Shown: piece by piece, positions 1 to 64,000 of the stretch
Layout of the letters: each line of letters starts with the position of its first letter
Position numbering within the stretch: position 1 is the first letter of the stretch
Assembly: GCA_016926955.1 (NCBI GenBank)
Contig: JAFGNN010000007.1
Span: forward strand, 1-64,000
DNA: 64,000 nt
Source: Spirochaetales bacterium
GTDB lineage: Bacteria > Spirochaetota > Spirochaetia > Treponematales > UBA12059
Direction of reading: 5' to 3'
Position numbers and translations under genes: made by a program
Notes under the pieces: generated by a model
Told to the model about the DNA's origin: nothing
The model's database searches: none
The model's input: the letters and a program-made list of their open reading frames with translations, nothing else

Positions 1-3
1 GAA

Positions 4-29
4 CCACGGAGGCACGGAGACACGGAGGT
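4..29. repeat. CACGGAG octamer repeat, copy 1 (partial, left arm only)
   Basis: Three tandem octamers of the form nCACGGAG start at the window edge and run into purine-rich sequence (AGAGGGAGAAG type) up to about base 97. The same arm and the same purine-rich continuation occur at 18236 and 59572, where an inverted right arm closes the element. Here no right arm is seen downstream, so this is a solo or decayed copy. Bases 97 to 253 hold GC-rich sequence in which I see no gene. Confidence 0.7.
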
Positions 30-253
30 AAGAGGGAGAAGAAGAAAGAGGGAAGGAGAGAGGGAATAACGAGGAAGAAAGAGAAGGGAGGGGATTTGGG
101 GGGAATCGGGCCGGCCTTTGGCGCTTGCTCGCCGCGCCTGGTTCCGGGGGCCGGCGCGCGACGGCGGCGCCGCGCCCTTCGCGGCGCGGGCGGCGCTGAC
201 GGCGAAAAAACGCGCTGCTTCGTCGATCCCGATCCCGTCTTCGATTCGATCCT

Positions 254-622
254 TTAATCCGTATCCGTATCCGTGAACGGATTAGCACCATCAACATACT
301 GCGGCATTTCGCGCGGATCGCTGTCGAACGAAGCGGTGTGTTCTTTTCGAAGCAACACCCTGTAATCAGAATCATGGAGCGTGATTTGCTTCCTGTTTTC
401 ACTCGCAGAGAAGAAGTAGCTATAGAATAAGGGTTCCAGACCGGACTTGCGGGCATCATCAGCCAGCTCAAGAATAACAAAATCCCTACCGACTACATCG
501 TGATAGCTATTCCCGTTCCTCGGTGACGGCAATTCACGAAGCGATCCGATCATCTGGCCGGAATCCAAAGAACACGACGCCACGAGCGCTACGAACAGCT
601 GCAGGAACAACAACTTTCTCAT
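254..622 (-). CDS. Small lipoprotein of unknown function (122 aa)
   Basis: The start is set at the internal ATG (MRKLLFLQ), not at the longer ORF start, because it places a signal peptide at the N terminus. The hydrophobic stretch ends in the lipobox VASC, so the mature protein should be a lipid-anchored envelope protein. The body has no domain I recognise. It ends in a (Thr-Asp)n run encoded by a short ATCCGT repeat. Its ATG overlaps the stop of the frameshifted gene upstream (TTATGA), and the three minus-strand lipoprotein genes lie close together, so this looks like one operon. Function unknown. Confidence 0.6.
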   Translation of the reverse strand: MRKLLFLQLFVALVASCSLDSGQMIGSLRELPSPRNGNSYHDVVGRDFVILELADDARKSGLEPLFYSYFFSASENRKQITLHDSDYRVLLRKEHTASFDSDPREMPQYVDGANPFTDTDTD

Positions 623-1087
623 AATGTATCGCAAATCGAATGTGAATCGATGGTCCTTCTGTTGCCGCATCCACCTTGACAAAAGTAATAGTATCGGTCG
701 ACATAACAGTAAAAGGTGTCTTTCTTCAACGTGAACGCATTTACTACACTCACCTCATGATGCCCCATGTATTTTCTTTCGGTACAGACATAGGTATGCG
801 GCGGGCAGTCGATGCCAACCGCCTGCCTGCTTCCGCTGTCTTCGTATACTGAAAAGTGAAATTCGTCCTCCCCGATGCCATATAGTAGTCTTTCATGAAA
901 TCTTCAATCAGGGCATAGTCCGGCTGGCCAAATCCGGTTCCACCATCACTGCGCCGCACGGAATAATCGGGTAGGATACGAAAACATGGAACGTTTCCGG
1001 TAGCCTGGATGCGTCAAGCAGCAAATTGCCGCAGGCTGAGAGTAACAACGCGGGCAGACCGATTAACTTCAGTTTCTTCCAGCTCAT
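619..1087 (-). pseudogene. Frameshifted lipoprotein gene (middle gene of a three-lipoprotein operon)
   Basis: A start at 1087 has a strong Shine-Dalgarno (GGGAGG, overlapping the upstream stop) and encodes a signal peptide ending in the lipobox LSAC. That frame stops early. Protein-like sequence continues in a second frame (containing DYSVRRSDGGTGFGQPDY) and then a third (GEDEFHFSVYEDSG through to a Cys-rich tail with CQGGCGN). The third frame ends on the start codon of the next lipoprotein, as expected for the original stop. At least two indels are needed. The ORF track shows only the middle piece (750..959). It may be a true pseudogene or assembly error in one gene. Function unknown. Confidence 0.6.
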
Positions 1088-1094
1088 ATTTGCA

Positions 1095-1451
1095 TTACCT
1101 CCCTCGCACCAGCCTGGCGGGATTCGAGAAGCGTAGTTCCGCTACCAGAGCGCCGTTGGAATCAAGGAAGCGCCAGACGTCGTCGCCCTTGCCGCCGGCG
1201 GTCCACGAGTGCTCTATACTCGCGACCGCGACACCGAAGCTGCCGTAATACTCCACGACGGCTCCGAGCGGGGCGACATCGCTGAGCTCCGATTCGGGAA
1301 TGGAGCCACCGAGGCCGTCGATGAAGGCTGGCATCCCGTCGGTCCTGGTCACGTCGAAGCGGACCGTCACGGTTTCGGCCGACCGGCCGTCGCAGGCGGC
1401 GAGCAAGGTGGCGGCGCAAACAAGAGCGACCCAAACGCGGCGGTGCTTCAT
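1095..1451 (-). CDS. Small lipoprotein of unknown function (118 aa)
   Basis: The N terminus is a type II signal peptide (MKHRRVWVALVCAATLLAAC) with lipobox LAAC, so the mature protein is predicted to be lipid-anchored. The rest, about 95 residues, has no motif I recognise. The last codons (GTG CGA GGG AGG TAA) carry the ribosome binding site of the next gene, which supports co-transcription with the two lipoprotein genes downstream. Overlapping ORFs on both strands are shadows in GC-rich DNA. Confidence 0.6.
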   Translation of the reverse strand: MKHRRVWVALVCAATLLAACDGRSAETVTVRFDVTRTDGMPAFIDGLGGSIPESELSDVAPLGAVVEYYGSFGVAVASIEHSWTAGGKGDDVWRFLDSNGALVAELRFSNPARLVRGR

Positions 1452-1749
1452 TCTTCCCTCCCGGTTCGCGGACTCCGGATCGTCCTTTCCAAGGCACGCG
1501 TACCGTCATCGACGGCTCGACACGATGTCGTTCCTATTTTACTCAATCATAGGCGCTTCGATCCGGCAAGCCCTTACCACGCAAGTCGTTTTGGAGTATG
1601 ATAGACGCGATCGCGGCCGACGCCCGGCATACCGGGACATGGAAATCGAGGGCCGCAGATATCGCCGGTTTCGCCGAAACCGGATCCCGCGCGGCGCGCG
1701 AGGCCCCCGAGAGCGGGCCCGAAGGCGTGCGGCGCCCTACGGACGCACG

Positions 1750-3774
1750 ATGAAATTCAGCGAACTCGAAATGCACCCCGACCTGAGACGGGGAATCGAC
1801 GAGGCCGGCTACATTGACTGCATGCCGGTGCAGGAACAGGTCTACCCCCACGCCTTCGCGGGCGAGGACATCTACGCCCAGTCGCAGACCGGCACGGGCA
1901 AGACCGCCGCCTTCCTCGTATCCATCTTCCAGCGCATGATGACCGAGGACGACTGGCGGCACCGCAAGGCCCTGATCCTGGCGCCCACCCGCGAGCTGGC
2001 CGCCCAGATCGAGGAGGAAGCCGAGAAGCTCGGCAAGTACCTGCCGATCAAGATGGCCAGCTTCTTCGGGGGCGTGAGCTACGGCCCCCAGGTGGACGCG
2101 CTCCGGAACGGCGCGCAGATGCTGGTCGGCACGCCCGGCCGCATCATCGACCTGGTGCAGCAGGGCAAGATGATGCTCGGCGACGTGGGCTTCCTGGTCG
2201 TGGACGAGGCCGACCGCATGTTCGACATGGGCTTCGTGGACGACCTCCGCAAGCTCCTCCGCTACCTGCCCTCGGCCGAGCGCCGCCAGACCTACCTCTT
2301 CTCCGCCACGCTCAACTTCCGCGTCAAGAACCTGGCCTGGGAGTACATGCACGAGCCGAAGGAGATCGTCATCGCCGCCGAGAACGTGACGGTCGACATG
2401 GTGACGCAGGAGCTCTACCACGTGGGCGCCCACGAGAAGATGCGCGTCCTGCTCGGCATCCTCGATCGCGAGAAGCCCAAGAGCGCCCTGATCTTCTGCA
2501 ACCAGAAATTCATGGTCGAGGAAGTCGCGCGGCGCCTGGGCATCAACGGCGTCGAGTGCGAATTCATCATGGGCGACCTGCCCCAGTCGCAGCGGCTCAA
2601 GATCATCGACAACCTCAAGGCGGGCCGGCTCGAGATCCTCGTGGCCACCGACGTGGCGGCGCGCGGCCTCGACGTCGAGGCCCTCGACCTGGTAGTCAAC
2701 TACGACGTGCCGCTCGACGCGGAGAGCTACGTGCACCGCATCGGCCGCACGGCGCGCGCCGGCAAGGCGGGCAAGGCCGTCACCTTGGCCTGCGAGAAAT
2801 TCGTCTACGGCCTGCCGGCGGTGGAAAAGTACATCGAGATGAAGCTGCCGGTGTTCCCCGTCACCGAGGAACTGCTGAAAGATGACAAGAGCGCCGAGCT
2901 CCGCTTCGGCCACTCCCGCGACCGCGGCCGCGAGGCCGGTTCCCGCGACCGGCACCGCACCGCGGGCGAGCGCGGTCCGCGCCGCGAGCACGAGCGCAGC
3001 CGCCCGGGAGCGACGAGGCAGCGCTCCGAGCGCCCCGAGCGCCCCGGCGAAGCGCGGGCGGGCGAGCTCGGACGGGACGAACCCCGCATCCAGGGGGCGC
3101 GCCCCCGCGGGGCGGACGCGCGCGGTCCTCGCGAGGATCGCGGGCAGCGCGAGGATCGCGGCAGGCGTGACGGACGCGGACGCGGCAACGCTCCCGCCGG
3201 CACGCCTCGCGTCGCCTTCGTCGACGCCGCCGGCGACAATCCCTATTCGGTGAGCGCCGACGAGCGCATGAAACGCTACAAGGAAAAATACGCCGGCCCG
3301 GACGCCGAGGCCGGCAAGCAAGGCGCGCCGGGCGCGGAAGGCGGCTCGGGCCGCGGCAAGACGGCGGGCGGCGACCGGAACCGGCGTGGCGGCGAGGGCC
3401 GGCGCGACAGGCGCGGTCCGCGGACCGAAGGCGCGCGCGACGGCAGGGAACGGGAAGACGCGAAGGCTGCCGGCGGCCGCGATGCTCCCCGCGACGGCAC
3501 AAGCCGCCGCGACGGCCGCCCCCAGGGTCAGGGCCGCGGACAGGGACAGGGACAGGGCCGGAACGACGGGCGCGGGACGAGGCAGGACGCGCGTGTCGGC
3601 AGCCCGGAGGGCGCCCAGCGCAAGCGGAACGCCCCCGCCAGGCAGGGCGACTCGAGGAACCAAGCCAGGAAGCCGTCGGCCGCCGCCGCGAAACCGGCCG
3701 CCACGCCGAGAACCGGCCTGGTCGGCAAGCTGCTCGGCGCCCTCGGCCTCGGGAAGAAGAAAGGCCGGGACTAG
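1750..3774 (+). CDS. DEAD-box ATP-dependent RNA helicase with long RG-rich tail (674 aa)
   Basis: This is an RNA-unwinding DEAD-box protein of the RhlB/RhlE/CsdA group. All core motifs are present in order: Q motif near residue 30, [10 protein letters not shown] (~43), [19 protein letters not shown] (~151), [14 protein letters not shown] and [10 protein letters not shown] (~328). The start at 1750 ([10 protein letters not shown]) fits the family N terminus; the upstream extension in the ORF track is basic, low-complexity and lacks family features. No clear Shine-Dalgarno is visible. From about residue 375 to the end, some 300 residues are Arg/Gly/Asp-rich and probably disordered, a type of tail used for RNA binding, but unusually long here. 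The last 15 residues are a Lys/Gly-rich cap. A hairpin follows the stop. Confidence 0.93.
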
Positions 3775-3815
3775 CCCCTGCGGTTAGCCGCGGGTTCAGG
3801 CCCAATCCACCAAGC

Positions 3816-3862
3816 GCGGGCGCGTTTCCGGTCGAAAACCGGGAGCGCGCCCGCCTTGCTTT
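3816..3862 (+). terminator. Probable terminator after the DEAD-box gene
   Basis: An outer stem GCGGGCGCG/CGCGCCCGC encloses an inner stem around CCGGT/ACCGG with a short loop. It is followed after three bases by TTGCTTTT. It separates the helicase gene from the small ORF at 3899. Confidence 0.5.
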
Positions 3863-3898
3863 TCCGGAAAACGCTATATTTAAAACAAGGAGTCAGCC

Positions 3899-4045
3899 AT
3901 GGAAGGCATCGAACCCGTCGAGAGCGTGCCGCCCGCGCCGCCGCCCCCTCCCCCGGTCCGCGAGGAAGCGCCTCCGCCGCCCCCGCCCGAACAGCCCCCT
4001 CCCCCGCCGCCGGACGCCGGGCTTAAGGTCGACCTGCTGGCGTAA
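3899..4045 (+). CDS. Proline-rich microprotein (48 aa), function unknown
   Basis: This ORF is too short for the ORF track. It has AAGGAG seven bases before ATG and an upstream TATATT that could serve as a -10 element. The product starts [10 protein letters not shown], then has three blocks of five to six prolines separated by acidic spacers (VREEA, EQ), and ends [10 protein letters not shown]. Polyproline runs of this length would need EF-P for translation. It lies between a terminator and a chemoreceptor gene. I recognise no family. The GC-rich sequence means chance cannot be excluded, but the ribosome binding site and clean stop argue for a gene. Confidence 0.45.
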
Positions 4046-4154
4046 ATCGCCTTGCGCGTCCCCGCGGAGCTTACTGCTCGCGCGCCCTTGCGATGGCCCG
4101 GACCGCCCGTTACGCTTATCAGGGTATCCAGGCCGTCCGTGCGAGGAGTATCGT

Positions 4155-6161
4155 ATGAAGCTCCGCCTCAACGTGCAGTTCAGGTTGCTCATTCCCATCA
4201 TTGCGCTCCTGGCGCTCACCCTCGCGGTCGTGGCGGTGGTTGCCTACGTCGCGTCCGCGGACGCGATCACCGACATGGCCTACAAGATCTCCAACGGCTA
4301 CGCCGCCGCCGACGCGAACATGCTGGCTGCCTACCTGTCCGTGCCGATGGACACGGCCCGCACAATGGCCTGGAACCTGCTTCAGATCCGCAACAACGGC
4401 GTGCTCGACCGCACCCTCATCGCGGACCTGGTGGCAAATACCCTTTTCAACGCCACCAAGCACGTACCGCTCATTTCCGCCTACACGCTCTGGGAACCGG
4501 GAGCCTTCGGCGACGACGAGGCGGCGGCGGAGGGCTTCCGCCTTTCGAGCGGCGCACTGGCCATCCAGTACTATATGGACAAAGGCGGCGTAGTCTGGTC
4601 GCAGATCGGCGACGGGGAATACGCGACCGATTTCTACGCGATCCCGCGCGCGTCGCTCAGGGAATCCCAGATCTCGCCCTATACCTATTCGTACTCAGGG
4701 AAGGCCGAGGATGAGGTACTCGTGACGAGCTTCACGGTTCCCATCATCGACAACGGAACCTTCCTGGGCATCGCCGGCGTAGACATGAACCTCGAGGACT
4801 TCAAGAAGCGCGTCGAGGAGATCGCGCCCCTGCCCGGGGCCTACGCCGTAATCACCGACAACGACGGCATCCGGATCACCCATCCCAAGGTGGAGAACAT
4901 CGGCAAGCAGGTCGGCGGCGACGTGCCGGAACACAAGGACGCGCTGCTCGCCGCCATCAAGAAAGGCGAGACCTACGACCTGGTGAAGAAGAATCTCGCG
5001 ACGGGGGCGATCTCGCACACGGGGTACGCTCCGATCACCGTGGGCCAGACCGGCACGCCCTGGTCGCTCATCATGAACACGCCGCTCGACATCCTGCTCG
5101 AGCCCGTCGACTACATGCTCATGGTGCTCGTCGTCGCGAGCGGCGTCGGCCTGGTGCTGGCCGCGGTCCTTATCATCTTCGTGGCGCGCGGCGTCTCGGT
5201 GCCCATCCGGCTGGCCACCGAGGGCATAGCCCGCAGCGCCCAGGGCGATTTCCTGCTCGACGGCTACGACCTGGACGCCGCCCTCAAGGCGAGCCGCCGG
5301 ACGGACGAGGTGGGCCGCATGTTCGATTCGATCCTGACCATGCGCGACTCGATCATCGGCATCGTCGGCACCATCCGGGTCGCCGCGAAGCAGGTTTCCT
5401 CCGGCGCCGGGCAGGTGGCGTCCTCGTCCCAGATGATTTCGCAGGGCGCCACGGAGCAGGCCGCGAGCGGCGAGGAAGTCTCGTCCTCGATGGAGCAGAT
5501 GGGCGCGACGGTCAAGCAGACAGCCGACAACGCGCGGACCACGGAAGGCATCTCAAAGAAAGCCGCCGAGGACGCGGCCGCGGGCGGAGACGCCGTCGTC
5601 GAGGCCGTGGCCGCCATGAAGGAGATCGCCTCGCGGGTGTCCATCATCGAAGAGATCGCGCGGCAGACCAACCTGCTTGCGCTCAACGCGGCCATCGAGG
5701 CCGCGCGCGCCGGAGAGGCGGGCAAGGGCTTCGCTGTCGTAGCCAGCGAGGTGCGCAAGCTCGCCGAGCGCAGCCAGAAGGCCGCCCAGGAAATCACGGC
5801 CCTGTCCGGCTCGACCACGGTTACCGCGGAGAACGCGGGCCGCATCATCCAGGGCATAGTCCCCGACATCCGCAAAACCGCGGAACTGGTCGAGGAGATA
5901 TCCGCCTCGACCGGCGAGCAGTCCAACGGCATCGAGCAGGTGAACAAGGCCCTGATGCAGCTGGACCAGGTCATCCAGGGGAACGCCAGCTCGAGCGAGG
6001 AGCTCGCCAGCATGTCGGAGGAGCTCTCCGGCCAGTCGCGCGCCCTGCTCGACGCCATCGCCTTCTTCACGGTGGACGCCGACGACGCGCTGCTCGCCGA
6101 AAGCCGCCGCGACGACGACGACGACGACGAGCCGCAGCTCCTCGAGTCGCCTCGGGACTGA
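4155..6161 (+). CDS. Methyl-accepting chemotaxis protein, Cache sensor (668 aa)
   Basis: This is a membrane chemoreceptor that would signal through CheW/CheA. A transmembrane helix at about residues 9-31 is followed by a periplasmic region of roughly 285 residues of dCache type, a second helix at about 320-345, a HAMP region, and a cytoplasmic coiled coil. The invariant signalling hairpin is present ([20 protein letters not shown], around residue 500), flanked by Glu/Gln/Ala-rich methylation helices. GAGGAG precedes the ATG by six bases. The C terminus has a run of six aspartates, which is odd for an MCP, and no NWETF-like CheR pentapeptide. The ligand cannot be told from sequence. Confidence 0.93.
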
Positions 6162-6188
6162 TCCGCGCCGATTCCGGAAAACGGGAAG

Positions 6189-6213
6189 GCCCGGGCGCGA
6201 GCCCGGGCTTTTT
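6189..6213 (+). terminator. Rho-independent terminator after the chemoreceptor
   Basis: A GC-rich stem (GCCCGGGC, loop GCGA, GCCCGGGC) is followed by TTTTT. It sits 28 bases beyond the MCP stop and matches a classic intrinsic terminator. Confidence 0.85.
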
Positions 6214-6238
6214 CATCGTCATCCGGGGATGAGAGGGC

Positions 6239-6269
6239 CCGGGAGAGAAGGGCCCCCCTTCTCTCCCGG
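6239..6269. repeat. Perfect 13-bp hairpin between convergent genes
   Basis: CCGGGAGAGAAGG is followed by a five-base loop and its exact reverse complement. It lies just past the stop of the ABC exporter gene (minus strand) and may act as a transcript end or mRNA-stabilising hairpin. It lacks a U-tract. A hairpin with a similar GGAAGG-rich stem occurs at 16426. Confidence 0.6.
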
Positions 6270-6279
6270 ATAGGCTCCT

Positions 6280-8010
6280 TCAGCCCGCCAGCAACCCGTC
6301 CATCTGTATCTCGAATAATTCGCGGTAGTGGCCGTCGCGCTCCATGAGCTCGGCGTGCGAGCCTTCCTCGACGATGCCGTCCTCGGTCAGCACGAGGATG
6401 CGCTCCGCCCGCCTTATGGTGGCCAGGCGGTGCGCGATGACGAAAGTGGTCCGTCCCTGCGAAAGCCGTTCGAGGGAATCGCGGATGGCCGCCTCGCTCG
6501 CGGCGTCGAGCGAGCTCGTGGCCTCGTCGAGTATCAGCACGGGCGGATTGCGGAGGAACATCCGCGCGATGGCGACGCGCTGCTTCTGCCCGCCGGAAAG
6601 CTTGACGCCGCGCTCGCCGATGACGGTGTCGAGGCCCTCGGGAAAGCCTTCCACGAACTCGAGGGCGTTGGCGGCGCGGAGGGCCTCCCGCAGCTCCGCC
6701 TCTGTGGCGTCCAGCTTGCCGTAGAGCACGTTGTCGCGGATGGTGCCGGAGAAGAGGAAGACATCCTGCTGCACGATGCCCACGGCGGCGCGCAAGCTGG
6801 CGAGCGTCGCCTTCCTGATGTCGAGGCCGTCGATGGCGATCGAACCTTCCTCGATCTCGTAGAAGCGCGGGATGAGCGAGCAGAGCGTCGACTTGCCGGC
6901 GCCCGAAGGGCCCACGATGGCGACGGTCTTCCCCGGCTCGACCATGAGGCTGACCCGGTGGAGCACGCGGTCGCGATCGTCGGAATAGCGGAAGCCCACC
7001 TCGCGGAATTCGACTTCGCCCTTCACCGCGCGAAGCTCGACGGCGTCGGGCGCGTCGGCCACGGAGGGCTTGCGGTCCATGATCTCGAGGAAGCGGCGGA
7101 AACCTGCTGCGCCGTCCTGGAACATCTCCACCGAGCGCACGAGGGTCTCGAGCGGGTGGAAGAAGCGGGTGACGAAGAGCGCGAAAGCCGCGAAGCCGCC
7201 GGCGGAGATGTCGCCCTTGATGGCCGCCCAGCCGCCCGCGCCGAGCACGAGCACGAGGCCGAAATTGGAGAGCAATCCGGTGAGCATGTTGAACGAGACG
7301 AACTGCCGCACCGTCGCGAGGCGGGCGTCGCGGAAACGCTCGTTCCCCTCGTCGAAGAGCCCGCGCTCGTAGTCCTCGCGGCCGAAGGCCCGCACCACGC
7401 GCGAGCCGGACACGTTCTCCTCGATGCGCTCGTTGACCGCGGCGATGGTCTCCTTCGACAGCTTGAACACGCGCTTGAAGCCGTGGCGGAAACGCAGCGC
7501 CACCGCGAGCTCGAAGGGGATGACAAGGAGCACGAGGAGGGCGAGCCGCCATTCGATGGTGGCCATGACGGCCACCGTGCCGAGCAGGCGCACCGAGGCG
7601 ACGAGCAGGTCCTCGGGCAGGTGGTGCGAGACCTCGGCGATCTCGAAGAGGTCGGAGACGACCCGGCTCATCACCTGGCCGGTCTTGGTGTCGTCGTAGA
7701 AGCGGGCGTCGAGCCGCTGCAGGTGCGCGAAGATGTCGCGGCGCATGTCGCGCTGGATGTTGACGCCGAGCTTGTGCCCCACGTAGCCCACGATCCATTC
7801 GAGTCCCGCGCGCGCGAGGTAGAGCGCCGCCAGCGCGATCACGAAGACTCCGAGGAGCCGCCAGTTCCCCTCGGGGACTATGGAGTCGATGACCGTGCGG
7901 GTGGCCACGGGGAACGCGAGGTCGATGCCCGCGAGCGCGAGGGCGGCCGCGAGGTCGAGCGCAAAGATGCCTTTGTAGGGGCGGTAATAGGGGATGAAGC
8001 GTCTGAGCAT
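6280..8010 (-). CDS. ABC exporter half-transporter, MsbA/MDR type (576 aa)
   Basis: This is a fused membrane and ATPase protein that would dimerise to export lipids, drugs or peptides. The N-terminal 300 residues form the six-helix type-1 exporter domain. The ATPase domain has Walker A GPSGAGKST (about residue 368), a Q-loop (GIVQQDVFLF), signature LSGGQ (about 469), Walker B VLILDEATSS and the H-loop IAHRLAT. Length is typical for the family. No substrate-specific partner is adjacent; the upstream gene is a diguanylate cyclase 60 bases away. It may be a homodimer, since no second half-transporter is present. Confidence 0.93.
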   Translation of the reverse strand: MLRRFIPYYRPYKGIFALDLAAALALAGIDLAFPVATRTVIDSIVPEGNWRLLGVFVIALAALYLARAGLEWIVGYVGHKLGVNIQRDMRRDIFAHLQRLDARFYDDTKTGQVMSRVVSDLFEIAEVSHHLPEDLLVASVRLLGTVAVMATIEWRLALLVLLVIPFELAVALRFRHGFKRVFKLSKETIAAVNERIEENVSGSRVVRAFGREDYERGLFDEGNERFRDARLATVRQFVSFNMLTGLLSNFGLVLVLGAGGWAAIKGDISAGGFAAFALFVTRFFHPLETLVRSVEMFQDGAAGFRRFLEIMDRKPSVADAPDAVELRAVKGEVEFREVGFRYSDDRDRVLHRVSLMVEPGKTVAIVGPSGAGKSTLCSLIPRFYEIEEGSIAIDGLDIRKATLASLRAAVGIVQQDVFLFSGTIRDNVLYGKLDATEAELREALRAANALEFVEGFPEGLDTVIGERGVKLSGGQKQRVAIARMFLRNPPVLILDEATSSLDAASEAAIRDSLERLSQGRTTFVIAHRLATIRRAERILVLTEDGIVEEGSHAELMERDGHYRELFEIQMDGLLAG

Positions 8011-8070
8011 GATGGGCGCATGATAGCACGGAAGGGGGCGTGCCGAGAGGTCCCGCGAGATGTCGCGCGC

Positions 8071-9348
8071 TCAGTTGACGGTGTCCGCCTCGATCCGGTT
8101 CCGGCCCGCGGCCTTGGCGCGGTAGAGCGCGTCGTCGGCGCGACGGACGAGGGAGCGCGAGGAATCGCCCGGCCGCCAAGAGGCCAGGCCCGCGCTCACC
8201 GTGACCGAGAAGGGTTCGCCCTCGCGGCCGATCTTGGTCGACGCGAGCCTCGTCCGGATGCGCTCGGCGACGGCGCGCGAAGCAGCGAGGTCGGCGCCCG
8301 GCAGGATGAAGAGGAATTCCTCGCCGCCCCAGCGGACGGCGACGTCCTCCGCGCGGAGCTCGGCTTGCGAGACGCGGGCCGTCGCGCGGAGGGCGAGGTC
8401 TCCGGCTTCATGGCCGCGCGCATCGTTGACGAGCTTGAAGCGGTCGATGTCGGCCATGAGGACCGAGAAGCCCGCTCCGTCGCGGGCGCCCCGGGCGAGC
8501 TCCGCCTCGAGGCGTTCCAGGCCCGCCCGCCGATTGAAGAGCCCGGTCAGGGAATCGCGCTCGGCCAGCTCGGCGATGCGCGCGAAGGACCAGCGCGCCC
8601 TCAGCAGCAAGGCGCCGAGCGCCACGGCCAGCGTGCTGAAGGTGAAGACGCCAAGCAGGGCGAGCTGCCCCCTCAGGCCGCGGTCGAGCTCCGCACGCTT
8701 CCGCTCCACCTGCGCCGTCACGTCGTCCAGGTAGACGCCCGTGGCCACCACCCAGTCGAAATCGCGGTAGAGGCGGGCGTAGCTCATCTTGAGACCGAGC
8801 TCGTCGACGTCCGGCTTCTTGAACTTGTAGACCTGCAGGAGCTCGCCGTCCCGCTTCATGCCCTCGAGCTCGGTCAGGTAGGGCAGGCGGCCGTCGGCGT
8901 CGCGCGTGGCGGTGGAGAGGAGCGAGCCCTCGGTTTCGGGAAGGTTCGGATGCACGAACCTGCGGGCGTACCCGTCGCCGCCTTCGTAATCGATGATTTC
9001 GTTCACCCAGAAGTAGCCGCCGTGCTCGGTGCGGAGGGTCCGCAGCAAGCCCGCGACCCGGAGCCGGGCGGCGCGGTCGGCCGCGGCCGCGTCTGCCCCC
9101 GCCGCAGCGAGGGCGTTCACCCGCTCGAAGTCGATGATCTGGAAAACCTGATCGACGAGGACGCGGAGCAGGTTCTCCTTCTCGGCCAACAGGTCAGCCT
9201 CGTACGTGGCGAGCGAGGCGTCGGCGTCGTTCCGGAGCCAGGCGGCGTCGAAGGCAAGGAAAACCGCCACCGTCGAGACACCGACGAGGGCGAAGAGGAG
9301 GAACAGGTGGCGTGGTCGCGTGGCTGAGCGGGTATGCATCGGTACCAT
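8071..9348 (-). CDS. Membrane diguanylate cyclase with Cache sensor (425 aa)
   Basis: It is predicted to make cyclic di-GMP in response to an extracytoplasmic signal. A transmembrane helix lies near residues 15-35. Next comes a periplasmic sCache_2-like domain (YFWVNEIIDYEG and FVHPNLPETEGS are typical) and a second helix near 235-255. The C-terminal GGDEF domain has active-site motif GGEEF (about residue 338) and an RAED inhibitory I-site five residues before it, so product feedback is expected. The start could be the first ATG (9348) or the fourth codon (9339); neither has a clear ribosome binding site. Confidence 0.9.
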   Translation of the reverse strand: MVPMHTRSATRPRHLFLLFALVGVSTVAVFLAFDAAWLRNDADASLATYEADLLAEKENLLRVLVDQVFQIIDFERVNALAAAGADAAAADRAARLRVAGLLRTLRTEHGGYFWVNEIIDYEGGDGYARRFVHPNLPETEGSLLSTATRDADGRLPYLTELEGMKRDGELLQVYKFKKPDVDELGLKMSYARLYRDFDWVVATGVYLDDVTAQVERKRAELDRGLRGQLALLGVFTFSTLAVALGALLLRARWSFARIAELAERDSLTGLFNRRAGLERLEAELARGARDGAGFSVLMADIDRFKLVNDARGHEAGDLALRATARVSQAELRAEDVAVRWGGEEFLFILPGADLAASRAVAERIRTRLASTKIGREGEPFSVTVSAGLASWRPGDSSRSLVRRADDALYRAKAAGRNRIEADTVN

Positions 9349-9428
9349 CGATTATCGGCGAACGGCGCGTCCGGCGCGAGGGCCCGGACGAGCGGAAAAC
9401 CGGGGGCTCCGCGAACGGCACGACAGGT

Positions 9429-10055
9429 TCAGGACTCCCGATTCCCCAACGCCTTGATGATCCTTTCGCAATCCTCGCGCTTGAGTACGCCCTTGTCGGC
9501 CATGTTCCGGAGGACAACGGCGGTTTCCTCACGCACATCCGCCGCGTCCTTCGAGGCCTTCTTCTGGAAGGAATCGACGAAATCCTTTCCCTTTCGGAGC
9601 AAGTCCTCGAATACTTCCTTGACGTCCTCGATGCGGAAATCGGAGAGCGGGCGGCGATCGCTGAAGTGCGCGTTGAACAGGTGCCCGATGGCGAACGTCG
9701 TGATTCCCGACAAGGCGACCTGGGAAGCGATGCCGAGCAGCGTGCCGATGCCGGGTATGGCCTTGACCGCGCTCGCCCCGGCGCGTCCTATCGCCGTTCC
9801 CAGCGCGCTGCCGAGAATCGCAGATACCACCGACTTTCCGGCCTCCTCGTCGAATGATACCTCGTGCTTGCGCGCCAATTGCCTGAGCATGTCCACCTGA
9901 ATCGCGGAAACAGCGGCGATGTCGAGCAAGGGTACGGGAATCGCGCCGGCCAGCAGGCTGAATCCGACATGGTCGGCGATGATTTTGTCGGTGTCGCGTT
10001 CTCCCTTGATCACCGTGACCTCGACGTCGTCCGCCTTCCTTATCACGTTTTCCAT
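9429..10055 (-). CDS. DUF697/YcjF-like membrane protein (208 aa)
   Basis: The protein has two Ala/Gly-rich hydrophobic segments (GFSLLAGAIPVPLLDIAAVS and the GSALGTAIG to GIASQVALSG region) separated by a short polar stretch with IQVDMLRQLA. That arrangement is characteristic of DUF697 proteins, which often accompany Era-like GTPases. Here no GTPase is adjacent. The C-terminal 70 residues are charged and helical. The start is the second Met (MENVIRKADD), preceded by GAGGA; the ORF track start adds 21 unlikely residues. The biochemical role is unknown. Confidence 0.7.
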   Translation of the reverse strand: MENVIRKADDVEVTVIKGERDTDKIIADHVGFSLLAGAIPVPLLDIAAVSAIQVDMLRQLARKHEVSFDEEAGKSVVSAILGSALGTAIGRAGASAVKAIPGIGTLLGIASQVALSGITTFAIGHLFNAHFSDRRPLSDFRIEDVKEVFEDLLRKGKDFVDSFQKKASKDAADVREETAVVLRNMADKGVLKREDCERIIKALGNRES

Positions 10056-10163
10056 GCATTCCTCATGCCGGTGAATAGAGCTTTGTCCGGACATGGCGAC
10101 AACATTGTACCCCGTCACCGCGTATATCCGCCGCCATTCAGCGCTCGATTGGAACCTGGTTGC

Positions 10164-11183
10164 CTAGAGCGGGAAGAACTCCACCTCGTACGCGAGCGAG
10201 GAGGGCTTTCCCTCTGGGTCGACCAGTCCGGCAATTTCGACGCGCCAGCGAGAACCCGGAAAGTACGCCATGACTCCGTCCGGCCGGAACACCAGGCAGA
10301 ACGGTTGCCCGTAGCCCGTTCTGTCTGTGCTGAAGTGGTATGAAGCACCGCCCGTGCCCGGGAATTTCCAAACCCGACCGTCCCCGATGCTTGTAAGCGC
10401 GACCGATGGATTCGATCGGCGCGCATCGAAAGCACGCGGATCCAATGAAACGCTCCACGCTTGATCCGCACCAAAAAACGAGATCGGAAACATGCCTTCC
10501 GCCGGCCAGGCCACGAACGGAATGAAAACGTCTTTCCTCGTCTGATCGAACGCCTGCAACGTGATGAATGAGGACTCCTCATCACCCGCATACCCGAATG
10601 CGGTGTATCTCATGGCCGGATTCAGGATCCAGCGCCGGTGACCTACCTTGTCGATGTTCGAAGGATCCGAATCATCGAGGAAGCCCAATACGGCTTGCTC
10701 CAGCGAAGTTGTCGCGCCAAACGAGGCATGGATATTGCTGGTACTCGTGGACGCATAACCGATGGCGTAGAAGGCCTTCGGCATGTCGGAAGGCCTCGAC
10801 GGAGTATGGCAGAGGCAACCGATCCGATGCAGCAATACGGCTCCGTGCTGTGCCTGCACCGCGAGCCTCGGATCGATTTCCACGTCCGCCGGCAGTCCCG
10901 CCAACCATCGGGCGAAGTTCAGGACCGCCAGCCCATCTGCTACGTATTCCGGACGCAACCGTCCCGGAGCGTACGGGGGAGAAAGTGAAGGCTTTTCCAG
11001 GAACGGGCTGCCGGCGTAGCGCGGACGTCGGAGCCTCCACTCGTCCCTGATTTCCGTAACCCGGACGGAATCCGGTTCGAAGCTGATCTCGATTCCCGTC
11101 TCCGTTTTCATGATCTTTATTCCGGAGCAGGAGACCATGAACAACGCGATCAAACAGGAAGCGGCACACTTCCAGTGATTCAT
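10164..11183 (-). CDS. CAP/SCP-domain lipoprotein (about 339 aa)
   Basis: A signal peptide ending in the lipobox FMVSC makes this a predicted envelope lipoprotein. The middle resembles the CAP (SCP/PR1) superfamily as found in Firmicutes and spirochaetes: LNFARWLAGLP, QHGAVLLHRIG, then HTPSRPSDMP and GHRRWILNPAM. These carry the family's conserved His positions. The last 100 residues form a separate beta-rich domain. The chosen start is MNHWKC; the longer ORF start at 11231 has a plausible GGGG ribosome site but gives an unusually long n-region. The role of bacterial CAP proteins is mostly unknown. Confidence 0.75.
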   Translation of the reverse strand: MNHWKCAASCLIALFMVSCSGIKIMKTETGIEISFEPDSVRVTEIRDEWRLRRPRYAGSPFLEKPSLSPPYAPGRLRPEYVADGLAVLNFARWLAGLPADVEIDPRLAVQAQHGAVLLHRIGCLCHTPSRPSDMPKAFYAIGYASTSTSNIHASFGATTSLEQAVLGFLDDSDPSNIDKVGHRRWILNPAMRYTAFGYAGDEESSFITLQAFDQTRKDVFIPFVAWPAEGMFPISFFGADQAWSVSLDPRAFDARRSNPSVALTSIGDGRVWKFPGTGGASYHFSTDRTGYGQPFCLVFRPDGVMAYFPGSRWRVEIAGLVDPEGKPSSLAYEVEFFPL

Positions 11184-11268
11184 TCGGGGCGTCAGTCCAA
11201 GCGTCCGCTCCCGTGCTCCATTTTCCCGCATTTCGCTTTACATCCCCTTTAGTGCTGACGCCACCGGT

Positions 11269-12588
11269 TCATCCTCGGTCATACCCCAGCACCTTCGCCA
11301 ATATCGCCGCGTACCCGACCGCCACCGCCAGGTAGGCCGCGAGCGGCAGGGCGAAGCGGCGGATCATGGCGAACAGGCCGGTGCCGAAATGTTCCGCGGT
11401 GACGACCATGCACACGTGGAGGGGGCTCAACATCATGCCGGCCCAGCCGAAGGCGCCGGCAATGACCACGGCGGCCTCGCGGGGGAAGGCCCCGCCCTGA
11501 GGAAAGAGGCCGAGCACGATGGGATACGCGAGCCCGACGTAGCCGAAACCGACGCCGGTCACCAGTCCTGCGACGAGTGGCAGGACCGCGCAGGCGACGA
11601 GCGGATGGATGCCCGCGGCCGCGAGCTCGGCGGCACTGGCCGCGGCGGCGTCGCCCGCTTCGAGCAGAGCGGAAAACACGAGGATACCGGCGATTACGAA
11701 GGCGAGCGAGAGCGTGTGGGGATTGAAGGAACCGGCGAAGGGCTTCCAGCTCTTCGCGCGGGCGCGGAGCACCAAGGCGCCGAGCGCGAGCCCCGAGAAG
11801 ATGGGTACGTAGCGCGAGACCAGGGCCCTGGCCCGCCCCTCCAGTCCGAGCGCGGGCGCGAGCGCGCCGATCGCGAGGGCGAGCGCTACGTAAGCCCCGA
11901 GCACCGCGGCCAGCGGCGCGAATCCCCGCGCTATGACGCGGAGCCGTTGCGCCGCGGGCGGCCGGTTCGCCGCGTTGGGATGCTTCCCGCCCTTCGCGGG
12001 CCTGAGCACGAAGAACCATCCGAGCGCGATGACCGCGGGCAAGGCGTACCAGTTGAGCAGGGCGAGCCGCGCCATGCCGAAGCCCGTCATGCCGGCAGCC
12101 AGGATGAAGGCCGGGTAGAGCGGCCAAAGGAGCTCCAGCCCGTGGCGGAACCAGTAGTTCGCCGTGGAAAGCCCGTCGGCTCCGTAGCGGCGCTCGGGGT
12201 CCAGCGAGTCGACGAGGGGGGCCGAAAGTATAGCGCCGCCGGGCATGGGAAGGGTGCCGATGAATAGAGGCGCGGCGATCATCGCCGCCCGCGGCTCGGG
12301 CGCAAGAGCTGACACGGCCGCCTGGAACTCGGCCAAGGCCCCGCCCTTCTTCATGGCCGCGGAAAATGCCATGATGCACATGACGAGCAGCACGAGGAGC
12401 AGGGTGTCCGGGTCGAAAAGCTCGCCCGCGGCAGCGCCGATCGTTTCCCGGAGGGACAGGCCCCGCAGGAGGGCGAACGCTACGCCGCCCGCCGCCGCGG
12501 CCAGTCCGAGGTGGACCTTGCGCGTCGTGGCGAACACCACCAGGGCGAATACCGCGAGTACGAGGACGATGACGGGCACCTGGGACAC
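11269..12588 (-). CDS. DUF401 family membrane permease (439 aa)
   Basis: The start is GTG at 12588 with AAGGAG six bases upstream. The protein has about ten hydrophobic segments. It carries the motif LPMPGGAILSAPLVDSL near residue 115, which I associate with DUF401 proteins, a group related to gluconate/citrate-type permeases. The substrate is unknown. The MFS gene lies 71 bases upstream on the same strand, so the two could be co-transcribed. No enzyme next to it suggests a substrate. Confidence 0.75.
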   Translation of the reverse strand: MSQVPVIVLVLAVFALVVFATTRKVHLGLAAAAGGVAFALLRGLSLRETIGAAAGELFDPDTLLLVLLVMCIMAFSAAMKKGGALAEFQAAVSALAPEPRAAMIAAPLFIGTLPMPGGAILSAPLVDSLDPERRYGADGLSTANYWFRHGLELLWPLYPAFILAAGMTGFGMARLALLNWYALPAVIALGWFFVLRPAKGGKHPNAANRPPAAQRLRVIARGFAPLAAVLGAYVALALAIGALAPALGLEGRARALVSRYVPIFSGLALGALVLRARAKSWKPFAGSFNPHTLSLAFVIAGILVFSALLEAGDAAAASAAELAAAGIHPLVACAVLPLVAGLVTGVGFGYVGLAYPIVLGLFPQGGAFPREAAVVIAGAFGWAGMMLSPLHVCMVVTAEHFGTGLFAMIRRFALPLAAYLAVAVGYAAILAKVLGYDRG

Positions 12589-12659
12589 GGAAGGCTCCTT
12601 GCGTCGTGGCCGGATCGGGCGACGCTTCCTTCGCGGCGCGCAGCCCGGAGCTCAATGCG

Positions 12660-14123
12660 CTACTCTACCCCGTCGTCGTCCTTCCGTGAAGCGCGCCCTT
12701 CGCGGTTTCGCGTTCCGCGCCGCTCGCCGCGCGCGGCCTCGGCGATGACCTGGAAGCGGGTGAGGAGCAGGGTCAGAGGCTGGTACACGAAGAAGTGGAT
12801 CGCCGGCGGCGAGGCTTCCACCGCCCGCACCTCCCGGAAGCGCCCGATGAACGCGACGAAGACGACGAGGCGGAGGAGCCCGGACAGGGCGAACACGAGC
12901 GCGTAGTTGCCCGGCAGCAGGAAAGGCAGGTCCAGTCTCCCCGCGAGCGCGGCGACGGCCCCGCCCGAGAGCGAACCCGCGAAGGCGGCCAGGTTGTTGA
13001 CGGCGTTCCAGCCGGCCATGCTCGGCGCCACGCGCGAACGGTGCACGCTGTCGAAGATGAAGTTGGTGGTGGCCAGGTTGAAGCCCGCCCACACGAAGCC
13101 CGAGAACACCTGCAGCGCGAGCATGGCCGGCACGGATCCCGCCAGAGCCCAGCCGAAACCCATGATGGGCAAGGCGCCGCCGCACAGGAACAGGATGCGG
13201 TAATTCCCGAAGCGGTCGGTCAAGGGTCCCCAGTAGCTCATCGCGACGAAGGAAAGCACCATCGACGCCATCATCACCGCAGTGTACTCGCCATAGGAAA
13301 GCCCGACAGACTTGAGCAGGTGGACCGACAGCACGGGAGGCAAGAGGTTGACCGCGAAGGTCGTGAGCGCGCCGTAGGCGACAAAGCGCCCGAGCCTATC
13401 CTTCGGCAGCGATCGGAAGAAATCGCCGAGCCCGGTGCGCCCCCGCTCGAGCCCCTCAGGCATGGGCGGCTCGTGCTGGCGCGAGATGGCGTAGACGCCC
13501 GCCAGCCGGAAAAGCGTGGCCAGGGTGAAATACAGGGCGAAGGCCTCGAAGGTAAGCCCCCGCGGCTCCGCCCAGCGGAACCCGAGGCCGGCCGCTCCAA
13601 TCGCCGCGAATTGCGCGAGCCCCGCCACCGCGTTCCGCTTGCCCCAGAAGGCGCCACGCATCGACTCCGGCACCAGGTCGTTCATCCAGGAGAGCCAGCC
13701 CGGACCCGAAAGCGAGGTGGCGAAGAGCCCGGCCGCGTAGCCGATCACGATGACCAGGGGGTCGCCCGTGAGCGCTGCGCCGGCGAGCACCGCGAGCCAG
13801 CTCAAGGCGTGCACCAGCGTGGCGGCCAGTGCCAGCGCCTTGCGGCGCCTGAGCCGCGCGACGAGCCAGGCGCCTGCGAGCTGGGCGGCGGCTACGCCGA
13901 GTTGGCCCATACCGGAGACGAGGCCCGTCTCGACGGTCCCCGCCCCGAAGTGGATGGCGAACGGCAGGATGAAGTACTCGGCCAGGCCGAACATGAGGGC
14001 CCAGAGGCCCGCGTCGACGGTCGAGGCCGCGAGCGAACGGCGGACCTGACGGTCGGGGATGGTGGATAGTAAGGCGCGCACGACGCGAGTATCGCGGGAG
14101 CCCCACCTCGTGGCAATACCCAT
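12660..14123 (-). CDS. MFS transporter (487 aa)
   Basis: This is a twelve-helix major facilitator protein, predicted to move a small solute across the inner membrane. Helix-loop features include ARLRRRKALALA after the third segment and a long central loop (PEGLERGRTGLGDFFRSLPKDRLGR). The C-terminal 60 residues are cytoplasmic and basic. The ORF start at 14123 is only three bases from the end of the insertion sequence, with no native ribosome site left, so the true start may be further in (near VRALLSTIPDR) or the 5' end may have been altered by the insertion. The substrate is not predictable. Confidence 0.85.
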   Translation of the reverse strand: MGIATRWGSRDTRVVRALLSTIPDRQVRRSLAASTVDAGLWALMFGLAEYFILPFAIHFGAGTVETGLVSGMGQLGVAAAQLAGAWLVARLRRRKALALAATLVHALSWLAVLAGAALTGDPLVIVIGYAAGLFATSLSGPGWLSWMNDLVPESMRGAFWGKRNAVAGLAQFAAIGAAGLGFRWAEPRGLTFEAFALYFTLATLFRLAGVYAISRQHEPPMPEGLERGRTGLGDFFRSLPKDRLGRFVAYGALTTFAVNLLPPVLSVHLLKSVGLSYGEYTAVMMASMVLSFVAMSYWGPLTDRFGNYRILFLCGGALPIMGFGWALAGSVPAMLALQVFSGFVWAGFNLATTNFIFDSVHRSRVAPSMAGWNAVNNLAAFAGSLSGGAVAALAGRLDLPFLLPGNYALVFALSGLLRLVVFVAFIGRFREVRAVEASPPAIHFFVYQPLTLLLTRFQVIAEAARGERRGTRNREGRASRKDDDGVE

Positions 14124-14125
14124 GC

Positions 14126-15361
14126 AGTGTCACGAAGCTTGGGGAAAACCTCAATCAAGGGCGAAGGCGGGGATTCGGCCAATCCCATCGACCCCTGGCG
14201 TCGGAAACAGCTTGAGCCATGCCTTGAGGCCCGCAACTGAAAGCTCACTCCGGGATAAAAATGCCCTCGCTCGGTAATAGAGCCCGTCAAGCGCGAGGCG
14301 TAGCTCCTTCCGGATGCCGGCCACGTCCGCATGTGTGCGCTGATCGACGCGATGAGCCCGTATTGGGTAGCGCTTGCGGTAGTTGTGGTATCGGGCATAG
14401 CACCAGAATCTCGCCATGCCGTTCGCGGCGCTACGACAATGGCACGCCGTCTCCCGCCGATGCGCTGCTTGATCTTTCCGCAGCTCCCGATCCCAATAGT
14501 TCACGGGGAAAAGCGGATTGCTTCGCGTCCGAGCCGATCGGGAGCTGACGAGTACGCGCTTCACCTGGTCCTTCGCGAGAGATCCAAACGCGTGACGATC
14601 GAACGCGTGCGTGTACTCCTTTTTCAGATCAGTGACGAGCACGAGAGGACGGGTCGGCCCGGGCGGGCGTTCCTTCGCAAGTTGATCAAGTATTTCCGTG
14701 AACGAGCGGGCAAGCGCGTGCGGCTCATAGTTTATCTTGCTTTCCATCGCCTCGCGTCTCCGCTTCTGAACCTCGGTCATCGCCCCCGAGCGCCGGAGGG
14801 TCGCGTGAGTGGCTTCGAGCAGGAAAAGCGAACCGCTGGAGACCGAGAGCGTGATGTTGTTGGGGAAGTACTGTGAACGATCGAGGCTCTGGAATCCGTC
14901 GACTACGACGGGCTCCGCCGGATTCGCAAAGCCGCGGAGCGCGGAATGGACCGCGAGCGCCTGGCGCGAAAGGCGGTCGACCCGGTTCTGCACCGAATTC
15001 GGAGAGAGCAAAAAGTGCCGGCCAAGGGAACGTCCGCTCATGGACGAGGAGAGCAGCAGCTCAAGTTCCCGATAGTCGACGACCTTCTTCGCGTAGTAAT
15101 CGACGCTGAAGGTCTGCGTCGAGAAGCTCCTTCCGCAGGCCTTGCAGCGGAAGCGCGGAACGGAACCGAAAGCGGCGGTTTCGTGATGTCCGTCGCTTTC
15201 GAACCAGTCCGTACGCTCGGGAACGCCATGGTGGACGCACCCTTGCCGCGGACAGAAAGGCGGAACCAAGTCTGATCCCGGCATGGCAAGCAGCTTGTGC
15301 ATGCGAACTCACCGCGCTGAAGTCACATCCTGCTTGTCATTTCCCGAAGCTTCGTAACACT
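14126..15361 (-). mobile_element. Insertion sequence with about 22-bp inverted ends, about 1.24 kb
   Basis: The left end (14126-14148) and right end (15339-15361) are inverted copies sharing GTGTyACGAAGCTTsGGG, 19 of 22 positions identical from the terminal GTGT. One transposase gene fills the element and ends two bases inside the left repeat. No clear target duplication is visible: the flanks are CCATGC and TACTAC. The element sits between the stop codon of the M48 peptidase gene and the start of the MFS gene. The open reading frame is intact, so it may be active. Confidence 0.8.
14151..15302 (-). CDS. Zinc-ribbon DDE transposase, IS1/IS1595-like (383 aa)
   Basis: An N-terminal zinc ribbon (CPRQGC, then FRCKACGRSF) is followed by a helix-turn-helix-like region (GRSLGRHFLLSPNSVQNRV). 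The likely catalytic acids are the Asp in VVVDGFQSLD, the Asp in LVTDLKKEY, and the Glu in HRRETACHCR. This layout matches the zinc-ribbon transposases of the IS1/IS1595 superfamily; I cannot assign the exact IS family. The gene starts 36 bases inside the right inverted repeat. It shows no frameshift, unlike classical IS1, which expresses its transposase by frameshifting. Confidence 0.8.
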   Translation of the reverse strand: MHKLLAMPGSDLVPPFCPRQGCVHHGVPERTDWFESDGHHETAAFGSVPRFRCKACGRSFSTQTFSVDYYAKKVVDYRELELLLSSSMSGRSLGRHFLLSPNSVQNRVDRLSRQALAVHSALRGFANPAEPVVVDGFQSLDRSQYFPNNITLSVSSGSLFLLEATHATLRRSGAMTEVQKRRREAMESKINYEPHALARSFTEILDQLAKERPPGPTRPLVLVTDLKKEYTHAFDRHAFGSLAKDQVKRVLVSSRSARTRSNPLFPVNYWDRELRKDQAAHRRETACHCRSAANGMARFWCYARYHNYRKRYPIRAHRVDQRTHADVAGIRKELRLALDGLYYRARAFLSRSELSVAGLKAWLKLFPTPGVDGIGRIPAFALD

Positions 15362-15363
15362 TA

Positions 15364-16362
15364 CTACTGCTTGAAGATGTCCTTGAACGCGCCGCCGAGC
15401 TCGCCCGCCGCATGCTCGATGCCCTTCCCCAGGTTCGTGAACAGGCGCGAAAGCGGATCCTCTCCCTCCTCGACGCTGCGCCTGTAGTAGTCGAAACCTT
15501 CCTTCATCTCGGCCGCGGGGTCGTCGGTGCGGTGCTCGCGCTTCAGGTACATTCCGTCGAGGATCGTGGCGTAGAGCCCCGAGGCGGCCCAGGTCTTGAG
15601 CTCCGAGAGGCGCGTGACGGGGTGCGGGTGCGAGAGCCAGAGCTGGTTGAGGATCTTGTGGAAGGTGTCGACCAGGTCCTTGCGGTCCTCGAACTCCCGC
15701 GCCTGCGCGAAGAAGTCGTTCAGGTTGACCTGCGTCAGGTCCTCGCCGCCGGCCATGCGCATCAGCACCCGGTAGCTCGGCTCCTCGACCTGGGTGGCCA
15801 GAAGGGCCGCGCGGTCGGCGGAGAGCTCGCTCTTGCGGTCCCATTCCGACAGCGCGGCGACGATCGGCAGCGCGGCGAGCCGGGCTCCCGGAATCAGCGA
15901 AAGCGACACGTTCGCCAACAGCCAGATGAGGCTCTTGTACATCGCGTGCCCGCTCATCACGTGGGCGAACTCGTGGGCCACCACGACGCGGAGCTCGTCC
16001 TCGTCGAAGCTCCGGAGGATGGAGCTGTTGAGCACGATCCAGGGCTCCTTGACGCCGAAGGTGTTGGCGTTGAAGAAGGGGCTCTGGGTGACGAAGACCG
16101 TCGGCCGGTAGGGCCAGTCGAAGGTCTCCACCAGGTCGTCGATTATCGCGTTGATTTTCGGGTACTGGGTCGGACCGACCTTTACGCTCGAGGCGTACTG
16201 CATCAGCAGCATTCCGCGCTCCGTGGTGATCGACGCGAAGGTCTTCACGAGCTCGTCGAGCCCCTTCACCTGCCGGAGCGTCGACAGCGCGGCCCGGTCA
16301 GCCGGGTGCTCCCAGGAACGCGGATCGATCCCGTACAGCCTCTTCACGCGCTTCATGAGCAT
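15364..16362 (-). CDS. M48 family zinc metallopeptidase (332 aa)
   Basis: The catalytic motif HEFAH (about residue 127) and the downstream ligand ELSADRAAL define an M48 (HtpX/BepA-like) peptidase. The enzyme probably acts in envelope quality control. A hydrophobic segment follows the zinc site (LIWLLANVSLSLIPGARLAALPIVAAL), and HPHPVTRLSEL is typical of the family. The start is MLMKRVKRLYG with GAGGAG upstream; the much longer ORF in the track runs antisense through the ugp genes and is not real. The IS right end begins immediately beyond the stop codon. Confidence 0.88.
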   Translation of the reverse strand: MLMKRVKRLYGIDPRSWEHPADRAALSTLRQVKGLDELVKTFASITTERGMLLMQYASSVKVGPTQYPKINAIIDDLVETFDWPYRPTVFVTQSPFFNANTFGVKEPWIVLNSSILRSFDEDELRVVVAHEFAHVMSGHAMYKSLIWLLANVSLSLIPGARLAALPIVAALSEWDRKSELSADRAALLATQVEEPSYRVLMRMAGGEDLTQVNLNDFFAQAREFEDRKDLVDTFHKILNQLWLSHPHPVTRLSELKTWAASGLYATILDGMYLKREHRTDDPAAEMKEGFDYYRRSVEEGEDPLSRLFTNLGKGIEHAAGELGGAFKDIFKQ

Positions 16363-16425
16363 GGTCGGTCTCCTCGTCACGGGTTCGGCGACGGCGCGGC
16401 GGGCGGGCCGGGGATGGATGGAGCG

Positions 16426-16458
16426 CGAGGAAGGAAGGGATTCCCCCTTCCTTCCTCG
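16426..16458. repeat. Perfect 14-bp hairpin downstream of ugpE
   Basis: CGAGGAAGGAAGGG is followed by a five-base loop and its exact complement. It lies between the ugpE stop and the M48 start, so it could end or stabilise the 3' end of the ugp transcript. There is no U-tract. The stem resembles that of the hairpin at 6239. Confidence 0.6.
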
Positions 16459-16475
16459 TACAGGTTCCCCGCCGC

Positions 16476-17321
16476 TTACTTCTCCGTGTCGGTCATGCCC
16501 TTCACGAACTGCTTCTGCATCAGCACCACCACCAGGATCGGCGGGATCATGGCGAGCAGCGTGGTGGCCATGACGATCTCCCACTCGATCTGCACGTCGG
16601 CGCCCGAGAGCATGCGGTTGATGCCGATGAGCAGCGTGTAGTACTTCTGCTTGGTCGTGATGAGCAGGGGCCAGAGGTACTGGTTCCAGCCGTAGATGAA
16701 CTGGATGACGAACATGGCCGCGATGGGCGTGCGCGTCATGGGCACCAGGATTTCCCCGAAGAAGGCCATCGGCCCCGCGCCGTCGATCTGCGAGGCCTCG
16801 GCTATCTCTCGCGGCACCGTCATGAAGAACTGCCGGAACAGGAATACCGCGGTCGCCGACACCACCATGGGCAGGATGAGCCCGAGGTAGCTGTTGGTCA
16901 GACCCAGGTCGGAGACGACCTTGTAGGTGGGCATGATGCGCACCTCCACGGGCAGCATCAGCGTCACGAAGATGGACCAGAAGAAGAAGCTCCGGAAGGG
17001 GAACTTGAAGAAGACGATGGCGTAGGCCGCCAGCAGCGAGATGACGATCTTTCCCACCGCGATGCCGAGCGCCATGATGAACGAGTTCTTCATCATGGTC
17101 AGCGCCGAGGCGCCCAGGTTCTCGGCGCCTTCCCCGAGCGCGCGCGCGTAGTTCTCGAGGAGGTGCGGCCCCGGCGTCACGGGCATGGGCGCGGACAGGA
17201 TCTCCTGGCTCGTGTGCGTCGACGCCACGAACACGAGGTAGATCGGGAAGACGATGATGACGATGGCGAGCGCCAGCCAGAAGTGGGTCATGAAGCGCCT
17301 GAGGCGCGAGTGTTCGGTCAT
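16476..17321 (-). CDS. ugpE: Glycerol-3-phosphate ABC transporter permease UgpE (281 aa)
   Basis: This is the second inner-membrane permease of the Ugp importer for sn-glycerol-3-phosphate and glycerophosphodiesters. It resembles E. coli UgpE in length (281 residues in both, from memory) and motifs: TLMLPVEVRIMPT, the EAA loop EIAEASQIDGAGPMAFF, and FIYGWNQYLWPLL. About six membrane helices are visible. It is separated from ugpA by nine bases and is the last gene of the ugp set. No UgpC ATPase gene is next to it. Confidence 0.93.
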   Translation of the reverse strand: MTEHSRLRRFMTHFWLALAIVIIVFPIYLVFVASTHTSQEILSAPMPVTPGPHLLENYARALGEGAENLGASALTMMKNSFIMALGIAVGKIVISLLAAYAIVFFKFPFRSFFFWSIFVTLMLPVEVRIMPTYKVVSDLGLTNSYLGLILPMVVSATAVFLFRQFFMTVPREIAEASQIDGAGPMAFFGEILVPMTRTPIAAMFVIQFIYGWNQYLWPLLITTKQKYYTLLIGINRMLSGADVQIEWEIVMATTLLAMIPPILVVVLMQKQFVKGMTDTEK

Positions 17322-17330
17322 GGCCCTCTC

Positions 17331-18215
17331 CTAGTAGGTGACTTTCCGCTCGATGAAGCGGAACTGCAGGACCGTGAGGCCTATGACGAGGATCATGAGC
17401 ACCACCGACTGCGCGGCGGAACTGCCGAGCTCGAGGTTCACGACGCCGTCGCGCCAGACCTTGTAGATCAGGATGCTCGTCGCCTTGCCGGGCCCGCCGC
17501 CGGTGACCTGGTGCACGATGGGGAAGGTCTCGAAGAAGCCGTACACGAGGTTCATGACGAGCAGGTAGAAGGTGGTCGGCGAGAGCATGGGGAAGATGAT
17601 GCGCCAGAAGCGCGTGAAGGACCCCGCGCCGTCGATGGCAGCGGCCTCCACCAGGGTGGCCGGCACGCTCTGCAGGCCCGCCAGGAAGAACACGAAGTTG
17701 TAGGCGATCTGCTTCCACGAAGCCGCGACGGTGATCAGCAGGAAGGCGTGCGTCGAGTCGAGCAGGTGGTTCCATTCGAGGCCGAAGGTTTTGTCGAGGA
17801 ACCAGGCGACCACGCCCACGTTCGGGTTGAACATGAAGAGCCACAGCACGCCCGCCACCATGGTGGCCACGGCGTAGGGCCAGGTCAGCATGGTCTTGTA
17901 GAAGCCGGCGCCGCGGATCTTCTTGTTGGCCTGCGCCGCCAGGAAGAGCGCGATGCCCATGGACGAGAGCGCCACCGTCACCGCGAAGGCGGCCGAGACG
18001 CCGAACGAATCCCAGTACTCCGGGTCGCGGAAGAGCTTCAGGTAGTTGTCGAAGCCGACGAAGATGCTGCGCAGGCCGAAGGCGTCCTGCACGAAGAAGG
18101 ACTGCCAGAGCGCCTGCGCCGAGGGCCAGAAAAAGAACACGAGGACGATGGCCATCTGCGGCAGAACCAGCAGGTAGGGCAATCCCTTGGATGAAAACTC
18201 GTACTGCTTGGCCAT
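17331..18215 (-). CDS. ugpA: Glycerol-3-phosphate ABC transporter permease UgpA (294 aa)
   Basis: This is the first permease of the Ugp importer. Diagnostic stretches shared with E. coli UgpA include WKQIAYNFVFFLAGLQ, the EAA loop EAAAIDGAGSFTRFW and SSAAQSVVLM near the end. The start is MAKQYEF at 18215, preceded by GGGAGGGGG; the eight extra residues in the track lie in the intergenic region. An octamer-repeat hairpin separates this gene from ugpB, so transcription reaching ugpA must pass the repeat or begin within it. Confidence 0.93.
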   Translation of the reverse strand: MAKQYEFSSKGLPYLLVLPQMAIVLVFFFWPSAQALWQSFFVQDAFGLRSIFVGFDNYLKLFRDPEYWDSFGVSAAFAVTVALSSMGIALFLAAQANKKIRGAGFYKTMLTWPYAVATMVAGVLWLFMFNPNVGVVAWFLDKTFGLEWNHLLDSTHAFLLITVAASWKQIAYNFVFFLAGLQSVPATLVEAAAIDGAGSFTRFWRIIFPMLSPTTFYLLVMNLVYGFFETFPIVHQVTGGGPGKATSILIYKVWRDGVVNLELGSSAAQSVVLMILVIGLTVLQFRFIERKVTY

Positions 18216-18235
18216 GCCCCCTCCCGATGAATCAA

Positions 18236-18362
18236 CCACGGAGGCACGGAGTTCGGGAGACAGGAGGGAGAGAATAAGGGATAGGGCAGCACCAGGCGCT
18301 CCTCGATACCATCCCCGACTCCTTCTCCTCCCTCTTTTCTCCGTGTCTCCGTGCCTCCGTGG
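18236..18362. repeat. CACGGAG octamer repeat, copy 2 (complete, inverted arms)
   Basis: The left arm begins CCACGGAGGCACGGAG and the right arm is its inverted counterpart with three octamers (CTCCGTG units), ending CCGTGG. The interior is purine-rich next to the left arm and pyrimidine-rich next to the right arm, so the inverted symmetry extends inward. It lies in the 167-base gap between ugpB and ugpA. It has no ORF and is probably a non-autonomous, palindromic interspersed element. Confidence 0.8.
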
Positions 18363-18382
18363 TCTTCTTGTTCCGATGGTCC

Positions 18383-19708
18383 CTATTTATTGAGCCGTTC
18401 GAAGTCGCGCAACTTGATGTTGCCTTCGGCCACGATCTTGTCGAGGCCGGCCTTGACGTCGATCTTGTCGGCCAGGATGTCCTCCCAGGTCTGGTCCTCG
18501 AGCTCGCGGATCTGCGGCATGTAGCCGAAGCGTATGCCCATGGAATTCGCGGTCGGGGCCTTGTTGAGCAGCTGCTGGATGGCCACTTCGAGGCCCGGGT
18601 TCTCCGTGTAGTAGCCTTCGCCCTTGGTGAGCTCGTACGCCGCGATGGTGATGGGCAGGTAGCCGGTGGTCTTGTGCCAGAAAGCCTGGACCTCGGCGCT
18701 CGAAAGGTAGGTGAAGAACTTGGCGGTAGCCTTGTACTCGGGCTCGGTCTTGCCCTCGAAAACCCAGAGCGAGGCGCCGCCGATGATGGAGTTCTGCGGG
18801 GCGTTCGCGACGTCCGGATAGTAGGGCAGGCGCGCGACGCCGAAGGGGAACTTGCAGTTGGCCTTCATGTTGCCGTAGCCGCCGATCGACTCGAAGTGGA
18901 TGCCGACCACGCCGCCGGTGAAGAGCGGGTTCGCCTTGTTCTCGCGGCCGCCGTACTTGAACACGCCTTCCTTCGAAAGGTCGTACAGGTTGGTCAGGTG
19001 CTTGACCTGCAGGTCGGCGTTGATCTTGAGCTCGGCCTCGAGACCGTCGAAGCCGTTCGACAGGGTGCCGAAGGGCACGTCGTGCCAGGCGGAGAAGTTC
19101 TCGAGCTGGATCCAGGAGATCCAGTTGGTCGTGAACCCGGCCTCGTAGCCGGCAGCCTTGATCTTGCGGGCGGCGTCGAAGAGCTCGGGCCAGGTGGCGG
19201 GCGCCTTCTCCGGGTCGAGCCCGGCCTTGGCGAAGGCCTCCTTGTTGTAGTACATGACCGCGGTCGACGAGTTGAAGGGGATGGAGATCATCTCGCCCTT
19301 CGAGGTCGAGTAGTAGCCGGTGATGGTCGGGATGTACGCCTTCGGGTCGAACTTCTCCTTCATCTCCTTCATGAGCACGTGGACCGGCTTGACCGCGCCC
19401 TTGGCGGCCATCATGGTCGCGGTGCCGACCTCGTAGACCTGGATGATGGCGGGGGCCTGGCCGGCGCGGAACGCGGCGATGCCGGCGTTCATCGTGTCGA
19501 CGTAGGAGCCTTTATAGACGGGCGTCACCGTATAGACGTCCTGGCTGGCGTTGAAGTCGTCGCAGATCTTCTGGACGGCCTCGCCGTTCTTGCCGGTCAT
19601 GGCGTGCCAGAACTCGATGCTGGCGGGCTCCGGCGGCTTCGGGGCGCAGGACATGGCTACCATGGCCAGCGCGACAAGCGCCAAGACCCACGCGTTCCTC
19701 GTTTTCAT
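18383..19708 (-). CDS. ugpB: Glycerol-3-phosphate-binding lipoprotein UgpB (441 aa)
   Basis: This is the substrate-binding subunit of the Ugp importer. Its lipobox (VAMSC, Cys 21) shows that it is a lipoprotein, not a free periplasmic protein as in E. coli. Family features include IEFWHAMTGKNGEAVQ at the mature N terminus, NSSTAVMYYNKEAF, and the SIIGGASLWVFEG stretch. The start at 19708 has AAAGGAGG six bases upstream; the longer ORF in the track extends into non-coding sequence and into ugpQ antisense. A promoter-like pair lies 60 bases upstream of the start. Confidence 0.93.
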   Translation of the reverse strand: MKTRNAWVLALVALAMVAMSCAPKPPEPASIEFWHAMTGKNGEAVQKICDDFNASQDVYTVTPVYKGSYVDTMNAGIAAFRAGQAPAIIQVYEVGTATMMAAKGAVKPVHVLMKEMKEKFDPKAYIPTITGYYSTSKGEMISIPFNSSTAVMYYNKEAFAKAGLDPEKAPATWPELFDAARKIKAAGYEAGFTTNWISWIQLENFSAWHDVPFGTLSNGFDGLEAELKINADLQVKHLTNLYDLSKEGVFKYGGRENKANPLFTGGVVGIHFESIGGYGNMKANCKFPFGVARLPYYPDVANAPQNSIIGGASLWVFEGKTEPEYKATAKFFTYLSSAEVQAFWHKTTGYLPITIAAYELTKGEGYYTENPGLEVAIQQLLNKAPTANSMGIRFGYMPQIRELEDQTWEDILADKIDVKAGLDKIVAEGNIKLRDFERLNK

Positions 19709-19766
19709 CGTTCGCCTCCTTTTGGCGTGACGCTCGAGCCATCGATGGCACGAGACGGACTTCATC

Positions 19767-19795
19767 ACTGTAGAACGCCTTTGGCAGACGCGCAA
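19767..19795 (-). promoter_or_regulatory. Candidate sigma-70 promoter of ugpB
   Basis: On the minus strand TTGCGC is separated by 17 bases from TACAGT, 58 bases before the ugpB start. The 229-base gap between ugpQ and ugpB also holds long-range complementary arms (GAAGGAAGGGC at 19832 and its complement near 19942, and AGCTGGCT with AGCCAGCT), so the leader upstream may fold. No Pho box is recognised. Confidence 0.4.
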
Positions 19796-19937
19796 CGGAA
19801 AGCTGGCTTCACAAGGCGGGAACCGGCCGGGGGAGAAGGAAGGGCACCGCAAACCAGGTCCGGCCCGCGGTGACAGCCAGCTCCGGCGGATCGGCGAAGG
19901 GCCGGGCCTTTCGCCGCCGTGAAGGCGCGAAGCGGCC

Positions 19938-20804
19938 TCACGCCCTTCCTTCCCGCCCCGGACCCCTCCATCCAACCTGATCCACGGCAAACGCGCGGAA
20001 GGCGCGGTCCTGGAAGTCGGTGAAGACCCCCGTGGCGCCCCATTCGGCCATGCGCCCGAGGTCCGCGAGCTCGTTGACGGTCCAGACCATGAGCCCGAAA
20101 CCGGCTTCGCGTACGGCCCGGGCGGCCTCGCGGTCGAGGATGTCGAGTCCGGGGTGGTAGGAGTAGGCGCCGAGCTCCCTGAGCATGCCCACGGGGTCGG
20201 CCGGCGCGACCTTCTCCACCAGAGCCCCGACCGGAACGCCCGGGGCCGCCTTCCTCGAGCGGCGGAGGTAGTCGTGTTTGAAGGAGGAAACGAGGACGCG
20301 CTCCGCCATGCCGGTCTCCCGGACCAGGTCGAGTGTCCGCTCCACGATCCACTCGTCGCAGGTGCGGCCAGTCGCGTCCTTGATCTCCACGTTGACCGAA
20401 GCTCCGCGCCCGCGGGCAAGCTCGAGGCAATCGCGCAGGGTCGGAATCCGCTCGCCCCGGAAGGACGCGAGCGCCGCCTCATCCACCTCGCCGGCGGCGA
20501 TGCGGCCGAAGGGGTCGCGCCCGGCGAACCAGGAACCCGCGTCCAGCTCGCGCAGCTCCGCCAGGCTCCAGTCGTAGACGGCGTAGCTCCCCCGCCCCGG
20601 CACAAGCGAACGGGCGTCGGTGGTGCGGTCGAGCGTGTCGTCGTGGATGACCACGAGCTCGCCGTCGGACGAGGCCGCCACGTCGAGCTCGATCCACGAC
20701 GCGCCCGAGTCGAAGGCGGCCGAGAAGGCGGCCAGGGTGTTTTCGGGCGCTACCGAGCGGAAGCCGCGATGCGCGATGACGAGAGGCGCGGAGCCTGGTT
20801 CCAT
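19938..20804 (-). CDS. ugpQ: Glycerophosphodiester phosphodiesterase (288 aa)
   Basis: It hydrolyses glycerophosphodiesters to glycerol-3-phosphate and an alcohol, feeding the Ugp importer encoded just downstream. The GDPD catalytic signature is present: VIAHRGFRSVAPENTLAAF with the two essential His (HRG and later HDDTLDRTT), and the metal-binding WIELDV and VNVEIK. There is no signal peptide, so it acts in the cytoplasm on imported diesters. The start MEPGSAPLVIAHRG has AAGGA ten bases upstream; a second start at 20834 is possible. A TATACT -10 element lies at 20858-20863 on this strand. Confidence 0.9.
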   Translation of the reverse strand: MEPGSAPLVIAHRGFRSVAPENTLAAFSAAFDSGASWIELDVAASSDGELVVIHDDTLDRTTDARSLVPGRGSYAVYDWSLAELRELDAGSWFAGRDPFGRIAAGEVDEAALASFRGERIPTLRDCLELARGRGASVNVEIKDATGRTCDEWIVERTLDLVRETGMAERVLVSSFKHDYLRRSRKAAPGVPVGALVEKVAPADPVGMLRELGAYSYHPGLDILDREAARAVREAGFGLMVWTVNELADLGRMAEWGATGVFTDFQDRAFRAFAVDQVGWRGPGREGRA

Positions 20805-20890
20805 GCGGGTCCCATCCTTGCCGGCGCGGCTCATTCGGGCCGTTCCGGGCGTCGCGCAGTATAGCATCGTCCGCTTTTTGCGGCGCGTCG

Positions 20891-20919
20891 TTGCCCCGCG
20901 CGTCGCGCCGCGGTATCGT
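20891..20919 (+). promoter_or_regulatory. Candidate promoter of the DUF2807 gene
   Basis: TTGCCC and TATCGT are separated by 17 bases, about 60 bases before the start at 20981. It diverges from the ugpQ -10 element, giving a short back-to-back control region. Confidence 0.4.
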
Positions 20920-20980
20920 AGGTGCGTGGCCGCTTCCCCGCGCTCCACGCGAGGCCCGGAACGGCGCAATGGAGGATAGT

Positions 20981-21760
20981 ATGAAAACCCGCAACATCGT
21001 CGCCCTGTCACTCGTCTCGGCCGTCGCCCTTTACGGCATCGGCGCCGCCACGAAGAGCCTGCCCATCCCCGCCCCCTGGCGGAACGCGCCCGTCGTCCGC
21101 ACGGCCGGAACCGAGCTCGCCGCCTCGGGCTCGAGGCTCACGGAGGTCCGCGAAGTCGGCGAGTTCGATGCGGTGGAGATTTCCGGCCCCGTCGAGCTCG
21201 TGCTGATCGAGGGCGATTCCTTCAAGCTGACCGTCACCCACGACGCCGCCCTGCTCCCCGCCTACGAGTCGGAGCTGCACGGGTCCACGCTGCGAATCGG
21301 CCAGGAAAGCCCGGGCCGCTCCTTCGCCGGCGGGACTCCCCGCGTGGAACTCGTCGCTCCGGACCTCGAGCGCCTGACGCTCTCGGGAATGGCCCGCGTC
21401 GACCTCGGACCGCTCGACTGGGACGACTTCAAGCTCGTCTCGTCCGGCACCATTTCCGGCAAGCTGGAGGGCAGCTTCGACGGGCTCGAGCTGGAATTCT
21501 CCGGCGCCGGCAGCATCCTGATGGTCGGCGACGCGCGCGAGCTGTCCATCTCGAGCCCGGGGGCCTCCGGCATCGACGCGGCGGCCTTCGACGCGGAATC
21601 GGCCGAAATCCGCATCGCCGGCGTCGGCACCGTGGACCTCGGCCGCACGGAGACCCTGGACGTATCTTTGAGCGGCCTCGGCTCTCTGACCTACCGCGGC
21701 GATCCCGAACTCACCAGCAGGATATCCGGCCTCGGGCGCGTGGTCAGGAAGGGCGACTAG
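20981..21760 (+). CDS. Exported DUF2807 (head GIN domain) protein (259 aa)
   Basis: A signal peptide (MKTRNIVALSLVSAVALYGIG) precedes a repetitive beta-strand protein. The sequence VREVGEFDAVEISGPVELVLIEGDS is the typical opening of the DUF2807 head GIN domain. It is followed by many short strands (LERLTLSGMARV, LELEFSGAGSI, LDVSLSGLGSL) consistent with a beta-solenoid. The function of this family is unknown; it is annotated as a putative adhesin-like surface domain. The start has GGAGG six bases upstream, and the next gene follows after about 70 bases. Confidence 0.85.
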   Translation: MKTRNIVALSLVSAVALYGIGAATKSLPIPAPWRNAPVVRTAGTELAASGSRLTEVREVGEFDAVEISGPVELVLIEGDSFKLTVTHDAALLPAYESELHGSTLRIGQESPGRSFAGGTPRVELVAPDLERLTLSGMARVDLGPLDWDDFKLVSSGTISGKLEGSFDGLELEFSGAGSILMVGDARELSISSPGASGIDAAAFDAESAEIRIAGVGTVDLGRTETLDVSLSGLGSLTYRGDPELTSRISGLGRVVRKGD

Positions 21761-21829
21761 TCAGGGGATGCGCGAATTGTCCTCGCGCGGGGTGAACATC
21801 GCCCGCCGACGCACTATGTTTAAAGGATC

Positions 21830-22288
21830 ATGACGCGTCCGTGCTTCGCGCTCGCCCTTCTCTGCCTGACCGGCTTGGCGGCGGTCGGCTCATGCGCGCG
21901 CGTCTCGCTCGAGCCCGGCTCCGCCGCCGCGCGGCCGGTCACCTTCCAGATTTCCATGGTGCTGCCCGAAGCGGCATCCGACGGAACGGCAAGCTCAGGC
22001 GGCAACCTGACCGGTATCACATCCTTCACCGACGACTATCAGACCACGACCAACCCTTCGTATAACGCCACCATCTCCCATGCGCTTACCGGCACGGCAA
22101 GCTATCGCTGGTATCTGAACGGCGCGACGTTGACCGACGCGAGTCCCGACGGAACCATTACGGTCGGGGGCGCCGCGAGCGACACGGGCGTCCTCGCCAT
22201 CGGCACCTACCGCCTGTCGGGCGTCGTGACGGACGCCGATGCCGACGCCATCGCCACCGTCGACTGGGTTTTCGAGGTGACGGATTGA
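21830..22288 (+). CDS. Lipoprotein of unknown function (152 aa)
   Basis: The signal peptide ends in the lipobox VGSC. The mature part is Thr/Ala/Gly-rich with beta-strand character. Its C-terminal half (YRWYLNGATL, GTYRLSGVVTDAD, VDWVFEV) resembles an immunoglobulin/PKD-like fold. The stop overlaps the TTG start of the next lipoprotein (TTGA), so the two are translationally coupled and probably form a surface pair. I do not recognise a named family. Confidence 0.65.
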   Translation: MTRPCFALALLCLTGLAAVGSCARVSLEPGSAAARPVTFQISMVLPEAASDGTASSGGNLTGITSFTDDYQTTTNPSYNATISHALTGTASYRWYLNGATLTDASPDGTITVGGAASDTGVLAIGTYRLSGVVTDADADAIATVDWVFEVTD

Positions 22289-24369
22289 CCAGGCTCGGGC
22301 CCGCGAAATCGCGTCTCTTCGCGATCGCGGCCTGCCTGCTGGCCGCGCTGGCTTCCTGCGCCCACCCCTTGCTGGAAAACGCCGGCCCCGCCGCCGCCCC
22401 GACCGCGGAGGACAGCCCGCGCGCGGCGCTCGCCCTGCCCTCGCTCGACGGCATCGCAGCCTTCCGCGTCACCGGATCGGGACCGGACGGGGCGGTCTAC
22501 GGTCCCGAGGCGCTGCCCGGGGTCACGGGCCAGGGCGGCGAGCTCGTCGAGACTGCGGAGCCGCTCGCGCTCGGCGAGTGGACCTTCACGGTGGAGGCGC
22601 TCGACGGGCTCGGCGACGTCGTGAGCAGCACGAGCTTCAGCTACACCGTGGACTGGAACGACGAGCGCGCCGAGCTCGTCCTCGTCGCGCCGGAAAGCGG
22701 CGACGGAAGCATCGTCGTGACGGCCTGGTGGCCGGACGGTGTCGTGCTCGGCCCCGGCGACGGCTACGGAAACCGGATTCCGCCGGTGGTGACGGTGGAG
22801 TACGAAATCGAGGGTACGCCGTTCGGAGCGACCGTATCCGGTCCCGTTTCAGACGGATGGTTCGAGGGAAGCGTCCACGCGCTCGCCCCCGGCCGCTACC
22901 TGGTCCGCGCCCGAGTGCTCGCCAACGGCGAGGCCGTCTGGGGCGCCGCCCTGCCGGCCCTGGTCAGCTCGGGCCTGCAGACCACGGTGAGCTTCCACCC
23001 CGAGGACGGCGAGGTGAACGCGCCGCCCAACGTCTACGCGGCCGCCGCCCCCGGGGAATACCTTCCCTTCGCGACGACGACGCTCGAAGGTACCGATTCC
23101 TGCACCGACGTCTCCTACACCGCGGACGGCTCAGCTCCCGCAATTCCGAGCGCGGCCTACGGCGGGGAGGACGTATCTCTCGGCCCCTGGAACATCCGCA
23201 TCGCCGCCTCGAACGCCTGGGGCGAGCAGGCGGCGGCGTCCGTCAATCCGGACACATACTCGTTTGCGGTGCACGTGGCGACAACGGGCGACGACGGGAA
23301 TGCGGGCACACCCGAGCTACCCTTCCTGAGCCTCCAGCCCGCGATCGATATCGCCTCATCGTTTGCCAATCTGTACCTGTCAGGCGATCGTATGGTCAAG
23401 GTCCGCGTGGCTTCGGGAACCAGCTACACCGATCCTGACGGTCTCACAGTCTCCGGAGCCATACATCTCAGCGGTGGGTGGAGCCCGGGCTTCGTAGCCC
23501 GGACTGGCACGCCGGAGGACACAAAGCTGATCCGTAATCCACCGAACGACCCGATTTTCGAAAGCGTCCTCTCCATTGACCCCACTGTCACCGAACTCGT
23601 ACGCGTCGAGAACTTCACGTTTGCGAACGTAACACCGCCAAACGCTGGAATGACCACGGCCATAAGCGTCGAAGGTTCCGGCCGTTTCGAACTACTCGAC
23701 AGTATCCTTGCGGGCGGTAAAGGCGATGATGCCTCCGTCGGTCTCCGCTCGATCGGAGGTGCCGACCTGGTCCTGCTCCGCAACCGGATTTGGGGGGGCG
23801 AAGGCGCAACGGACGCCCTCGGCGGCACAGTGCGCGGTGTTTTGGTTGACGGCGGCTCGCCGTTGGTCTACCTCTCCTCGAACGCGATCATGGCCCGGAA
23901 ACCCGGTGAAGCGGCAGGGATGGTCGACGCCGTCGGCGTCGAGATCGTCGCGGACGCCGGAGAGACGGTCGCACTTCGCATGTACGGCAACACCGTCGTC
24001 GCCGACGGGGACACTTCGCTGGCGTTGCGGCTGAACGCTGCCGATCTGGATTGGATCCCGCACGTCGTCGTCAACAACGCGCTCGCGGCGCCCGGCGGCG
24101 CCAGCGCTCCCGCCGTCGTCGCGACGAACAACTTCCTCACGACCGACCTCGCCGCGCTCGCCGATGCCCTCGTAGGCAGCCTCGACGGCATCGTCGACTA
24201 CGCGGACTTCGCCGCCATGAACTGGACTCCATCGTCGACCACGGACGGCGACGCGCTCGCGACCGGCGGGTCAGCGGATCCTGACCCGGGCACGAGCGAC
24301 GAGGACCTCGACCTGGCGGGCACGGCGCGCACCGTCCCCTGGTCCATCGGCGCCATGGAGCGGGAGTAG
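22285..24369 (+). CDS. Large lipoprotein with parallel beta-helix domain (694 aa)
   Basis: The start is TTG, overlapping the previous stop, with GAGGTG upstream. The signal peptide ends in the lipobox LASC. Residues about 50-330 contain beta-sandwich-like repeats (YSFTYTVDWN-like strands around SSTSFSYTVDWND). From about residue 335 the motif HVATTGDDGNAGTPELPFLS begins, the typical opening of DUF1565-type right-handed beta-helix domains, followed by helix coils to about 650. Such domains bind or cleave surface polysaccharides, but no catalytic residues can be assigned. It is probably outer-membrane-anchored and exposed. Confidence 0.75.
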   Translation: MTRLGPAKSRLFAIAACLLAALASCAHPLLENAGPAAAPTAEDSPRAALALPSLDGIAAFRVTGSGPDGAVYGPEALPGVTGQGGELVETAEPLALGEWTFTVEALDGLGDVVSSTSFSYTVDWNDERAELVLVAPESGDGSIVVTAWWPDGVVLGPGDGYGNRIPPVVTVEYEIEGTPFGATVSGPVSDGWFEGSVHALAPGRYLVRARVLANGEAVWGAALPALVSSGLQTTVSFHPEDGEVNAPPNVYAAAAPGEYLPFATTTLEGTDSCTDVSYTADGSAPAIPSAAYGGEDVSLGPWNIRIAASNAWGEQAAASVNPDTYSFAVHVATTGDDGNAGTPELPFLSLQPAIDIASSFANLYLSGDRMVKVRVASGTSYTDPDGLTVSGAIHLSGGWSPGFVARTGTPEDTKLIRNPPNDPIFESVLSIDPTVTELVRVENFTFANVTPPNAGMTTAISVEGSGRFELLDSILAGGKGDDASVGLRSIGGADLVLLRNRIWGGEGATDALGGTVRGVLVDGGSPLVYLSSNAIMARKPGEAAGMVDAVGVEIVADAGETVALRMYGNTVVADGDTSLALRLNAADLDWIPHVVVNNALAAPGGASAPAVVATNNFLTTDLAALADALVGSLDGIVDYADFAAMNWTPSSTTDGDALATGGSADPDPGTSDEDLDLAGTARTVPWSIGAMERE

Positions 24370-24376
24370 CGCGGCC

Positions 24377-25858
24377 TCAGCGCCCGAAGCTCCAGCCGAG
24401 ACGGAGGAAGGGCCTCAAGAAGTCGGCGGGCACGTCGAGGTAGAAGACGTGCTGCCAGGCGCAGCCCGTCTCGACCAGGAAGCGGCCGAGCATGAAGCGC
24501 GTGGAGAGCGAGCCTTGCGCCGCCGGGTCGCCCAGGCTCCACGCGTCGAAATCGCCGATCAGACCTGAGCGCGTCACGTGCGTGGCGAACAGGGCGCCGC
24601 CCCCGCGCAGCGCGACTTCCAGCCAATCCAGAACGCGCCAGGCGGCTCCGAGCTCGAGCGAGGCCGCCAAAGCCAGGGCCTCCGCCGTATCGATGAAGGC
24701 GCCCGTCACGCCCGGCAGGGAGAAAGCTTCCACGCGGAACTCGAGCGAGGCGGCGCGGAGCCAGGCGGGCGCGCGCTCGGTCAGCCGCAGGCCGAGCGCC
24801 AGCTCGGCTCCCGCCCAGCCCGCTTCGTAGGATTCCCCCCAGTCGGCATCGAGCGCGAATGCCGGGCGCCAGCCGGCCGAGGTTTCGAAGCGGAGCGGCA
24901 CGGGTTCCCGGGACCGGCGCTCGGCAGCCCCGCGCCCGCCATCGGCCGGCTCCGCTTCGCTCGCGGCGACGGGCTCGGGGGCGGGCTCGGGCTCGGGCTC
25001 CGGTTCGGGCTCCGATACTGCCTCCAGGTCTGTCCCCGCGGCGAGCTCTGTCCCCATTTCCGGCACGGGCTCGGGCTCGAGGTCTGTCCCTTCCGCGAGT
25101 TCCGTACCCGTTTCCGCCACGGGCTCGGGCTCGAGGTCTGTCCCTTCCGCGAGTTCCGTACCCGTTTCCGCCTCGAGGTCTGTCCCTCCCGCGAGCTCTG
25201 TTCCCGTTTCCGGCCCGGCGGCCGGTTCGGGTCCAGGCGCCGCGACCCGCACCGCGGCGGCCAGCGTGGTGGAATAGCCGCCCGGGTTTTCGAGCACCAG
25301 GTCGTAGTCGCCCTCGGGCAGGCCGCTCAGGTCGAAGCTCGCGGCGAGCCCTGAATCGTCGAGCTCGACGCCCGTCGCCTCGACGCGGACGCCGTCGCCT
25401 TCGAGCCTCGCGACGGTTTCCGGCATGGCCCCGGACACCGCGACCCGGATGACGACCAGGCCGGAACCCGGCCGATCCGCCTCCGGCGCCGGCAGGATGG
25501 ACGCCTCCTCGAGCCGCGCGGTCGCCCGGACCGCGAAGGAGGTCCACTCGCCGACCGCGACGGCCTTGCCGAACACGTTGAGCGCGGACACGCGGATCTC
25601 GTAATCGCCAGGCGGAAGCGGCGCCTCGACCCACGCGTCGGTGGTGGAAGCCGAGAACAGGATTCCCGCCCCTCCCGGGCCGCGAACCTCGACCAGATAG
25701 CTCCGGGCGCCATCAACGCTCGTCCATTCGAGCCGGACCCCGGCGCTTTCCGCGGCGGTTTCTTGGGGGAGCGCGAAAAGCGCGAGCGCCGCGAGGACGG
25801 CGAGCGCGCCCCGCCGCGCGCCGGTGCGGGCCGCGTTCGCCCTAGTCGTCGAGAACAT
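24377..25858 (-). CDS. Exported Fn3-like protein with tandem repeat linker and C-terminal beta-barrel-like domain (493 aa)
   Basis: A signal peptide (ending near QETAAES) is followed by two beta-sandwich domains. A linker follows with four copies of a unit based on TGTELAEGTDLEPEPV and a run of Glu-Pro pairs. The C-terminal 170 residues have alternating beta strands and end LRLGWSFGR. This suggests a small outer-membrane barrel, although the terminal residue is not Phe. The first 17 bases overlap the FecR gene stop, so it is the last gene of a coupled three-gene operon. The linker could span the periplasm. Function unknown. Confidence 0.7.
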   Translation of the reverse strand: MFSTTRANAARTGARRGALAVLAALALFALPQETAAESAGVRLEWTSVDGARSYLVEVRGPGGAGILFSASTTDAWVEAPLPPGDYEIRVSALNVFGKAVAVGEWTSFAVRATARLEEASILPAPEADRPGSGLVVIRVAVSGAMPETVARLEGDGVRVEATGVELDDSGLAASFDLSGLPEGDYDLVLENPGGYSTTLAAAVRVAAPGPEPAAGPETGTELAGGTDLEAETGTELAEGTDLEPEPVAETGTELAEGTDLEPEPVPEMGTELAAGTDLEAVSEPEPEPEPEPAPEPVAASEAEPADGGRGAAERRSREPVPLRFETSAGWRPAFALDADWGESYEAGWAGAELALGLRLTERAPAWLRAASLEFRVEAFSLPGVTGAFIDTAEALALAASLELGAAWRVLDWLEVALRGGGALFATHVTRSGLIGDFDAWSLGDPAAQGSLSTRFMLGRFLVETGCAWQHVFYLDVPADFLRPFLRLGWSFGR

Positions 25859-27971
25859 AGATTTCCTTCGGCCCGACGAGTTCCGGCGCCTTCTCGGGAT
25901 CGTCCGCCACGAGCGTGAAGGTCCATGAGGCGGGCGGCCCCGAACGCTCGCGCACGCCGTCCGCAGCCACGTACGAGGCAGCCACGGAAACGGTGTACCG
26001 ACCCTTGTCGAGGCGCGCCAGATCGAGGAAGGACCAGGCGCTGCCCGAGGTCTCGCGCCGGGCCACGAGCCGGCCCCTCGAGTCCCGCAACTCGAGCTCG
26101 TAACGGTTGGCTCCGGCCACCGCGGTCCACGAGATGTCCAGGGAGCTCGCGCGGCTCAAGTCCGCGACGGCGCCCGGGGCCGGGCGGAGTGGCGCGGGAA
26201 CGGCAAGCGGCTCGCCGCGCGACACGGAGAAGGTGGCGCTCGCGGGCGGCCCGAAGCGCGGGTTCCCCTCTGGATCCCTGCCTTCCGCGACGACGCGCCA
26301 ATGGTATTCGCCGGTTTCGAGCGAGGCGCCGCGGATCTCCAGGCTCGTGCCGCCCGAGGCGCGCTCGAGCGCTCCGCTGCCTCCGTCCGCGCTCCTGACC
26401 GTCACGCGGTACGATACGGCTCCGGCCACCGGGTCCCACGAGAGCGTCAGGGAACGGCTTTCGGGAAGCGGGACCGTTTCGCCGGAGCCCGGCATTCGGG
26501 GAAGCGGGGCGGCCAGGGGCTCGATGACCTCGAAGCGCCTCCGCTCCCCTCCGCCGTCGCTCGCGTCCAATCCCCAGAGGTAGGCCCCCGGCCCCGGCGG
26601 GGTGAAGCGCGCGGAAGCGGCGCCTTCGGCGAATTCCGCGATCGGCGCGCCCGGGTTCTCCGGGGTCCATACGCGCAGGCTCCCGGCCTCGCCGCTTCGC
26701 GCGAGCGTCAGCTCCGTCCCCGTCTCGAACCACGCGCCGTCCGCCGGAGCCAGCAAACGGTTCGGCGAAGCCTCCGTCGCGGCCGCAGCGCCGAGCGGAT
26801 CCGGAACGGGAGGAAGCGCGGCGATGGCCCGGCCGCTGACGGTGAAGGTGCGGGCCTCGCTCCACGCGCCCCCGTCCGCGCCGCCATAGCCGAACACGGC
26901 GCGCACGCGCCAGGCGTGTTCGCCCTCAACCTCGGGGACGAACGAAACGGTCTCGCCCGTCGTCCTGGCCGTTTCCGTGCCCTTTCCCGCCACGCCCGGT
27001 CCTGACAGCTCGAATTCGTAGGCCGCGGCCCCTTCGACCGGCGACCACGAGAGCGTCACCGTCTGGCCCGGATCGAACGAAGCGCCCGGACCCGGCGCGA
27101 AGGCTTCGGGCGCCGCCGATGAAAGGACCGAGAACCGGGAGACCGGGCTCGTCGCGCCGCCGGCGTCCCGGACGCGCCAGTGCCAGGCTCCGAGGCCGGA
27201 CGCGAAGGCCAGGCTCGACGCGTCCGATTCAAGCGCGAGCGCGTCGACGAAGTCCCGCGTACGCGAAAGCTCGACGAGCCAGGGTCCGGCGCCGCCCTCC
27301 CACGCGAGCTCGACGCGGACTACGTCCGGCGCCAAGGGAACCAGCAAAACTGCGCCGTATGCCGGCGACGAGGTTAGGATGCCGTAGGACACGACTCGGG
27401 ATCCGCCCGAGTCCGCGGCGAGCCCCGCTCCTCCGGACAGCACGGTTTCGAGCCCGTCGATCCGCGCCGTAGCGCTCCCCGCGGAAGCCCGCGCCTCGAC
27501 GGAGCCGTCGCCGCCTTCGAGTTCGAGCGCGCCGGAGCCGAGCTCGAGCTCGACTCCGGCGGCCTTCACGCGCAGCGCCGGAGCGTCGGCCGCGACGCCT
27601 TCGCGGCGGGCGGACACATTGCCTCCGACGAATTCCAGATAGGCGCCGGCCGGATCGAATTCGAGCAGGACGAGCGAATTCTCGGCCAGGGCGAGTTCGG
27701 TCCCGTCGTCGAGCAGCACGACGGCTTCCGAACCCGCGTCGGTCCGGATGGCCTCGCCCGCCCGCAGGGGGTCGTTGACGGAAAGCCGCGTCCAGACGGC
27801 GCGGCCGGCGGGTCGGCGCTGCGCAACCCGTTTCTTGAGGACGAGGGTCCCGACGCGCTCGCCCGAACCGGCGATGCCCGCTCCCAGGTCCAGCGCCAGG
27901 CCGACGACGCAGGCGATGAAAAGCGCCGCGCTCGCGAACGCCACCGCCAGGTCCGCCCGCCTCGGCTTCAC
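25842..27971 (-). CDS. FecR-domain protein with Fn3-like repeats (709 aa)
   Basis: The start is GTG, overlapping the cyclase stop (GTGA). An N-terminal membrane helix (about residues 8-30) is followed by a FecR domain (about 40-190; GEAIRTDAGSEAVVLLDDGTELALAENS is diagnostic). At least four fibronectin-type repeats with WSPVEGAAAYEFEL-like cores follow. FecR domains in spirochaetes are often not linked to iron uptake and may serve as periplasmic scaffolds. The position between a cyclase and a barrel-like protein suggests an envelope-spanning module. Confidence 0.8.
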   Translation of the reverse strand: MKPRRADLAVAFASAALFIACVVGLALDLGAGIAGSGERVGTLVLKKRVAQRRPAGRAVWTRLSVNDPLRAGEAIRTDAGSEAVVLLDDGTELALAENSLVLLEFDPAGAYLEFVGGNVSARREGVAADAPALRVKAAGVELELGSGALELEGGDGSVEARASAGSATARIDGLETVLSGGAGLAADSGGSRVVSYGILTSSPAYGAVLLVPLAPDVVRVELAWEGGAGPWLVELSRTRDFVDALALESDASSLAFASGLGAWHWRVRDAGGATSPVSRFSVLSSAAPEAFAPGPGASFDPGQTVTLSWSPVEGAAAYEFELSGPGVAGKGTETARTTGETVSFVPEVEGEHAWRVRAVFGYGGADGGAWSEARTFTVSGRAIAALPPVPDPLGAAAATEASPNRLLAPADGAWFETGTELTLARSGEAGSLRVWTPENPGAPIAEFAEGAASARFTPPGPGAYLWGLDASDGGGERRRFEVIEPLAAPLPRMPGSGETVPLPESRSLTLSWDPVAGAVSYRVTVRSADGGSGALERASGGTSLEIRGASLETGEYHWRVVAEGRDPEGNPRFGPPASATFSVSRGEPLAVPAPLRPAPGAVADLSRASSLDISWTAVAGANRYELELRDSRGRLVARRETSGSAWSFLDLARLDKGRYTVSVAASYVAADGVRERSGPPASWTFTLVADDPEKAPELVGPKEIYVLDD

Positions 27972-29998
27972 GGGCGCTCTCCGCCCGGCCCCGCTTCGAG
28001 GATGCGGTATTTCCGTTCGTCTTCAGCGACTGGCGTCCCGACCGGCGCGTCCGAGCCGAGCTGCGCGCGCAAGGCGTCCAGGTCTCGCGGCCGAGCCGGA
28101 TCGTCCTCGCGGCCGAGCAAGGCGTAGACGCGCAGAGCTTCGCTCTTCCCCTTCACTTCCACCGTAGGAAGCTCGCCGAAGGCCCAGCCCTCGCCGAGCT
28201 CGCGGGCGGCGCGCTCGGACAGCAGGATGTCGGTGCCGAAGGGCTTGTTGAGCGCTTCGATACGGGACGCCAGGTTGACCGCGTCGCCGATGACCGTGTA
28301 CTCCATGCGCCGCTCGGAACCGATCTGTCCCGCCAGCACGGGGCCCGCGTTGATGCCGATGCCGATGCGTATGACGGGATCCTCGGGACCTCCGCGGTCC
28401 GCGTTGAACTCCGCGAGCGACGAGCGCATGGCGAGGGCCCCGAGCGCCGCCGCTTCGGTGTCCCGTCCCGTGCCGACCGGCACGCCCCAGATGGCCATGA
28501 TCGCGTCGCCGACGAATTTGTCGACGGTGCCACCCGTCGCTTCGACGCAGGAAACCATGCGCGAAAGGTAGCGGTTCAGGAAGCCGACCACCCGTTCCGG
28601 CTGCATCGTTTCGGAGATGGCGGTGAACGAGCGGATGTCGGAGAACAGCACGGTAGCGACGCGCCGCTCGCCCCCGAGCCTGAGCTCGCCCTTCATGGCC
28701 AGTTCCGCGACGGTCTTGTTGACGAAGCGGCCGAACGCGTCCTTGATCTTCTCACGCTCGGCGAGGCCCCGGCACATTTCGCCGAAGGTTTCGATGAGGG
28801 CGCCAAGCTCGTCTCGCGTGGTGGACTTCGTCGCGAAGGCGAAATCGCCGCCTTCGACCCGCCGCGAGGCTTCCATGAGCACGGCCACCGGTTCCGTGAG
28901 GCTTCGGGAGAAGAACCAGGCGAGCGCGAGGGCGATCGAAAGAACCGCGCCCAGGATCAGGTAGTTGCGCCGCCCGATCGCTTCGACCGCCTCGAAGGCC
29001 AGGCTCGCGGGCGCTTCCGCGACGATGCCGACGCCGGCGAAGGCGGTCCGCGCGAACGCCCCGAGCCGTTCCTCGCCGTCCGCTCCCGGATAGCGCAGCA
29101 GGCCGTTCCCCGCGGGGCTGCCGCGGAGCGCCGTGACGATGGGCAGGGCGGACAGGTCGGACCGCGCCGCGAGCCGCCGGGAGTCGGCGGACAGGATCAG
29201 GACGCCTTCAGCGTTGACGGCCCAGGTCTCCACGATGCCGGGCGCGTCGAACGCGCCGATGAACGGGAGCGCCGAGACCACCGCGACCAGCGGAATTCCG
29301 GCGTCGGAGGACGGAACCGTGATCGATAGCGCGGGCAGGCCCGGCGCGAGCGTCGCGACTCCGACGCCGGGGGCGTTCCCCCTCCCGCTCGCCGCGCGCG
29401 CCGCGGCCTTGACGGACGCTTCCGTGGCCCCGAGCGCGGAAAGCGCCTGACGGTTCGCCAGGGCTTCTCCTCCGGGCCCTTCGACGTAGAGCAGACCGGC
29501 GTTCGCCGCCATGATCCGGGCGGTCGACTCGCCGGTCGGGTCGGCGCCCGCGAGCCTGAGCGCCAGGGCCGCCAGCTCCGCCATGGCGCGAAGCTCCGAT
29601 TCGACCGTTCGCGCCGTCAACTGGGCTATCGCGTGGTTGTTCTCCTCGACACGCGTCGTCGCGTCACGGAGGAAGAAGGTCGAGGCGAGCGCGTTCATGA
29701 CGAGCAGGGCGCTCACGAGCAGGGCGGAGACCATCGCCACGAGCTTGAGCCCGATCGGGAAGCGGACCTTCCTCCGAGCGCCGCCTTCCCGAAGCGCGGC
29801 GCCAAGCGGCGCGCGCGCGCGCGCCGCGTCCGATCCGGGGACGCCGAGCGACGCCGCTCCGCTCCCGGTCGACCGCATCCGCTCGGCCCGTCGGAGCAGA
29901 CCCCCTCCATCGGCCGATCCGGCATCCTTCGCGCCGACGCCCGCCACGCCGTCCATGGCTCCTCGGAGATCGGTCCGGTTCCCGCGCGCCTTCCTCAT
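27968..29998 (-). CDS. Membrane adenylate/guanylate cyclase, class III (about 676 aa)
   Basis: It probably makes cyclic AMP in response to an extracytoplasmic signal. A basic N-terminal stretch is followed by a transmembrane helix (LKLVAMVSALLVSALLVMNA), an extracytoplasmic sensor domain of Cache size (about 240 residues), a second helix (YLILGAVLSIALALAWFF), HAMP, and the catalytic domain. The latter has metal-binding Asp in LFSDIRSFTAISE and in VGDAIMAIWG, and the NLASRIEAL helix. The ORF-track start at 30079 overlaps the HU terminator, so translation must begin further in. I use MRKARGN (29998); MDGVAGVG is another option. Confidence 0.85.
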   Translation of the reverse strand: MRKARGNRTDLRGAMDGVAGVGAKDAGSADGGGLLRRAERMRSTGSGAASLGVPGSDAARARAPLGAALREGGARRKVRFPIGLKLVAMVSALLVSALLVMNALASTFFLRDATTRVEENNHAIAQLTARTVESELRAMAELAALALRLAGADPTGESTARIMAANAGLLYVEGPGGEALANRQALSALGATEASVKAAARAASGRGNAPGVGVATLAPGLPALSITVPSSDAGIPLVAVVSALPFIGAFDAPGIVETWAVNAEGVLILSADSRRLAARSDLSALPIVTALRGSPAGNGLLRYPGADGEERLGAFARTAFAGVGIVAEAPASLAFEAVEAIGRRNYLILGAVLSIALALAWFFSRSLTEPVAVLMEASRRVEGGDFAFATKSTTRDELGALIETFGEMCRGLAEREKIKDAFGRFVNKTVAELAMKGELRLGGERRVATVLFSDIRSFTAISETMQPERVVGFLNRYLSRMVSCVEATGGTVDKFVGDAIMAIWGVPVGTGRDTEAAALGALAMRSSLAEFNADRGGPEDPVIRIGIGINAGPVLAGQIGSERRMEYTVIGDAVNLASRIEALNKPFGTDILLSERAARELGEGWAFGELPTVEVKGKSEALRVYALLGREDDPARPRDLDALRAQLGSDAPVGTPVAEDERKYRILEAGPGGERP

Positions 29999-30077
29999 CC
30001 CTCGGAGGATACTCCACTCCGGCCCGCTCCGCCAGAACGCCCCGGCCCCGCACGTCGCGGCCGTAGACCGTTCAGGC

Positions 30078-30137
30078 AAAAAAAACGCCCCGCGTCACGT
30101 CTGACGGCGGGGCGGAGCCGCCCGCGAGTGGGCGGCC
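30078..30137 (-). terminator. Strong intrinsic terminator of the HU gene (tandem hairpins)
   Basis: On the minus strand a first hairpin (GCCGCCC/GGGCGGC) is followed by CGCCCCGC/GCGGGGCG and then eight T. It lies directly beyond the HU stop and separates HU from the cyclase operon. Confidence 0.9.
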
Positions 30138-30161
30138 TATCGGAGGAAGTCGTGGACGCCC

Positions 30162-30467
30162 TTACTTGGTGCCGAGTATCGCGTCCTTGCACGCCTTCGA
30201 GATGGTCATCTTCACGGTGGTCTTCGCGGCGATCTTGATCTGCTCGCCGGTCTTGGGGTTGCGGCCCATGCGGGCCTTGCGCTTGTTCAGCTTCAGGATG
30301 CCGATTCCGGGCAACGTGAATTTCTTGTTCTTCTTCGCTTCCTTGTATGCGAGCTCCACCACGGATTCGAGGAAGGCGGCGGCATCCTTCTTGGTGACGC
30401 CGTTCTTCTCGGCGAGCCAGGCGATCACTTTTGCCTTGGTCATGGGCTTCGGTTCGGCGGTCGGCAT
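30162..30467 (-). CDS. HU/IHF family nucleoid protein (101 aa)
   Basis: This is a small dimeric DNA-bending protein. The HU fold is recognisable from MTKAKVIAWLAEKNGVTKKDA through the beta-arm core KFTLPGIGILKLNKRKARMGRNPKTGEQI, with the GRNPKTGE signature. The start MPTAEPKPM has AGGAG eight bases upstream, and the protein has an eight-residue N-terminal extension before the usual Met-Thr-Lys. The track start at 30575 is too long. An isolated gene with its own terminator, as expected for a highly expressed nucleoid protein. Confidence 0.93.
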   Translation of the reverse strand: MPTAEPKPMTKAKVIAWLAEKNGVTKKDAAAFLESVVELAYKEAKKNKKFTLPGIGILKLNKRKARMGRNPKTGEQIKIAAKTTVKMTISKACKDAILGTK

Positions 30468-30638
30468 TTTTCCACTCCTGCGTGAAGGGCTTCGGGCGCC
30501 GGGAGACGCCCGGTATCGCGCCAGTATCCACCACTTCACGTCGGCGCGCAAGCGCGGGAAGGGTCGCGCGCCCATCGACCATCGATAAAACCAAGCATAA
30601 ATGCCAGCGCGGCGAGGGGTCTATTCAAACCGTGACGG

Positions 30639-30717
30639 GCGGGGCCTGACGAGCGGAAACGCACACCATCACGCTCAAGCTCTCGCGTGACGGCGCGTGT
30701 TTCCGCTCATCACCCGC
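30639..30717. repeat. Nested palindrome upstream of HU
   Basis: The arms carry GAGCGGAAACG and its inverted counterpart (TTTCCGCTC), extended by GC-rich partial matches. Within the 30-base loop lies a second palindrome, TCACGC and GCGTGA. It occupies the 367-base gap between HU and the DUF4932 gene, which has no other feature I can support. It could form a cruciform or end the transcript of neither gene; no U-tract is present. Confidence 0.5.
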
Positions 30718-30834
30718 CGTGCTTCCCGGTTCACTTCGGCGCTTGCCGGGCTGGCCCCAGCCACGCCGCCTTCGTGCCGATGGGTGCGCATCGGACGCGG
30801 CGAGGGCGCTTCTCGCGCTCCTTTCGAGGCGGGC

Positions 30835-32502
30835 TCAGCGATATCCGATCCCGATGCCGTCCACCCACAGGGTGCCGGTCTCGTTCAGGAAGACCGCGAA
30901 GTCTATCGATTCGACGAGCCGCGGATCGACCTCGAGCGTTACGGAATCGGCCCGCCGCGCGAAGGATCCCGCGTAGGTCCGGACCGCGAAGCGCCGCGAC
31001 CCGTCCCGGTTCCGGACGATGAACCCGATATAGCTGCCGCCGAACTGTCCGCCTTCCTTCCGTATCTCCTCGGCCTCGACGGACCACGAGGCCTCGAGCC
31101 GACCTTCGCCCGCCGCGACCGGCTTCGTGACGATGACGAACGCGGCGGTATCCGCATCCGCGGCAAGGCGGAGGCGCGGAGTCGCTTCGTTCGTCAGCTC
31201 CGCGAGGCTCGCGCCGCCCCCGGCGGGCACGGTCGCGCCGATGCCGAGCCCGAAGCCCGCGGGCGGCCCGGCCTTTCCCGAATCGGCGGAAAAGTCGGAG
31301 ACGAACGCGGCGACCGGTTCGAGCCCCGCTTCCCGTTCGCGGAAGGCAGCCGCGAGCACGTTCGCCTCCGACGCGAGCGCCTCGACCAGGACCGGCGCGT
31401 AGCTTTCGAAATCCGGATACGCGTCCCGCCGCGCCCGGAAAGCCTCGAGCAGCTCGACGACGCGCCGGATCGGATGGAAGCCATGGTCTTCCTCCCGGAG
31501 CAGCCGCGCCTCCCTCAGCCCGGGACCTCCGAGACCCAGATCCTCCTCCGCCAGGATGCAGGCGGCCCGCAGCACGAGCTCGTTCATGAAGACGGGGACC
31601 TGTCCGTACGCCTGGTCGCGCATGGTTTTCGCGACCGGCTCGAACAGGGCCTGGAGCCGCCGGTCGCCGGAATGCCGTTCGATCGCCGGGTTCACGAAGG
31701 CGTGGCCGAATTCGTGGACCGCCAGCGCAGCCAGGCTCGCGCCGCTCGGGAATTCCGGTCCGTCCGCGCCGAGCCCCGCCCTGATCACCTGGAAGATCTC
31801 CAGCCGCGCCGCATCGCCCGCCCCGAGCGTCCGGGTCGCCGCGTAGCCGCCCGACGGAAACATGGCAGGCGCGAACACGAAACGGTACTCGACCGGCAGG
31901 GCAGGGGCGTAGAAGTCCTCGAGCCACGCCGCGAGGCGCGGCCCTTCGAAACCCGCCGCCGACTCGCCGAGCCATCGCTCGTAGTCGCCGCGATGCCGCT
32001 CCAGGAAGGCGCCGAAATCCGAAGCCCCGTACAGTTCCGAAAGCTCGCGCGCGAAAGCCCCGAGCCGCCCCGGAAAAAGCGCCCGCTTCGCCAGATAGTC
32101 CGACCAGCCCGCCGCCGGGGGCGCGAAGGCGTCGCCGCCCTCGAGCGAGAGCGCGAAGGCGCAGGGCGCGTCATACGTGAAGCCCGTCCGCATGAGGCCC
32201 GCCGAGCGCCGGACGGCCTTCGATGACGAAAAACCGGCCAGATGATCGCGAAGCGCGCGGTAATACGCGTTGCCGCCGTCCGTACCGGGTCCGCGCCCCT
32301 TCCCGACCCAGTCCGTCCAGGCCTGGGCGCCCGCGAGCAGCTCGATCCGCGCGTCAACCTCGAAGCGCATGCCCGGCGCCACCTCGAGGGCGAATTCCGG
32401 CAAGGGCGAACCCGCCCGAGCTTGCGCCGCGCAGGCGGCGAAAATGAACGTCGTCGCGACGCCCGCGACGGAGGTTCGCAATATTCCCATGGCTTTCCGC
32501 AT
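30835..32502 (-). CDS. DUF4932-type predicted zinc metallopeptidase, exported (555 aa)
   Basis: A signal peptide (MGILRTSVAGVATTFIFAACAAQARA) marks an exported protein. The sequence LAVHEFGHAFVNP (about residue 262) is an HExxH zinc motif in the setting typical of DUF4932 proteins, with a downstream Glu-rich segment (NELVLRAACILAEED) that could give the third ligand. The C-terminal 140 residues form a beta-sandwich with SYIGFIVRNRDGSRRFAV and ILWVDGIGIGYR-like strands, perhaps carbohydrate-binding. It may be anchored as a lipoprotein (FAAC), though the residues after Cys (AAQARAG) also fit a signal peptidase I site. Substrate unknown. Confidence 0.75.
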   Translation of the reverse strand: MRKAMGILRTSVAGVATTFIFAACAAQARAGSPLPEFALEVAPGMRFEVDARIELLAGAQAWTDWVGKGRGPGTDGGNAYYRALRDHLAGFSSSKAVRRSAGLMRTGFTYDAPCAFALSLEGGDAFAPPAAGWSDYLAKRALFPGRLGAFARELSELYGASDFGAFLERHRGDYERWLGESAAGFEGPRLAAWLEDFYAPALPVEYRFVFAPAMFPSGGYAATRTLGAGDAARLEIFQVIRAGLGADGPEFPSGASLAALAVHEFGHAFVNPAIERHSGDRRLQALFEPVAKTMRDQAYGQVPVFMNELVLRAACILAEEDLGLGGPGLREARLLREEDHGFHPIRRVVELLEAFRARRDAYPDFESYAPVLVEALASEANVLAAAFREREAGLEPVAAFVSDFSADSGKAGPPAGFGLGIGATVPAGGGASLAELTNEATPRLRLAADADTAAFVIVTKPVAAGEGRLEASWSVEAEEIRKEGGQFGGSYIGFIVRNRDGSRRFAVRTYAGSFARRADSVTLEVDPRLVESIDFAVFLNETGTLWVDGIGIGYR

Positions 32503-32729
32503 GGCCCATGCTAGATCGGCCCGGCTTTCCGCCGCAACGAGTAGATCCGGAAAAATGCGCCCCAGAGCGAACGCGAACGGGTGCGTCCGTTCGCCGCCAG
32601 GCCCCGCGCGGGAAAGTCCGCGGCCAGGCCCGGCGCCGTCGTCCGGATTCCTTCACCCGCTCTGGCGGAATCGCTCCCGACCTTCCATACTTCGCCGCGT
32701 GCGCGCCGGAGGGCGCGGGAGGGGGCTGC

Positions 32730-33089
32730 ATGGACAAGGGCAAGGCGGCGGCGGACCGCAAGCTGCTCATCAGGCTCGCGAGCCTGCCGGACATCGACAC
32801 GCTCGACGACGTGGGCGAGTACGGCTATTCGGGCTACGGGCGCTTCGCGGTGCTCGAGGACGGCGGCTTCTGGTTCGGCGAGACGCGCTCGAGCCATCCA
32901 TCCACCACCGACACGGGCTGGTACTGGGCCACCACCAAGTCGGGCGAGCTCCTGGTATCGGCGCGCGGCGCGGTCTCCGACGGCGAGGCGCTCTTCGGCA
33001 AACGCAAGCCCGTGCTGGCCCTGCTCATCGACGAGCTCGTGAAGATGCGCTACATCCGCAAGCCGGCCTCGATCGAGCTCAAGCGCTAA
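32730..33089 (+). CDS. Hypothetical protein (119 aa)
   Basis: GGGAGGGG precedes the ATG at a good distance; the longer track ORF upstream is GC-rich shadow. The protein is soluble, with a central aromatic stretch (YGYSGYGRFAVLEDGGFWFGE, TGWYWATT) and a helical C terminus (PVLALLIDELVKMRYIRKP). There is no signal peptide and no motif I recognise. The gene stands alone on the plus strand between two minus-strand blocks, so the context gives no hint. Confidence 0.65.
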   Translation: MDKGKAAADRKLLIRLASLPDIDTLDDVGEYGYSGYGRFAVLEDGGFWFGETRSSHPSTTDTGWYWATTKSGELLVSARGAVSDGEALFGKRKPVLALLIDELVKMRYIRKPASIELKR

Positions 33090-33173
33090 TAGGGCTCGAC
33101 GTATCCCGCGCGCGGCCCGGCAAGCGGCGCTGCCGCACGGTTCGGCCCTTCGGTGCCGGCCGCCCGGCGCGGC

Positions 33174-33848
33174 CTAGCCCGTCGTCCCGCCCGCGCTATC
33201 GCCGCGTTTTCCCGGACGGGCGGCGTCGATGTCGGCCTCCAGGTCGAGCGTGGCCTCGAGCGTCTCGAGCTCCGCGCGCAACTCGGCCAGGTTGTCCTCC
33301 TGCAGGCTGTGCAACTGCCTCCGGTGGGCCGCTATGAGGGAGTCGAGCGCCGCTCCGACCCGCGCGCGCGCGTCCTCAACCTGCTCGCGCGAGCCCCCGC
33401 GCGATTCGATCTGCAACGCGAGCCTCGCCGCGCGCGCGGAAGCCTCGCCCTGGGCGGCGACGAAGGCGAAGGCGGCCGCGGCGTCCTTCGGGTCCTCCTC
33501 GACGTCGGCGGCGATGGCCCCGAGCAGGCCCGAGAGCTCGCGCAGCTTCGGCAGCAGCGCGTCGCGCGGCCCCAGGCCCTTCGCGGTGGCCTCCAGCGAG
33601 GAAGCCGCCTCGCGCGCGACGGCCGCGGCCCGCTTCGCCAGGGCCGGATCGACGAACTCGCCGATCGGCGTCGGCTTCCGTTCCCGCGCCATCCCAGAAA
33701 GCAGCGCCCAGAGCGCGGCGTAGCCCGCCACGCCCGCGCCCGCGCTCCACGTCAGGGGTATGCCCAGGACCAGCCAGAACAGGGCGAAGAGGACTCCGGC
33801 ACCACCGGCCGAGGCAAGCGCCCGCATCGATCCGCCTTGTTCTCTCAT
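33174..33848 (-). CDS. XpaC-like membrane protein (224 aa)
   Basis: Two N-terminal membrane segments (ASAGGAGVLFALFWLVLGIPL and GAGVAGYAALWALLSGM) are followed by a helical cytoplasmic domain with LPKLRELSGLLGAIAADVEEDPKD and a Glu/Ala-rich C terminus (EDNLAELRAELETLEATLDLEADI). This resembles the XpaC / 5-bromo-4-chloroindolyl-phosphate hydrolysis family, which is often encoded near TelA-type toxic-anion proteins. Its biochemical function is not established. The gene overlaps the vWA gene by four bases (ATGA), with GGGAGG upstream, so the two are translationally coupled. Confidence 0.6.
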   Translation of the reverse strand: MREQGGSMRALASAGGAGVLFALFWLVLGIPLTWSAGAGVAGYAALWALLSGMARERKPTPIGEFVDPALAKRAAAVAREAASSLEATAKGLGPRDALLPKLRELSGLLGAIAADVEEDPKDAAAAFAFVAAQGEASARAARLALQIESRGGSREQVEDARARVGAALDSLIAAHRRQLHSLQEDNLAELRAELETLEATLDLEADIDAARPGKRGDSAGGTTG

Positions 33849-34726
33849 GGCCGCGCCTCCCCGGCAGCCTCGAGCCGCGTCGCGTCGGCCTCGAGCAGGT
33901 TCGAAAGCGCCCGCGCCAGCTCCTCCTGGTCCGCGGCGCCCAGGACGCGCGCGCCGTAGGACTCGAGCGGCTCGAAGCGTCCCGCGTCGATGTCGAAGCC
34001 GATGAAACTGACCAGGGTCGAACTGGTGAACACCGGGTTATCCTCAGTCGAAGCGCTCGACCGGTTCGCGCGCACGGCCTCCAGCACGTCGGCCGGGTCG
34101 GCGCCGCGCGCGTTCTCGCCGTCGGTCACCACGATCAGCGAGCGGAGGATCAGACCCGAGAGGGCGAGGCGCTCGACGCCGGCCTCGATGGCCGAGCCGA
34201 TGGCCGTGGAGCCCTCCGGCATGAAGGATCTCGGATCCTCCACGATGACCCTGAGCCGCGCGAGTCCTTCCGCGTCGAGCGCGACGAGCGGCAGGAGCTC
34301 GCGGACCTCCGACGAGAAGGCGAGCACGCCCGCCTTCACGACCTGGCCCTCCGGCGCCTCGGCCGCGATGCGTTCGAGGGTGTCGGCAACCTGCGAAAAC
34401 GCCATCGAAGCCTGTACGTACTTGGCCCGACCGCCGGCCGCGGGCGCGGCGGCCATGGAGCCCGACACGTCCACCGCCACCACCACCGCTATCCCCAGGT
34501 CGTCGCGGGCGGCGAGCGCCGGGTTGAAATCCTCGCCGAAGCGGAGGACATAGCCGTCCTGCGCCGCGGCGGGGCTTTGCTCCGACCCGCCGGCCGCCTG
34601 GACGGCGACGGCGGAGCGCTCCCTCTCGGCGCAGCGCGCTATCGAGCTGCCCGCGACCACGACCAGGACGATCGCGATGATGGCGCTCCTGGGAGTATTG
34701 AAGAGCGGTCCCTTGCGCTTGTCCAT
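33845..34726 (-). CDS. Membrane-anchored von Willebrand factor A domain protein (293 aa)
   Basis: An N-terminal membrane anchor (AIIAIVLVVVAGSSIARC) precedes a vWA domain with a complete MIDAS site: DVSGS (about residue 88), Thr in GSTAIGSAI, and Asp in VVTDGE. vWA domains bind metal and a protein partner, so this probably assembles a complex. It follows the SBP-OmpA gene by 13 bases and overlaps XpaC by four. The alternative of a lipoprotein (ARC) is less likely because the segment lacks a proper lipobox. Confidence 0.8.
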   Translation of the reverse strand: MDKRKGPLFNTPRSAIIAIVLVVVAGSSIARCAERERSAVAVQAAGGSEQSPAAAQDGYVLRFGEDFNPALAARDDLGIAVVVAVDVSGSMAAAPAAGGRAKYVQASMAFSQVADTLERIAAEAPEGQVVKAGVLAFSSEVRELLPLVALDAEGLARLRVIVEDPRSFMPEGSTAIGSAIEAGVERLALSGLILRSLIVVTDGENARGADPADVLEAVRANRSSASTEDNPVFTSSTLVSFIGFDIDAGRFEPLESYGARVLGAADQEELARALSNLLEADATRLEAAGEARP

Positions 34727-34739
34727 CGCCGGCGGCCGC

Positions 34740-36425
34740 TTACTCGAAGCTGATGAAGCGGACCTCGACGCGGCGGTTGGCCGCGTGGTCCACGGGATCG
34801 ACCGGCGAGTCCCAGCCGCGCCCCTCGGTGACGACGCGCTCGGGGTCGACGCCGAAGCGCTCGACGAGCAGGGTCTTCACGAACTCCGCGCGCCGCTTGG
34901 AAATCAGCTTGGCCTGGGCGCTCGCCTCGACGAAGGCCGTCGCGCCCTGCGATCGGAATTCCTCCATCTTGCTCGTGTCCAGGTGCCCGATCAGCTTCAG
35001 GACCGTGGTGCCGAGGAACTCGGTCTGCTCCGCCACTCGCGCCAGGAGTCGCATGTTCTCCCGGATTTCCGCGGTATCCGAATCCGGGTCGAACTTGAGT
35101 TGCTGCGCCTCGAAGAAAAGGCGCACGTCGTTGGCCAGCACGGTCCGCTGGTTCTCCAGGTCGTTGATGTCGAGGGCCGCGTCGCGGTTGAAGCTGTCCT
35201 GGATGGTGTTGGCCTGCGCGTCGAAGCGGCCCGACTTGGCCGCGGCATCGATGCCCGTCCGCGCGATGGCGCGGTCCGCCTCGTAGCTCGCGTCGCCCGG
35301 AAGGGCGCCGAGCAGCTTGTAGTATTCCTGCGCAAGGTAGAAGAGCTTGTGCGCGCCGATCGGGTTCTCCGGGTCGAAGAACATGCGCGACTCGGGGAAG
35401 GTGGCCAGGTGCACCTCGTCGAGCATGCCCTTCGCCTCCGACACGCCGCCGGGCAGCTTGTAGAATTCCGCCATGGCCCGGTACGCGGGCGCCGGATCCT
35501 TGGCCAGCAGGTCCACGCCCTCGAAGATGCCGGCCACGAGGCCCGCCACCAGCTCCGGCTTCTCGCGCGCGAAGTCGTTGCGCGCCACGAACACGTCGGC
35601 GATCAGCTGGTTGGCGTCCTTCGAGGTGATGAGCAGGCGCGTACCCTTCACGAAGCCCTCGCTGCCCTCGTCCACCGCGTCGGTCAGGAAGGGCGTCCAG
35701 GTCACCCAGGCCGCGATGCCCGGATTGTCGCGGAAGGTCTCCAGGGCCTCGGGACCGTCGTCGACATGTACCACCTTGACCGAGCGCGGGTCGATGCCGA
35801 GCTGGGCGATGTACCAGAGCAGGAAGAAGGAGTAGGGAGCCGGCGAGCTCGTCAGGATGGTCTTGCCCTCGAGGTCGCGTCCCTGCTTCACGAAGTCGCG
35901 CACCAAAATGCCGTCGCCGCCGACCGACCAGTCGAAGAGGCCGATGGCCTGGGGCACCACGCGCTTGTCCGCCTTGAGCGCGTCGTAGAGCAGGGGCAGC
36001 CCGTCCATGCCGGACCAGATGACCGGCCAGCGTCCGGCGGCGAAGCCGTCGAGCTGGGCCTGCGCGCTCTCCTCCGGCACCAGCTCCACGGCGAAGCGGT
36101 GCGAGCGGTAGAACGCGGAATCGCGATTCGGCTTCGAGCCGCCGTTCGCGGCGAAGAGGGCCGCGTAACCGCCCCAGGTGTCCAGCGGTATGCGGAGGAG
36201 GGGGACGGGACCGTCGCCCAGGTCGACGCTCGAGAGGCTGTAGCCGCCGATGCCCGCGATGCGGAGCGGCTCGATGCTCGCCGCGGGCAGCCTGTCGGTG
36301 CCGGGCACCGCCGCCGTCGCGCCGGGGGTGGCCAGGGCGCCCTGCGGCGTCAGGAAGCGCCAGGCAAGGGCGGCGCCGACGATGACGAGCAGCACCACGA
36401 GTCCGATCCAGAACGATTTCTTCAT
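34740..36425 (-). CDS. Substrate-binding-protein/OmpA fusion, membrane anchored (561 aa)
   Basis: An N-terminal membrane helix (SFWIGLVVLLVIVGAALAWRF) is followed by a periplasmic substrate-binding-protein fold (about residues 50-380) of the NMT1/nitrate-sulfonate or phosphate type (LRIPLDTWGGYAALFAA, WPVIWSGMDGLPLLYD). The C terminus is an OmpA-like peptidoglycan-binding domain (IGHLDTS, SKRRAEFVKTLLVERFGV, NRRVEVRF). The start has GGAGG five bases before ATG. No permease or ATPase gene is adjacent, so the SBP part more likely senses a ligand at the cell wall than imports it. It forms an operon with the vWA and XpaC-like genes. Confidence 0.8.
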   Translation of the reverse strand: MKKSFWIGLVVLLVIVGAALAWRFLTPQGALATPGATAAVPGTDRLPAASIEPLRIAGIGGYSLSSVDLGDGPVPLLRIPLDTWGGYAALFAANGGSKPNRDSAFYRSHRFAVELVPEESAQAQLDGFAAGRWPVIWSGMDGLPLLYDALKADKRVVPQAIGLFDWSVGGDGILVRDFVKQGRDLEGKTILTSSPAPYSFFLLWYIAQLGIDPRSVKVVHVDDGPEALETFRDNPGIAAWVTWTPFLTDAVDEGSEGFVKGTRLLITSKDANQLIADVFVARNDFAREKPELVAGLVAGIFEGVDLLAKDPAPAYRAMAEFYKLPGGVSEAKGMLDEVHLATFPESRMFFDPENPIGAHKLFYLAQEYYKLLGALPGDASYEADRAIARTGIDAAAKSGRFDAQANTIQDSFNRDAALDINDLENQRTVLANDVRLFFEAQQLKFDPDSDTAEIRENMRLLARVAEQTEFLGTTVLKLIGHLDTSKMEEFRSQGATAFVEASAQAKLISKRRAEFVKTLLVERFGVDPERVVTEGRGWDSPVDPVDHAANRRVEVRFISFE

Positions 36426-36539
36426 CAGAGCCTCCGTCGACCGATCATGTCCGCGTCCGCGGCCGGGTGTCAATGCGCGGCTTTACCGCGCGGCGCCTTC
36501 CGCCCGCGGGCCGCACTTTGCCCGCGCCGCGCGGCGCCT

Positions 36540-37772
36540 TCAACCCAGCGCCAGCCGCATCTCGTTGGTGCGCGAGAAGCCGAGCTCCTCGTAGATCGGG
36601 CGGCCGGCCTCGCTCGCGTGGAGCGAGACGGCGCCGAAGCCTTGCTCCCGGCACCACGCGACCATGACGCGCATGAGCGCGTGCGCGAAGCCCCGCGCCC
36701 GCCACTCGGGCGCGACATACACGTTGACTATCCAGGCCCGGCGGAGCGCCGGGTCGGTCGGCGTCGGCTGGAAGGGCGCAACGATGACGCCTCCCCCCGC
36801 CACGACCTCGCCGCCCGCCTCCGCGAGCCAGGCGCGGTACGAGCCGTCCTTAAGGCCCCTCGCTATCTCCCGCTCCGCCGCGACGCGCATGCGCTCCACA
36901 TCCTCCAAGTCCTTCGAGCCCATGTCGACGAACATGGCGGCCCTCTGCCGCGCGATGAGCTCCGCGTCCGCGACCAGCGCCTCGCGGATCAGGGCGCCGT
37001 CCGGAAGCGGCGCCGCCATGTCCGCGCCGACGACGCCGTCCGCGGCGATGCGGAACGTCATGCCCTCGCGAGCGAACTCGACGCGCCCTCTACGCGCTTC
37101 CATCGGACCCGAAAGATGCGTGCCGAGCAGGCGGGTTCCCGCCGGAACGAGTTCGTCGAGCCGTTCCTCGAGATCCTCCGCGCCCATGTGCACAGAGCGG
37201 TCGCCGCCCGTGCCGTTCAGGTCGCAAACCGCGAGCCGGGCCCCGAGAGAGAGGTAAGCGCCCACCCGTTCGTCCCAGCGCGTGTCCGGCAGGTACTGGA
37301 ACAGGAGCCCGCCGCGCTCGCGCAAGCCCAGCCCGAGGGTCGGCAGCTCGTGGAACATCGGATAGCACTCGGCCTCGTAGGGACCGAACGAGAAGCCGGT
37401 TCCGGGCGCCGCCTCGACGGACTCGCACTCGTCGCGTATCCACGCCACGTAGGGATGCCCCGGCCGGATCGCCAGCGCCGCCAGCTCGAGTATCCGCTCG
37501 CGAGTCGCCCGCGCCGCCACGATCCGCGGCCCCTTCCCGCCCCCGCGCTCCTTCCACGCGTTGAAAAGCAGGAAGGGCGCGCCGAACACGTGGTCGCCGT
37601 GCGCGTGCGAAATGAAGAGCTCCTCGATCGCCCCCGCCCTCGCCCCAGCCGCCCCAAGCGAGGCGACTATGTCCGGCGGCGTCTCGACGAGCAGCCGCCC
37701 GTCCACAAGGAACGCGTTGCCCCGCAGCCCCGAGTTGAGGAAACCGCCCGTCCCGAGCACCCGCACCCGCAT
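36540..37772 (-). CDS. Metallo-beta-lactamase fold fused to GNAT acetyltransferase (410 aa)
   Basis: The first 230 residues are a metallo-beta-lactamase-fold hydrolase with the dinuclear site motif SHAHGDH (about residue 54) and later LGTHLSG. They resemble RNase Z-like or phosphodiesterase members. Residues about 250-410 are a GNAT N-acetyltransferase (VNVYVAPEWRARGFAHALM is the acetyl-CoA loop, then YEELGFSRTNEMRL). The start MRVRVLGTGG has GGGGGAGG upstream, so translation of both parts as one chain is clear. I do not know a characterised protein with this fusion. Substrates unknown. Confidence 0.85.
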   Translation of the reverse strand: MRVRVLGTGGFLNSGLRGNAFLVDGRLLVETPPDIVASLGAAGARAGAIEELFISHAHGDHVFGAPFLLFNAWKERGGGKGPRIVAARATRERILELAALAIRPGHPYVAWIRDECESVEAAPGTGFSFGPYEAECYPMFHELPTLGLGLRERGGLLFQYLPDTRWDERVGAYLSLGARLAVCDLNGTGGDRSVHMGAEDLEERLDELVPAGTRLLGTHLSGPMEARRGRVEFAREGMTFRIAADGVVGADMAAPLPDGALIREALVADAELIARQRAAMFVDMGSKDLEDVERMRVAAEREIARGLKDGSYRAWLAEAGGEVVAGGGVIVAPFQPTPTDPALRRAWIVNVYVAPEWRARGFAHALMRVMVAWCREQGFGAVSLHASEAGRPIYEELGFSRTNEMRLALG

Positions 37773-37802
37773 GCCGCACCTCCCCCGATTCCCTTTCCGG
37801 AA

Positions 37803-37832
37803 AGCGTAGCCCCGCGCGGCGGACGCGGGCAA
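37803..37832 (-). promoter_or_regulatory. Weak candidate promoter of the MBL-GNAT gene
   Basis: On the minus strand TTGCCC and TACGCT are separated by 18 bases, 31 bases before the start at 37772. A hairpin CCCCGGCC/GGCCGGGG lies further upstream at 37924-37946 without a U-tract, near the stop of the radical SAM gene. Confidence 0.3.
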
Positions 37833-37969
37833 GGTTTTTCGCGCGACGGATTTTTTTACGCGACCGCGAGGCTTCGCCCTTCGCTACGGAAGTCCCGGCG
37901 GGGCGCCGCCGGATGAGAGCCCGCCCCGGCCAGGGTTAGGCCGGGGAAGTCTTCAGATCGCGGGGATTT

Positions 37970-38842
37970 TCAGAACAGGAGCGAGCCCCTGTCGTCCCAC
38001 TTCGTGTAGAGCCGGCAGTCGGGGCGGAGTATCAGGTAGCGGAGCGCAGGGGCCTCGTCGGCCGTGGCCATGCAGTCGTCGTCGATCACGGTCGAGATGC
38101 CGTCCACGGAATAGCGCACCGGCCCGTAGGGCAGGCGCTCGAGGGCGCGGCCCTCGCCTTTGACGTACGCGGCCAGCGCGGGCCAGAAGGCCGGGTCGAC
38201 GGAATGCTCGCGCACCCAGGTTTCCTGGGCCCCGTCCCCCGGGCCGCCGTAAAGCCTGCGGAAGGTCAGCTGCTCGGCGCCGAGCTCACGCGCGCGCGCG
38301 AAGGCCTTTTCCGCGTCATCGGGTCCGTACGCGTCCGTCATGTTCAGGGAAAGCCGCAGGTTGAACCCGCGCGCCTTCACGGCGGCGCAGAGTTCCGCGA
38401 TCCGGATCCTGAAGCGCTCCGGAGCGCCGTTGTACTCGGCGTTCACGCCGTCGTCGAAAATCGAGGAGAGCGAGAGCGCGACCGTGCTGACGCCGAGTTC
38501 CGCGCGGAGGAACTCGAGCGTCGCGCCGTCGAGACCCGCCCCGCTCGTCTGCAGCTCCATCCAGCGGAAGGGCTTGGCCAGCGCCGCGTTCCATTCCGCG
38601 AAGCGAGCGAGAAAGCGCCGGTTGAGCGCGGGCTCGCCTTCGCCGGTCAATATCAGGTTGTTGCAGCCGTTGTCGCGCGCGAAGGCCATGCGCGCGAGGT
38701 AGTCGCGCTCGCGCAAGCGGACGTCCGCGTCGGCGCGCTCGACAAGATTCGGGTACGGATCGTCGCGCATGCGCGACACGCAGAACTTGCAGGCGTTCGG
38801 GCAACCGCCCGGCACCACGATCGAGAGACTCTGGATTTCCAT
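37970..38842 (-). CDS. Radical SAM domain protein (290 aa)
   Basis: The cluster-binding motif CPNACKFC (CxxxCxxC) sits near the N terminus in the setting VVPGGCPNACKFCVSRM. It is followed by ILTGEGEPALN, the glycine-rich SAM-contacting motif. The core TIM-barrel is complete (MELQTSGAGLDG, SLSLSSIFDDG, NLRLSLNMTDAYG) and the C terminus ends in a Trp/Asp-rich tail. There is no auxiliary cluster motif. The start MEIQSLS at 38842 is chosen by homology; the long N-terminal part of the track ORF lies outside the family. The reaction is unknown and neighbours do not suggest a pathway. Confidence 0.8.
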   Translation of the reverse strand: MEIQSLSIVVPGGCPNACKFCVSRMRDDPYPNLVERADADVRLRERDYLARMAFARDNGCNNLILTGEGEPALNRRFLARFAEWNAALAKPFRWMELQTSGAGLDGATLEFLRAELGVSTVALSLSSIFDDGVNAEYNGAPERFRIRIAELCAAVKARGFNLRLSLNMTDAYGPDDAEKAFARARELGAEQLTFRRLYGGPGDGAQETWVREHSVDPAFWPALAAYVKGEGRALERLPYGPVRYSVDGISTVIDDDCMATADEAPALRYLILRPDCRLYTKWDDRGSLLF

Positions 38843-39003
38843 GGCTTCGTGGTAATCCGGAAAGCCGGGGCGACGCAAGGACGCGCAGCCCCGGGCCGGA
38901 ACCGCGGCGACCGGCTCGTCTCCCGCGTCGACAGGCGCGTGCCGGCCTTGGGTATGTTTTTCCGAACACCCGTCGCGGAATGGAAACCCGGAGTCGCCGT
39001 CCT

Positions 39004-40500
39004 TCAGAACTCCACGCGCTCGAGGAAGCGCGGGTCGCGCCGCGCCCCCGCCGCGCGTTCGAAGGCATGGCCGAGCCGCAGGAGCGCCGGCTCCGCCCAG
39101 GCGGTCCCGATGAACGAGAGTCCCGTCGGCAAGCCCGTGATGAAACCCGCGGGTACCGTCAAGTGCGGGTAGCCCGCCACAGCGGGCAGGCTGGTCGAAT
39201 CGACGCCCCATTCGATGGCGTCGCCGTTCACCAGGTCGATCGGCCACGCGGGTCCGCCCGAGGGCACGACGAGGGCGTCGAGCCCGTAACGACGCAGGGT
39301 CCCGTCGATCGCGCGGCGCGCCATGCGCCGGTTCGCGTCGCGGGCTTTCCGGCAGCTTTTCTGCCCCGCCGCCGCCTTTTCCAGCGCGGCGATCAAATGC
39401 TCCTGCCCGAAATGGACGAGCGTCCGGTCGGCGTGGGCTTCGTTGAAGCGGACCAGCTCCTCCATGGACTTCACGGGAACATCAGCCCCCCGCGTCGCGA
39501 GGTACGCGTCGAGGTCAGCCTTGAATTCACCGTGCAGGACCTCGAGCTCGTATTCGCCGAGCCTCGGTGTTTTCGGAAGCTCGACCGGATCGACGAGGAG
39601 CGCGCCGAGTTTTCTCAGGGTTTCGAGGCTCCTTTCGAACACCGCGAGGATCTTGGGATTCTTTCCGGCCAGGCTCCGGGCCACGCCGAGGCGCGAGCCG
39701 CCGAGCTCGCCGGAGCCGAGGAAACGCGTGTAATCGAGTCGTTCGCGAGCGCCGGCCGCGCGCATCTCCGCGTCCTCCGGGTCGTAGCCTGTCATGGCAC
39801 CGAGCAGGATAGCGAGATCTTCCACGCTCCGGGCCATCGGGCCCGCCGTGTCCTGGCTGTGGGCTATGGGAATTATCCCCGTGCGGCTGATCAGGCCGAG
39901 CGTTGGCTTGAGCCCTGCGACGCCGCAGGTCTGCGCGGGGCAGATGATGGAGCCGTCGGTTTCCGTACCGACCGCCGCCGCGCAGAAACCGGCCGCGACC
40001 GCCGCGGCCGATCCGGAGGAAGAGCCGCAGGCCGAGCGGTCCAGGGCGTGCGGATTGCGGGTCAACCCGCCCCGGCTCGACCAGCCGCTTGTCGAGCGCT
40101 CGCCCCGGAAATTGGCCCATTCGCTCAGGTTGGTCTTTCCGAGGATGAGCGCGCCGGCTTCCCTCAGGCGCGAGACGAGGAATGCGTCGCGGGGCGCGGT
40201 CGAACCCTCGAGGGCAATCGAACCCGCGCTGGTGGCCATGCGGTCGCCCGTATCGATATTGTCCTTGAGGAGGACTGGCACGCCATGCAAGGGCCCGCGC
40301 GACTTTCCCGCCGCGAGCTCCCGGTCGAGGGCGTCGGCAATTTCCATCGCGTCGGGGTTGAGCTCGATTACTGAATTCACGCGCGGCCCGTTCCGGTCCA
40401 GGCGCTCGATCCGACCGATATACGCTTCCGCCGCCTTCCTGACGCCCGTCCCGCCTCCGGCTATCTCCCGGGCCAGTTCCGCGATGCTCCCGAATTCCAT
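39004..40500 (-). CDS. Amidase signature family hydrolase (498 aa)
   Basis: It hydrolyses an amide bond through a Ser-cisSer-Lys triad. The amidase signature is complete: the Lys in VLLKDNIDT, the cis-Ser in the GSSSGSAAAVAAG motif, and the nucleophile Ser in GTETDGSII. Length and order match the GatA/fatty-amide-hydrolase-like amidases. No gatB or gatC is nearby, so it is probably a catabolic amidase and not the tRNA amidotransferase subunit. The start MEFGSIAEL has AAGGAG upstream; the 31 extra residues in the track are excluded. Confidence 0.88.
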   Translation of the reverse strand: MEFGSIAELAREIAGGGTGVRKAAEAYIGRIERLDRNGPRVNSVIELNPDAMEIADALDRELAAGKSRGPLHGVPVLLKDNIDTGDRMATSAGSIALEGSTAPRDAFLVSRLREAGALILGKTNLSEWANFRGERSTSGWSSRGGLTRNPHALDRSACGSSSGSAAAVAAGFCAAAVGTETDGSIICPAQTCGVAGLKPTLGLISRTGIIPIAHSQDTAGPMARSVEDLAILLGAMTGYDPEDAEMRAAGARERLDYTRFLGSGELGGSRLGVARSLAGKNPKILAVFERSLETLRKLGALLVDPVELPKTPRLGEYELEVLHGEFKADLDAYLATRGADVPVKSMEELVRFNEAHADRTLVHFGQEHLIAALEKAAAGQKSCRKARDANRRMARRAIDGTLRRYGLDALVVPSGGPAWPIDLVNGDAIEWGVDSTSLPAVAGYPHLTVPAGFITGLPTGLSFIGTAWAEPALLRLGHAFERAAGARRDPRFLERVEF

Positions 40501-40659
40501 AGAAGACGCTCCTTCCAAGCGGGCGTTCCCGGCATCAGGAAATCGCCATCGTGCGCGCGCTCGGGAATTCCCCAGAAATAACCCGCTCCGCAAAACGCGG
40601 GAATTCCCCGGCGTTTTCCGGATTTCGACGAATGATATTACCGAATCCGGATAATTCGT

Positions 40660-40688
40660 TTGAAAAAAGAAAAAAATACCTGTAAAAA
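40660..40688 (+). promoter_or_regulatory. AT-rich promoter of the AT-hook protein
   Basis: TTGAAA and TAAAAA are separated by 17 bases in a conspicuously AT-rich segment of otherwise GC-rich DNA, about 50 bases before the start. A second -10-like TAAAAT lies at 40703. Confidence 0.45.
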
Positions 40689-40736
40689 AAACGCTACAAG
40701 GTTAAAATAAACGCATCCGTTTCAAAGGAGACATTC

Positions 40737-41015
40737 ATGCCCAAGGTCGCGAATCCGATTCTGAAAATCCAGAAGGCGGTCGAGGCGCTCAAGGCGAAGA
40801 ACGCCAAGCTGAACTCTGACATCGCCGTCATCGAGAAAATGCTGGTTGAGGCCGCCAAGGCTCCCGCGCCCGCCGCGGTCAAGGCCGTCGTCAAGAAGGC
40901 CGCCGGCGCGAAAAAGCCGGCCGCAAAATCGGCCGCTCCGAAAGCCGCCGCCCCGAAGCCCGCCGCCGGCGACGTCGTCCCGAAGCGCCGCGGTCGCCCG
41001 CCGAAGGCGAAGTAA
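40737..41015 (+). CDS. Small basic nucleoid-like protein with C-terminal AT-hook (92 aa)
   Basis: The first 40 residues form a helical segment (KIQKAVEALKAKNAKLNSDIAVIEKML) that could be a short coiled coil. Then follows a Lys/Ala/Pro-rich histone-H1-like tail, ending in the AT-hook core KRRGRPPKAK. AAAGGAG precedes the ATG by six bases. An AT-rich promoter and a strong terminator bracket it, so it is an independent, probably well-expressed gene. It is likely to bind AT-rich DNA, but I cannot name an orthologue. Confidence 0.7.
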   Translation: MPKVANPILKIQKAVEALKAKNAKLNSDIAVIEKMLVEAAKAPAPAAVKAVVKKAAGAKKPAAKSAAPKAAAPKPAAGDVVPKRRGRPPKAK

Positions 41016-41037
41016 GCCGGATTTTCCGGTGAACCGG

Positions 41038-41073
41038 AACCGTCCGTGACGCAGGTCGCGGGCGGTTTTTTTT
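41038..41073 (+). terminator. Intrinsic terminator of the AT-hook gene
   Basis: ACCGTCCG pairs with CGGGCGGT (one G-U pair) across a 12-base loop and is followed by eight T. Confidence 0.85.
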
Positions 41074-41184
41074 ATACCGCTTCAGCGAGCGGACAATTTC
41101 ATGCGCCGCGTCCATCCAGCGGCCCCCCGCGGGCAAGGCCGCGCGTATTCCTTCGGATGCACGATGAAGACACGGAGGAAGCCG

Positions 41185-41403
41185 ATGGCCGAGCCGTTCC
41201 GCAAGCTGAACCTGAAAGCCCGCGCCCGGATGCTCGTGGTCGTCGCGCCTGAAAGGACGCGGCGAGTCCGCCTGACCCTGCGCGTCCGCCGGCAGCCCCA
41301 CGAAGGCCCTCAGCGGCCGAGCGCGCTTGTCTCCTCGCGGGGATCGGCCGCGGCGATGAAACCGCCCGAGCCATCGCTCATGATGGCGCCCACCGCGCCG
41401 TAA
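41185..41403 (+). pseudogene. Possible truncated gene remnant (N terminus only)
   Basis: GGAGG lies at a proper distance before ATG, and the first 22 residues (MAEPFRKLNLKARARMLVVV) look like a real N terminus of a small protein. I recall a similar opening (KLNLK, then ILVLNAPE) in spirochaete and Firmicute small proteins. After APE the frame becomes Arg/Pro-rich nonsense and runs antisense into the ggt gene. This suggests a gene cut or frameshifted soon after its start. The assignment is tentative. Confidence 0.3.
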
Positions 41404-43247
41404 TCCTTGTGCCAGTCCGGATCCCCGACGGTCTCGTAGCCCAGGGCGCGCAAGCCCGCGGCCGCGGCCGCGTGCAGGCTCGATTCGAGCCTGAGCCGCG
41501 CCGGATACGACTCGTGCGGCGCGAACGAGGACGGCGCCGACACCGAATAAAAGCGCGGCGCGGCGATGGCCTCGTCCAGGTCCATGCCGAAGACGATGAC
41601 GTTGAGCAGCACCTGCGCGAGCGCCTGCGCCTGCATGTCGCCGCCCGGCGTCGAAAGTCCCATGAAGAATTCCCCGTTCCGCGTGAGGATCAGCGCGTGC
41701 GGCGTCACGCGCGGCCGCTTGCCCGGCTCGAGCGCGCCGACGTGCTCCGGATCGAGGCGGAATTGCGTCATGCGGTTGCCGAGGTTGAGTCCCGTGCCCG
41801 GCACCATCGGCGTCTGCGGAAAATCGGAGGGCGTCATCACCACCAGGTTCCCCGCGCGGTCGAGCACCGCGAGCTGGCTTGTGTCCTGGCCGACGGAGAA
41901 ATCCGAGCGCGAGACGAGCGCGGTCGCGAAACGGGAGAGCGCATCCGCGCGTGATCGTTCCGCGACCGCGGCACCTTTTCCCCCGTGCTTTTCCCGAGCG
42001 CGATTCGAAGGCGAACCCGCGTCGCCCGGCTCCGGCAACTCGGGGAAAGCGCGCGGCGTCATGGCCTCGCGACGCCCGGCAGCGTAGTCATCGGAAAGCA
42101 GGATCTCGAGGGGCACGTCGACGAAGGCCAGGTCGCCGATGTACGCGTCGCGGTCGGCCATGGCGAGCTCGATGGCTTGCGTGACGACGTGGATGTATTC
42201 CGGCGTGTTGTGCCCGAGGGCCGCCAGGTCGATGCCCTCGAGCGTCCGGAGGATGAGCGATTCCATGACGCCCTGCGACCAGGCGCCGTTGGCGTGCAGT
42301 TCGAAGCCGTTCCACTCGGCGCGCACCGGATTCTCCCAGCCGCCCCGATAGGCGGCCAGGTCTTCGCGCGTGATGAAGCCGCCCTTTTTTTCATGCAAGG
42401 CGACGATGGCTTCGGCGATCGGTCCTTCGTAGAAATAAGCGCGTACGGCCGCGAGCGCTTCCTCCCGCGCTGCGCCGGAATCGAGGGCGGCGCGCTCCGC
42501 GGCGGCGAGCGCTTCGAGCGTGTCCGCAAGGTCGGGGAAGACCATGCGCTCGTTCGGATGTACCGGCCGCCACCATTCGCCCCGGATGAAAACCTCGGCG
42601 TTGTAGGGCATGAGGACCGAGAAGCCGACGCGTTCGACGAGCGAGAAGTCCAGGTTCTCGACCATGGCCCGATGCGCGGGAAAGCCTTCGCGCGCCAGCC
42701 TGATGGCCGGCGCGGCGAGCTCGCCGAAGTTCATGGTGCCGTGTTTCGAAAGGAGGGCGACGATGACGTCCGGCGAGGCGGGGACGAGCTGGGCGCGTAT
42801 GTCCAATTCCGGCACCGTCTCGAAACCGGCCTTCCGGAACGCGTCGATGGTGGCCGCGCGAGGCGCGACGCCCGCGCCGATGTAGGACTCGGCCGTGCCC
42901 GTCGCGGCATCGAAGTACATGAGGGGCGCGATGCCGGGGAAGGAGGCGGCCTCGCCGTGCGTCACGTTGAGCGCGAGCAGGGTCGCGACGGCTGCGTCTG
43001 CCGCGTTGCCGCCGGCCTCGAGAATACGGTACCCGGCCTCCGCGGCCCAGGGCGTCCCGGCGACCACCGCGAATTCGCTGCCGCGGATTCCCGCCTTCGC
43101 CGTGCCCGCGCTGCCCTCGTATTCCATCGGGTCGCGCGGCCCCTTCGGCAGGAAGGCGTACGCGAGGGCGGCCAGCGCTGCGGCGGCAACGATGCCTCTT
43201 CCTGCGAACTTGAGGATGCCGATGAGACGACGGACGGGCAAAGCCAT
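41310..43247 (-). CDS. ggt: Gamma-glutamyltransferase, membrane-anchored (645 aa)
   Basis: It transfers or hydrolyses gamma-glutamyl groups of glutathione and related peptides. A membrane anchor (AAAALAALAYAFL) precedes the mature enzyme, which therefore acts outside the cytoplasm. The autoprocessing site and catalytic Thr are at DTSQLAVLD (about residue 455), equivalent to the TTHYSVVD site of E. coli Ggt; other family motifs are GNAADAAVA, GIAPLMYFD and PGGDMQAQALAQ. A Lys/Arg-rich insert of about 30 residues (NRAREKHGGKG) lies just before the cleavage site. The start MALPVRRL has GGAGG seven bases upstream. Confidence 0.9.
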   Translation of the reverse strand: MALPVRRLIGILKFAGRGIVAAAALAALAYAFLPKGPRDPMEYEGSAGTAKAGIRGSEFAVVAGTPWAAEAGYRILEAGGNAADAAVATLLALNVTHGEAASFPGIAPLMYFDAATGTAESYIGAGVAPRAATIDAFRKAGFETVPELDIRAQLVPASPDVIVALLSKHGTMNFGELAAPAIRLAREGFPAHRAMVENLDFSLVERVGFSVLMPYNAEVFIRGEWWRPVHPNERMVFPDLADTLEALAAAERAALDSGAAREEALAAVRAYFYEGPIAEAIVALHEKKGGFITREDLAAYRGGWENPVRAEWNGFELHANGAWSQGVMESLILRTLEGIDLAALGHNTPEYIHVVTQAIELAMADRDAYIGDLAFVDVPLEILLSDDYAAGRREAMTPRAFPELPEPGDAGSPSNRAREKHGGKGAAVAERSRADALSRFATALVSRSDFSVGQDTSQLAVLDRAGNLVVMTPSDFPQTPMVPGTGLNLGNRMTQFRLDPEHVGALEPGKRPRVTPHALILTRNGEFFMGLSTPGGDMQAQALAQVLLNVIVFGMDLDEAIAAPRFYSVSAPSSFAPHESYPARLRLESSLHAAAAAGLRALGYETVGDPDWHKDYGAVGAIMSDGSGGFIAAADPREETSALGR

Positions 43248-43394
43248 GCAGGAGCCTCCAGGAGGCGCCATCTTCGCGGATCGGCGGCGGGCTGTAAAGG
43301 CTCGCGGAAGCGGCTTCGAGGCCTTGCCTTCCGGGCGCCGCGCCTCGGGATGCCGCTCCCCCGCCCGCGCGGCGTCCGGTTCACAAGCCGCCCG

Positions 43395-44093
43395 TCAGTA
43401 GTAGTACGTCATGTAATTGACCTCTATGACCTCGATATTGAGCGGAGGCATTGTCTCGGGCATGCGCCGGACGAGCCTTATCGGAGTTCCGTCGCGCTCG
43501 AGATAGCGGCCGTCCAGCTCGGCCCGGGCCGCCTCGAAGCCGTCGATCACCGTTACGCTCGTTCCCGTTTTCCCGAAGCGGTAGACAAAGTCGCCCAGGT
43601 AGATGAAACGGTCATCGTCCTGGTAATCGATCTTCCACGGACTGTCCAGGTAGGCATACATCGTGTAGTCGCCGCCGTGGATCTTGAGCGGAATCTCGAT
43701 GGTGCCCCAATAGAAGGAAGACCGCGGGATTTCAGCCACGAAGAGCTCGCCCCAGGTTCCGTCGAAGTAGCGAGCGCAGTCCTCGAAGGTTCGGATGCGC
43801 TCGACCGGCTTATCCGACAGGTAACAGTTGAAAACACGCCGGTAGAGGTGCTCTGCCGCGATCAGCCTCTTGAATTCCTGCACGGGTTCCGGTTCGAGCA
43901 CGATGCGGCCCGCGATCAGGATCTTGTCCTCGGCGAGCGTGGAACCGGGATCGGGAGCGTTCGAGTGCTTGAGCAGCGGTAAAAGCGCGCAAGAGCCGAG
44001 CGACGAGACGAGCAGCGCCAGCGACGCGAAGCCGGCCAACGGTTTCCAATTTCGGGATATAAGTTCTCCTTTTATTACAAACGTTTCGGGCAT
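43395..44093 (-). CDS. Lipoprotein of unknown function (about 232 aa)
   Basis: A hydrophobic stretch ends in the lipobox LGSC, so the mature protein (about 198 residues) is lipid-anchored. It is rich in aromatic residues (FDGTWGELFVAEIPRSSFYWG, DDDRFIYLGDFVYRFG) and ends YMTYYY. I recognise no family. The start is uncertain: ATG at 44093 has no ribosome site, while a perfect AAAGGAG lies 23 bases further in, followed only by non-standard codons (ATA TCC). It could be that translation starts there. Confidence 0.6.
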   Translation of the reverse strand: MPETFVIKGELISRNWKPLAGFASLALLVSSLGSCALLPLLKHSNAPDPGSTLAEDKILIAGRIVLEPEPVQEFKRLIAAEHLYRRVFNCYLSDKPVERIRTFEDCARYFDGTWGELFVAEIPRSSFYWGTIEIPLKIHGGDYTMYAYLDSPWKIDYQDDDRFIYLGDFVYRFGKTGTSVTVIDGFEAARAELDGRYLERDGTPIRLVRRMPETMPPLNIEVIEVNYMTYYY

Positions 44094-44217
44094 GCGGGGA
44101 TAGATCTCCCCGCCCCGGGGATGCCAGAGCGCCGGTTCACCGTCAACTTCGCGCCGCTCGGACGCAGCCGCGAAACACCCATGCGAAGACCGGCCCCGAG
44201 CCCGCTTGAGCCGGCTC

Positions 44218-44263
44218 TTGACCGATTTATGGGCATTTGCTAATATAGATTATCCTCTATATT
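44218..44263 (+). promoter_or_regulatory. Sigma-70 promoter with overlapping inverted repeat (putative operator)
   Basis: TTGACC and TAATAT are separated by exactly 17 bases. A perfect inverted repeat AATATAG-N8-CTATATT (44242-44263) overlaps the -10 element and the start site. It is well placed for a repressor. It controls the flavoprotein gene at 44366. Confidence 0.7.
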
Positions 44264-44267
44264 GGAG

Positions 44268-44369
44268 ATGCTGGACATGTCCGCGCGTCGGAAGCAGCAA
44301 CGACAGACGCGCGACGGGCCGCACTCCCGCGGGTGCCCCGCCCCCGTCCCCCAGGAGCCCAGAGCATGA
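44268..44369 (+). CDS. Possible leader ORF upstream of the flavoprotein (33 aa)
   Basis: An ATG at 44268 (or 44277, which has GGAG at better spacing) opens a short frame, MSARRKQQRQTRDGPHSRG and on, whose TGA overlaps the flavoprotein ATG (ATGA). The peptide is basic and not similar to anything I know. It could couple translation of the downstream gene or be chance. Confidence 0.25.
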   Translation: MLDMSARRKQQRQTRDGPHSRGCPAPVPQEPRA

Positions 44370-45733
44370 AGACCTACGAAGCGCTCGTCATCGGCGGCGG
44401 CCCGGCCGCCATCAGCCTCGTCAAGACGATAGGGCCGAAGCTGCGGACCGCCGTGATCCGCCCCGAGGACCATTCCCTGATCTACTGCGCCATGCCCTAC
44501 GCGATCGAAGAAAAAGTGCCCATGGCCAAGACCTTCAAACGCGACGAGCTGGTCACCGACACGGGGGCCGAGCTCATCCGCGACACGGTGAGCTCCGTCG
44601 ACTTCGACGCCAGGACCGTCGCCACCGCCTCGGGCGCCGTCTACGGCTGGGAGCGCCTCGTCATCGCGACGGGCGCCCGCCCCCTCCTGCCGCCCCTGCC
44701 CGGCGTCGAGCTCCCGGGGGTCTTCACCTTCAAGACCGAGGACGACATGAAGGCCATCGCCGCCGCGATCGACGCGGGGGCGACCAGGGCCGTAGTCGTC
44801 GGCGCCGGCGCCATCGGCATCGAACTGGCCCAGGCTTTCGTCGAGCGCGGGCTCGAGACCCACGTGGTCGAGTTCGCGCCGTCGATCCTGCCCAACCTGG
44901 TCGACGCCGACATGGTCGAGGAAGCGCTCGCGGACCTGGCGCGGATGGGCGCCCGCATGCACCTGGATCACGGCGTATCCGCCCTGCGCGAACACGGTCG
45001 GGTCGAGGAGGTGGCGCTGAGCAAGGGCGAGCCGATCCGCTTCCTCGACGACGAGGAAGCCGAATCGGGAGAGTCCGATGCCGCGCCCCGCGGCATCGTC
45101 GTCTTCGCCGTCGGCACGCGCGCCGAGACCGCGCTCTTCGCCGGCGGACCGCTCGAGCTCGGCCCCCAGGGCATCGTGGTCAACGGCCGCATGGAAACCA
45201 ACATTCCCGGCGTGTACGCGGTCGGCGATTGCGTGCAGTTCGCGAGCGCCATCACCGGCGAGCTCGCGCCCGGCAAGCTCGCTACCAACGCCGTCCCCAT
45301 GGGCAAGCTGCTCGGCGCAGCGCTGCTCGGCTCGAAGGTCGAGTACCGCGGCTTCTACAACGGCGCCGCCACCAAGGTCGGCCCCTGGTTCGTCGGCGGT
45401 GTCGGCCTGACCGAAGCCCAGGCCCGCAAGCGCCACGAGATCATGGTCGGCGAAGCCTCGCTCACCACGACCTTCCCCATCATGCCGGAGTCGAAACCCG
45501 CCCGGCTCAAGCTGGTGGCCGACCGCGCCACGGGCAAGCTCCTCGGCGCCCAGATCGTCTCGGGCGCTCCGGTGACCGACAAGGTCGACCAGCTGACCAT
45601 GGCGATACAGTACGGCATCCCGGTCGCCGAGCTCGAGTACTTCAGCTACTCGTCGCAGCCCTACCAGTCCTACTATCCCGCCGACAACCTGATCGTGCAC
45701 GCGGTCCGCGCGATGGCGCCCCGCCCGGCGTAA
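44366..45733 (+). CDS. CoA-disulfide reductase / NADH oxidase-like flavoprotein (455 aa)
   Basis: This is a pyridine nucleotide-disulfide oxidoreductase with FAD site VIGGGPAAIS near the N terminus, NAD(P) site VVVGAGAIGIELAQ near residue 145, and FAD-binding NIPGVYAVGDC near 285. A single active-site-region Cys occurs at position 41 (IYCAMPYAI), as in CoA-disulfide reductases, NADH oxidases and related persulfide reductases, not the CxxxxC pair of glutathione reductases. The C-terminal dimerisation domain ends with YFSYSSQPYQSYYPADN. AGGAG precedes ATG. The likely role is redox or sulfur detoxification, under the putative operator upstream. Confidence 0.85.
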   Translation: MKTYEALVIGGGPAAISLVKTIGPKLRTAVIRPEDHSLIYCAMPYAIEEKVPMAKTFKRDELVTDTGAELIRDTVSSVDFDARTVATASGAVYGWERLVIATGARPLLPPLPGVELPGVFTFKTEDDMKAIAAAIDAGATRAVVVGAGAIGIELAQAFVERGLETHVVEFAPSILPNLVDADMVEEALADLARMGARMHLDHGVSALREHGRVEEVALSKGEPIRFLDDEEAESGESDAAPRGIVVFAVGTRAETALFAGGPLELGPQGIVVNGRMETNIPGVYAVGDCVQFASAITGELAPGKLATNAVPMGKLLGAALLGSKVEYRGFYNGAATKVGPWFVGGVGLTEAQARKRHEIMVGEASLTTTFPIMPESKPARLKLVADRATGKLLGAQIVSGAPVTDKVDQLTMAIQYGIPVAELEYFSYSSQPYQSYYPADNLIVHAVRAMAPRPA

Positions 45734-45780
45734 GGCCGCGCCGCCTCTCGGGAGCGGGACCCGACACCCCAAAAAAAGCG

Positions 45781-45834
45781 AAACCCCGCTCTGTCGAGCG
45801 GGGTTTTCCTTTCTGCTGCCCAGAGGGGGACTTG
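45781..45834 (-). repeat. Direct repeat, distal copy: tRNA-Leu 3' end plus terminator (54 bp)
   Basis: These 54 bases are identical to 45993-46046. On the minus strand they read: last 17 bases of tRNA-Leu, a short spacer, and the terminator hairpin CCCCGCTC/GAGCGGGG followed by T-rich sequence. This copy is detached from any tRNA body. Together with the other copy it brackets a 158-base insert, a layout seen when an element integrates at a tRNA 3' end. Confidence 0.9.
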
Positions 45835-45992
45835 CCCTTCGGCCGCGCGCTTCCTGCGCGCGACCTCCGGGCCGCCTCGCTCGCTTGACCTCGCATCCTG
45901 CGAGGTCACCGGCATGTCGCGCTGCGAGTCTCGCGCGCCCTGCCGGCGCGAGCTCGGTTCAAGTCCCCCTCTGGGCCTATCGCAAAAAAGGA
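45835..45992. other. Hairpin-rich insert between duplicated tRNA-Leu 3' ends
   Basis: The 158 bases carry three successive perfect hairpins: CGCGCGC/GCGCGCG, TGACCTCGCA/TGCGAGGTCA, and CTCGCGC/GCGCGAG. Each has a loop containing CCT or TCC. An inverted copy of the tRNA-Leu 3' end (45956-45976, 21 bases exact to the true tRNA) closes the insert, so its ends pair with the distal direct repeat over 17 bases. There is no ORF. It looks like a folded, non-coding mobile or RNA element. Confidence 0.75.
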
Positions 45993-46046
45993 AAACCCCG
46001 CTCTGTCGAGCGGGGTTTTCCTTTCTGCTGCCCAGAGGGGGACTTG
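45993..46046 (-). repeat. Direct repeat, proximal copy: tRNA-Leu 3' end plus its terminator (54 bp)
   Basis: This copy is continuous with the functional tRNA-Leu. It includes its last 18 bases, the AGCAG spacer, and the intrinsic terminator CCCCGCTC-GACA-GAGCGGGG followed by TTTTCC and TTTTTT. Confidence 0.9.
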
Positions 46047-46112
46047 AACCCCCATGCCGGTTAAGGCACTAGAACCTGAATCTAGCGTGTCTGCCAATTT
46101 CACCATCTGGGC
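46029..46112 (-). tRNA. tRNA-Leu (anticodon CAG)
   Basis: An 84-base cloverleaf on the minus strand. The acceptor stem is GCCCAGA/TCTGGGC with discriminator A. The anticodon arm is CTAGA-TTCAGGT-TCTAG, giving anticodon CAG (codon CUG). A long variable arm (TGCCTTAACCGGCA) fits class II tRNA-Leu, and the T arm is GGGGGTTCAAGTCCCCC. CCA is not encoded (the next bases are GCA). A strong promoter precedes it and an intrinsic terminator follows. Confidence 0.95.
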
Positions 46113-46124
46113 GAGGCGACGATT

Positions 46125-46154
46125 TATATAGCCTGAAGGGACGGAGCGAGTCAA
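46125..46154 (-). promoter_or_regulatory. Promoter of tRNA-Leu
   Basis: TTGACT and TATATA are separated by 18 bases on the minus strand, 12 bases before the mature tRNA 5' end. Confidence 0.8.
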
Positions 46155-46260
46155 GGCGCCCCCGAAGCCCGACGGAACCGGCGCTTCACGCGACGCGGCC
46201 ATTGAGGACGGGCCGAAGCTTTCCGATGTAGGATGGAGCATCTGCACGACGGAGTACCGC

Positions 46261-48465
46261 ATGAGCGCCCCTGCCGCTTCCCCTGTCCCCAAGCGACCCG
46301 AGATTCGCTTCGCGCTGGCCGTGGGCCTGTTTTCAGCCCTCGTCGCGGGCGCGGCGCTCCTCTCCGGAGCGCTCGCCTCATGCCAGGCTGCTTCGGCGCA
46401 AGCACGGCCGGCAGGACCCGGATCGGCTCCGGCCCCGATCCGCGAACGGCCCTACTACCCGCTGTTCGCCGGCTACGAAAAGGGGCTCTACCGTCTCGAC
46501 GCCGACGGCGCCGAGACTCCGCTTTGGATTGAAGGCGAGGTTCGGAAGATAATTCCTATGGGAAGTGGCGCCTGGCTGCTCACCGCGAAGGGGCCCGTGC
46601 TGACGCCGGATTTCACCACCTTCGAGCTTCGCGCCGCGGGTCTCCCGGCCAAGGTCATCAAGGAATGGGACGGCACCTCGAAGGTCCTGCTCCGCGAGCC
46701 GGCCGATCTCAAGGACCTGGAACTCGACCCTTCGAATCCGGAGCGCCTGGTCACCTGCACCAAGGACGAACTCTGGCTCTCGCCGGACGCCGGCCGATCC
46801 TGGAACCGCATCCAGAGTCCCTCGACGACAAGCGGCCTCAAGGCCGTGGCGCTGGTTCCCGGACCTGTTCCGACGGTCTACGCCTCGCACGCCATCGAAG
46901 GCCTCTTCGTCCTCGAACTGCTCGAGGACGGCAGGATTCCCCCGAAGCCCGCCTGGAAAAAGGCGCGCGGCGAATTCGCGCTCGCTCCGGGCACCGGGAA
47001 CCATGACGAAATTTCGGACATCGCGGTCCGGATGACGGAAGCCGGTCCGGAGGTCTGGGCGTCCAACAGCTTCCTGCCGAATCTCTACCGTCTCGATCCG
47101 GCCACGGGCACGTTCGCCCTCGCCCGCTCGGACGACCGCGACTTCGCCGAGTTCGACTCCCTGTGGCCGGGCCCTGACGGACTGCGCTACCTGACACGCG
47201 GCCAGGCGCTCCGCTGGAATCCGCGCTCCGGACTCGACGAGGCGGAACCGCTCCTCCAATCCGCCCTGCGGGACGCCGCCCGCGAACGTCTCGGCGCCCT
47301 CGACTGCGTCCTCGCCCGCGGCCCCGACGGCGAGCCCGTCGCGTTCTCGGAGCTCTGGCTGCTCGCGGGCCGGCCCCTGAGCGCCTTCCGCGAGGCCGCC
47401 GACGCGCGGCACGGCCTCTATTTGCGCACGGGCTACGTCGCCAAGGCTTCGGACCGCGAACGCATCTACGGTTTCATGGAAGCGCGCGGCCTCGACTCGC
47501 TCGTCATCGACCTCAAGGACGACGAGGGAAAGCTTCGCTTCAGGCCACGCGATCCGAAAGTCGCGGCCCGCGCCAGGGTTTCCGCGCCGATCGACGTCGA
47601 GGCGATCACGGCGGAAACGCGCGCGCGCGGCATCTGGCTGGTTGCCCGCATCGTGGTCTTCAAGGACAAGGCCCTCCACGAAGCCTCGGGCGGCGCGCTC
47701 GCGGTCTGGGACGCGAAGGCGGGCGCGCCCTGGCGCGGCTACGAGCTCGTCCCTGGCGCCGACGGGGCCCCCGCTACCCGGAAATACTACGGCGAGCACT
47801 GGGTGGATCCCTACTCGGAGCTGGTCTGGGAATACAACGTGGGCATAGCCAACGAGCTGATCGACCTCGGTTTCGACGAGGTGCAGTTCGACTACATCCG
47901 CTTCCCCACCGATGGCGCCAACCTGGGGGACGCCGCCTACCGTTTCCGCGATCCGGGCATGGACCGCGACAGCGCCATCGCGAGCTTCCTTCGCTACTCG
48001 CGCGAGTACGTGCACGGCCCCGTCTCCATCGACATCTACGGCGCCAACGGCTGGTACCGCTCCGGCGCGCGCACTGGCCAGGACCTTGAGCTCCTGGCCC
48101 GGTACGTCGACGTCGTGTGCCCCATGTACTATCCCTCGCACTTCGCGCAGGACTTCCTGGCTTCGGGAAACGCCGAACTCCGTCCCTGGCGCATCTATTA
48201 CCTTGGCACGCTCAGGGCCAGGGCCATTGCCCGGGATCGCGTCGTCATCAGGCCCTACGCCCAGTCGTTCTTCCTGGACGTGAGCTATGACCGCGAATGG
48301 TACGGCAAGCGATACGTGGAGCTGGAGACTCTCGGAGTGCGCGACGGGGCGAACGCGGGGCTGACCTACTGGAACAACGTGGCCCGCTACGACGAGGTTC
48401 CCGACCTTCTGCTCGGCGCGGACCGTCGCTTGGCCCTCGAGGGTCCCGGCGACGAGCTCGATTGA
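46261..48465 (+). CDS. Putative glycoside hydrolase (DUF4015/GHL10-like), exported (734 aa)
   Basis: The N-terminal membrane segment with lipobox-like LASC indicates an envelope protein. Residues about 60-370 hold repeats with the pattern of a beta-propeller (LWLSPDAGRSWNRIQSP is a sialidase/BNR-type repeat). The C-terminal 350 residues match the DUF4015 putative glycoside hydrolase: TGYVAKASDRERIYGFMEARGLDSLVIDLKDD, then FDEVQFDYIRFPTDG and YVDVVCPMYYPSH, which line a TIM-barrel cleft. Acids in VIDLKDD and FDYIRFP may be catalytic. The start has CGGAG seven bases upstream. Substrate unknown. Confidence 0.8.
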   Translation: MSAPAASPVPKRPEIRFALAVGLFSALVAGAALLSGALASCQAASAQARPAGPGSAPAPIRERPYYPLFAGYEKGLYRLDADGAETPLWIEGEVRKIIPMGSGAWLLTAKGPVLTPDFTTFELRAAGLPAKVIKEWDGTSKVLLREPADLKDLELDPSNPERLVTCTKDELWLSPDAGRSWNRIQSPSTTSGLKAVALVPGPVPTVYASHAIEGLFVLELLEDGRIPPKPAWKKARGEFALAPGTGNHDEISDIAVRMTEAGPEVWASNSFLPNLYRLDPATGTFALARSDDRDFAEFDSLWPGPDGLRYLTRGQALRWNPRSGLDEAEPLLQSALRDAARERLGALDCVLARGPDGEPVAFSELWLLAGRPLSAFREAADARHGLYLRTGYVAKASDRERIYGFMEARGLDSLVIDLKDDEGKLRFRPRDPKVAARARVSAPIDVEAITAETRARGIWLVARIVVFKDKALHEASGGALAVWDAKAGAPWRGYELVPGADGAPATRKYYGEHWVDPYSELVWEYNVGIANELIDLGFDEVQFDYIRFPTDGANLGDAAYRFRDPGMDRDSAIASFLRYSREYVHGPVSIDIYGANGWYRSGARTGQDLELLARYVDVVCPMYYPSHFAQDFLASGNAELRPWRIYYLGTLRARAIARDRVVIRPYAQSFFLDVSYDREWYGKRYVELETLGVRDGANAGLTYWNNVARYDEVPDLLLGADRRLALEGPGDELD

Positions 48466-48497
48466 AGGATCGAAGGCACGGGAACTCCTGATCCGGA

Positions 48498-48554
48498 CGA
48501 CACGGCGATTTTTCCTTCGCCCCCTTGAACTGGTCGCCGTGTCGGACCTATGCT
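48498..48554 (+). promoter_or_regulatory. Promoter with 11-bp inverted repeat, upstream of a 17-codon ORF
   Basis: TTGAAC (48525) and TATGCT (48549) are separated by 18 bases. A perfect inverted repeat, CGACACGGCGA and its complement (48498-48508 and 48534-48544), flanks the -35 element with the right arm in the spacer. It could be an operator or, alternatively, a transcript-end hairpin of the glycoside hydrolase gene. Confidence 0.45.
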
Positions 48555-48586
48555 CGCCGCATCACGATCAAGGCAAGGAGGCCCGT

Positions 48587-48640
48587 ATGCGAAAGCTGGA
48601 CGGCGCCCCGATCCATGATCAGCGGGCGTCCGCCCCGTAG
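48587..48640 (+). CDS. Micro-ORF with strong ribosome binding site (17 aa)
   Basis: AAGGAGG lies six bases before ATG, and the frame reads MRKLDGAPIHDQRASAP before TAG. A promoter precedes it and a strong hairpin follows, so it is a complete tiny transcription unit. I do not recognise the peptide. It may be a leader or small peptide, or the residue of a longer gene. Confidence 0.3.
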   Translation: MRKLDGAPIHDQRASAP

Positions 48641-48662
48641 CGGCGCACCGTTCTATATAAAA

Positions 48663-48705
48663 GAAGCTGTCCGAAAAGTCCGCGAGGACTTCTTCGGGCA
48701 GCTTC
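48663..48705. terminator. Strong bidirectional terminator hairpin
   Basis: GAAGCTG...AAGTCC pairs with GGACTT...CAGCTTC over about 19 bases (one G-U pair, one bulge) around a GCGA tetraloop. T-rich bases follow on the plus strand and TTTTATAT follows on the minus strand. It serves the micro-ORF and the LUD gene. Confidence 0.85.
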
Positions 48706-48740
48706 GTTATTTTCGGGACCGCGACCGGCTTCCGGGTCTT

Positions 48741-49391
48741 TCAATACCCGAGGCGCGCCCCGACGATGACGACGGTGAAGTCCGACAGGCTCGGCTTTCG
48801 GCGCAGGACTTGGTAAACACGACAGATGCGCGTGGCGCCTTCGCAGTCCTCGCAGAGCCCCGTCTTGACGCAGGGATTGGTCTTGTCGAGGCGCTTGTTG
48901 TTCATCGGGGCGGCATGGCTCTCGATGCGGGCCATGGCCTCGTCGAGGTCGCGGACGATCTTGTTGACGCCGACCACCACCACGGTCTTCGCCGGCCCGA
49001 AGCTGAGGGCGGCCACCCTGTTGCCGTTGCCGTCCACGTTGACGATGTCCCCTTCCAGCGTGAGGGCGTTCGACCCCGAGACGAAAACGTCGCAGGTAAG
49101 CTGCCGGCGCAAGATGGCCAGCTTCTCGTCGGGGGACAGACCTTGCGCGTTGTGGTCGAGGATCTCGGCGCCGAGCGCCTTCGCTTTCTCCTGGATGCCG
49201 AGGGCCTTGACCGTCATGGAGCCGCCGAAACCGACGGTCTTGCCCTTGCCGATGAAGGCCATGACCGTGTCGATCGCCTCGTCGGGCGTCGCGGCGAAGA
49301 TGGCTTCGAAACCGTTCTTCTTGAGTGCCTTGACGGCGGCCTCGCCAAGGGTGGCGTCGTGCCAGGCGTCGACCGCGGGAGTCGGGTTCAT
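48741..49391 (-). CDS. LUD domain (LutC/DUF162-like) protein (216 aa)
   Basis: The lactate-utilisation (LUD) domain is recognisable from FGGSMTVKALGI, DVFVSGSNALTLEGDIVNVDG, GNRVAALSFGP and VGVNKIV. The C terminus adds four cysteines (CVKTGLCEDCEGATRIC), which could bind metal or an Fe-S cluster. LutA and LutB are absent, so it is one of the stand-alone LUD proteins of unknown reaction. The start has GGAGG five bases upstream. It lies 115 bases after malQ on the same strand and ends at a strong terminator. Confidence 0.85.
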   Translation of the reverse strand: MNPTPAVDAWHDATLGEAAVKALKKNGFEAIFAATPDEAIDTVMAFIGKGKTVGFGGSMTVKALGIQEKAKALGAEILDHNAQGLSPDEKLAILRRQLTCDVFVSGSNALTLEGDIVNVDGNGNRVAALSFGPAKTVVVVGVNKIVRDLDEAMARIESHAAPMNNKRLDKTNPCVKTGLCEDCEGATRICRVYQVLRRKPSLSDFTVVIVGARLGY

Positions 49392-49506
49392 GGGGGCCTC
49401 CGGGCAGGGTGGATTGACGGCCCGCCCGCAGGAGGCCGGGCCGCCGATTCACGATAACGCCGGAGATCGGCGCTGTAAAGCAGGACTGAGCTTCGCGGAA
49501 AGGCCG

Positions 49507-51069
49507 TCAGTCCTTCGAACGGGCGTAGAGCCTCGTCATGCGCGCGAGCCTTTCGGCGAGCCCGGCGTCGAGGGCGCCTGGCTCGAGGCGCCAGGACCAG
49601 TTGCCGCCGAGCGTGCTCGGGACGTTCATGCGGGCTTCCGAGCCGAGGCCCAGCAGGTCCTGGGCGGGAATGACGGCAAGGTCCGCGACGCTCTTCAAGG
49701 CCTCGCGCACGAGGCCGTCGACGATTTCGCCCGAGCCCGCCGAGGACGGCAGGCCGAGGTACTCGGCCATGAAGGCTCGTTCTTCGGCGCCGGCCTTGTC
49801 GAGCCAGCCGCGGGTGGTGTCGTTGTCGTGGGTGCCCGTATAGACCACGCATTCGCGCGGGTAATTGTGCGGCAGGAACGCGTTTCGCGGATCGAGCCCC
49901 TTGCCGCCTTCCTTGAAATCGAAGGCGAACTGGAGGATCTTCATGCCAGGCAGCTTGAAGCGGTCGCGCAAGTCGCGCACTTCCTCGGTGATCAGGCCGA
50001 GGTCCTCGGCTATGACGGGAATGTCCTCTCCGAATTCGGCGCGGATGGCCTTGAACAGCTCGTGGCCGGGCGCCTTGCGCCATTCGCCCTTGCGCGCGGT
50101 CTTCTCGCCCGCGGGCACGGCCCAAAAAGCTTCGAAACCACGGAAGTGGTCGATGCGAACCACGTCGTAGAGCCGGAGGGCGGCGCGGATGCGGTCGATC
50201 CACCAACGGAAGCCCGTGGCCGCGTGCGCCGTCCAGTCGTAAAGCGGATTGCCCCAAAGCTGGCCGTCGGCGGAAAAGTAGTCGGGCGGGACGCCGGCGA
50301 CGTCGACCGGGCTCCCGTCGTCATTGAGGAGGAAAAGCCCCCGGTTGGCCCAGACGTCCACCGAGTCGGCTGCGACGAAGATCGGGATGTCGCCGACTAT
50401 CCTCACACCTTTCTCCCTGGCCCTGGCGCGCAGCGCGTCCCATTGGGCGAAGAAGAAGAACTGGAGGATCTCGACGCGCCGGATGGCGTCGCCATGCGAT
50501 TGCCGCCAGGCATCGAGGGCGGCCTTGTCGCCGAGGGCCAGGTCCTTCGGCCACCAATTGCTCCACATGTCTCCGAAACGCCCCGCGGCCATGGATTTGG
50601 CGTCATACTCGCGCTTGATGGACATGAAGAGGGCGTAGTCGGGCAACCATGAGGCATTGTCCGCCACGAATTCGTCGAAGGCGGATCGGCGGGCTTTCGA
50701 AGCGCCGGCGGCGAAGGCCTCCGCGGCTTTGTCGAGAATGGCGGCCTTGCGGGGTATCAGATCCCCGTAGGCTACCTTCTCGCGGGGCAGGCGACCGAGC
50801 GGCGCGAGATCGCCTTTTGCTAGAAGCCCCTCGTCGACCAGGGGATCGAGCGCGATGAGCTGCTCGTTGCCGGCATGGGTCGAGAAACTCGCGTAGGGCG
50901 AGTCGCCGTAGCCCGTCGGACCGAGGGGCAGGACCTGCCAGACACCCTGCCCCGCGTCCGCGAGCCAGTCGACGAAACGGTATGCTTCGTCGCCCAGTTC
51001 GCCGATGCCGTACTTCCCGGGAAGCGAGGAGGGATGGAGTAGGACGCCTGCGGTTCGTTCGCTGCGCAT
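49507..51069 (-). CDS. malQ: 4-alpha-glucanotransferase, amylomaltase (520 aa)
   Basis: It transfers alpha-1,4-glucan segments between malto-oligosaccharides (GH77), in the cytoplasm. Family signatures: LHPSSLPGKYGIGELG at the N terminus, the nucleophile Asp in VRIDHFRGF, the acid Glu in VIAEDLGLI, and the third Asp in YTGTHDNDTTRGW. Length is typical. AAGGAG precedes ATG. The promoter upstream carries a LacI-type palindrome, so expression probably responds to a sugar. No other maltose gene is in the window. Confidence 0.95.
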   Translation of the reverse strand: MRSERTAGVLLHPSSLPGKYGIGELGDEAYRFVDWLADAGQGVWQVLPLGPTGYGDSPYASFSTHAGNEQLIALDPLVDEGLLAKGDLAPLGRLPREKVAYGDLIPRKAAILDKAAEAFAAGASKARRSAFDEFVADNASWLPDYALFMSIKREYDAKSMAAGRFGDMWSNWWPKDLALGDKAALDAWRQSHGDAIRRVEILQFFFFAQWDALRARAREKGVRIVGDIPIFVAADSVDVWANRGLFLLNDDGSPVDVAGVPPDYFSADGQLWGNPLYDWTAHAATGFRWWIDRIRAALRLYDVVRIDHFRGFEAFWAVPAGEKTARKGEWRKAPGHELFKAIRAEFGEDIPVIAEDLGLITEEVRDLRDRFKLPGMKILQFAFDFKEGGKGLDPRNAFLPHNYPRECVVYTGTHDNDTTRGWLDKAGAEERAFMAEYLGLPSSAGSGEIVDGLVREALKSVADLAVIPAQDLLGLGSEARMNVPSTLGGNWSWRLEPGALDAGLAERLARMTRLYARSKD

Positions 51070-51122
51070 CGGGGGCTCCTTGCGGCGAGGGTCGGATGCG
51101 GGAGTGGGAACACCCTCATCTT

Positions 51123-51151
51123 GGTATAAAACCGGTTTAGTATAATGTCAA
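51123..51151 (-). promoter_or_regulatory. malQ promoter with LacI-family-like operator
   Basis: On the minus strand TTGACA and TATACC are separated by 17 bases. The palindrome AAACCGGTTT (51129-51138) fills the -10-proximal half of the spacer. Such CG-centred palindromes are typical of LacI/GalR-family operators. A repressor there would block RNA polymerase directly. No LacI-family gene is present in the window. Confidence 0.65.
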
Positions 51152-51204
51152 CAGGGTTCCCTCACGAGGATATGGCAGAACGGCCCCGGATGTCAGAGTT
51201 TCTT

Positions 51205-51233
51205 TTGACCTGCGGGCCATGCGGTGATAACAT
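51205..51233 (+). promoter_or_regulatory. Promoter of the 5'-nucleotidase gene
   Basis: TTGACC and TAACAT are separated by 17 bases, about 40 bases before the start at 51274. Confidence 0.6.
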
Positions 51234-51273
51234 TATGCTCCCGATAGATCGTCATACGTTTCAAGGAGGTTCC

Positions 51274-52761
51274 ATGAAAAAGTACGTCGCCGTAATGGCC
51301 GCCGTCCTCGCCATCCTGGCCATCGGCTGCGCCAGCTCCGGCCCCGCCGCCAAGGCTCTCGCCGCCGACACCGCCATCACCATCGTCCACACCAACGACA
51401 TGCACGGCCGCGGCCTCGAGACCGCTTCCGAGGTCGGCTACCCGAAGATCGCCGGTTACGTCGAAGCGCTCAAGGCCGAAGGCAAGAACGTCCTCGTCCT
51501 CGACGCGGGCGACACCATCCACGGTCTGCCCTGGGTCAACCTCGAGCGCGGCACCCCGGTCGTCAAGCTCATGAACGCCGTGGGCTACGACGCCATGGTT
51601 CCCGGCAACCACGACTTCAACTATGGCCAGGAGCGCCTGGTCGAGCTGTCCAAGGAAGCCGAGTTCCCGGTCCTCGCCGCCAACATCTACAAGGACGGCG
51701 AGCGGGTCTTCCAGCCCTACGTCATCAAGGAAGTCGGCGGCGTCCGCGTCGCCATCGTCGGCGTCTCGACCCAGGAGACCCTCTACAAGTCCGACCCCAC
51801 CGGCCTCAAGGGCCTGGTGTTCGAGCACCCGGTCGGCGAGCTCGCCCGCCTCGTCCGGACCGAACTGGCCGGCATGTACGACGTGCTCGTCGTCCTCTCG
51901 CACATCGGCCTCGACGGCTCCAGCGACCCGGTCAGCTCCGACCTGCTCCTCTCCGTCCCCGAGATCGACCTGGTCATCGACGGCCACAGCCACACCAGCC
52001 TCGAATCGGCCCGCAAGACCGAGCCGCGCATCGTCTCCACCGGCGCCAACGGCGTCGGTTTCGGCGTGGTCGAGCTGACCATCGGCAAGGACCGCAAGGT
52101 CGCCGCCATGAGCGCCAAGACCATGACCGTGAAGTCCGAGCCGGCCCTCGTCAGCTCCGCAGCCGTCAAGGCCATGACCGACGAGATCCAGAAGGCCCAG
52201 GCCCCGCTTTTCGCCGAGGTCATCGGCAAGTCCGCCGTCCTGCTCGAAGGCACCCGCGACATCGTGCGCCGCTCCGAGACCAACCTCGGCCGCCTGATCG
52301 CCTTCGGCATGAAGGACGCCGCCGGCTCCGACATCGCCATGATGAACGGCGGCGGCATCCGCGTCTCGATCCCCGCCGGCGACATCACCAAGGGGATCAT
52401 GTACACCGTGCTGCCCTTCGGCAACTACGTCTGGTCCACCACGCTCAAGGGCTCCGAGCTCGACGCCATCATCGAGCACGGCGTGGGCAAGCTCCCCGAC
52501 GCCGACGGCCGCTACCCGCACTTCGCGGGCCTCACCTTCACCCTCGACGCGACCAAGCCCGCCGGCGAGCGCGTGTCGAACATCCGGGTAAACGGCGTCG
52601 CGGTCGACCCGGCCAAGACCTACAGCTTCGCCACCCTGAACTTCCTCTTCGCGGGCGGAGACGGCTACACCATGCTGACCGGCCGCAGCTACAAGGAGTT
52701 CATCATGGACGCCGACGCGTTCATCAAGAGGCTCCAGAAGATCGGCACGGTCGTCGACTGA
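51274..52761 (+). CDS. 5'-nucleotidase/metallophosphatase lipoprotein, UshA-like (495 aa)
   Basis: A signal peptide with lipobox IGCA anchors it in the envelope. The calcineurin-like domain has all metal motifs: HTNDMHG, DAGDTIHG, GNHDFNYG, SHIGLDG and DGHSHT. The C-terminal 5'-nucleotidase domain has NGGGIR, the substrate-binding PFGNYVWSTTLKG, and FLFAGGDGY. It probably releases nucleosides and phosphate from extracellular nucleotides. The start MKKYVAV has AAGGAGG; the track ORF is 43 residues too long and would run through the promoter. A terminator follows. Confidence 0.92.
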   Translation: MKKYVAVMAAVLAILAIGCASSGPAAKALAADTAITIVHTNDMHGRGLETASEVGYPKIAGYVEALKAEGKNVLVLDAGDTIHGLPWVNLERGTPVVKLMNAVGYDAMVPGNHDFNYGQERLVELSKEAEFPVLAANIYKDGERVFQPYVIKEVGGVRVAIVGVSTQETLYKSDPTGLKGLVFEHPVGELARLVRTELAGMYDVLVVLSHIGLDGSSDPVSSDLLLSVPEIDLVIDGHSHTSLESARKTEPRIVSTGANGVGFGVVELTIGKDRKVAAMSAKTMTVKSEPALVSSAAVKAMTDEIQKAQAPLFAEVIGKSAVLLEGTRDIVRRSETNLGRLIAFGMKDAAGSDIAMMNGGGIRVSIPAGDITKGIMYTVLPFGNYVWSTTLKGSELDAIIEHGVGKLPDADGRYPHFAGLTFTLDATKPAGERVSNIRVNGVAVDPAKTYSFATLNFLFAGGDGYTMLTGRSYKEFIMDADAFIKRLQKIGTVVD

Positions 52762-52807
52762 CCGTACCGAACGCGCCCGGCTTCGGGCGCGCTCGATCCT
52801 TTCGAAA

Positions 52808-52835
52808 GGCCGCCCTTCGGGGCGGTCTTTCTTTT
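52808..52835 (+). terminator. Intrinsic terminator of the 5'-nucleotidase gene
   Basis: GGCCGCCC, loop TTCG, GGGCGGTC, then TTTCTTTT. A second GC hairpin (CGCGCCCGGCTTCGGGCGCG) precedes it at about 52774. Confidence 0.85.
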
Positions 52836-52907
52836 ATTCCCGGAGCTTTCCCACGGCCGCCTCGAATCGATATATTGGACACCAATCCTGCTTCGGAGGA
52901 GCGTACC

Positions 52908-53843
52908 GTGCTCAAAGTGGAACAGGTCGTGAAGACCTACGAGACGGTGCGGGCGGTGGACGGGCTGTCGTTCGAGGCGCGTCCCGGCGAGATTTTCGGG
53001 CTCATCGGGCCCAACGGCGCCGGAAAGTCGACCACCATCCGCATGATCATGAACATCATCGCCCCGGACTCCGGGTCGATACGGTTCGACGGCAAGCGCC
53101 TGTCGGAGTCCGACAAGTCCCGCATCGGCTACTTGCCGGAAGAGCGGGGGCTCTACAAGAAGTCCAGGGTCGGGGAATCGCTCGAATACCTGGCTGCCCT
53201 GAAGGGCATGAGGCTTCCGGACGCCCGCGCCTCGATCGGCGCATGGCTCGAGCGCTTCGGCATCGCCGACTGGCGCGATCGCAAGGTGTCCGAGCTTTCC
53301 AAGGGCATGGGCCAGAAAGTGCAGTTCATCGGTTCAGTGGCGCACAAGCCTTCGATCGTCCTCTTCGACGAGCCCTTCTCGGGCCTCGACCCGCTTGCCC
53401 AGGACGAGCTCCTCTCGGCCATGGTGGAGCTGAAGAAGGACGGCGTCACCGTCCTCTTCTCGACCCACGTCATGGACCATGCCGAGAAGATCTGCGAACG
53501 AATACTGCTCGTTAATAAGGGGCGCGAGGTGCTTTACGGGCCGCTGGCCGAGGTCAAGGAGCGGCACGGCCGGAACGCGGTGCAGCTGGAGTTCGACGGC
53601 GACGCGACCTTCGTCAAGGACCTGCCTTTCGTCGAGACTGTCGTCGCGTATCCGCGCTGGATCGAGGTCGAGCTGAAGGAAGGCTCCGAACCGGACCAGC
53701 TTTTCCGCGCCGTCGCGGGCAGGCTCCGCGTGCGCCGCTTCGAGGCGGTAGCTCCCTCGCTCCACAAGATCTTCGTCCGCCTGGTCGGACGGAGCCCCGA
53801 TGAAACGAACGGCGCGGGCGCCGGGGAGGCCCTCCGTGCGTAA
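52908..53843 (+). CDS. ABC transporter ATPase, NatA/ABC-2 type (311 aa)
   Basis: The start is GTG at 52908 with GGAGGAG upstream; the track begins at a TTG 33 bases earlier, which has no ribosome site. Motifs are Walker A GPNGAGKST, an unusual signature LSKGMGQ (LSGGQ variant common in NatA-like proteins), Walker B IVLFDEPFSGLD, and the H-loop STHVM. The C-terminal 80 residues are an extra domain. It works with the permease encoded next. The pair probably exports ions or small molecules; the name NatAB is by similarity only. Confidence 0.88.
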   Translation: MLKVEQVVKTYETVRAVDGLSFEARPGEIFGLIGPNGAGKSTTIRMIMNIIAPDSGSIRFDGKRLSESDKSRIGYLPEERGLYKKSRVGESLEYLAALKGMRLPDARASIGAWLERFGIADWRDRKVSELSKGMGQKVQFIGSVAHKPSIVLFDEPFSGLDPLAQDELLSAMVELKKDGVTVLFSTHVMDHAEKICERILLVNKGREVLYGPLAEVKERHGRNAVQLEFDGDATFVKDLPFVETVVAYPRWIEVELKEGSEPDQLFRAVAGRLRVRRFEAVAPSLHKIFVRLVGRSPDETNGAGAGEALRA

Positions 53844-55071
53844 GCTGGCGCTGATCGTCCGTCACGAGTTCCGCATGGCGGCCGCCAACAAGGCCTTCGT
53901 CATCCTCACCATACTCGGCCCCTTCCTTATCCTCGCGGTCACCGTGCTCCCGACCTTCGTGGCCAACAATCCGGCGGCCATGTCCGGCGGCCGCCCCGTG
54001 GCCGTCTCGAGCGCCGTGCCCGGCGCCGCCGAAGCCCTCGCCGCGGCTTACGGAGGCATGGGCGTCGAGGTCAGCGTCACGGACGACCCGCAGGCGGCCA
54101 AGGCGGCGGTCCTGGACGGTTCGGCCGCGGGCTATGTCGTCGTGGAAGCCGGCTGGCCCGATTCGGGGCGAGCCCTGTTCTACTCGAAGACCGGCGTCGA
54201 CGCGACCATGTACGCCTCGACACAGGCCGTCCTCGCCGCCTTCGCCCGCGAGCTCAGGATAGGGGCCTCCGGAATCGATCCGGAGCTTGTTCGCGGCATA
54301 CTCGCCGACGCACCCTTCGAGGTGCTCAAGATCGGTCCCGAGGGAAGCGAGGAGTCCAAGACCCAGGACGACTTCATGGAAGCGCTGTTCGTCTCCCTGA
54401 GCTTCGTCATGGTCCTCTACATGACCGTCCTGCTCTACGGCCAGATGATCGGCGCCTCTGTCGTGCGCGAAAAAACCTCCAAGACGGTCGAGGTGATGCT
54501 CTCGAGCGTCACGAGCCGCGAGCTCATGTTCGGCAAGATACTCGGGCTCGGCCTGGCCGGGTTGCTGCAGTACGGCGTATGGATCTCCGTGGCCCTCGCG
54601 CTGGTCAAGCTGGCGGGGCCGGCGTTCGACCTCGCGGTGCCCGCCTCGATCAGCCCCGAAAACCTCGGGTGGCTGCTCGCGTTCTTCCTGCTGGCGTTCT
54701 TCCTCTATTCGTCGGCCTACGCCGCGCTCGGCGCCGCGAGCGAGGATGAGCACCACCTCGGGCAGCTTGCCTGGCCCTTGCTCCTGTTCCTGATCGTGCC
54801 GCTCGTCATGGTTTCCTCGTTCATCATGTCGCCGGATTCCGGGCTCTCGACCGCTCTGTCGATCTTCCCCATGACCGCACCGCTGGTGATGCTGATCCGC
54901 GTCCTGGTATCGGATCCGCCAGCCTGGCAACTCGCCGCTTCGATCAGCCTGCTCCTCGCGAGCGTCGCCGGCATGGCTTTGCTGGCCTCGAAGATCTTCC
55001 GTACCGGGATCCTGATGACCGGGAAGCGCGCGAAGCTCGGCGAGATCGTGCGCTGGGCGGCGGTGAAGTAA
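53836..55071 (+). CDS. ABC-2 type permease, NatB-like (411 aa)
   Basis: The start is best placed at GTG 53836, which overlaps the ATPase stop (GTGCGTAA) and has GGGGAGG six bases upstream; the track ATG at 53800 lacks this. The first membrane helix (FVILTILGPFLILAVTVLPTF) is followed by a large extracytoplasmic domain of about 150 residues, then five helices with the ABC-2 motif GASVVREKTSKTVEVMLSSVTSRELMFGKILG. This is the NatB/CcmB-like architecture. The two genes form one operon, followed by a hairpin at 55080. Confidence 0.85.
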   Translation: MRKLALIVRHEFRMAAANKAFVILTILGPFLILAVTVLPTFVANNPAAMSGGRPVAVSSAVPGAAEALAAAYGGMGVEVSVTDDPQAAKAAVLDGSAAGYVVVEAGWPDSGRALFYSKTGVDATMYASTQAVLAAFARELRIGASGIDPELVRGILADAPFEVLKIGPEGSEESKTQDDFMEALFVSLSFVMVLYMTVLLYGQMIGASVVREKTSKTVEVMLSSVTSRELMFGKILGLGLAGLLQYGVWISVALALVKLAGPAFDLAVPASISPENLGWLLAFFLLAFFLYSSAYAALGAASEDEHHLGQLAWPLLLFLIVPLVMVSSFIMSPDSGLSTALSIFPMTAPLVMLIRVLVSDPPAWQLAASISLLLASVAGMALLASKIFRTGILMTGKRAKLGEIVRWAAVK

Positions 55072-55079
55072 GAGCCGCG

Positions 55080-55109
55080 CGGCCGGGACCGGATCCCGGC
55101 CGCCTTTCC
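55080..55109. terminator. Hairpin between convergent natB-like and kinase genes
   Basis: CGGCCGGGA and TCCCGGCCG pair perfectly around a five-base loop, followed by CCTTTCCC. It probably terminates transcription from the plus strand; the U-tract is poor. Confidence 0.55.
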
Positions 55110-55132
55110 CTCCGTGCCGTCGCCTGAGGCTC

Positions 55133-57478
55133 TCAGGCGACGGGCGATCCTTCCGAAGCGGCCTCGGCTGCCCGGAGCCTGACCGTGAACACGGTCCTGC
55201 CCGGACGCGATTCGAAAGCGATGGCCCCGCCCGCGCTTTCCACGAAGCGCTTGCAGACGTCCAGCCCGAGCCCGGTGCCTTCGCCGTCGCGCTTGGTCGT
55301 GAAGAAGGGTTCGAAAACCTTCCCCTGGATATCCGGGGGAATGCCGGGGCCGTCGTCGCCGACCGAGACTTCGACCCAGTCGCCTACGCGGCGCGTGGCG
55401 AAGGATATCTTGCCCTGATTGCCGATGGCGTGGATCGCGTTGTTGATCAGGTTGACCCAGACCTGGTCGAGCCGGTCCTTCGAGCCGGAGACGTAATCGC
55501 GGCACGACCAGTCCTTCTCGAAGCGCACCGTCCGCTTGGTCGAGCCGTAGTAGAGCACGAGCAGGTTCTCGATCGAGGCGACCACGTCCACCGGCACCGA
55601 TTCCGCGGGAGATGTGCGGGAATAGGACTGGATGGCCGCGACGACCCGTGAAGCCTTGTGCGCGGCTTCCGAAACGATCCGCGTCGACCGCACCAGCGCC
55701 GCGACTTCGGCCATCGGCCCCAGGAGCTTGGCCAGGGCCGGGTTCGAGGCGAGGACGGAAGCGAAACTTCGCGCGTCGGCCGGATCGAAGAGCTCCGAAA
55801 GCTCGCGGGACAGCTGCCTCGGCTTTTCGACCCCGGCTTCCGCGAGCGTCGCCTCGATGCCGGACAGCTCCTCGCGCGAAGTGGACGCGTCCAGGTTCAT
55901 GGCGCGGCCGACCGACCGTTCGAGCATCAGGTCGACCACCCCGCCGCAATCGGCTCCGCAGGTTTCGTCGGCGCGGGAGAGTTCCCGGATCGACGCCATT
56001 ATCCGCCCGGGGGTGCCGCTGACCGCCGAAATGATGGCCCCGAGAGGGGTGTTCAGCTCGTGGGCGATGCTGGCGCCGAGCCGCCCCATGAGGGCGTGCT
56101 TCTCGGCGACCGCGAGCGATTCCCGCGCCTGCGTCAGCTCCGCCAGCGCGCCTTCGAGCTCGGCGGTGCGCCCCTTCACCTTGAGTTCGAGATTGGCCGC
56201 CAGGTCGGCGAGCCGAGCCTCGATCTGCTTGTAGTGCGTTATGTCGCGGATCGACTCTATCGCGCCGATGATGCGGCCTTCGGCGTCCCGGAAGGGCTTC
56301 GCGATGCCCCACAGATGGTAGCCGCTTCCGGACCGCATGAAGGCGTTATAGTTTTCCGCCACCAGGGCGTCGCCCCTCCGTTCGAGGAAGTCGTACCGCG
56401 ACTCGACCGTCGGGTCCGGCCTGAGCGCCAGGTCGATGAGGAGCGGACGACGCTCGCCGAAGAACGGCAGGGAGTATTCGTAATCTCCCTTGCCGATTGC
56501 GTCAGCCGACGACAGGCCGGAAAGCTCGGCTATGGCACGGTTCCAGGCGATGATGCGCCCTTCTATGTCTATGGCGAAGGTGGGATCCGGCAGGAAGTCG
56601 AGAATGTCCGCGAGCTGTCGTTTGGAGGCCTCGAGCGCCTTCTCCACCTGCCGTCGCTCCTCGAGCTCGCGGTCGGCTCTCGCGCGAGCCACCGCCACCT
56701 TCCTGGCGTCGGCGGCGAAGGTAGCGAGCACCGCCATGCTCGAAAGGACGGCGAACGACGCGCCTCCGAGCGCCACCCGCGAAACCTGGAGATCGCTGAA
56801 GGGGTCGAGGAAACCTCTCATGAGGTTCTTCGAGAACGATTGGACGCTCGAAAAAATGAACACCAGGATCGCCGCCAGATGGAGCCAGTCGTCCCGGCGC
56901 CACGCGCGCGCCAGGGCTATCCTGATCATGATGAAGAGCGCGACCGCGGAAGCGGGCGACGCGGCGAAGTTGATCGCGGAGAGCAAGGGACCCCGCGTGC
57001 CGCGGGCTGCCCAGGTGGCGCCGGGATGCGCGTCGACGGAGGGGGCGCTCTGGGAGATGAGCAGGGAGGGCGCGGCGAGGGTGGCCGCGCAGACGACAAG
57101 GGCGAAGATCGCTCCCAGGATCGCGAGAATCCGGAGGCGCCGATCGACGCCCGCGCCCAGCCGGCCTTCGGCCACGGCGCGCGCGTACGCGAAGAACGCC
57201 GGCACGAACCATGCCCCGCTGGCTACCTGCGCGGCGTGGAGCAAGCGCCCGGTTCGGACGCCGCCTTCGATCATGCCGGATGCGATCACCGCCAACTCGA
57301 GCCCTACGAAGGCGGTGGCAGCCAGATTTACGCGGAGCGAGGCGCGGAACGAAGCCAGGGGATGCTCGCGCAGGGCCACGAGCATGAGCGCCGAACAGAG
57401 GACGACGGCCCCGAGCCCCAGGCTGGGAACGGAAAGTTCGATGAATCGTACGAATGCGCTCGCGGCCACGGTCGGCAT
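55133..57478 (-). CDS. Membrane sensor histidine kinase with PAS domain (781 aa)
   Basis: Seven or eight N-terminal membrane helices (residues about 15-260) form a 7TM-type sensor. A coiled coil, a PAS domain (about 285-405; ILDFLPDPTFAIDIEGRIIAWNRA) and a second coiled coil follow. The kinase core has the H-box SIAHELNTPLGAI (about residue 470), an unusually long segment of about 130 residues between H-box and ATPase, then N-box NLINNAIHAIGNQG, G1 DDGPGIPP, F-box FEPFFTTK and G2 GEGTGLGL. No response regulator is adjacent, so it is an orphan kinase. The signal is unknown. Confidence 0.9.
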   Translation of the reverse strand: MPTVAASAFVRFIELSVPSLGLGAVVLCSALMLVALREHPLASFRASLRVNLAATAFVGLELAVIASGMIEGGVRTGRLLHAAQVASGAWFVPAFFAYARAVAEGRLGAGVDRRLRILAILGAIFALVVCAATLAAPSLLISQSAPSVDAHPGATWAARGTRGPLLSAINFAASPASAVALFIMIRIALARAWRRDDWLHLAAILVFIFSSVQSFSKNLMRGFLDPFSDLQVSRVALGGASFAVLSSMAVLATFAADARKVAVARARADRELEERRQVEKALEASKRQLADILDFLPDPTFAIDIEGRIIAWNRAIAELSGLSSADAIGKGDYEYSLPFFGERRPLLIDLALRPDPTVESRYDFLERRGDALVAENYNAFMRSGSGYHLWGIAKPFRDAEGRIIGAIESIRDITHYKQIEARLADLAANLELKVKGRTAELEGALAELTQARESLAVAEKHALMGRLGASIAHELNTPLGAIISAVSGTPGRIMASIRELSRADETCGADCGGVVDLMLERSVGRAMNLDASTSREELSGIEATLAEAGVEKPRQLSRELSELFDPADARSFASVLASNPALAKLLGPMAEVAALVRSTRIVSEAAHKASRVVAAIQSYSRTSPAESVPVDVVASIENLLVLYYGSTKRTVRFEKDWSCRDYVSGSKDRLDQVWVNLINNAIHAIGNQGKISFATRRVGDWVEVSVGDDGPGIPPDIQGKVFEPFFTTKRDGEGTGLGLDVCKRFVESAGGAIAFESRPGRTVFTVRLRAAEAASEGSPVA

Positions 57479-57527
57479 CGGGCAAGTCTAAGCCCGGAAA
57501 GCAAGGCGGACAAGGACCTCCCGCGAT

Positions 57528-58505
57528 TCAGGGACCGCCGGCCGCCTCGACCCGGTTCCGCCCCCGCTCCTTGGCGCGCGCGAGGGCCGCGTCGGCGGCG
57601 AAGCACAGGACTTCGGCGGTCCGCGCGTCGTCGGGCAGGCTGGAGACCCCGATCGAGCCGGTCAAGCGCAGCCGCACTGGCGCGGCGTTCCGGCCGGTCC
57701 TGAACTCGAGCCAGAGCCCCTCGATCACGGCTCGGGCGCGCTCCGCCACCGCGAGGGCCTCGGACTTTGCGGCGCCGCGCAGCAACAACGCGAACTCATC
57801 GCCGGAAAGGTGGGCCGCCACGTCGTTCTCGCGGACCAGCGATTGCAGGGCCGCGCCCACCGATGCGATCGCGGCGTCGCCGGCGGCGAGGCCCCAGGCG
57901 GCGTTCACCTCGCGGAAGCGATCGATGTCGAGCATGAGGAGTGAGCAGGGCGCGGCCCTGCGGACCGCCTCGTCCAGGTTCTCGTCGAGATAGCGACGGT
58001 TGAAAAGCCCGCTGGCCTCGTCGACGATGGTGCGGCGTCGCGCGGATTCGCCCCACTTCACCAGGTCCGAGAGGATGCCGGTAGCCTCGGCGAGCCGGGT
58101 CCGCATGACCTCGCGCATCGAGGAGAGCAGCTTTGCCCCGATGACCGGATGGTCCCAGACAAGGCGGTAGAAGTCTATCCCCTCAAGCACGAGCAGCTCT
58201 GAATCGGCGCGCGCGTAGCAGGTCGCCGAACGCGGCAAGCCTTCGACGATAGCCATCTCTCCGAAAAAGCGGCCGGGCCCGAATTCGTAGGTGTCGACCT
58301 CGACCCCGTCGGCCTGCGGCGCCCGCATGCCGATCAGGCCCGAACGGACGATGTAGAACTCCGTACCCGTGTCGCCCATGCTGAAAACGAGCGCGCCCTT
58401 CCCCACTCGGCGTTCGCCGAGGAACGCCGAAAGCGCCTCGAGCTCCAGCCGGCTCATGGCGGCGAAGGAGCCCGTCTCCCCGAGGAAATCGGCGACGGGG
58501 TTCAT
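57528..58505 (-). CDS. Cyclic-nucleotide-binding domain plus GGDEF protein, probably active (325 aa)
   Basis: The N-terminal 120 residues are a cNMP-binding domain (RRVGKGALVFSMGDTGTEFYIVRSG, FFGEMAIVEGLPRSATCYA, which is the phosphate-binding cassette). A GGDEF domain follows, with the metal-binding Asp in LLMLDIDRFREVN and active-site SGDEF (about residue 234), close to the GGDEF consensus. It has an I-site-like RxxD (RENDVAAHL). It would link cyclic-nucleotide levels to c-di-GMP synthesis. It overlaps the next gene upstream by four bases (ATGA). Confidence 0.85.
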   Translation of the reverse strand: MNPVADFLGETGSFAAMSRLELEALSAFLGERRVGKGALVFSMGDTGTEFYIVRSGLIGMRAPQADGVEVDTYEFGPGRFFGEMAIVEGLPRSATCYARADSELLVLEGIDFYRLVWDHPVIGAKLLSSMREVMRTRLAEATGILSDLVKWGESARRRTIVDEASGLFNRRYLDENLDEAVRRAAPCSLLMLDIDRFREVNAAWGLAAGDAAIASVGAALQSLVRENDVAAHLSGDEFALLLRGAAKSEALAVAERARAVIEGLWLEFRTGRNAAPVRLRLTGSIGVSSLPDDARTAEVLCFAADAALARAKERGRNRVEAAGGP

Positions 58506-59503
58506 CCGGCTACCTTCGCGGAAGGCCGGACCCTATAGACGCGGCCGCCGCCATCCTGCCAGGCCTTGAGCAGGACCTCGCGCGCGCGGTCGAGCAGGCG
58601 ACGCGGCTCGCTCCCGTCGTCGGGCCAGATCGCGATGGCGAAACACGCGGTCAAGGGAAAGGGACGGCCGTCGTTCACGTCGGAAAGGTCGACTGCGTGA
58701 AGTTCCGCGGCGACGGCGCGGGCGAGCGATATGGCGCGCTCCGCGTCGAGCCCGGGCACGAGGATGGCGGTCTCGTTGGAACGGATTCGGAGAGCCTCCC
58801 CGCCAGGATGCCTCCGCGCCACCTGGAGGAGCCGCGCGGCTATGCGCGACATCGCCACGTCGCCCGCCGCGTGCCCGCGGGCGTCCACCAGTTCCTTGAA
58901 GCGTTCGGGCTTGAGCAGGACGAAGGCGGCGCTGCCCGACAGCGAGGGCGCGAACTCCTCGTCGAACCAGGACCGGTTGCGGAGCCCGGTCGCCGCGTCC
59001 ACGTGGATGCGCCGCCTGAGCTCCCGCACCCAGGGCGAGTTCTCGGCGATCAGCGCCCGGGCGGTCCGGATGCGCCCGGCCACCATGGCCAGCGACCTGA
59101 GCAGGATGCGCGCGGTGGTATCGGGTTTCTCGAGCGACATGGTGTCGAGGGTGACGCCGCCGACCGGGAAGCCCAGGAGCGAAGTCCCGCCGACGGCTGC
59201 CGCCCGCGCGTCGCGACGCGTCCCCGCCGCGAAATCGAAATCGCCCACCACCTCGTCAGGCCCGAAACGGGCCAGTTCGAACTCGGCGCCGTCCAGGAGG
59301 CGCGAGACGCGCACCTCTCCGGAACGGACCATGAAGAACCGGTTCGCCTCGTCGCCCTCGGCGAAGAGCAATTCGCCGTCCGCGACGTCGAGGCGCTCCG
59401 TGCGCGACGCGATGTAGGCGAGGTCGTCGTCGAGCAGGGCGGCGAACAACTCGGCCTGCCTGAGCAATCTGAACGTTTCGGCGTTTCCGGGGTTCGTCGG
59501 CAT
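58502..59503 (-). CDS. Cyclic-nucleotide-binding domain plus degenerate GGDEF protein (333 aa)
   Basis: It has the same architecture as its partner downstream: a cNMP-binding domain (LDVADGELLFAEGDEANRFFMVRSG) followed by a GGDEF-like domain. The catalytic site has decayed: the active motif reads RSNET, the metal Asp is replaced (VLLKPERFK), and the phosphate-binding cassette of the cNMP domain lacks the usual Glu/Arg pair (VVGDFDFAAGTRRDA). It is likely a regulatory or scaffolding partner, not an enzyme. The four-base overlap suggests balanced synthesis of both. Confidence 0.8.
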   Translation of the reverse strand: MPTNPGNAETFRLLRQAELFAALLDDDLAYIASRTERLDVADGELLFAEGDEANRFFMVRSGEVRVSRLLDGAEFELARFGPDEVVGDFDFAAGTRRDARAAAVGGTSLLGFPVGGVTLDTMSLEKPDTTARILLRSLAMVAGRIRTARALIAENSPWVRELRRRIHVDAATGLRNRSWFDEEFAPSLSGSAAFVLLKPERFKELVDARGHAAGDVAMSRIAARLLQVARRHPGGEALRIRSNETAILVPGLDAERAISLARAVAAELHAVDLSDVNDGRPFPLTACFAIAIWPDDGSEPRRLLDRAREVLLKAWQDGGGRVYRVRPSAKVAG

Positions 59504-59571
59504 GGTTTCGCGCGCCAGTATAGGACCGCCCCTCCGCCCCGGTCAAGGATGAGCGTCCGGAACGAAAGCAA

Positions 59572-59786
59572 CCACGGAGGCACGGAGACAGGAGGGGGGA
59601 AACGGAAGATGGAACCAGGACGAAATAATGGATGTCCAATCTTTCGCTCGTTCTCGTTCTTCTCCCTCTTCCCAGCGTCGCTTCGCGCCGCTTTCGTGGC
59701 GGAATTGATTATGATGCGCGCTCCTCGCGCGCTGCCTCATCCCGATCTCCGTGTCTCCGTGTCTCCGTGTCTCCGTGTCTCCGTGG
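59572..59786. repeat. CACGGAG octamer repeat, copy 3 (complete, inverted arms)
   Basis: The left arm CCACGGAGGCACGGAGACA faces an inverted right arm with five octamers (TCTCCGTG units) ending CCGTGG. The 215-base element fills most of the 296-base gap between the cNMP-GGDEF gene and the acyl-CoA synthetase gene. The unit count differs from copies 1 and 2, as in a variable-number tandem repeat. I see no gene in it; the overlapping long ORFs of the track are shadows. Confidence 0.8.
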
Positions 59787-59799
59787 TTTCTTGGTGAAA

Positions 59800-62076
59800 T
59801 CAGCCTCCCAGCCTGGCGGAGAGCCAGAGGTTGAGCATGCGGAGGGCGCGGTCGGCGGTGCGGAAGGTCGGCACGCCGCGCTTGCCGAGTTCGTCGGCCA
59901 GCGGGTCATAGAGGCTGCCCGAGTCGACGACGGCGATCCACGGTTTGTCCGTCTCCGCCATGATCCTGCCGTAACGGCCGGCCACCGAGTCCTCCCGCGT
60001 CACGTCCTCGGCGTGCCCCTCTCCGGCCGCCAGCGTGTTCATGGCGCCGGTCAGCGGCACGATGCCCGCGAGGGCGCAGTCCACGTTCGGGTCGTCGAGG
60101 ATGGCGCGGAAGGTGTCGTCATAGGCGGCGTCCGGCGCCATGGGCGTCAGGTCGACCGGATTGTGCACGTCGACGATCTCGCTGATGCGCGAGTCGGCGA
60201 ACACCTTCCCGAGGCGCGGCGCGGTGGCGGGGCTGAACGGGGCGAGCTCGAGCGCGCCGAGATTGTCCGCGAAGGCGACGCACTCGAAGCCCGCGTTCGA
60301 CAGGGCTCCGAGCCTGCGGCCCGTCGCCTTCTTGCCGCGGAGCAGCGCGAAGGTGCTGAGCGCGTCGTCGAAGTCGTCGAGGGTCTCAACCACCACCGCG
60401 CCGGCCTGGGCCATGAGCGCGCGCGTCACGGGCCAGTCGCCCGCGATGCTGGCGGTGTGCGAGGCAGAGGCCGCGGCGCCTGCCGCCGTGCGTCCCGCGC
60501 GGTAGAAAATGACGGAGCGGCCCGAGTCGACGATGCGCTTCACGGCGCGCAGGGTCTTTTCGCCGTCGAGCGGCTTGAAACCCTCGACGTACACGGCGAA
60601 TATCTGGAGCTCGCGGTCCTCGGCGAGGCGCTCGAGGTAGTCGCCGACAGTCAGGTCCATCTGGTTGCCGCAGGTGATGATGTATTTCGGATTCACCAGC
60701 GGGTGTTTCGAGACGCGGCAGATGGCGAAGGCGCCCGACTGCGAGATGACCGCGATCGGCGCGACCTCGCCCTTGGGCATGGGCAGCTTGTGCTCGGGGA
60801 TGAAGAGCGTATTGTAGCGGCCGGGCACCGAACGGATGCCGAGGCAGTTGCCGCCGTTAAGCAGCGGTCCGCCGCCGGCCGCGCGGGCCTTGGTGAGCGC
60901 CGCCTTCATGCGCGCCACGATGGCCTCGGTGCCCTGTTTCTCCTCGAGGCCGCCCGGGATGACGATGACGCTCTCGGCCTTGTCGCCCTCCGCGAGCTCC
61001 GCGATGGTGCCGGCCGCCTGCGCCGCGGGTATGACCAGCACGAAGAGGTCGACCTTCTCCGGCAGCGAAGCCACGTCGGCCACGCAGCGGCAGCCGTCGA
61101 GCTCGTCGAGGCCGGGCTTGACCACGTAGAGCCGCTTCCGGTCGAAACCGTTCTCGATGAGGTTGCGCAGAATGATCCGGCCGTTGTTCATGCCCTTCTC
61201 GGACACGCCGATGACGGCCGCGCTCCGCGGCTCGAGGATGCGGTCGATCTTGCCGAGGGGACGGGCGGCCTGCGCCGCGTTGACGATACGGTCCCCGACA
61301 CGCGCGAGCTCGCCGCCCTCGAGGCGGCCGATCTTCACCAGGGCATCGAGCGCGACGAGGCGACCTTCACCCGTTTCGTCCTTCGCGACCGCGAAGGGGT
61401 TCACCTCGAACTCGAGGATGCCGAGCGCGGGGAAAAGGGCCGATGCCTCGACGAACGCGGCGGCCACGTCGACGAGCCTCTTCTCGTCGAGCGCGGCCCT
61501 GGTTCCGCGGAGCCCTCCGCAGAGCAGCGTGCGCACCGCGTTGTCACGGAGCCCGCGCTCCACATCGGCGCGCCCCGCGACGGCGGGACTCCAGAACGCG
61601 TTGGCCGCTCCCGGCTTGAAGACCGTCGCCAGGAACTCGGTGTAGACGCCGCCGGGCCCGAAGCTCACCACGGGGCCGAAATCGGGGGCGAAGCGGTAGC
61701 CGACGATGATCTCGTGGCCAAGCCGGGGCTCGAAGGGCACGAACTCGTTGATCGTGTAGCCCTCGACCTTCTGCCCGGCGAACTTCGCCTCCATGCCGCG
61801 GACCGCGTCGGCGATGGCGGCGCTTTCGTTCGCCACGATGGCCACGCCGCCGACCTCGGTCTTGTGGAGGATCTCCGGGCTGATGACCTTGACCACCGCG
61901 CGCGGCCCCGGAAGGAGGGGCTTCTTCGCAGCCTCCGCCGAGTCCCTGACGAAGTGGCGGCGCGCCGTCGGCACGCCCATGGCCTCGAGGATGGCGAGGC
62001 CCTCGAGCTCGGTCAGCGCGTCGCGGCCCTCGGCGAGGGCGGCGTCCACGATCTTACGGATTCGCGCGGCGTCCAT
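59800..62076 (-). CDS. ADP-forming acyl-CoA (acetyl-CoA) synthetase, fused beta-alpha (758 aa)
   Basis: It converts acyl-CoA, ADP and phosphate to acid, CoA and ATP. Domain order is ATP-grasp (beta; about residues 1-230, with AVVKVISPEILHKTEVGGVAI) followed by CoA-binding and succinyl-CoA-ligase-like domains (alpha; about 270-750). The alpha part has the phosphohistidine motif SHTASIAG and VISQSGAFA. This beta-alpha order is the reverse of the common alpha-beta bacterial fusion. The gene overlaps iorB by 23 bases, so it belongs to one operon with iorA-iorB, where it would use the aryl-CoA they form. Confidence 0.88.
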   Translation of the reverse strand: MDAARIRKIVDAALAEGRDALTELEGLAILEAMGVPTARRHFVRDSAEAAKKPLLPGPRAVVKVISPEILHKTEVGGVAIVANESAAIADAVRGMEAKFAGQKVEGYTINEFVPFEPRLGHEIIVGYRFAPDFGPVVSFGPGGVYTEFLATVFKPGAANAFWSPAVAGRADVERGLRDNAVRTLLCGGLRGTRAALDEKRLVDVAAAFVEASALFPALGILEFEVNPFAVAKDETGEGRLVALDALVKIGRLEGGELARVGDRIVNAAQAARPLGKIDRILEPRSAAVIGVSEKGMNNGRIILRNLIENGFDRKRLYVVKPGLDELDGCRCVADVASLPEKVDLFVLVIPAAQAAGTIAELAEGDKAESVIVIPGGLEEKQGTEAIVARMKAALTKARAAGGGPLLNGGNCLGIRSVPGRYNTLFIPEHKLPMPKGEVAPIAVISQSGAFAICRVSKHPLVNPKYIITCGNQMDLTVGDYLERLAEDRELQIFAVYVEGFKPLDGEKTLRAVKRIVDSGRSVIFYRAGRTAAGAAASASHTASIAGDWPVTRALMAQAGAVVVETLDDFDDALSTFALLRGKKATGRRLGALSNAGFECVAFADNLGALELAPFSPATAPRLGKVFADSRISEIVDVHNPVDLTPMAPDAAYDDTFRAILDDPNVDCALAGIVPLTGAMNTLAAGEGHAEDVTREDSVAGRYGRIMAETDKPWIAVVDSGSLYDPLADELGKRGVPTFRTADRALRMLNLWLSARLGG

Positions 62077-62626
62077 GCTCGAAGGCCCTCAGGTTTGCTT
62101 CCACGACAGCGTCGCCCTTCCGGGCGAAGAGTTCCTTGATGGCCGCCTCGAGGGCGGAGGCCTCGAGCGGCAGATGCTTCGCCGCGGCCCCCACGAGCGC
62201 CACGTTGGCGGCGCGCGCGTTGCCGGCTTCCTTCGCGAGCGCGTCGGCGTCCACGAGCGCGGCGCCCGGAATCTTCCGGAGCTCCGCGACGACGGCGTCG
62301 GGATCGGGGTAGTTCGCCATGTTCTTGAGCGGCGCCGTGGCGGTGACGATAGCCCCGCCCTTCCGGAGCCAGGGCACGTAGCGCAGGGCCTCGAGCGGCT
62401 CGAAGGCGAGGATCAGGTCGGCGCTGGCGCGCGGGATGATGGGGCTGGCGACTTCCTTGTCCGACATGCGCAGGTGCGCGAGCACCTCGCCGCCGCGTTG
62501 GCTCATCCCGTGCACCTCCGACTGCTTGACGTCGAGGCCCGCGGCCATGGCGGCGCGCGCGATCACGACGGACACCGAGATGCCGCCCTGCCCGCCCACG
62601 CCGCAGAGGACGATGTCGTACTTCAT
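62054..62626 (-). CDS. iorB: Indolepyruvate:ferredoxin oxidoreductase, beta subunit (190 aa)
   Basis: It carries the gamma-type domain of 2-oxoacid:ferredoxin oxidoreductases. Diagnostic motifs are YDIVLCGVGGQGG, the VKQSEVHGMSQRGGEV signature, and SDLILAFEPLEALRY-type sequence. It pairs with the alpha subunit to oxidise aryl pyruvates to aryl-CoA with ferredoxin as acceptor. AAGGAG precedes ATG, and the start overlaps the iorA stop (ATGA). The longer track ORF is a shadow. Confidence 0.93.
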   Translation of the reverse strand: MKYDIVLCGVGGQGGISVSVVIARAAMAAGLDVKQSEVHGMSQRGGEVLAHLRMSDKEVASPIIPRASADLILAFEPLEALRYVPWLRKGGAIVTATAPLKNMANYPDPDAVVAELRKIPGAALVDADALAKEAGNARAANVALVGAAAKHLPLEASALEAAIKELFARKGDAVVEANLRAFEHGRRANP

Positions 62627-64000
62627 TTCGCGCGCTCCTTCTTGTAGGCCTCGATGCAGACGCGCACGCCGATGATCACCGAGGGGCCCGCGTAGGCGAG
62701 CTCTTCCTTGATGGCCTGGACGCTCGCCTCGTGCGAGCGCTTGTGCGCGTCGAGCACGCGGACGTGCGCGCTTTCGACGCCGAGCCCGATGACCAGGTTC
62801 TTGAGCCGGCTGGACGGCGCGATGGTCGGCTGGGCGCCCGTCATGCCCGTGGTCTGGTTGTCGAGGATGTAGACGGTCGTGTTCGTGGCGTGCGAGACGG
62901 CATCGACCAGGTTGGTCATGCCGGAATGGTAGAAGGTCGAGTCGCCGATGATGGCCACCGTCGGCCGGAGGCCCGCCTCGGCGGCGCCGCGCGCCATGCC
63001 GATGCTGGCGCCCATGTCGACGCAGCTTTCGATGGCGTTGTACGGCGCGAGCGCGCCGAGCGTGTAGCAGCCGATGTCGCTGTTGACCGCGTGCGTCGGG
63101 TACTCGAGCAGGGCTTCCTTGAGGGCCGCGAAGCTGTCCGCGTGCGGACAGCCGACGCAAAGCTGCGGCGGCCGGCCCGGGGGCGGCAGGCTCGGAGCGG
63201 GGACGCCCTCGCGCTCCGGCAGTCCGAGCGCGGCGCGCACGAGATCGGGATTGAGCTCGCCGTCGAGGGGCAGCTCGCCCGTCATCTTGCCGAGCACGGG
63301 GATGGGCGTCGGAAGGACGCCGCGCAGGGCTTCCTCGACCACAGGGTAGCCGTCCTCGATCACCAGCACCTTCTCCACCTTCGCGCAGAGCTCGCGGAGC
63401 TTCGCCGCGGGAATCGGGTAATGCCCGATATGGAGGTGCGAGGGCGCCTCGCCGTTCGCGGCGACGTAGTCCTCGAGGTTCTCGCGGTAGTACTGGAGCG
63501 CGAGGCCCGTGGTGACCACGCCGAGCTTCTTCGACGCGGGCGCGAGCGGCGAGCGCTCCTCGGCATAGTCGCGGAACTCCGCCTGCTTGCCGAGCAGGAT
63601 CTTCCAGCGCTTGCGGGCGACGGCCGGCATGAGGATCCACGACATGTCCTGCGGGGCCTTGTCGACGGGGTTCTGCGCCCTTCCCTTCGCGGCCGTCTTG
63701 ACGATGGCCCGGCTGTGCGCCAGGCGCGTCGTGATGCGGATCAGCACGGGAACCTCGTGCCTCTCGGAGAACTCGAAAGCCTCGAGCGTCATGTCGTAGG
63801 CTTCCTGCTGGTCCGCGGGCTCGAAGCAGGGCATGCGCGCGAAAGCCGCGAGCGCGCGGCTGTCCTGCTCGTCCTGGCTCGAGTGCATGCCCGGGTCGTC
63901 CGCCACCACCACGACGAGGCCGCCGTGGATGCGGATGAGGGCGGAGTTGACGAAGGGGTCGGCGGCCACGTTGAGGCCGACGTGCTTCATCGACACCAGG
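62623..64000 (-). CDS. iorA: Indolepyruvate:ferredoxin oxidoreductase, alpha subunit (partial, 5' end off window)
   Basis: This is the thiamine-pyrophosphate subunit. Visible are the ADDPGMHSSQDEQDSR segment, the CVGCPHADSF motif, GCYTLGALAPYNAIESC, and the TPP/Mg site GDSTFYHSG...DNQTTGMTG. The start lies beyond base 64000, so the first 80-100 residues are missing. The C terminus ends IIGVRVCIEAYKKERAK without the ferredoxin-like double [4Fe-4S] domain usual in IorA, so the electron path must use another protein. It is first in the iorA-iorB-acd operon. Confidence 0.9.
   Translation of the reverse strand, partial: LVSMKHVGLNVAADPFVNSALIRIHGGLVVVVADDPGMHSSQDEQDSRALAAFARMPCFEPADQQEAYDMTLEAFEFSERHEVPVLIRITTRLAHSRAIVKTAAKGRAQNPVDKAPQDMSWILMPAVARKRWKILLGKQAEFRDYAEERSPLAPASKKLGVVTTGLALQYYRENLEDYVAANGEAPSHLHIGHYPIPAAKLRELCAKVEKVLVIEDGYPVVEEALRGVLPTPIPVLGKMTGELPLDGELNPDLVRAALGLPEREGVPAPSLPPPGRPPQLCVGCPHADSFAALKEALLEYPTHAVNSDIGCYTLGALAPYNAIESCVDMGASIGMARGAAEAGLRPTVAIIGDSTFYHSGMTNLVDAVSHATNTTVYILDNQTTGMTGAQPTIAPSSRLKNLVIGLGVESAHVRVLDAHKRSHEASVQAIKEELAYAGPSVIIGVRVCIEAYKKERAK

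Follow-up and report, generated by a model that had tools for sequence, protein, structure and literature searches.

What does a substrate-binding (SBP) fold do when it is fused to a peptidoglycan-binding OmpA domain, anchored at its N terminus and encoded beside no transporter? This question is raised by a three-gene locus of an uncultured spirochaete, located in a 64-kb window that is the whole stretch of DNA analysed here. A sequence-only reading had described the locus as an envelope cassette comprising an SBP-OmpA fusion, a vWA protein and an XpaC-like protein, and had proposed that an SBP tethered in this way cannot be an ordinary importer component and that the cassette senses a ligand or stress, perhaps toxic anions or wall integrity, with the vWA protein as a putative assembly hub. 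All three open reading frames were confirmed on the minus strand (Table 1) and, together with Pfam matches and relatives in operons, they show that the cassette is real. The SBP-OmpA and vWA genes are separated by a 13-base gap, the four-base overlap of the vWA stop and the XpaC start is as described, and no permease, ATPase or TelA gene adjoins the trio among the window ORFs, as had been noted. None of the three proteins matched an anti-phage defence family in PADLOC, and such an identity was dropped for the trio.

Table 1. Positions of the genes, domains and motifs of the locus within the window
Feature	Positions	Strand	Basis
SBP-OmpA fusion, 561 aa, ATG at 36425	34740..36425	(-)	ORF, Pfam, AF2 model, Foldseek
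N-terminal hydrophobic anchor, residues 5-24, predicted uncleaved, N-in/C-out	36354..36413	(-)	hydropathy; inference
SBP domain, residues 50-395, NMT1/SsuA/TauA fold, putative pocket acids D141, D171, D277	35241..36278	(-)	
OmpA peptidoglycan-binding domain, residues 426-561, conserved D483, R512	34743..35150	(-)	Pfam, profile match
Membrane-anchored vWA protein, 293 aa, domain predicted periplasmic	33845..34726	(-)	ORF, Pfam, hydropathy
MIDAS motif DVSGS, residues 86-90	34457..34471	(-)	invariant, 13 homologues
MIDAS T174	34205-34207	(-)	
MIDAS D202	34121-34123	(-)	
XpaC-like protein, 224 aa, N-terminal hydrophobic hairpin and helical domain	33174..33848	(-)	
Four-base overlap, vWA stop and XpaC start	33845..33848	(-)	
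Sigma-70-like promoter match upstream of operon, TTGACA-18-CATGAT	36444..36473	(-)	consensus match only

Pfam, structure modelling and hydropathy agree on the proposed architecture of the fusion, an SBP fold joined to an OmpA domain and preceded by an N-terminal anchor. Pfam recognises both NMT1 (E 5.5e-5, 23.6 bits; cut-off 20.5) and OmpA (E 1.4e-7, 32.2 bits; cut-off 27.2), and the AlphaFold2 (AF2) model is confident (pLDDT 82.1, pTM 0.74), its SBP part having TauA (6ssy) as the top Foldseek match (E 2.6e-14). Compared with the PDB, the family profile matches TauA (E 1e-10) and the OmpA-like peptidoglycan-binding domain of Acinetobacter (3td3, E 3.8e-12). D483 and R512 of the OmpA domain, which we take to be its diaminopimelate ligands, are invariant in 16 sequences. 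The N-terminal hydrophobic anchor is kept across type-I fusions, in which no cleavage site is conserved. From hydropathy, and by analogy with MotB and Pal, we infer a topology in which the N terminus would fix the fusion in the inner membrane and the OmpA domain would hold peptidoglycan.

The second protein contains a VWA_2 domain (E 1.6e-8, 35.6 bits; cut-off 27) with a complete MIDAS (DxSxS...T...D), as the sequence-only reading had stated; all five residues, D86, S88, S90, T174 and D202, are present and invariant in 13 homologues, and the protein evolves fast outside this site. The match of the third protein to XpaC (PF10112)/Halogen_Hydrol, at 22.9 bits (E 9.3e-5), lies below the cut-off of 29.8. 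We assign it as XpaC-like because relatives in the same type of operon score high (122.8 bits for the XpaC of L070) and because alignment and iterative search reveal homology to XpaCs that lie far above the cut-off. Its structure model is all-helical (pLDDT 70), and no significant structural match to this fold was found.

Within the organism's family the trio is all-or-none, occurring in 6 of 23 genomes, and its carriers belong to only three genera. XpaC and vWA proteins of the trio type were present only in G000, G001, G002, G004, G008 and G013, two weak generic vWA matches not being counted. SBP-OmpA is encoded in these genomes too, save G002, whose contig begins inside the vWA gene, so its SBP gene lies out of view; most of the genomes compared are MAGs. 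All 10 named Spirochaetota loci with the fusion have a vWA gene of this type beside it. Measured against G001, dN/dS is 0.057 for the fusion (0.051 for its SBP domain and 0.102 for its OmpA domain), 0.34 for the vWA protein and 0.135 for XpaC. The trio is under purifying selection and, with G001 as reference, the SBP domain is constrained at least as strongly as the OmpA domain. Given their joint presence or absence and these dN/dS values, the three genes are therefore maintained together.

Relatives of the locus form a graded series. A single run of genes in L070 and L071, which belong to other Spirochaetota families, encodes an SBP, SBP-OmpA, a permease, an ATPase, vWA, XpaC and TelA. Vibrio megaplasmids carry a parallel version (ATPase, SBP-OmpA, vWA, a second SBP-OmpA, an XpaC-like protein, TelA, SBP and permease), and a similar block is found in the 595-kb phage record LR756511.1 and in large contigs of a viral collection, some of these blocks having a coiled-coil protein in the place of TelA. 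The 277-aa phage coiled-coil protein is PspA-like by eye; its identity as PspA was rejected, as no Pfam family matched above the cut-off and the PDB yielded no more than weak coiled-coil matches. An ABC-free quartet, XpaC-TelA-SBP/OmpA-vWA, forms one chromosomal operon in L037-L040 and recurs in identical gene order on four viral-collection contigs of 84-178 kb. The viral status of the quartet contigs L137-L140 is the collection's own assignment, and the ten ORFs neighbouring the quartet on them had no PHROG match. SBP-OmpA and vWA lie together in L034/L066 and L067, with XpaC and TelA at a separate locus. Finally, the window, L031, L032, L035 and L036 have SBP-OmpA-vWA-XpaC and TelA nowhere in the genome, and L033 starts like the window trio on a contig that stops inside XpaC. 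A second architecture, consisting of an SBP_bac_11-vWA fusion, XpaC, an anchored protein and TelA, couples similar parts. The linkage of TelA, XpaC and vWA is thus real and wide, and the conserved neighbourhood of SBP-OmpA with these genes reaches far beyond close relatives, contrary to the first of the two outcomes by which the earlier reading would have been refuted.

The window clade (bootstrap 100) and the quartet clade come out as sisters (joint support 75) both in a FastTree tree built from the SBP domain and in an IQ-TREE tree built from the whole fusion, and the ABC-linked fusions fall outside; the quartet loci in the series are L037-L040 and L137-L139. Among SBPs that are not fused, the closest relatives form a clade of soluble proteins, to which the SBPs encoded next to the fusion in L070 and L071 belong. 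Clustering with importers that use a distant permease, which the sequence-only reading had set against its own proposal, is half borne out: these relatives are ABC-linked, but no distant permease is evident for the window protein. Elsewhere in the family within which the trio arose, a TauC-type ABC importer and TelA are also part of the set. Loss of the ABC genes followed by loss of TelA is the simplest reading of the series, the trees alone being compatible with the reverse. With moderate confidence, we regard the trio as a pared-down form, lacking both the ABC genes and TelA, of an envelope module built on SBP-OmpA, vWA and XpaC, with TelA in some of its forms.

These relatives also bear on the claim that a tethered SBP cannot be an importer component. 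As a rule it fails, for in L070 and L071 the fusion shares its operon with a soluble SBP and with the permease and ATPase of an ABC transporter, with parallels in Vibrio and phage; for the reduced form in the window it fits and is plausible. The closest permease matches in the window genome are just 24-25% identical to the fusion-linked permease, no second SBP of the fusion's type was found in that genome, and the two TauC-like ABC systems that it encodes, on contigs C45 and C64, each have their own adjacent SBP, so that the reading as a plain importer SBP whose matching permease lies elsewhere was rejected. It has to be weighed whether SBP-OmpA feeds an ABC importer encoded elsewhere, with the wall anchor gathering substrate close to the membrane and vWA and XpaC serving as accessory proteins. 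We consider this unlikely. The clustering of the fusion with a TauC-like permease and ATPase in L070/L071, the Vibrio plasmids and the 595-kb phage speaks for it, as do the strong constraint on the SBP domain, the very existence of two TauC-like systems in the window genome and the role proposed in PMC11237479, in which the OmpA part binds peptidoglycan and the SBP part binds the solute of the linked transporter. The divergence of the available permeases and the prior claim of other SBPs on both ABC systems count against it, although an importer partner may be too divergent to recognise. So does the ABC-free quartet, which stands as its own unit: its persistence alone, even on viral-collection contigs, means that the quartet is of use where no importer is encoded alongside.

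TelA (PF05816) is missing from the window organism's whole genome, and a copy encoded away from the locus was thereby discarded as a candidate; it is absent as well from the nine other family genomes tested (10 of 10 with the organism's own) and from the genome of L036. XpaCs of TelA-bearing genomes or loci possess a YYxD segment, or LYLxKT in two viral-collection contigs. The window XpaC-like protein is without this motif, and where this stretch was read in cassette XpaCs from genomes lacking TelA, five proteins in all, QGE/NGE-like residues stand in place of YYxD. Such a loss is consistent with a lost contact to TelA, the contact being hypothetical. One exception to the covariation is a second XpaC (L118) of the TelA-less G013, which retains AQYLDAT and is encoded in a different operon.

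The pairing of XpaC with TelA as operon partners in the quartet raises the alternative of a TelA/Ter-type resistance, in which the complex would keep the membrane stable in the presence of tellurite, cationic peptides or wall-active drugs and the SBP would recognise the toxicant. Carriage of the cluster by phages and plasmids is in keeping with such a role, and a Listeria telA (lmo1967) mutant is described, in PMC12791056 citing Collins 2010, as more sensitive to nisin and tellurite. We judge it unlikely for the trio, however, given the absence of TelA from the window genome and the nine other family members and a pocket that seems unlike an oxyanion pocket.

This pocket can be compared with that of TauA, in which the sulfonate is contacted by the side chain of Gln30 and the main chain of Gly61, Gly79 and Thr132, the amine is contacted by Glu106, Thr132 and Asp205, and taurine selectivity derives from Asp205 (PMC6906117). 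Profile alignments, at about 16% identity to TauA, place E106, W176 and D205 of TauA opposite D171, W243 and D277 of the fusion, whereas the sulfonate contacts appear replaced, G61, G79 and T132 corresponding to A121, D141 and P197 in more than one alignment and Q30 to W84 in one multiple alignment. None of the residues W84, D141, D165, W166, D171, W243 and D277 varies among the 15 type-I fusions. Because the acidic, aromatic pocket keeps the amine contacts, the ligand is predicted to be small and probably amine-bearing or cationic. The loss of the sulfonate contacts alongside retention of the amine-binding acids argues against an anion, and on this low-identity alignment the toxic anions suggested earlier are disfavoured. 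The same residues bear on the idea that the fusion is mainly a structural tether from inner membrane to wall, with ligand binding vestigial. Conservation of the OmpA domain and the anchor would suit such a tether, but the SBP domain has the lower dN/dS of the two domains and the putative pocket (W84, D141, D171, W243 and D277) does not vary among type-I fusions, and we hold this explanation to be very improbable.

We give about even credence to the trio being a ligand- or stress-sensing envelope tether or receptor rather than a transporter. SBP-OmpA would sit in the inner membrane via its N-terminal helix, and its OmpA domain would grip peptidoglycan and thereby hold the SBP clamp in the periplasm, where the clamp would bind a small ligand that is probably cationic or carries an amine. 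The periplasmic vWA partner would then pass the state of the ligand or the wall on to XpaC, whose hairpin and cytosol-facing helical domain would carry it to the cytosolic side. A broader proposal, which we advance tentatively and regard as doubtful, is that SBP-OmpA, vWA, XpaC and TelA would together make up a trans-envelope receptor whose wall-bolted, ligand-binding clamp signals via vWA to membrane-remodelling proteins, with the ABC genes optional; large phages and plasmids would carry it for protection of the host envelope, and the spirochaete trio would be its minimal form, in which XpaC would work in the absence of TelA.

TelA and XpaC are widespread proteins of unknown mechanism, and their operon with a wall-anchored SBP and a vWA protein provides a testable model with a predicted ligand class. 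The series from full cluster to quartet to trio separates a transport part from a sensing or scaffolding part, and the fact that giant phages and large plasmids carry such genes suggests that they are of advantage while a phage infects or a plasmid is kept. In the part of the literature covered, neither the SBP-OmpA/vWA/XpaC/TelA core nor its ABC-free or TelA-free forms were found described, and the same holds for carriage of the core by plasmids and phages. The operon of SBP-OmpA with ABC and PspA genes is already published: a PspA/Snf7-linked operon with an ABC ATPase, a permease and a PBPB-OmpA protein was reported by Ravi et al. (mSystems 2024, PMC11237479). It shares with the window locus a solute-binding domain fused to OmpA, and is itself linked to membrane-stress proteins. 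Unlike it, the window trio has no ABC permease, ABC ATPase, PspA/Snf7 or AAA+ ATPase, the sole PspA_IM30 match of the genome lying on another contig, C45; conversely, TelA, XpaC and vWA are all absent from the main text of that paper. The XpaC-TelA operon (PF10112 and PF05816; Listeria lmo1966-lmo1967) resembles the locus in its XpaC-like protein, which lies beside TelA in relatives. The two differ in that the window genome is without TelA and its XpaC has diverged to below the Pfam cut-off, and in that the Listeria operon, as described, is without SBP-OmpA or vWA. The SBPs of the TauABC and SsuABC importers (TauA 6ssy, SsuA 2x26) share with the window protein their fold and two acidic amine-contact positions, whereas the window SBP is fused to OmpA, N-terminally anchored and without a permease, its sulfonate contacts are unconserved and it scores far below the NCBIfam cut-offs (SsuA_fam, 42.2 versus 163.5 bits; taurine, 22.1 versus 304.25). 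Lastly, anchored OmpA proteins of the MotB/Pal type resemble the fusion in profile matches (3td3 and MotB entries) and in their anchor-plus-OmpA layout, and the fusion departs from them by the large SBP clamp that lies between its anchor and its OmpA domain.

Genes encoding the SBP-OmpA fusion, in which an NMT1/TauA-fold solute-binding domain is joined to a peptidoglycan-binding OmpA domain, are present on a phage genome, on contigs filed as viral and on plasmids. The 595-kb phage record LR756511.1 (L087) carries such a block at 9899-18461, and a similar block is found on four large contigs of the viral collection (L109-L112). These blocks comprise SBP-OmpA, vWA, a second SBP-OmpA, an XpaC-like gene, TelA or a coiled-coil protein, an SBP, a permease and an ATPase; the fusion is matched by PHROG phrog_25518, annotated as of unknown function. 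Four further viral-collection contigs (L137-L140) bear XpaC-TelA-SBP/OmpA-vWA in identical gene order and without ABC genes; they are viral by the collection's filing, of which their neighbouring genes gave no confirmation. On Vibrio plasmids of 240-320 kb (L064 8458-18234; L065), a single operon encodes an ABC transporter, two SBP-OmpA fusions, vWA, XpaC-like and TelA proteins.

An alternative gene set, at loci L100 (1161-5583) and L118 (89-3209), consists of an SBP_bac_11-vWA fusion, XpaC and a membrane-anchored protein lacking a Pfam match; TelA is part of it at L100, and none was seen at L118 89-3209. Locus L034 (DYOB01000014.1) is titled Borreliella garinii, which looks wrong: its source is an environmental MAG, and its proteins are the same as those of a contig from G323, a genome placed in another spirochaete family.

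Other genes of the window, and the phage coiled-coil protein
Feature	Location	Strand	Remark
Metallo-beta-lactamase-fold domain fused to GNAT acetyltransferase domain	window 36540-37832	-	directly upstream of operon
DUF4932 protein	window 30835-32502	-	E 3.9e-23; downstream of operon
HAMP + adenylate/guanylate cyclase protein	window 27968-30079	-	
Phage coiled-coil protein	L087 14819-15652		between XpaC-like and SBP genes
Phage coiled-coil protein	L111 15383-16219		between XpaC-like and SBP genes
Phage coiled-coil protein	L112 15540-16331		between XpaC-like and SBP genes

Searches with the phage coiled-coil protein returned no Pfam match and no convincing PDB match; judged by eye, it resembles PspA.
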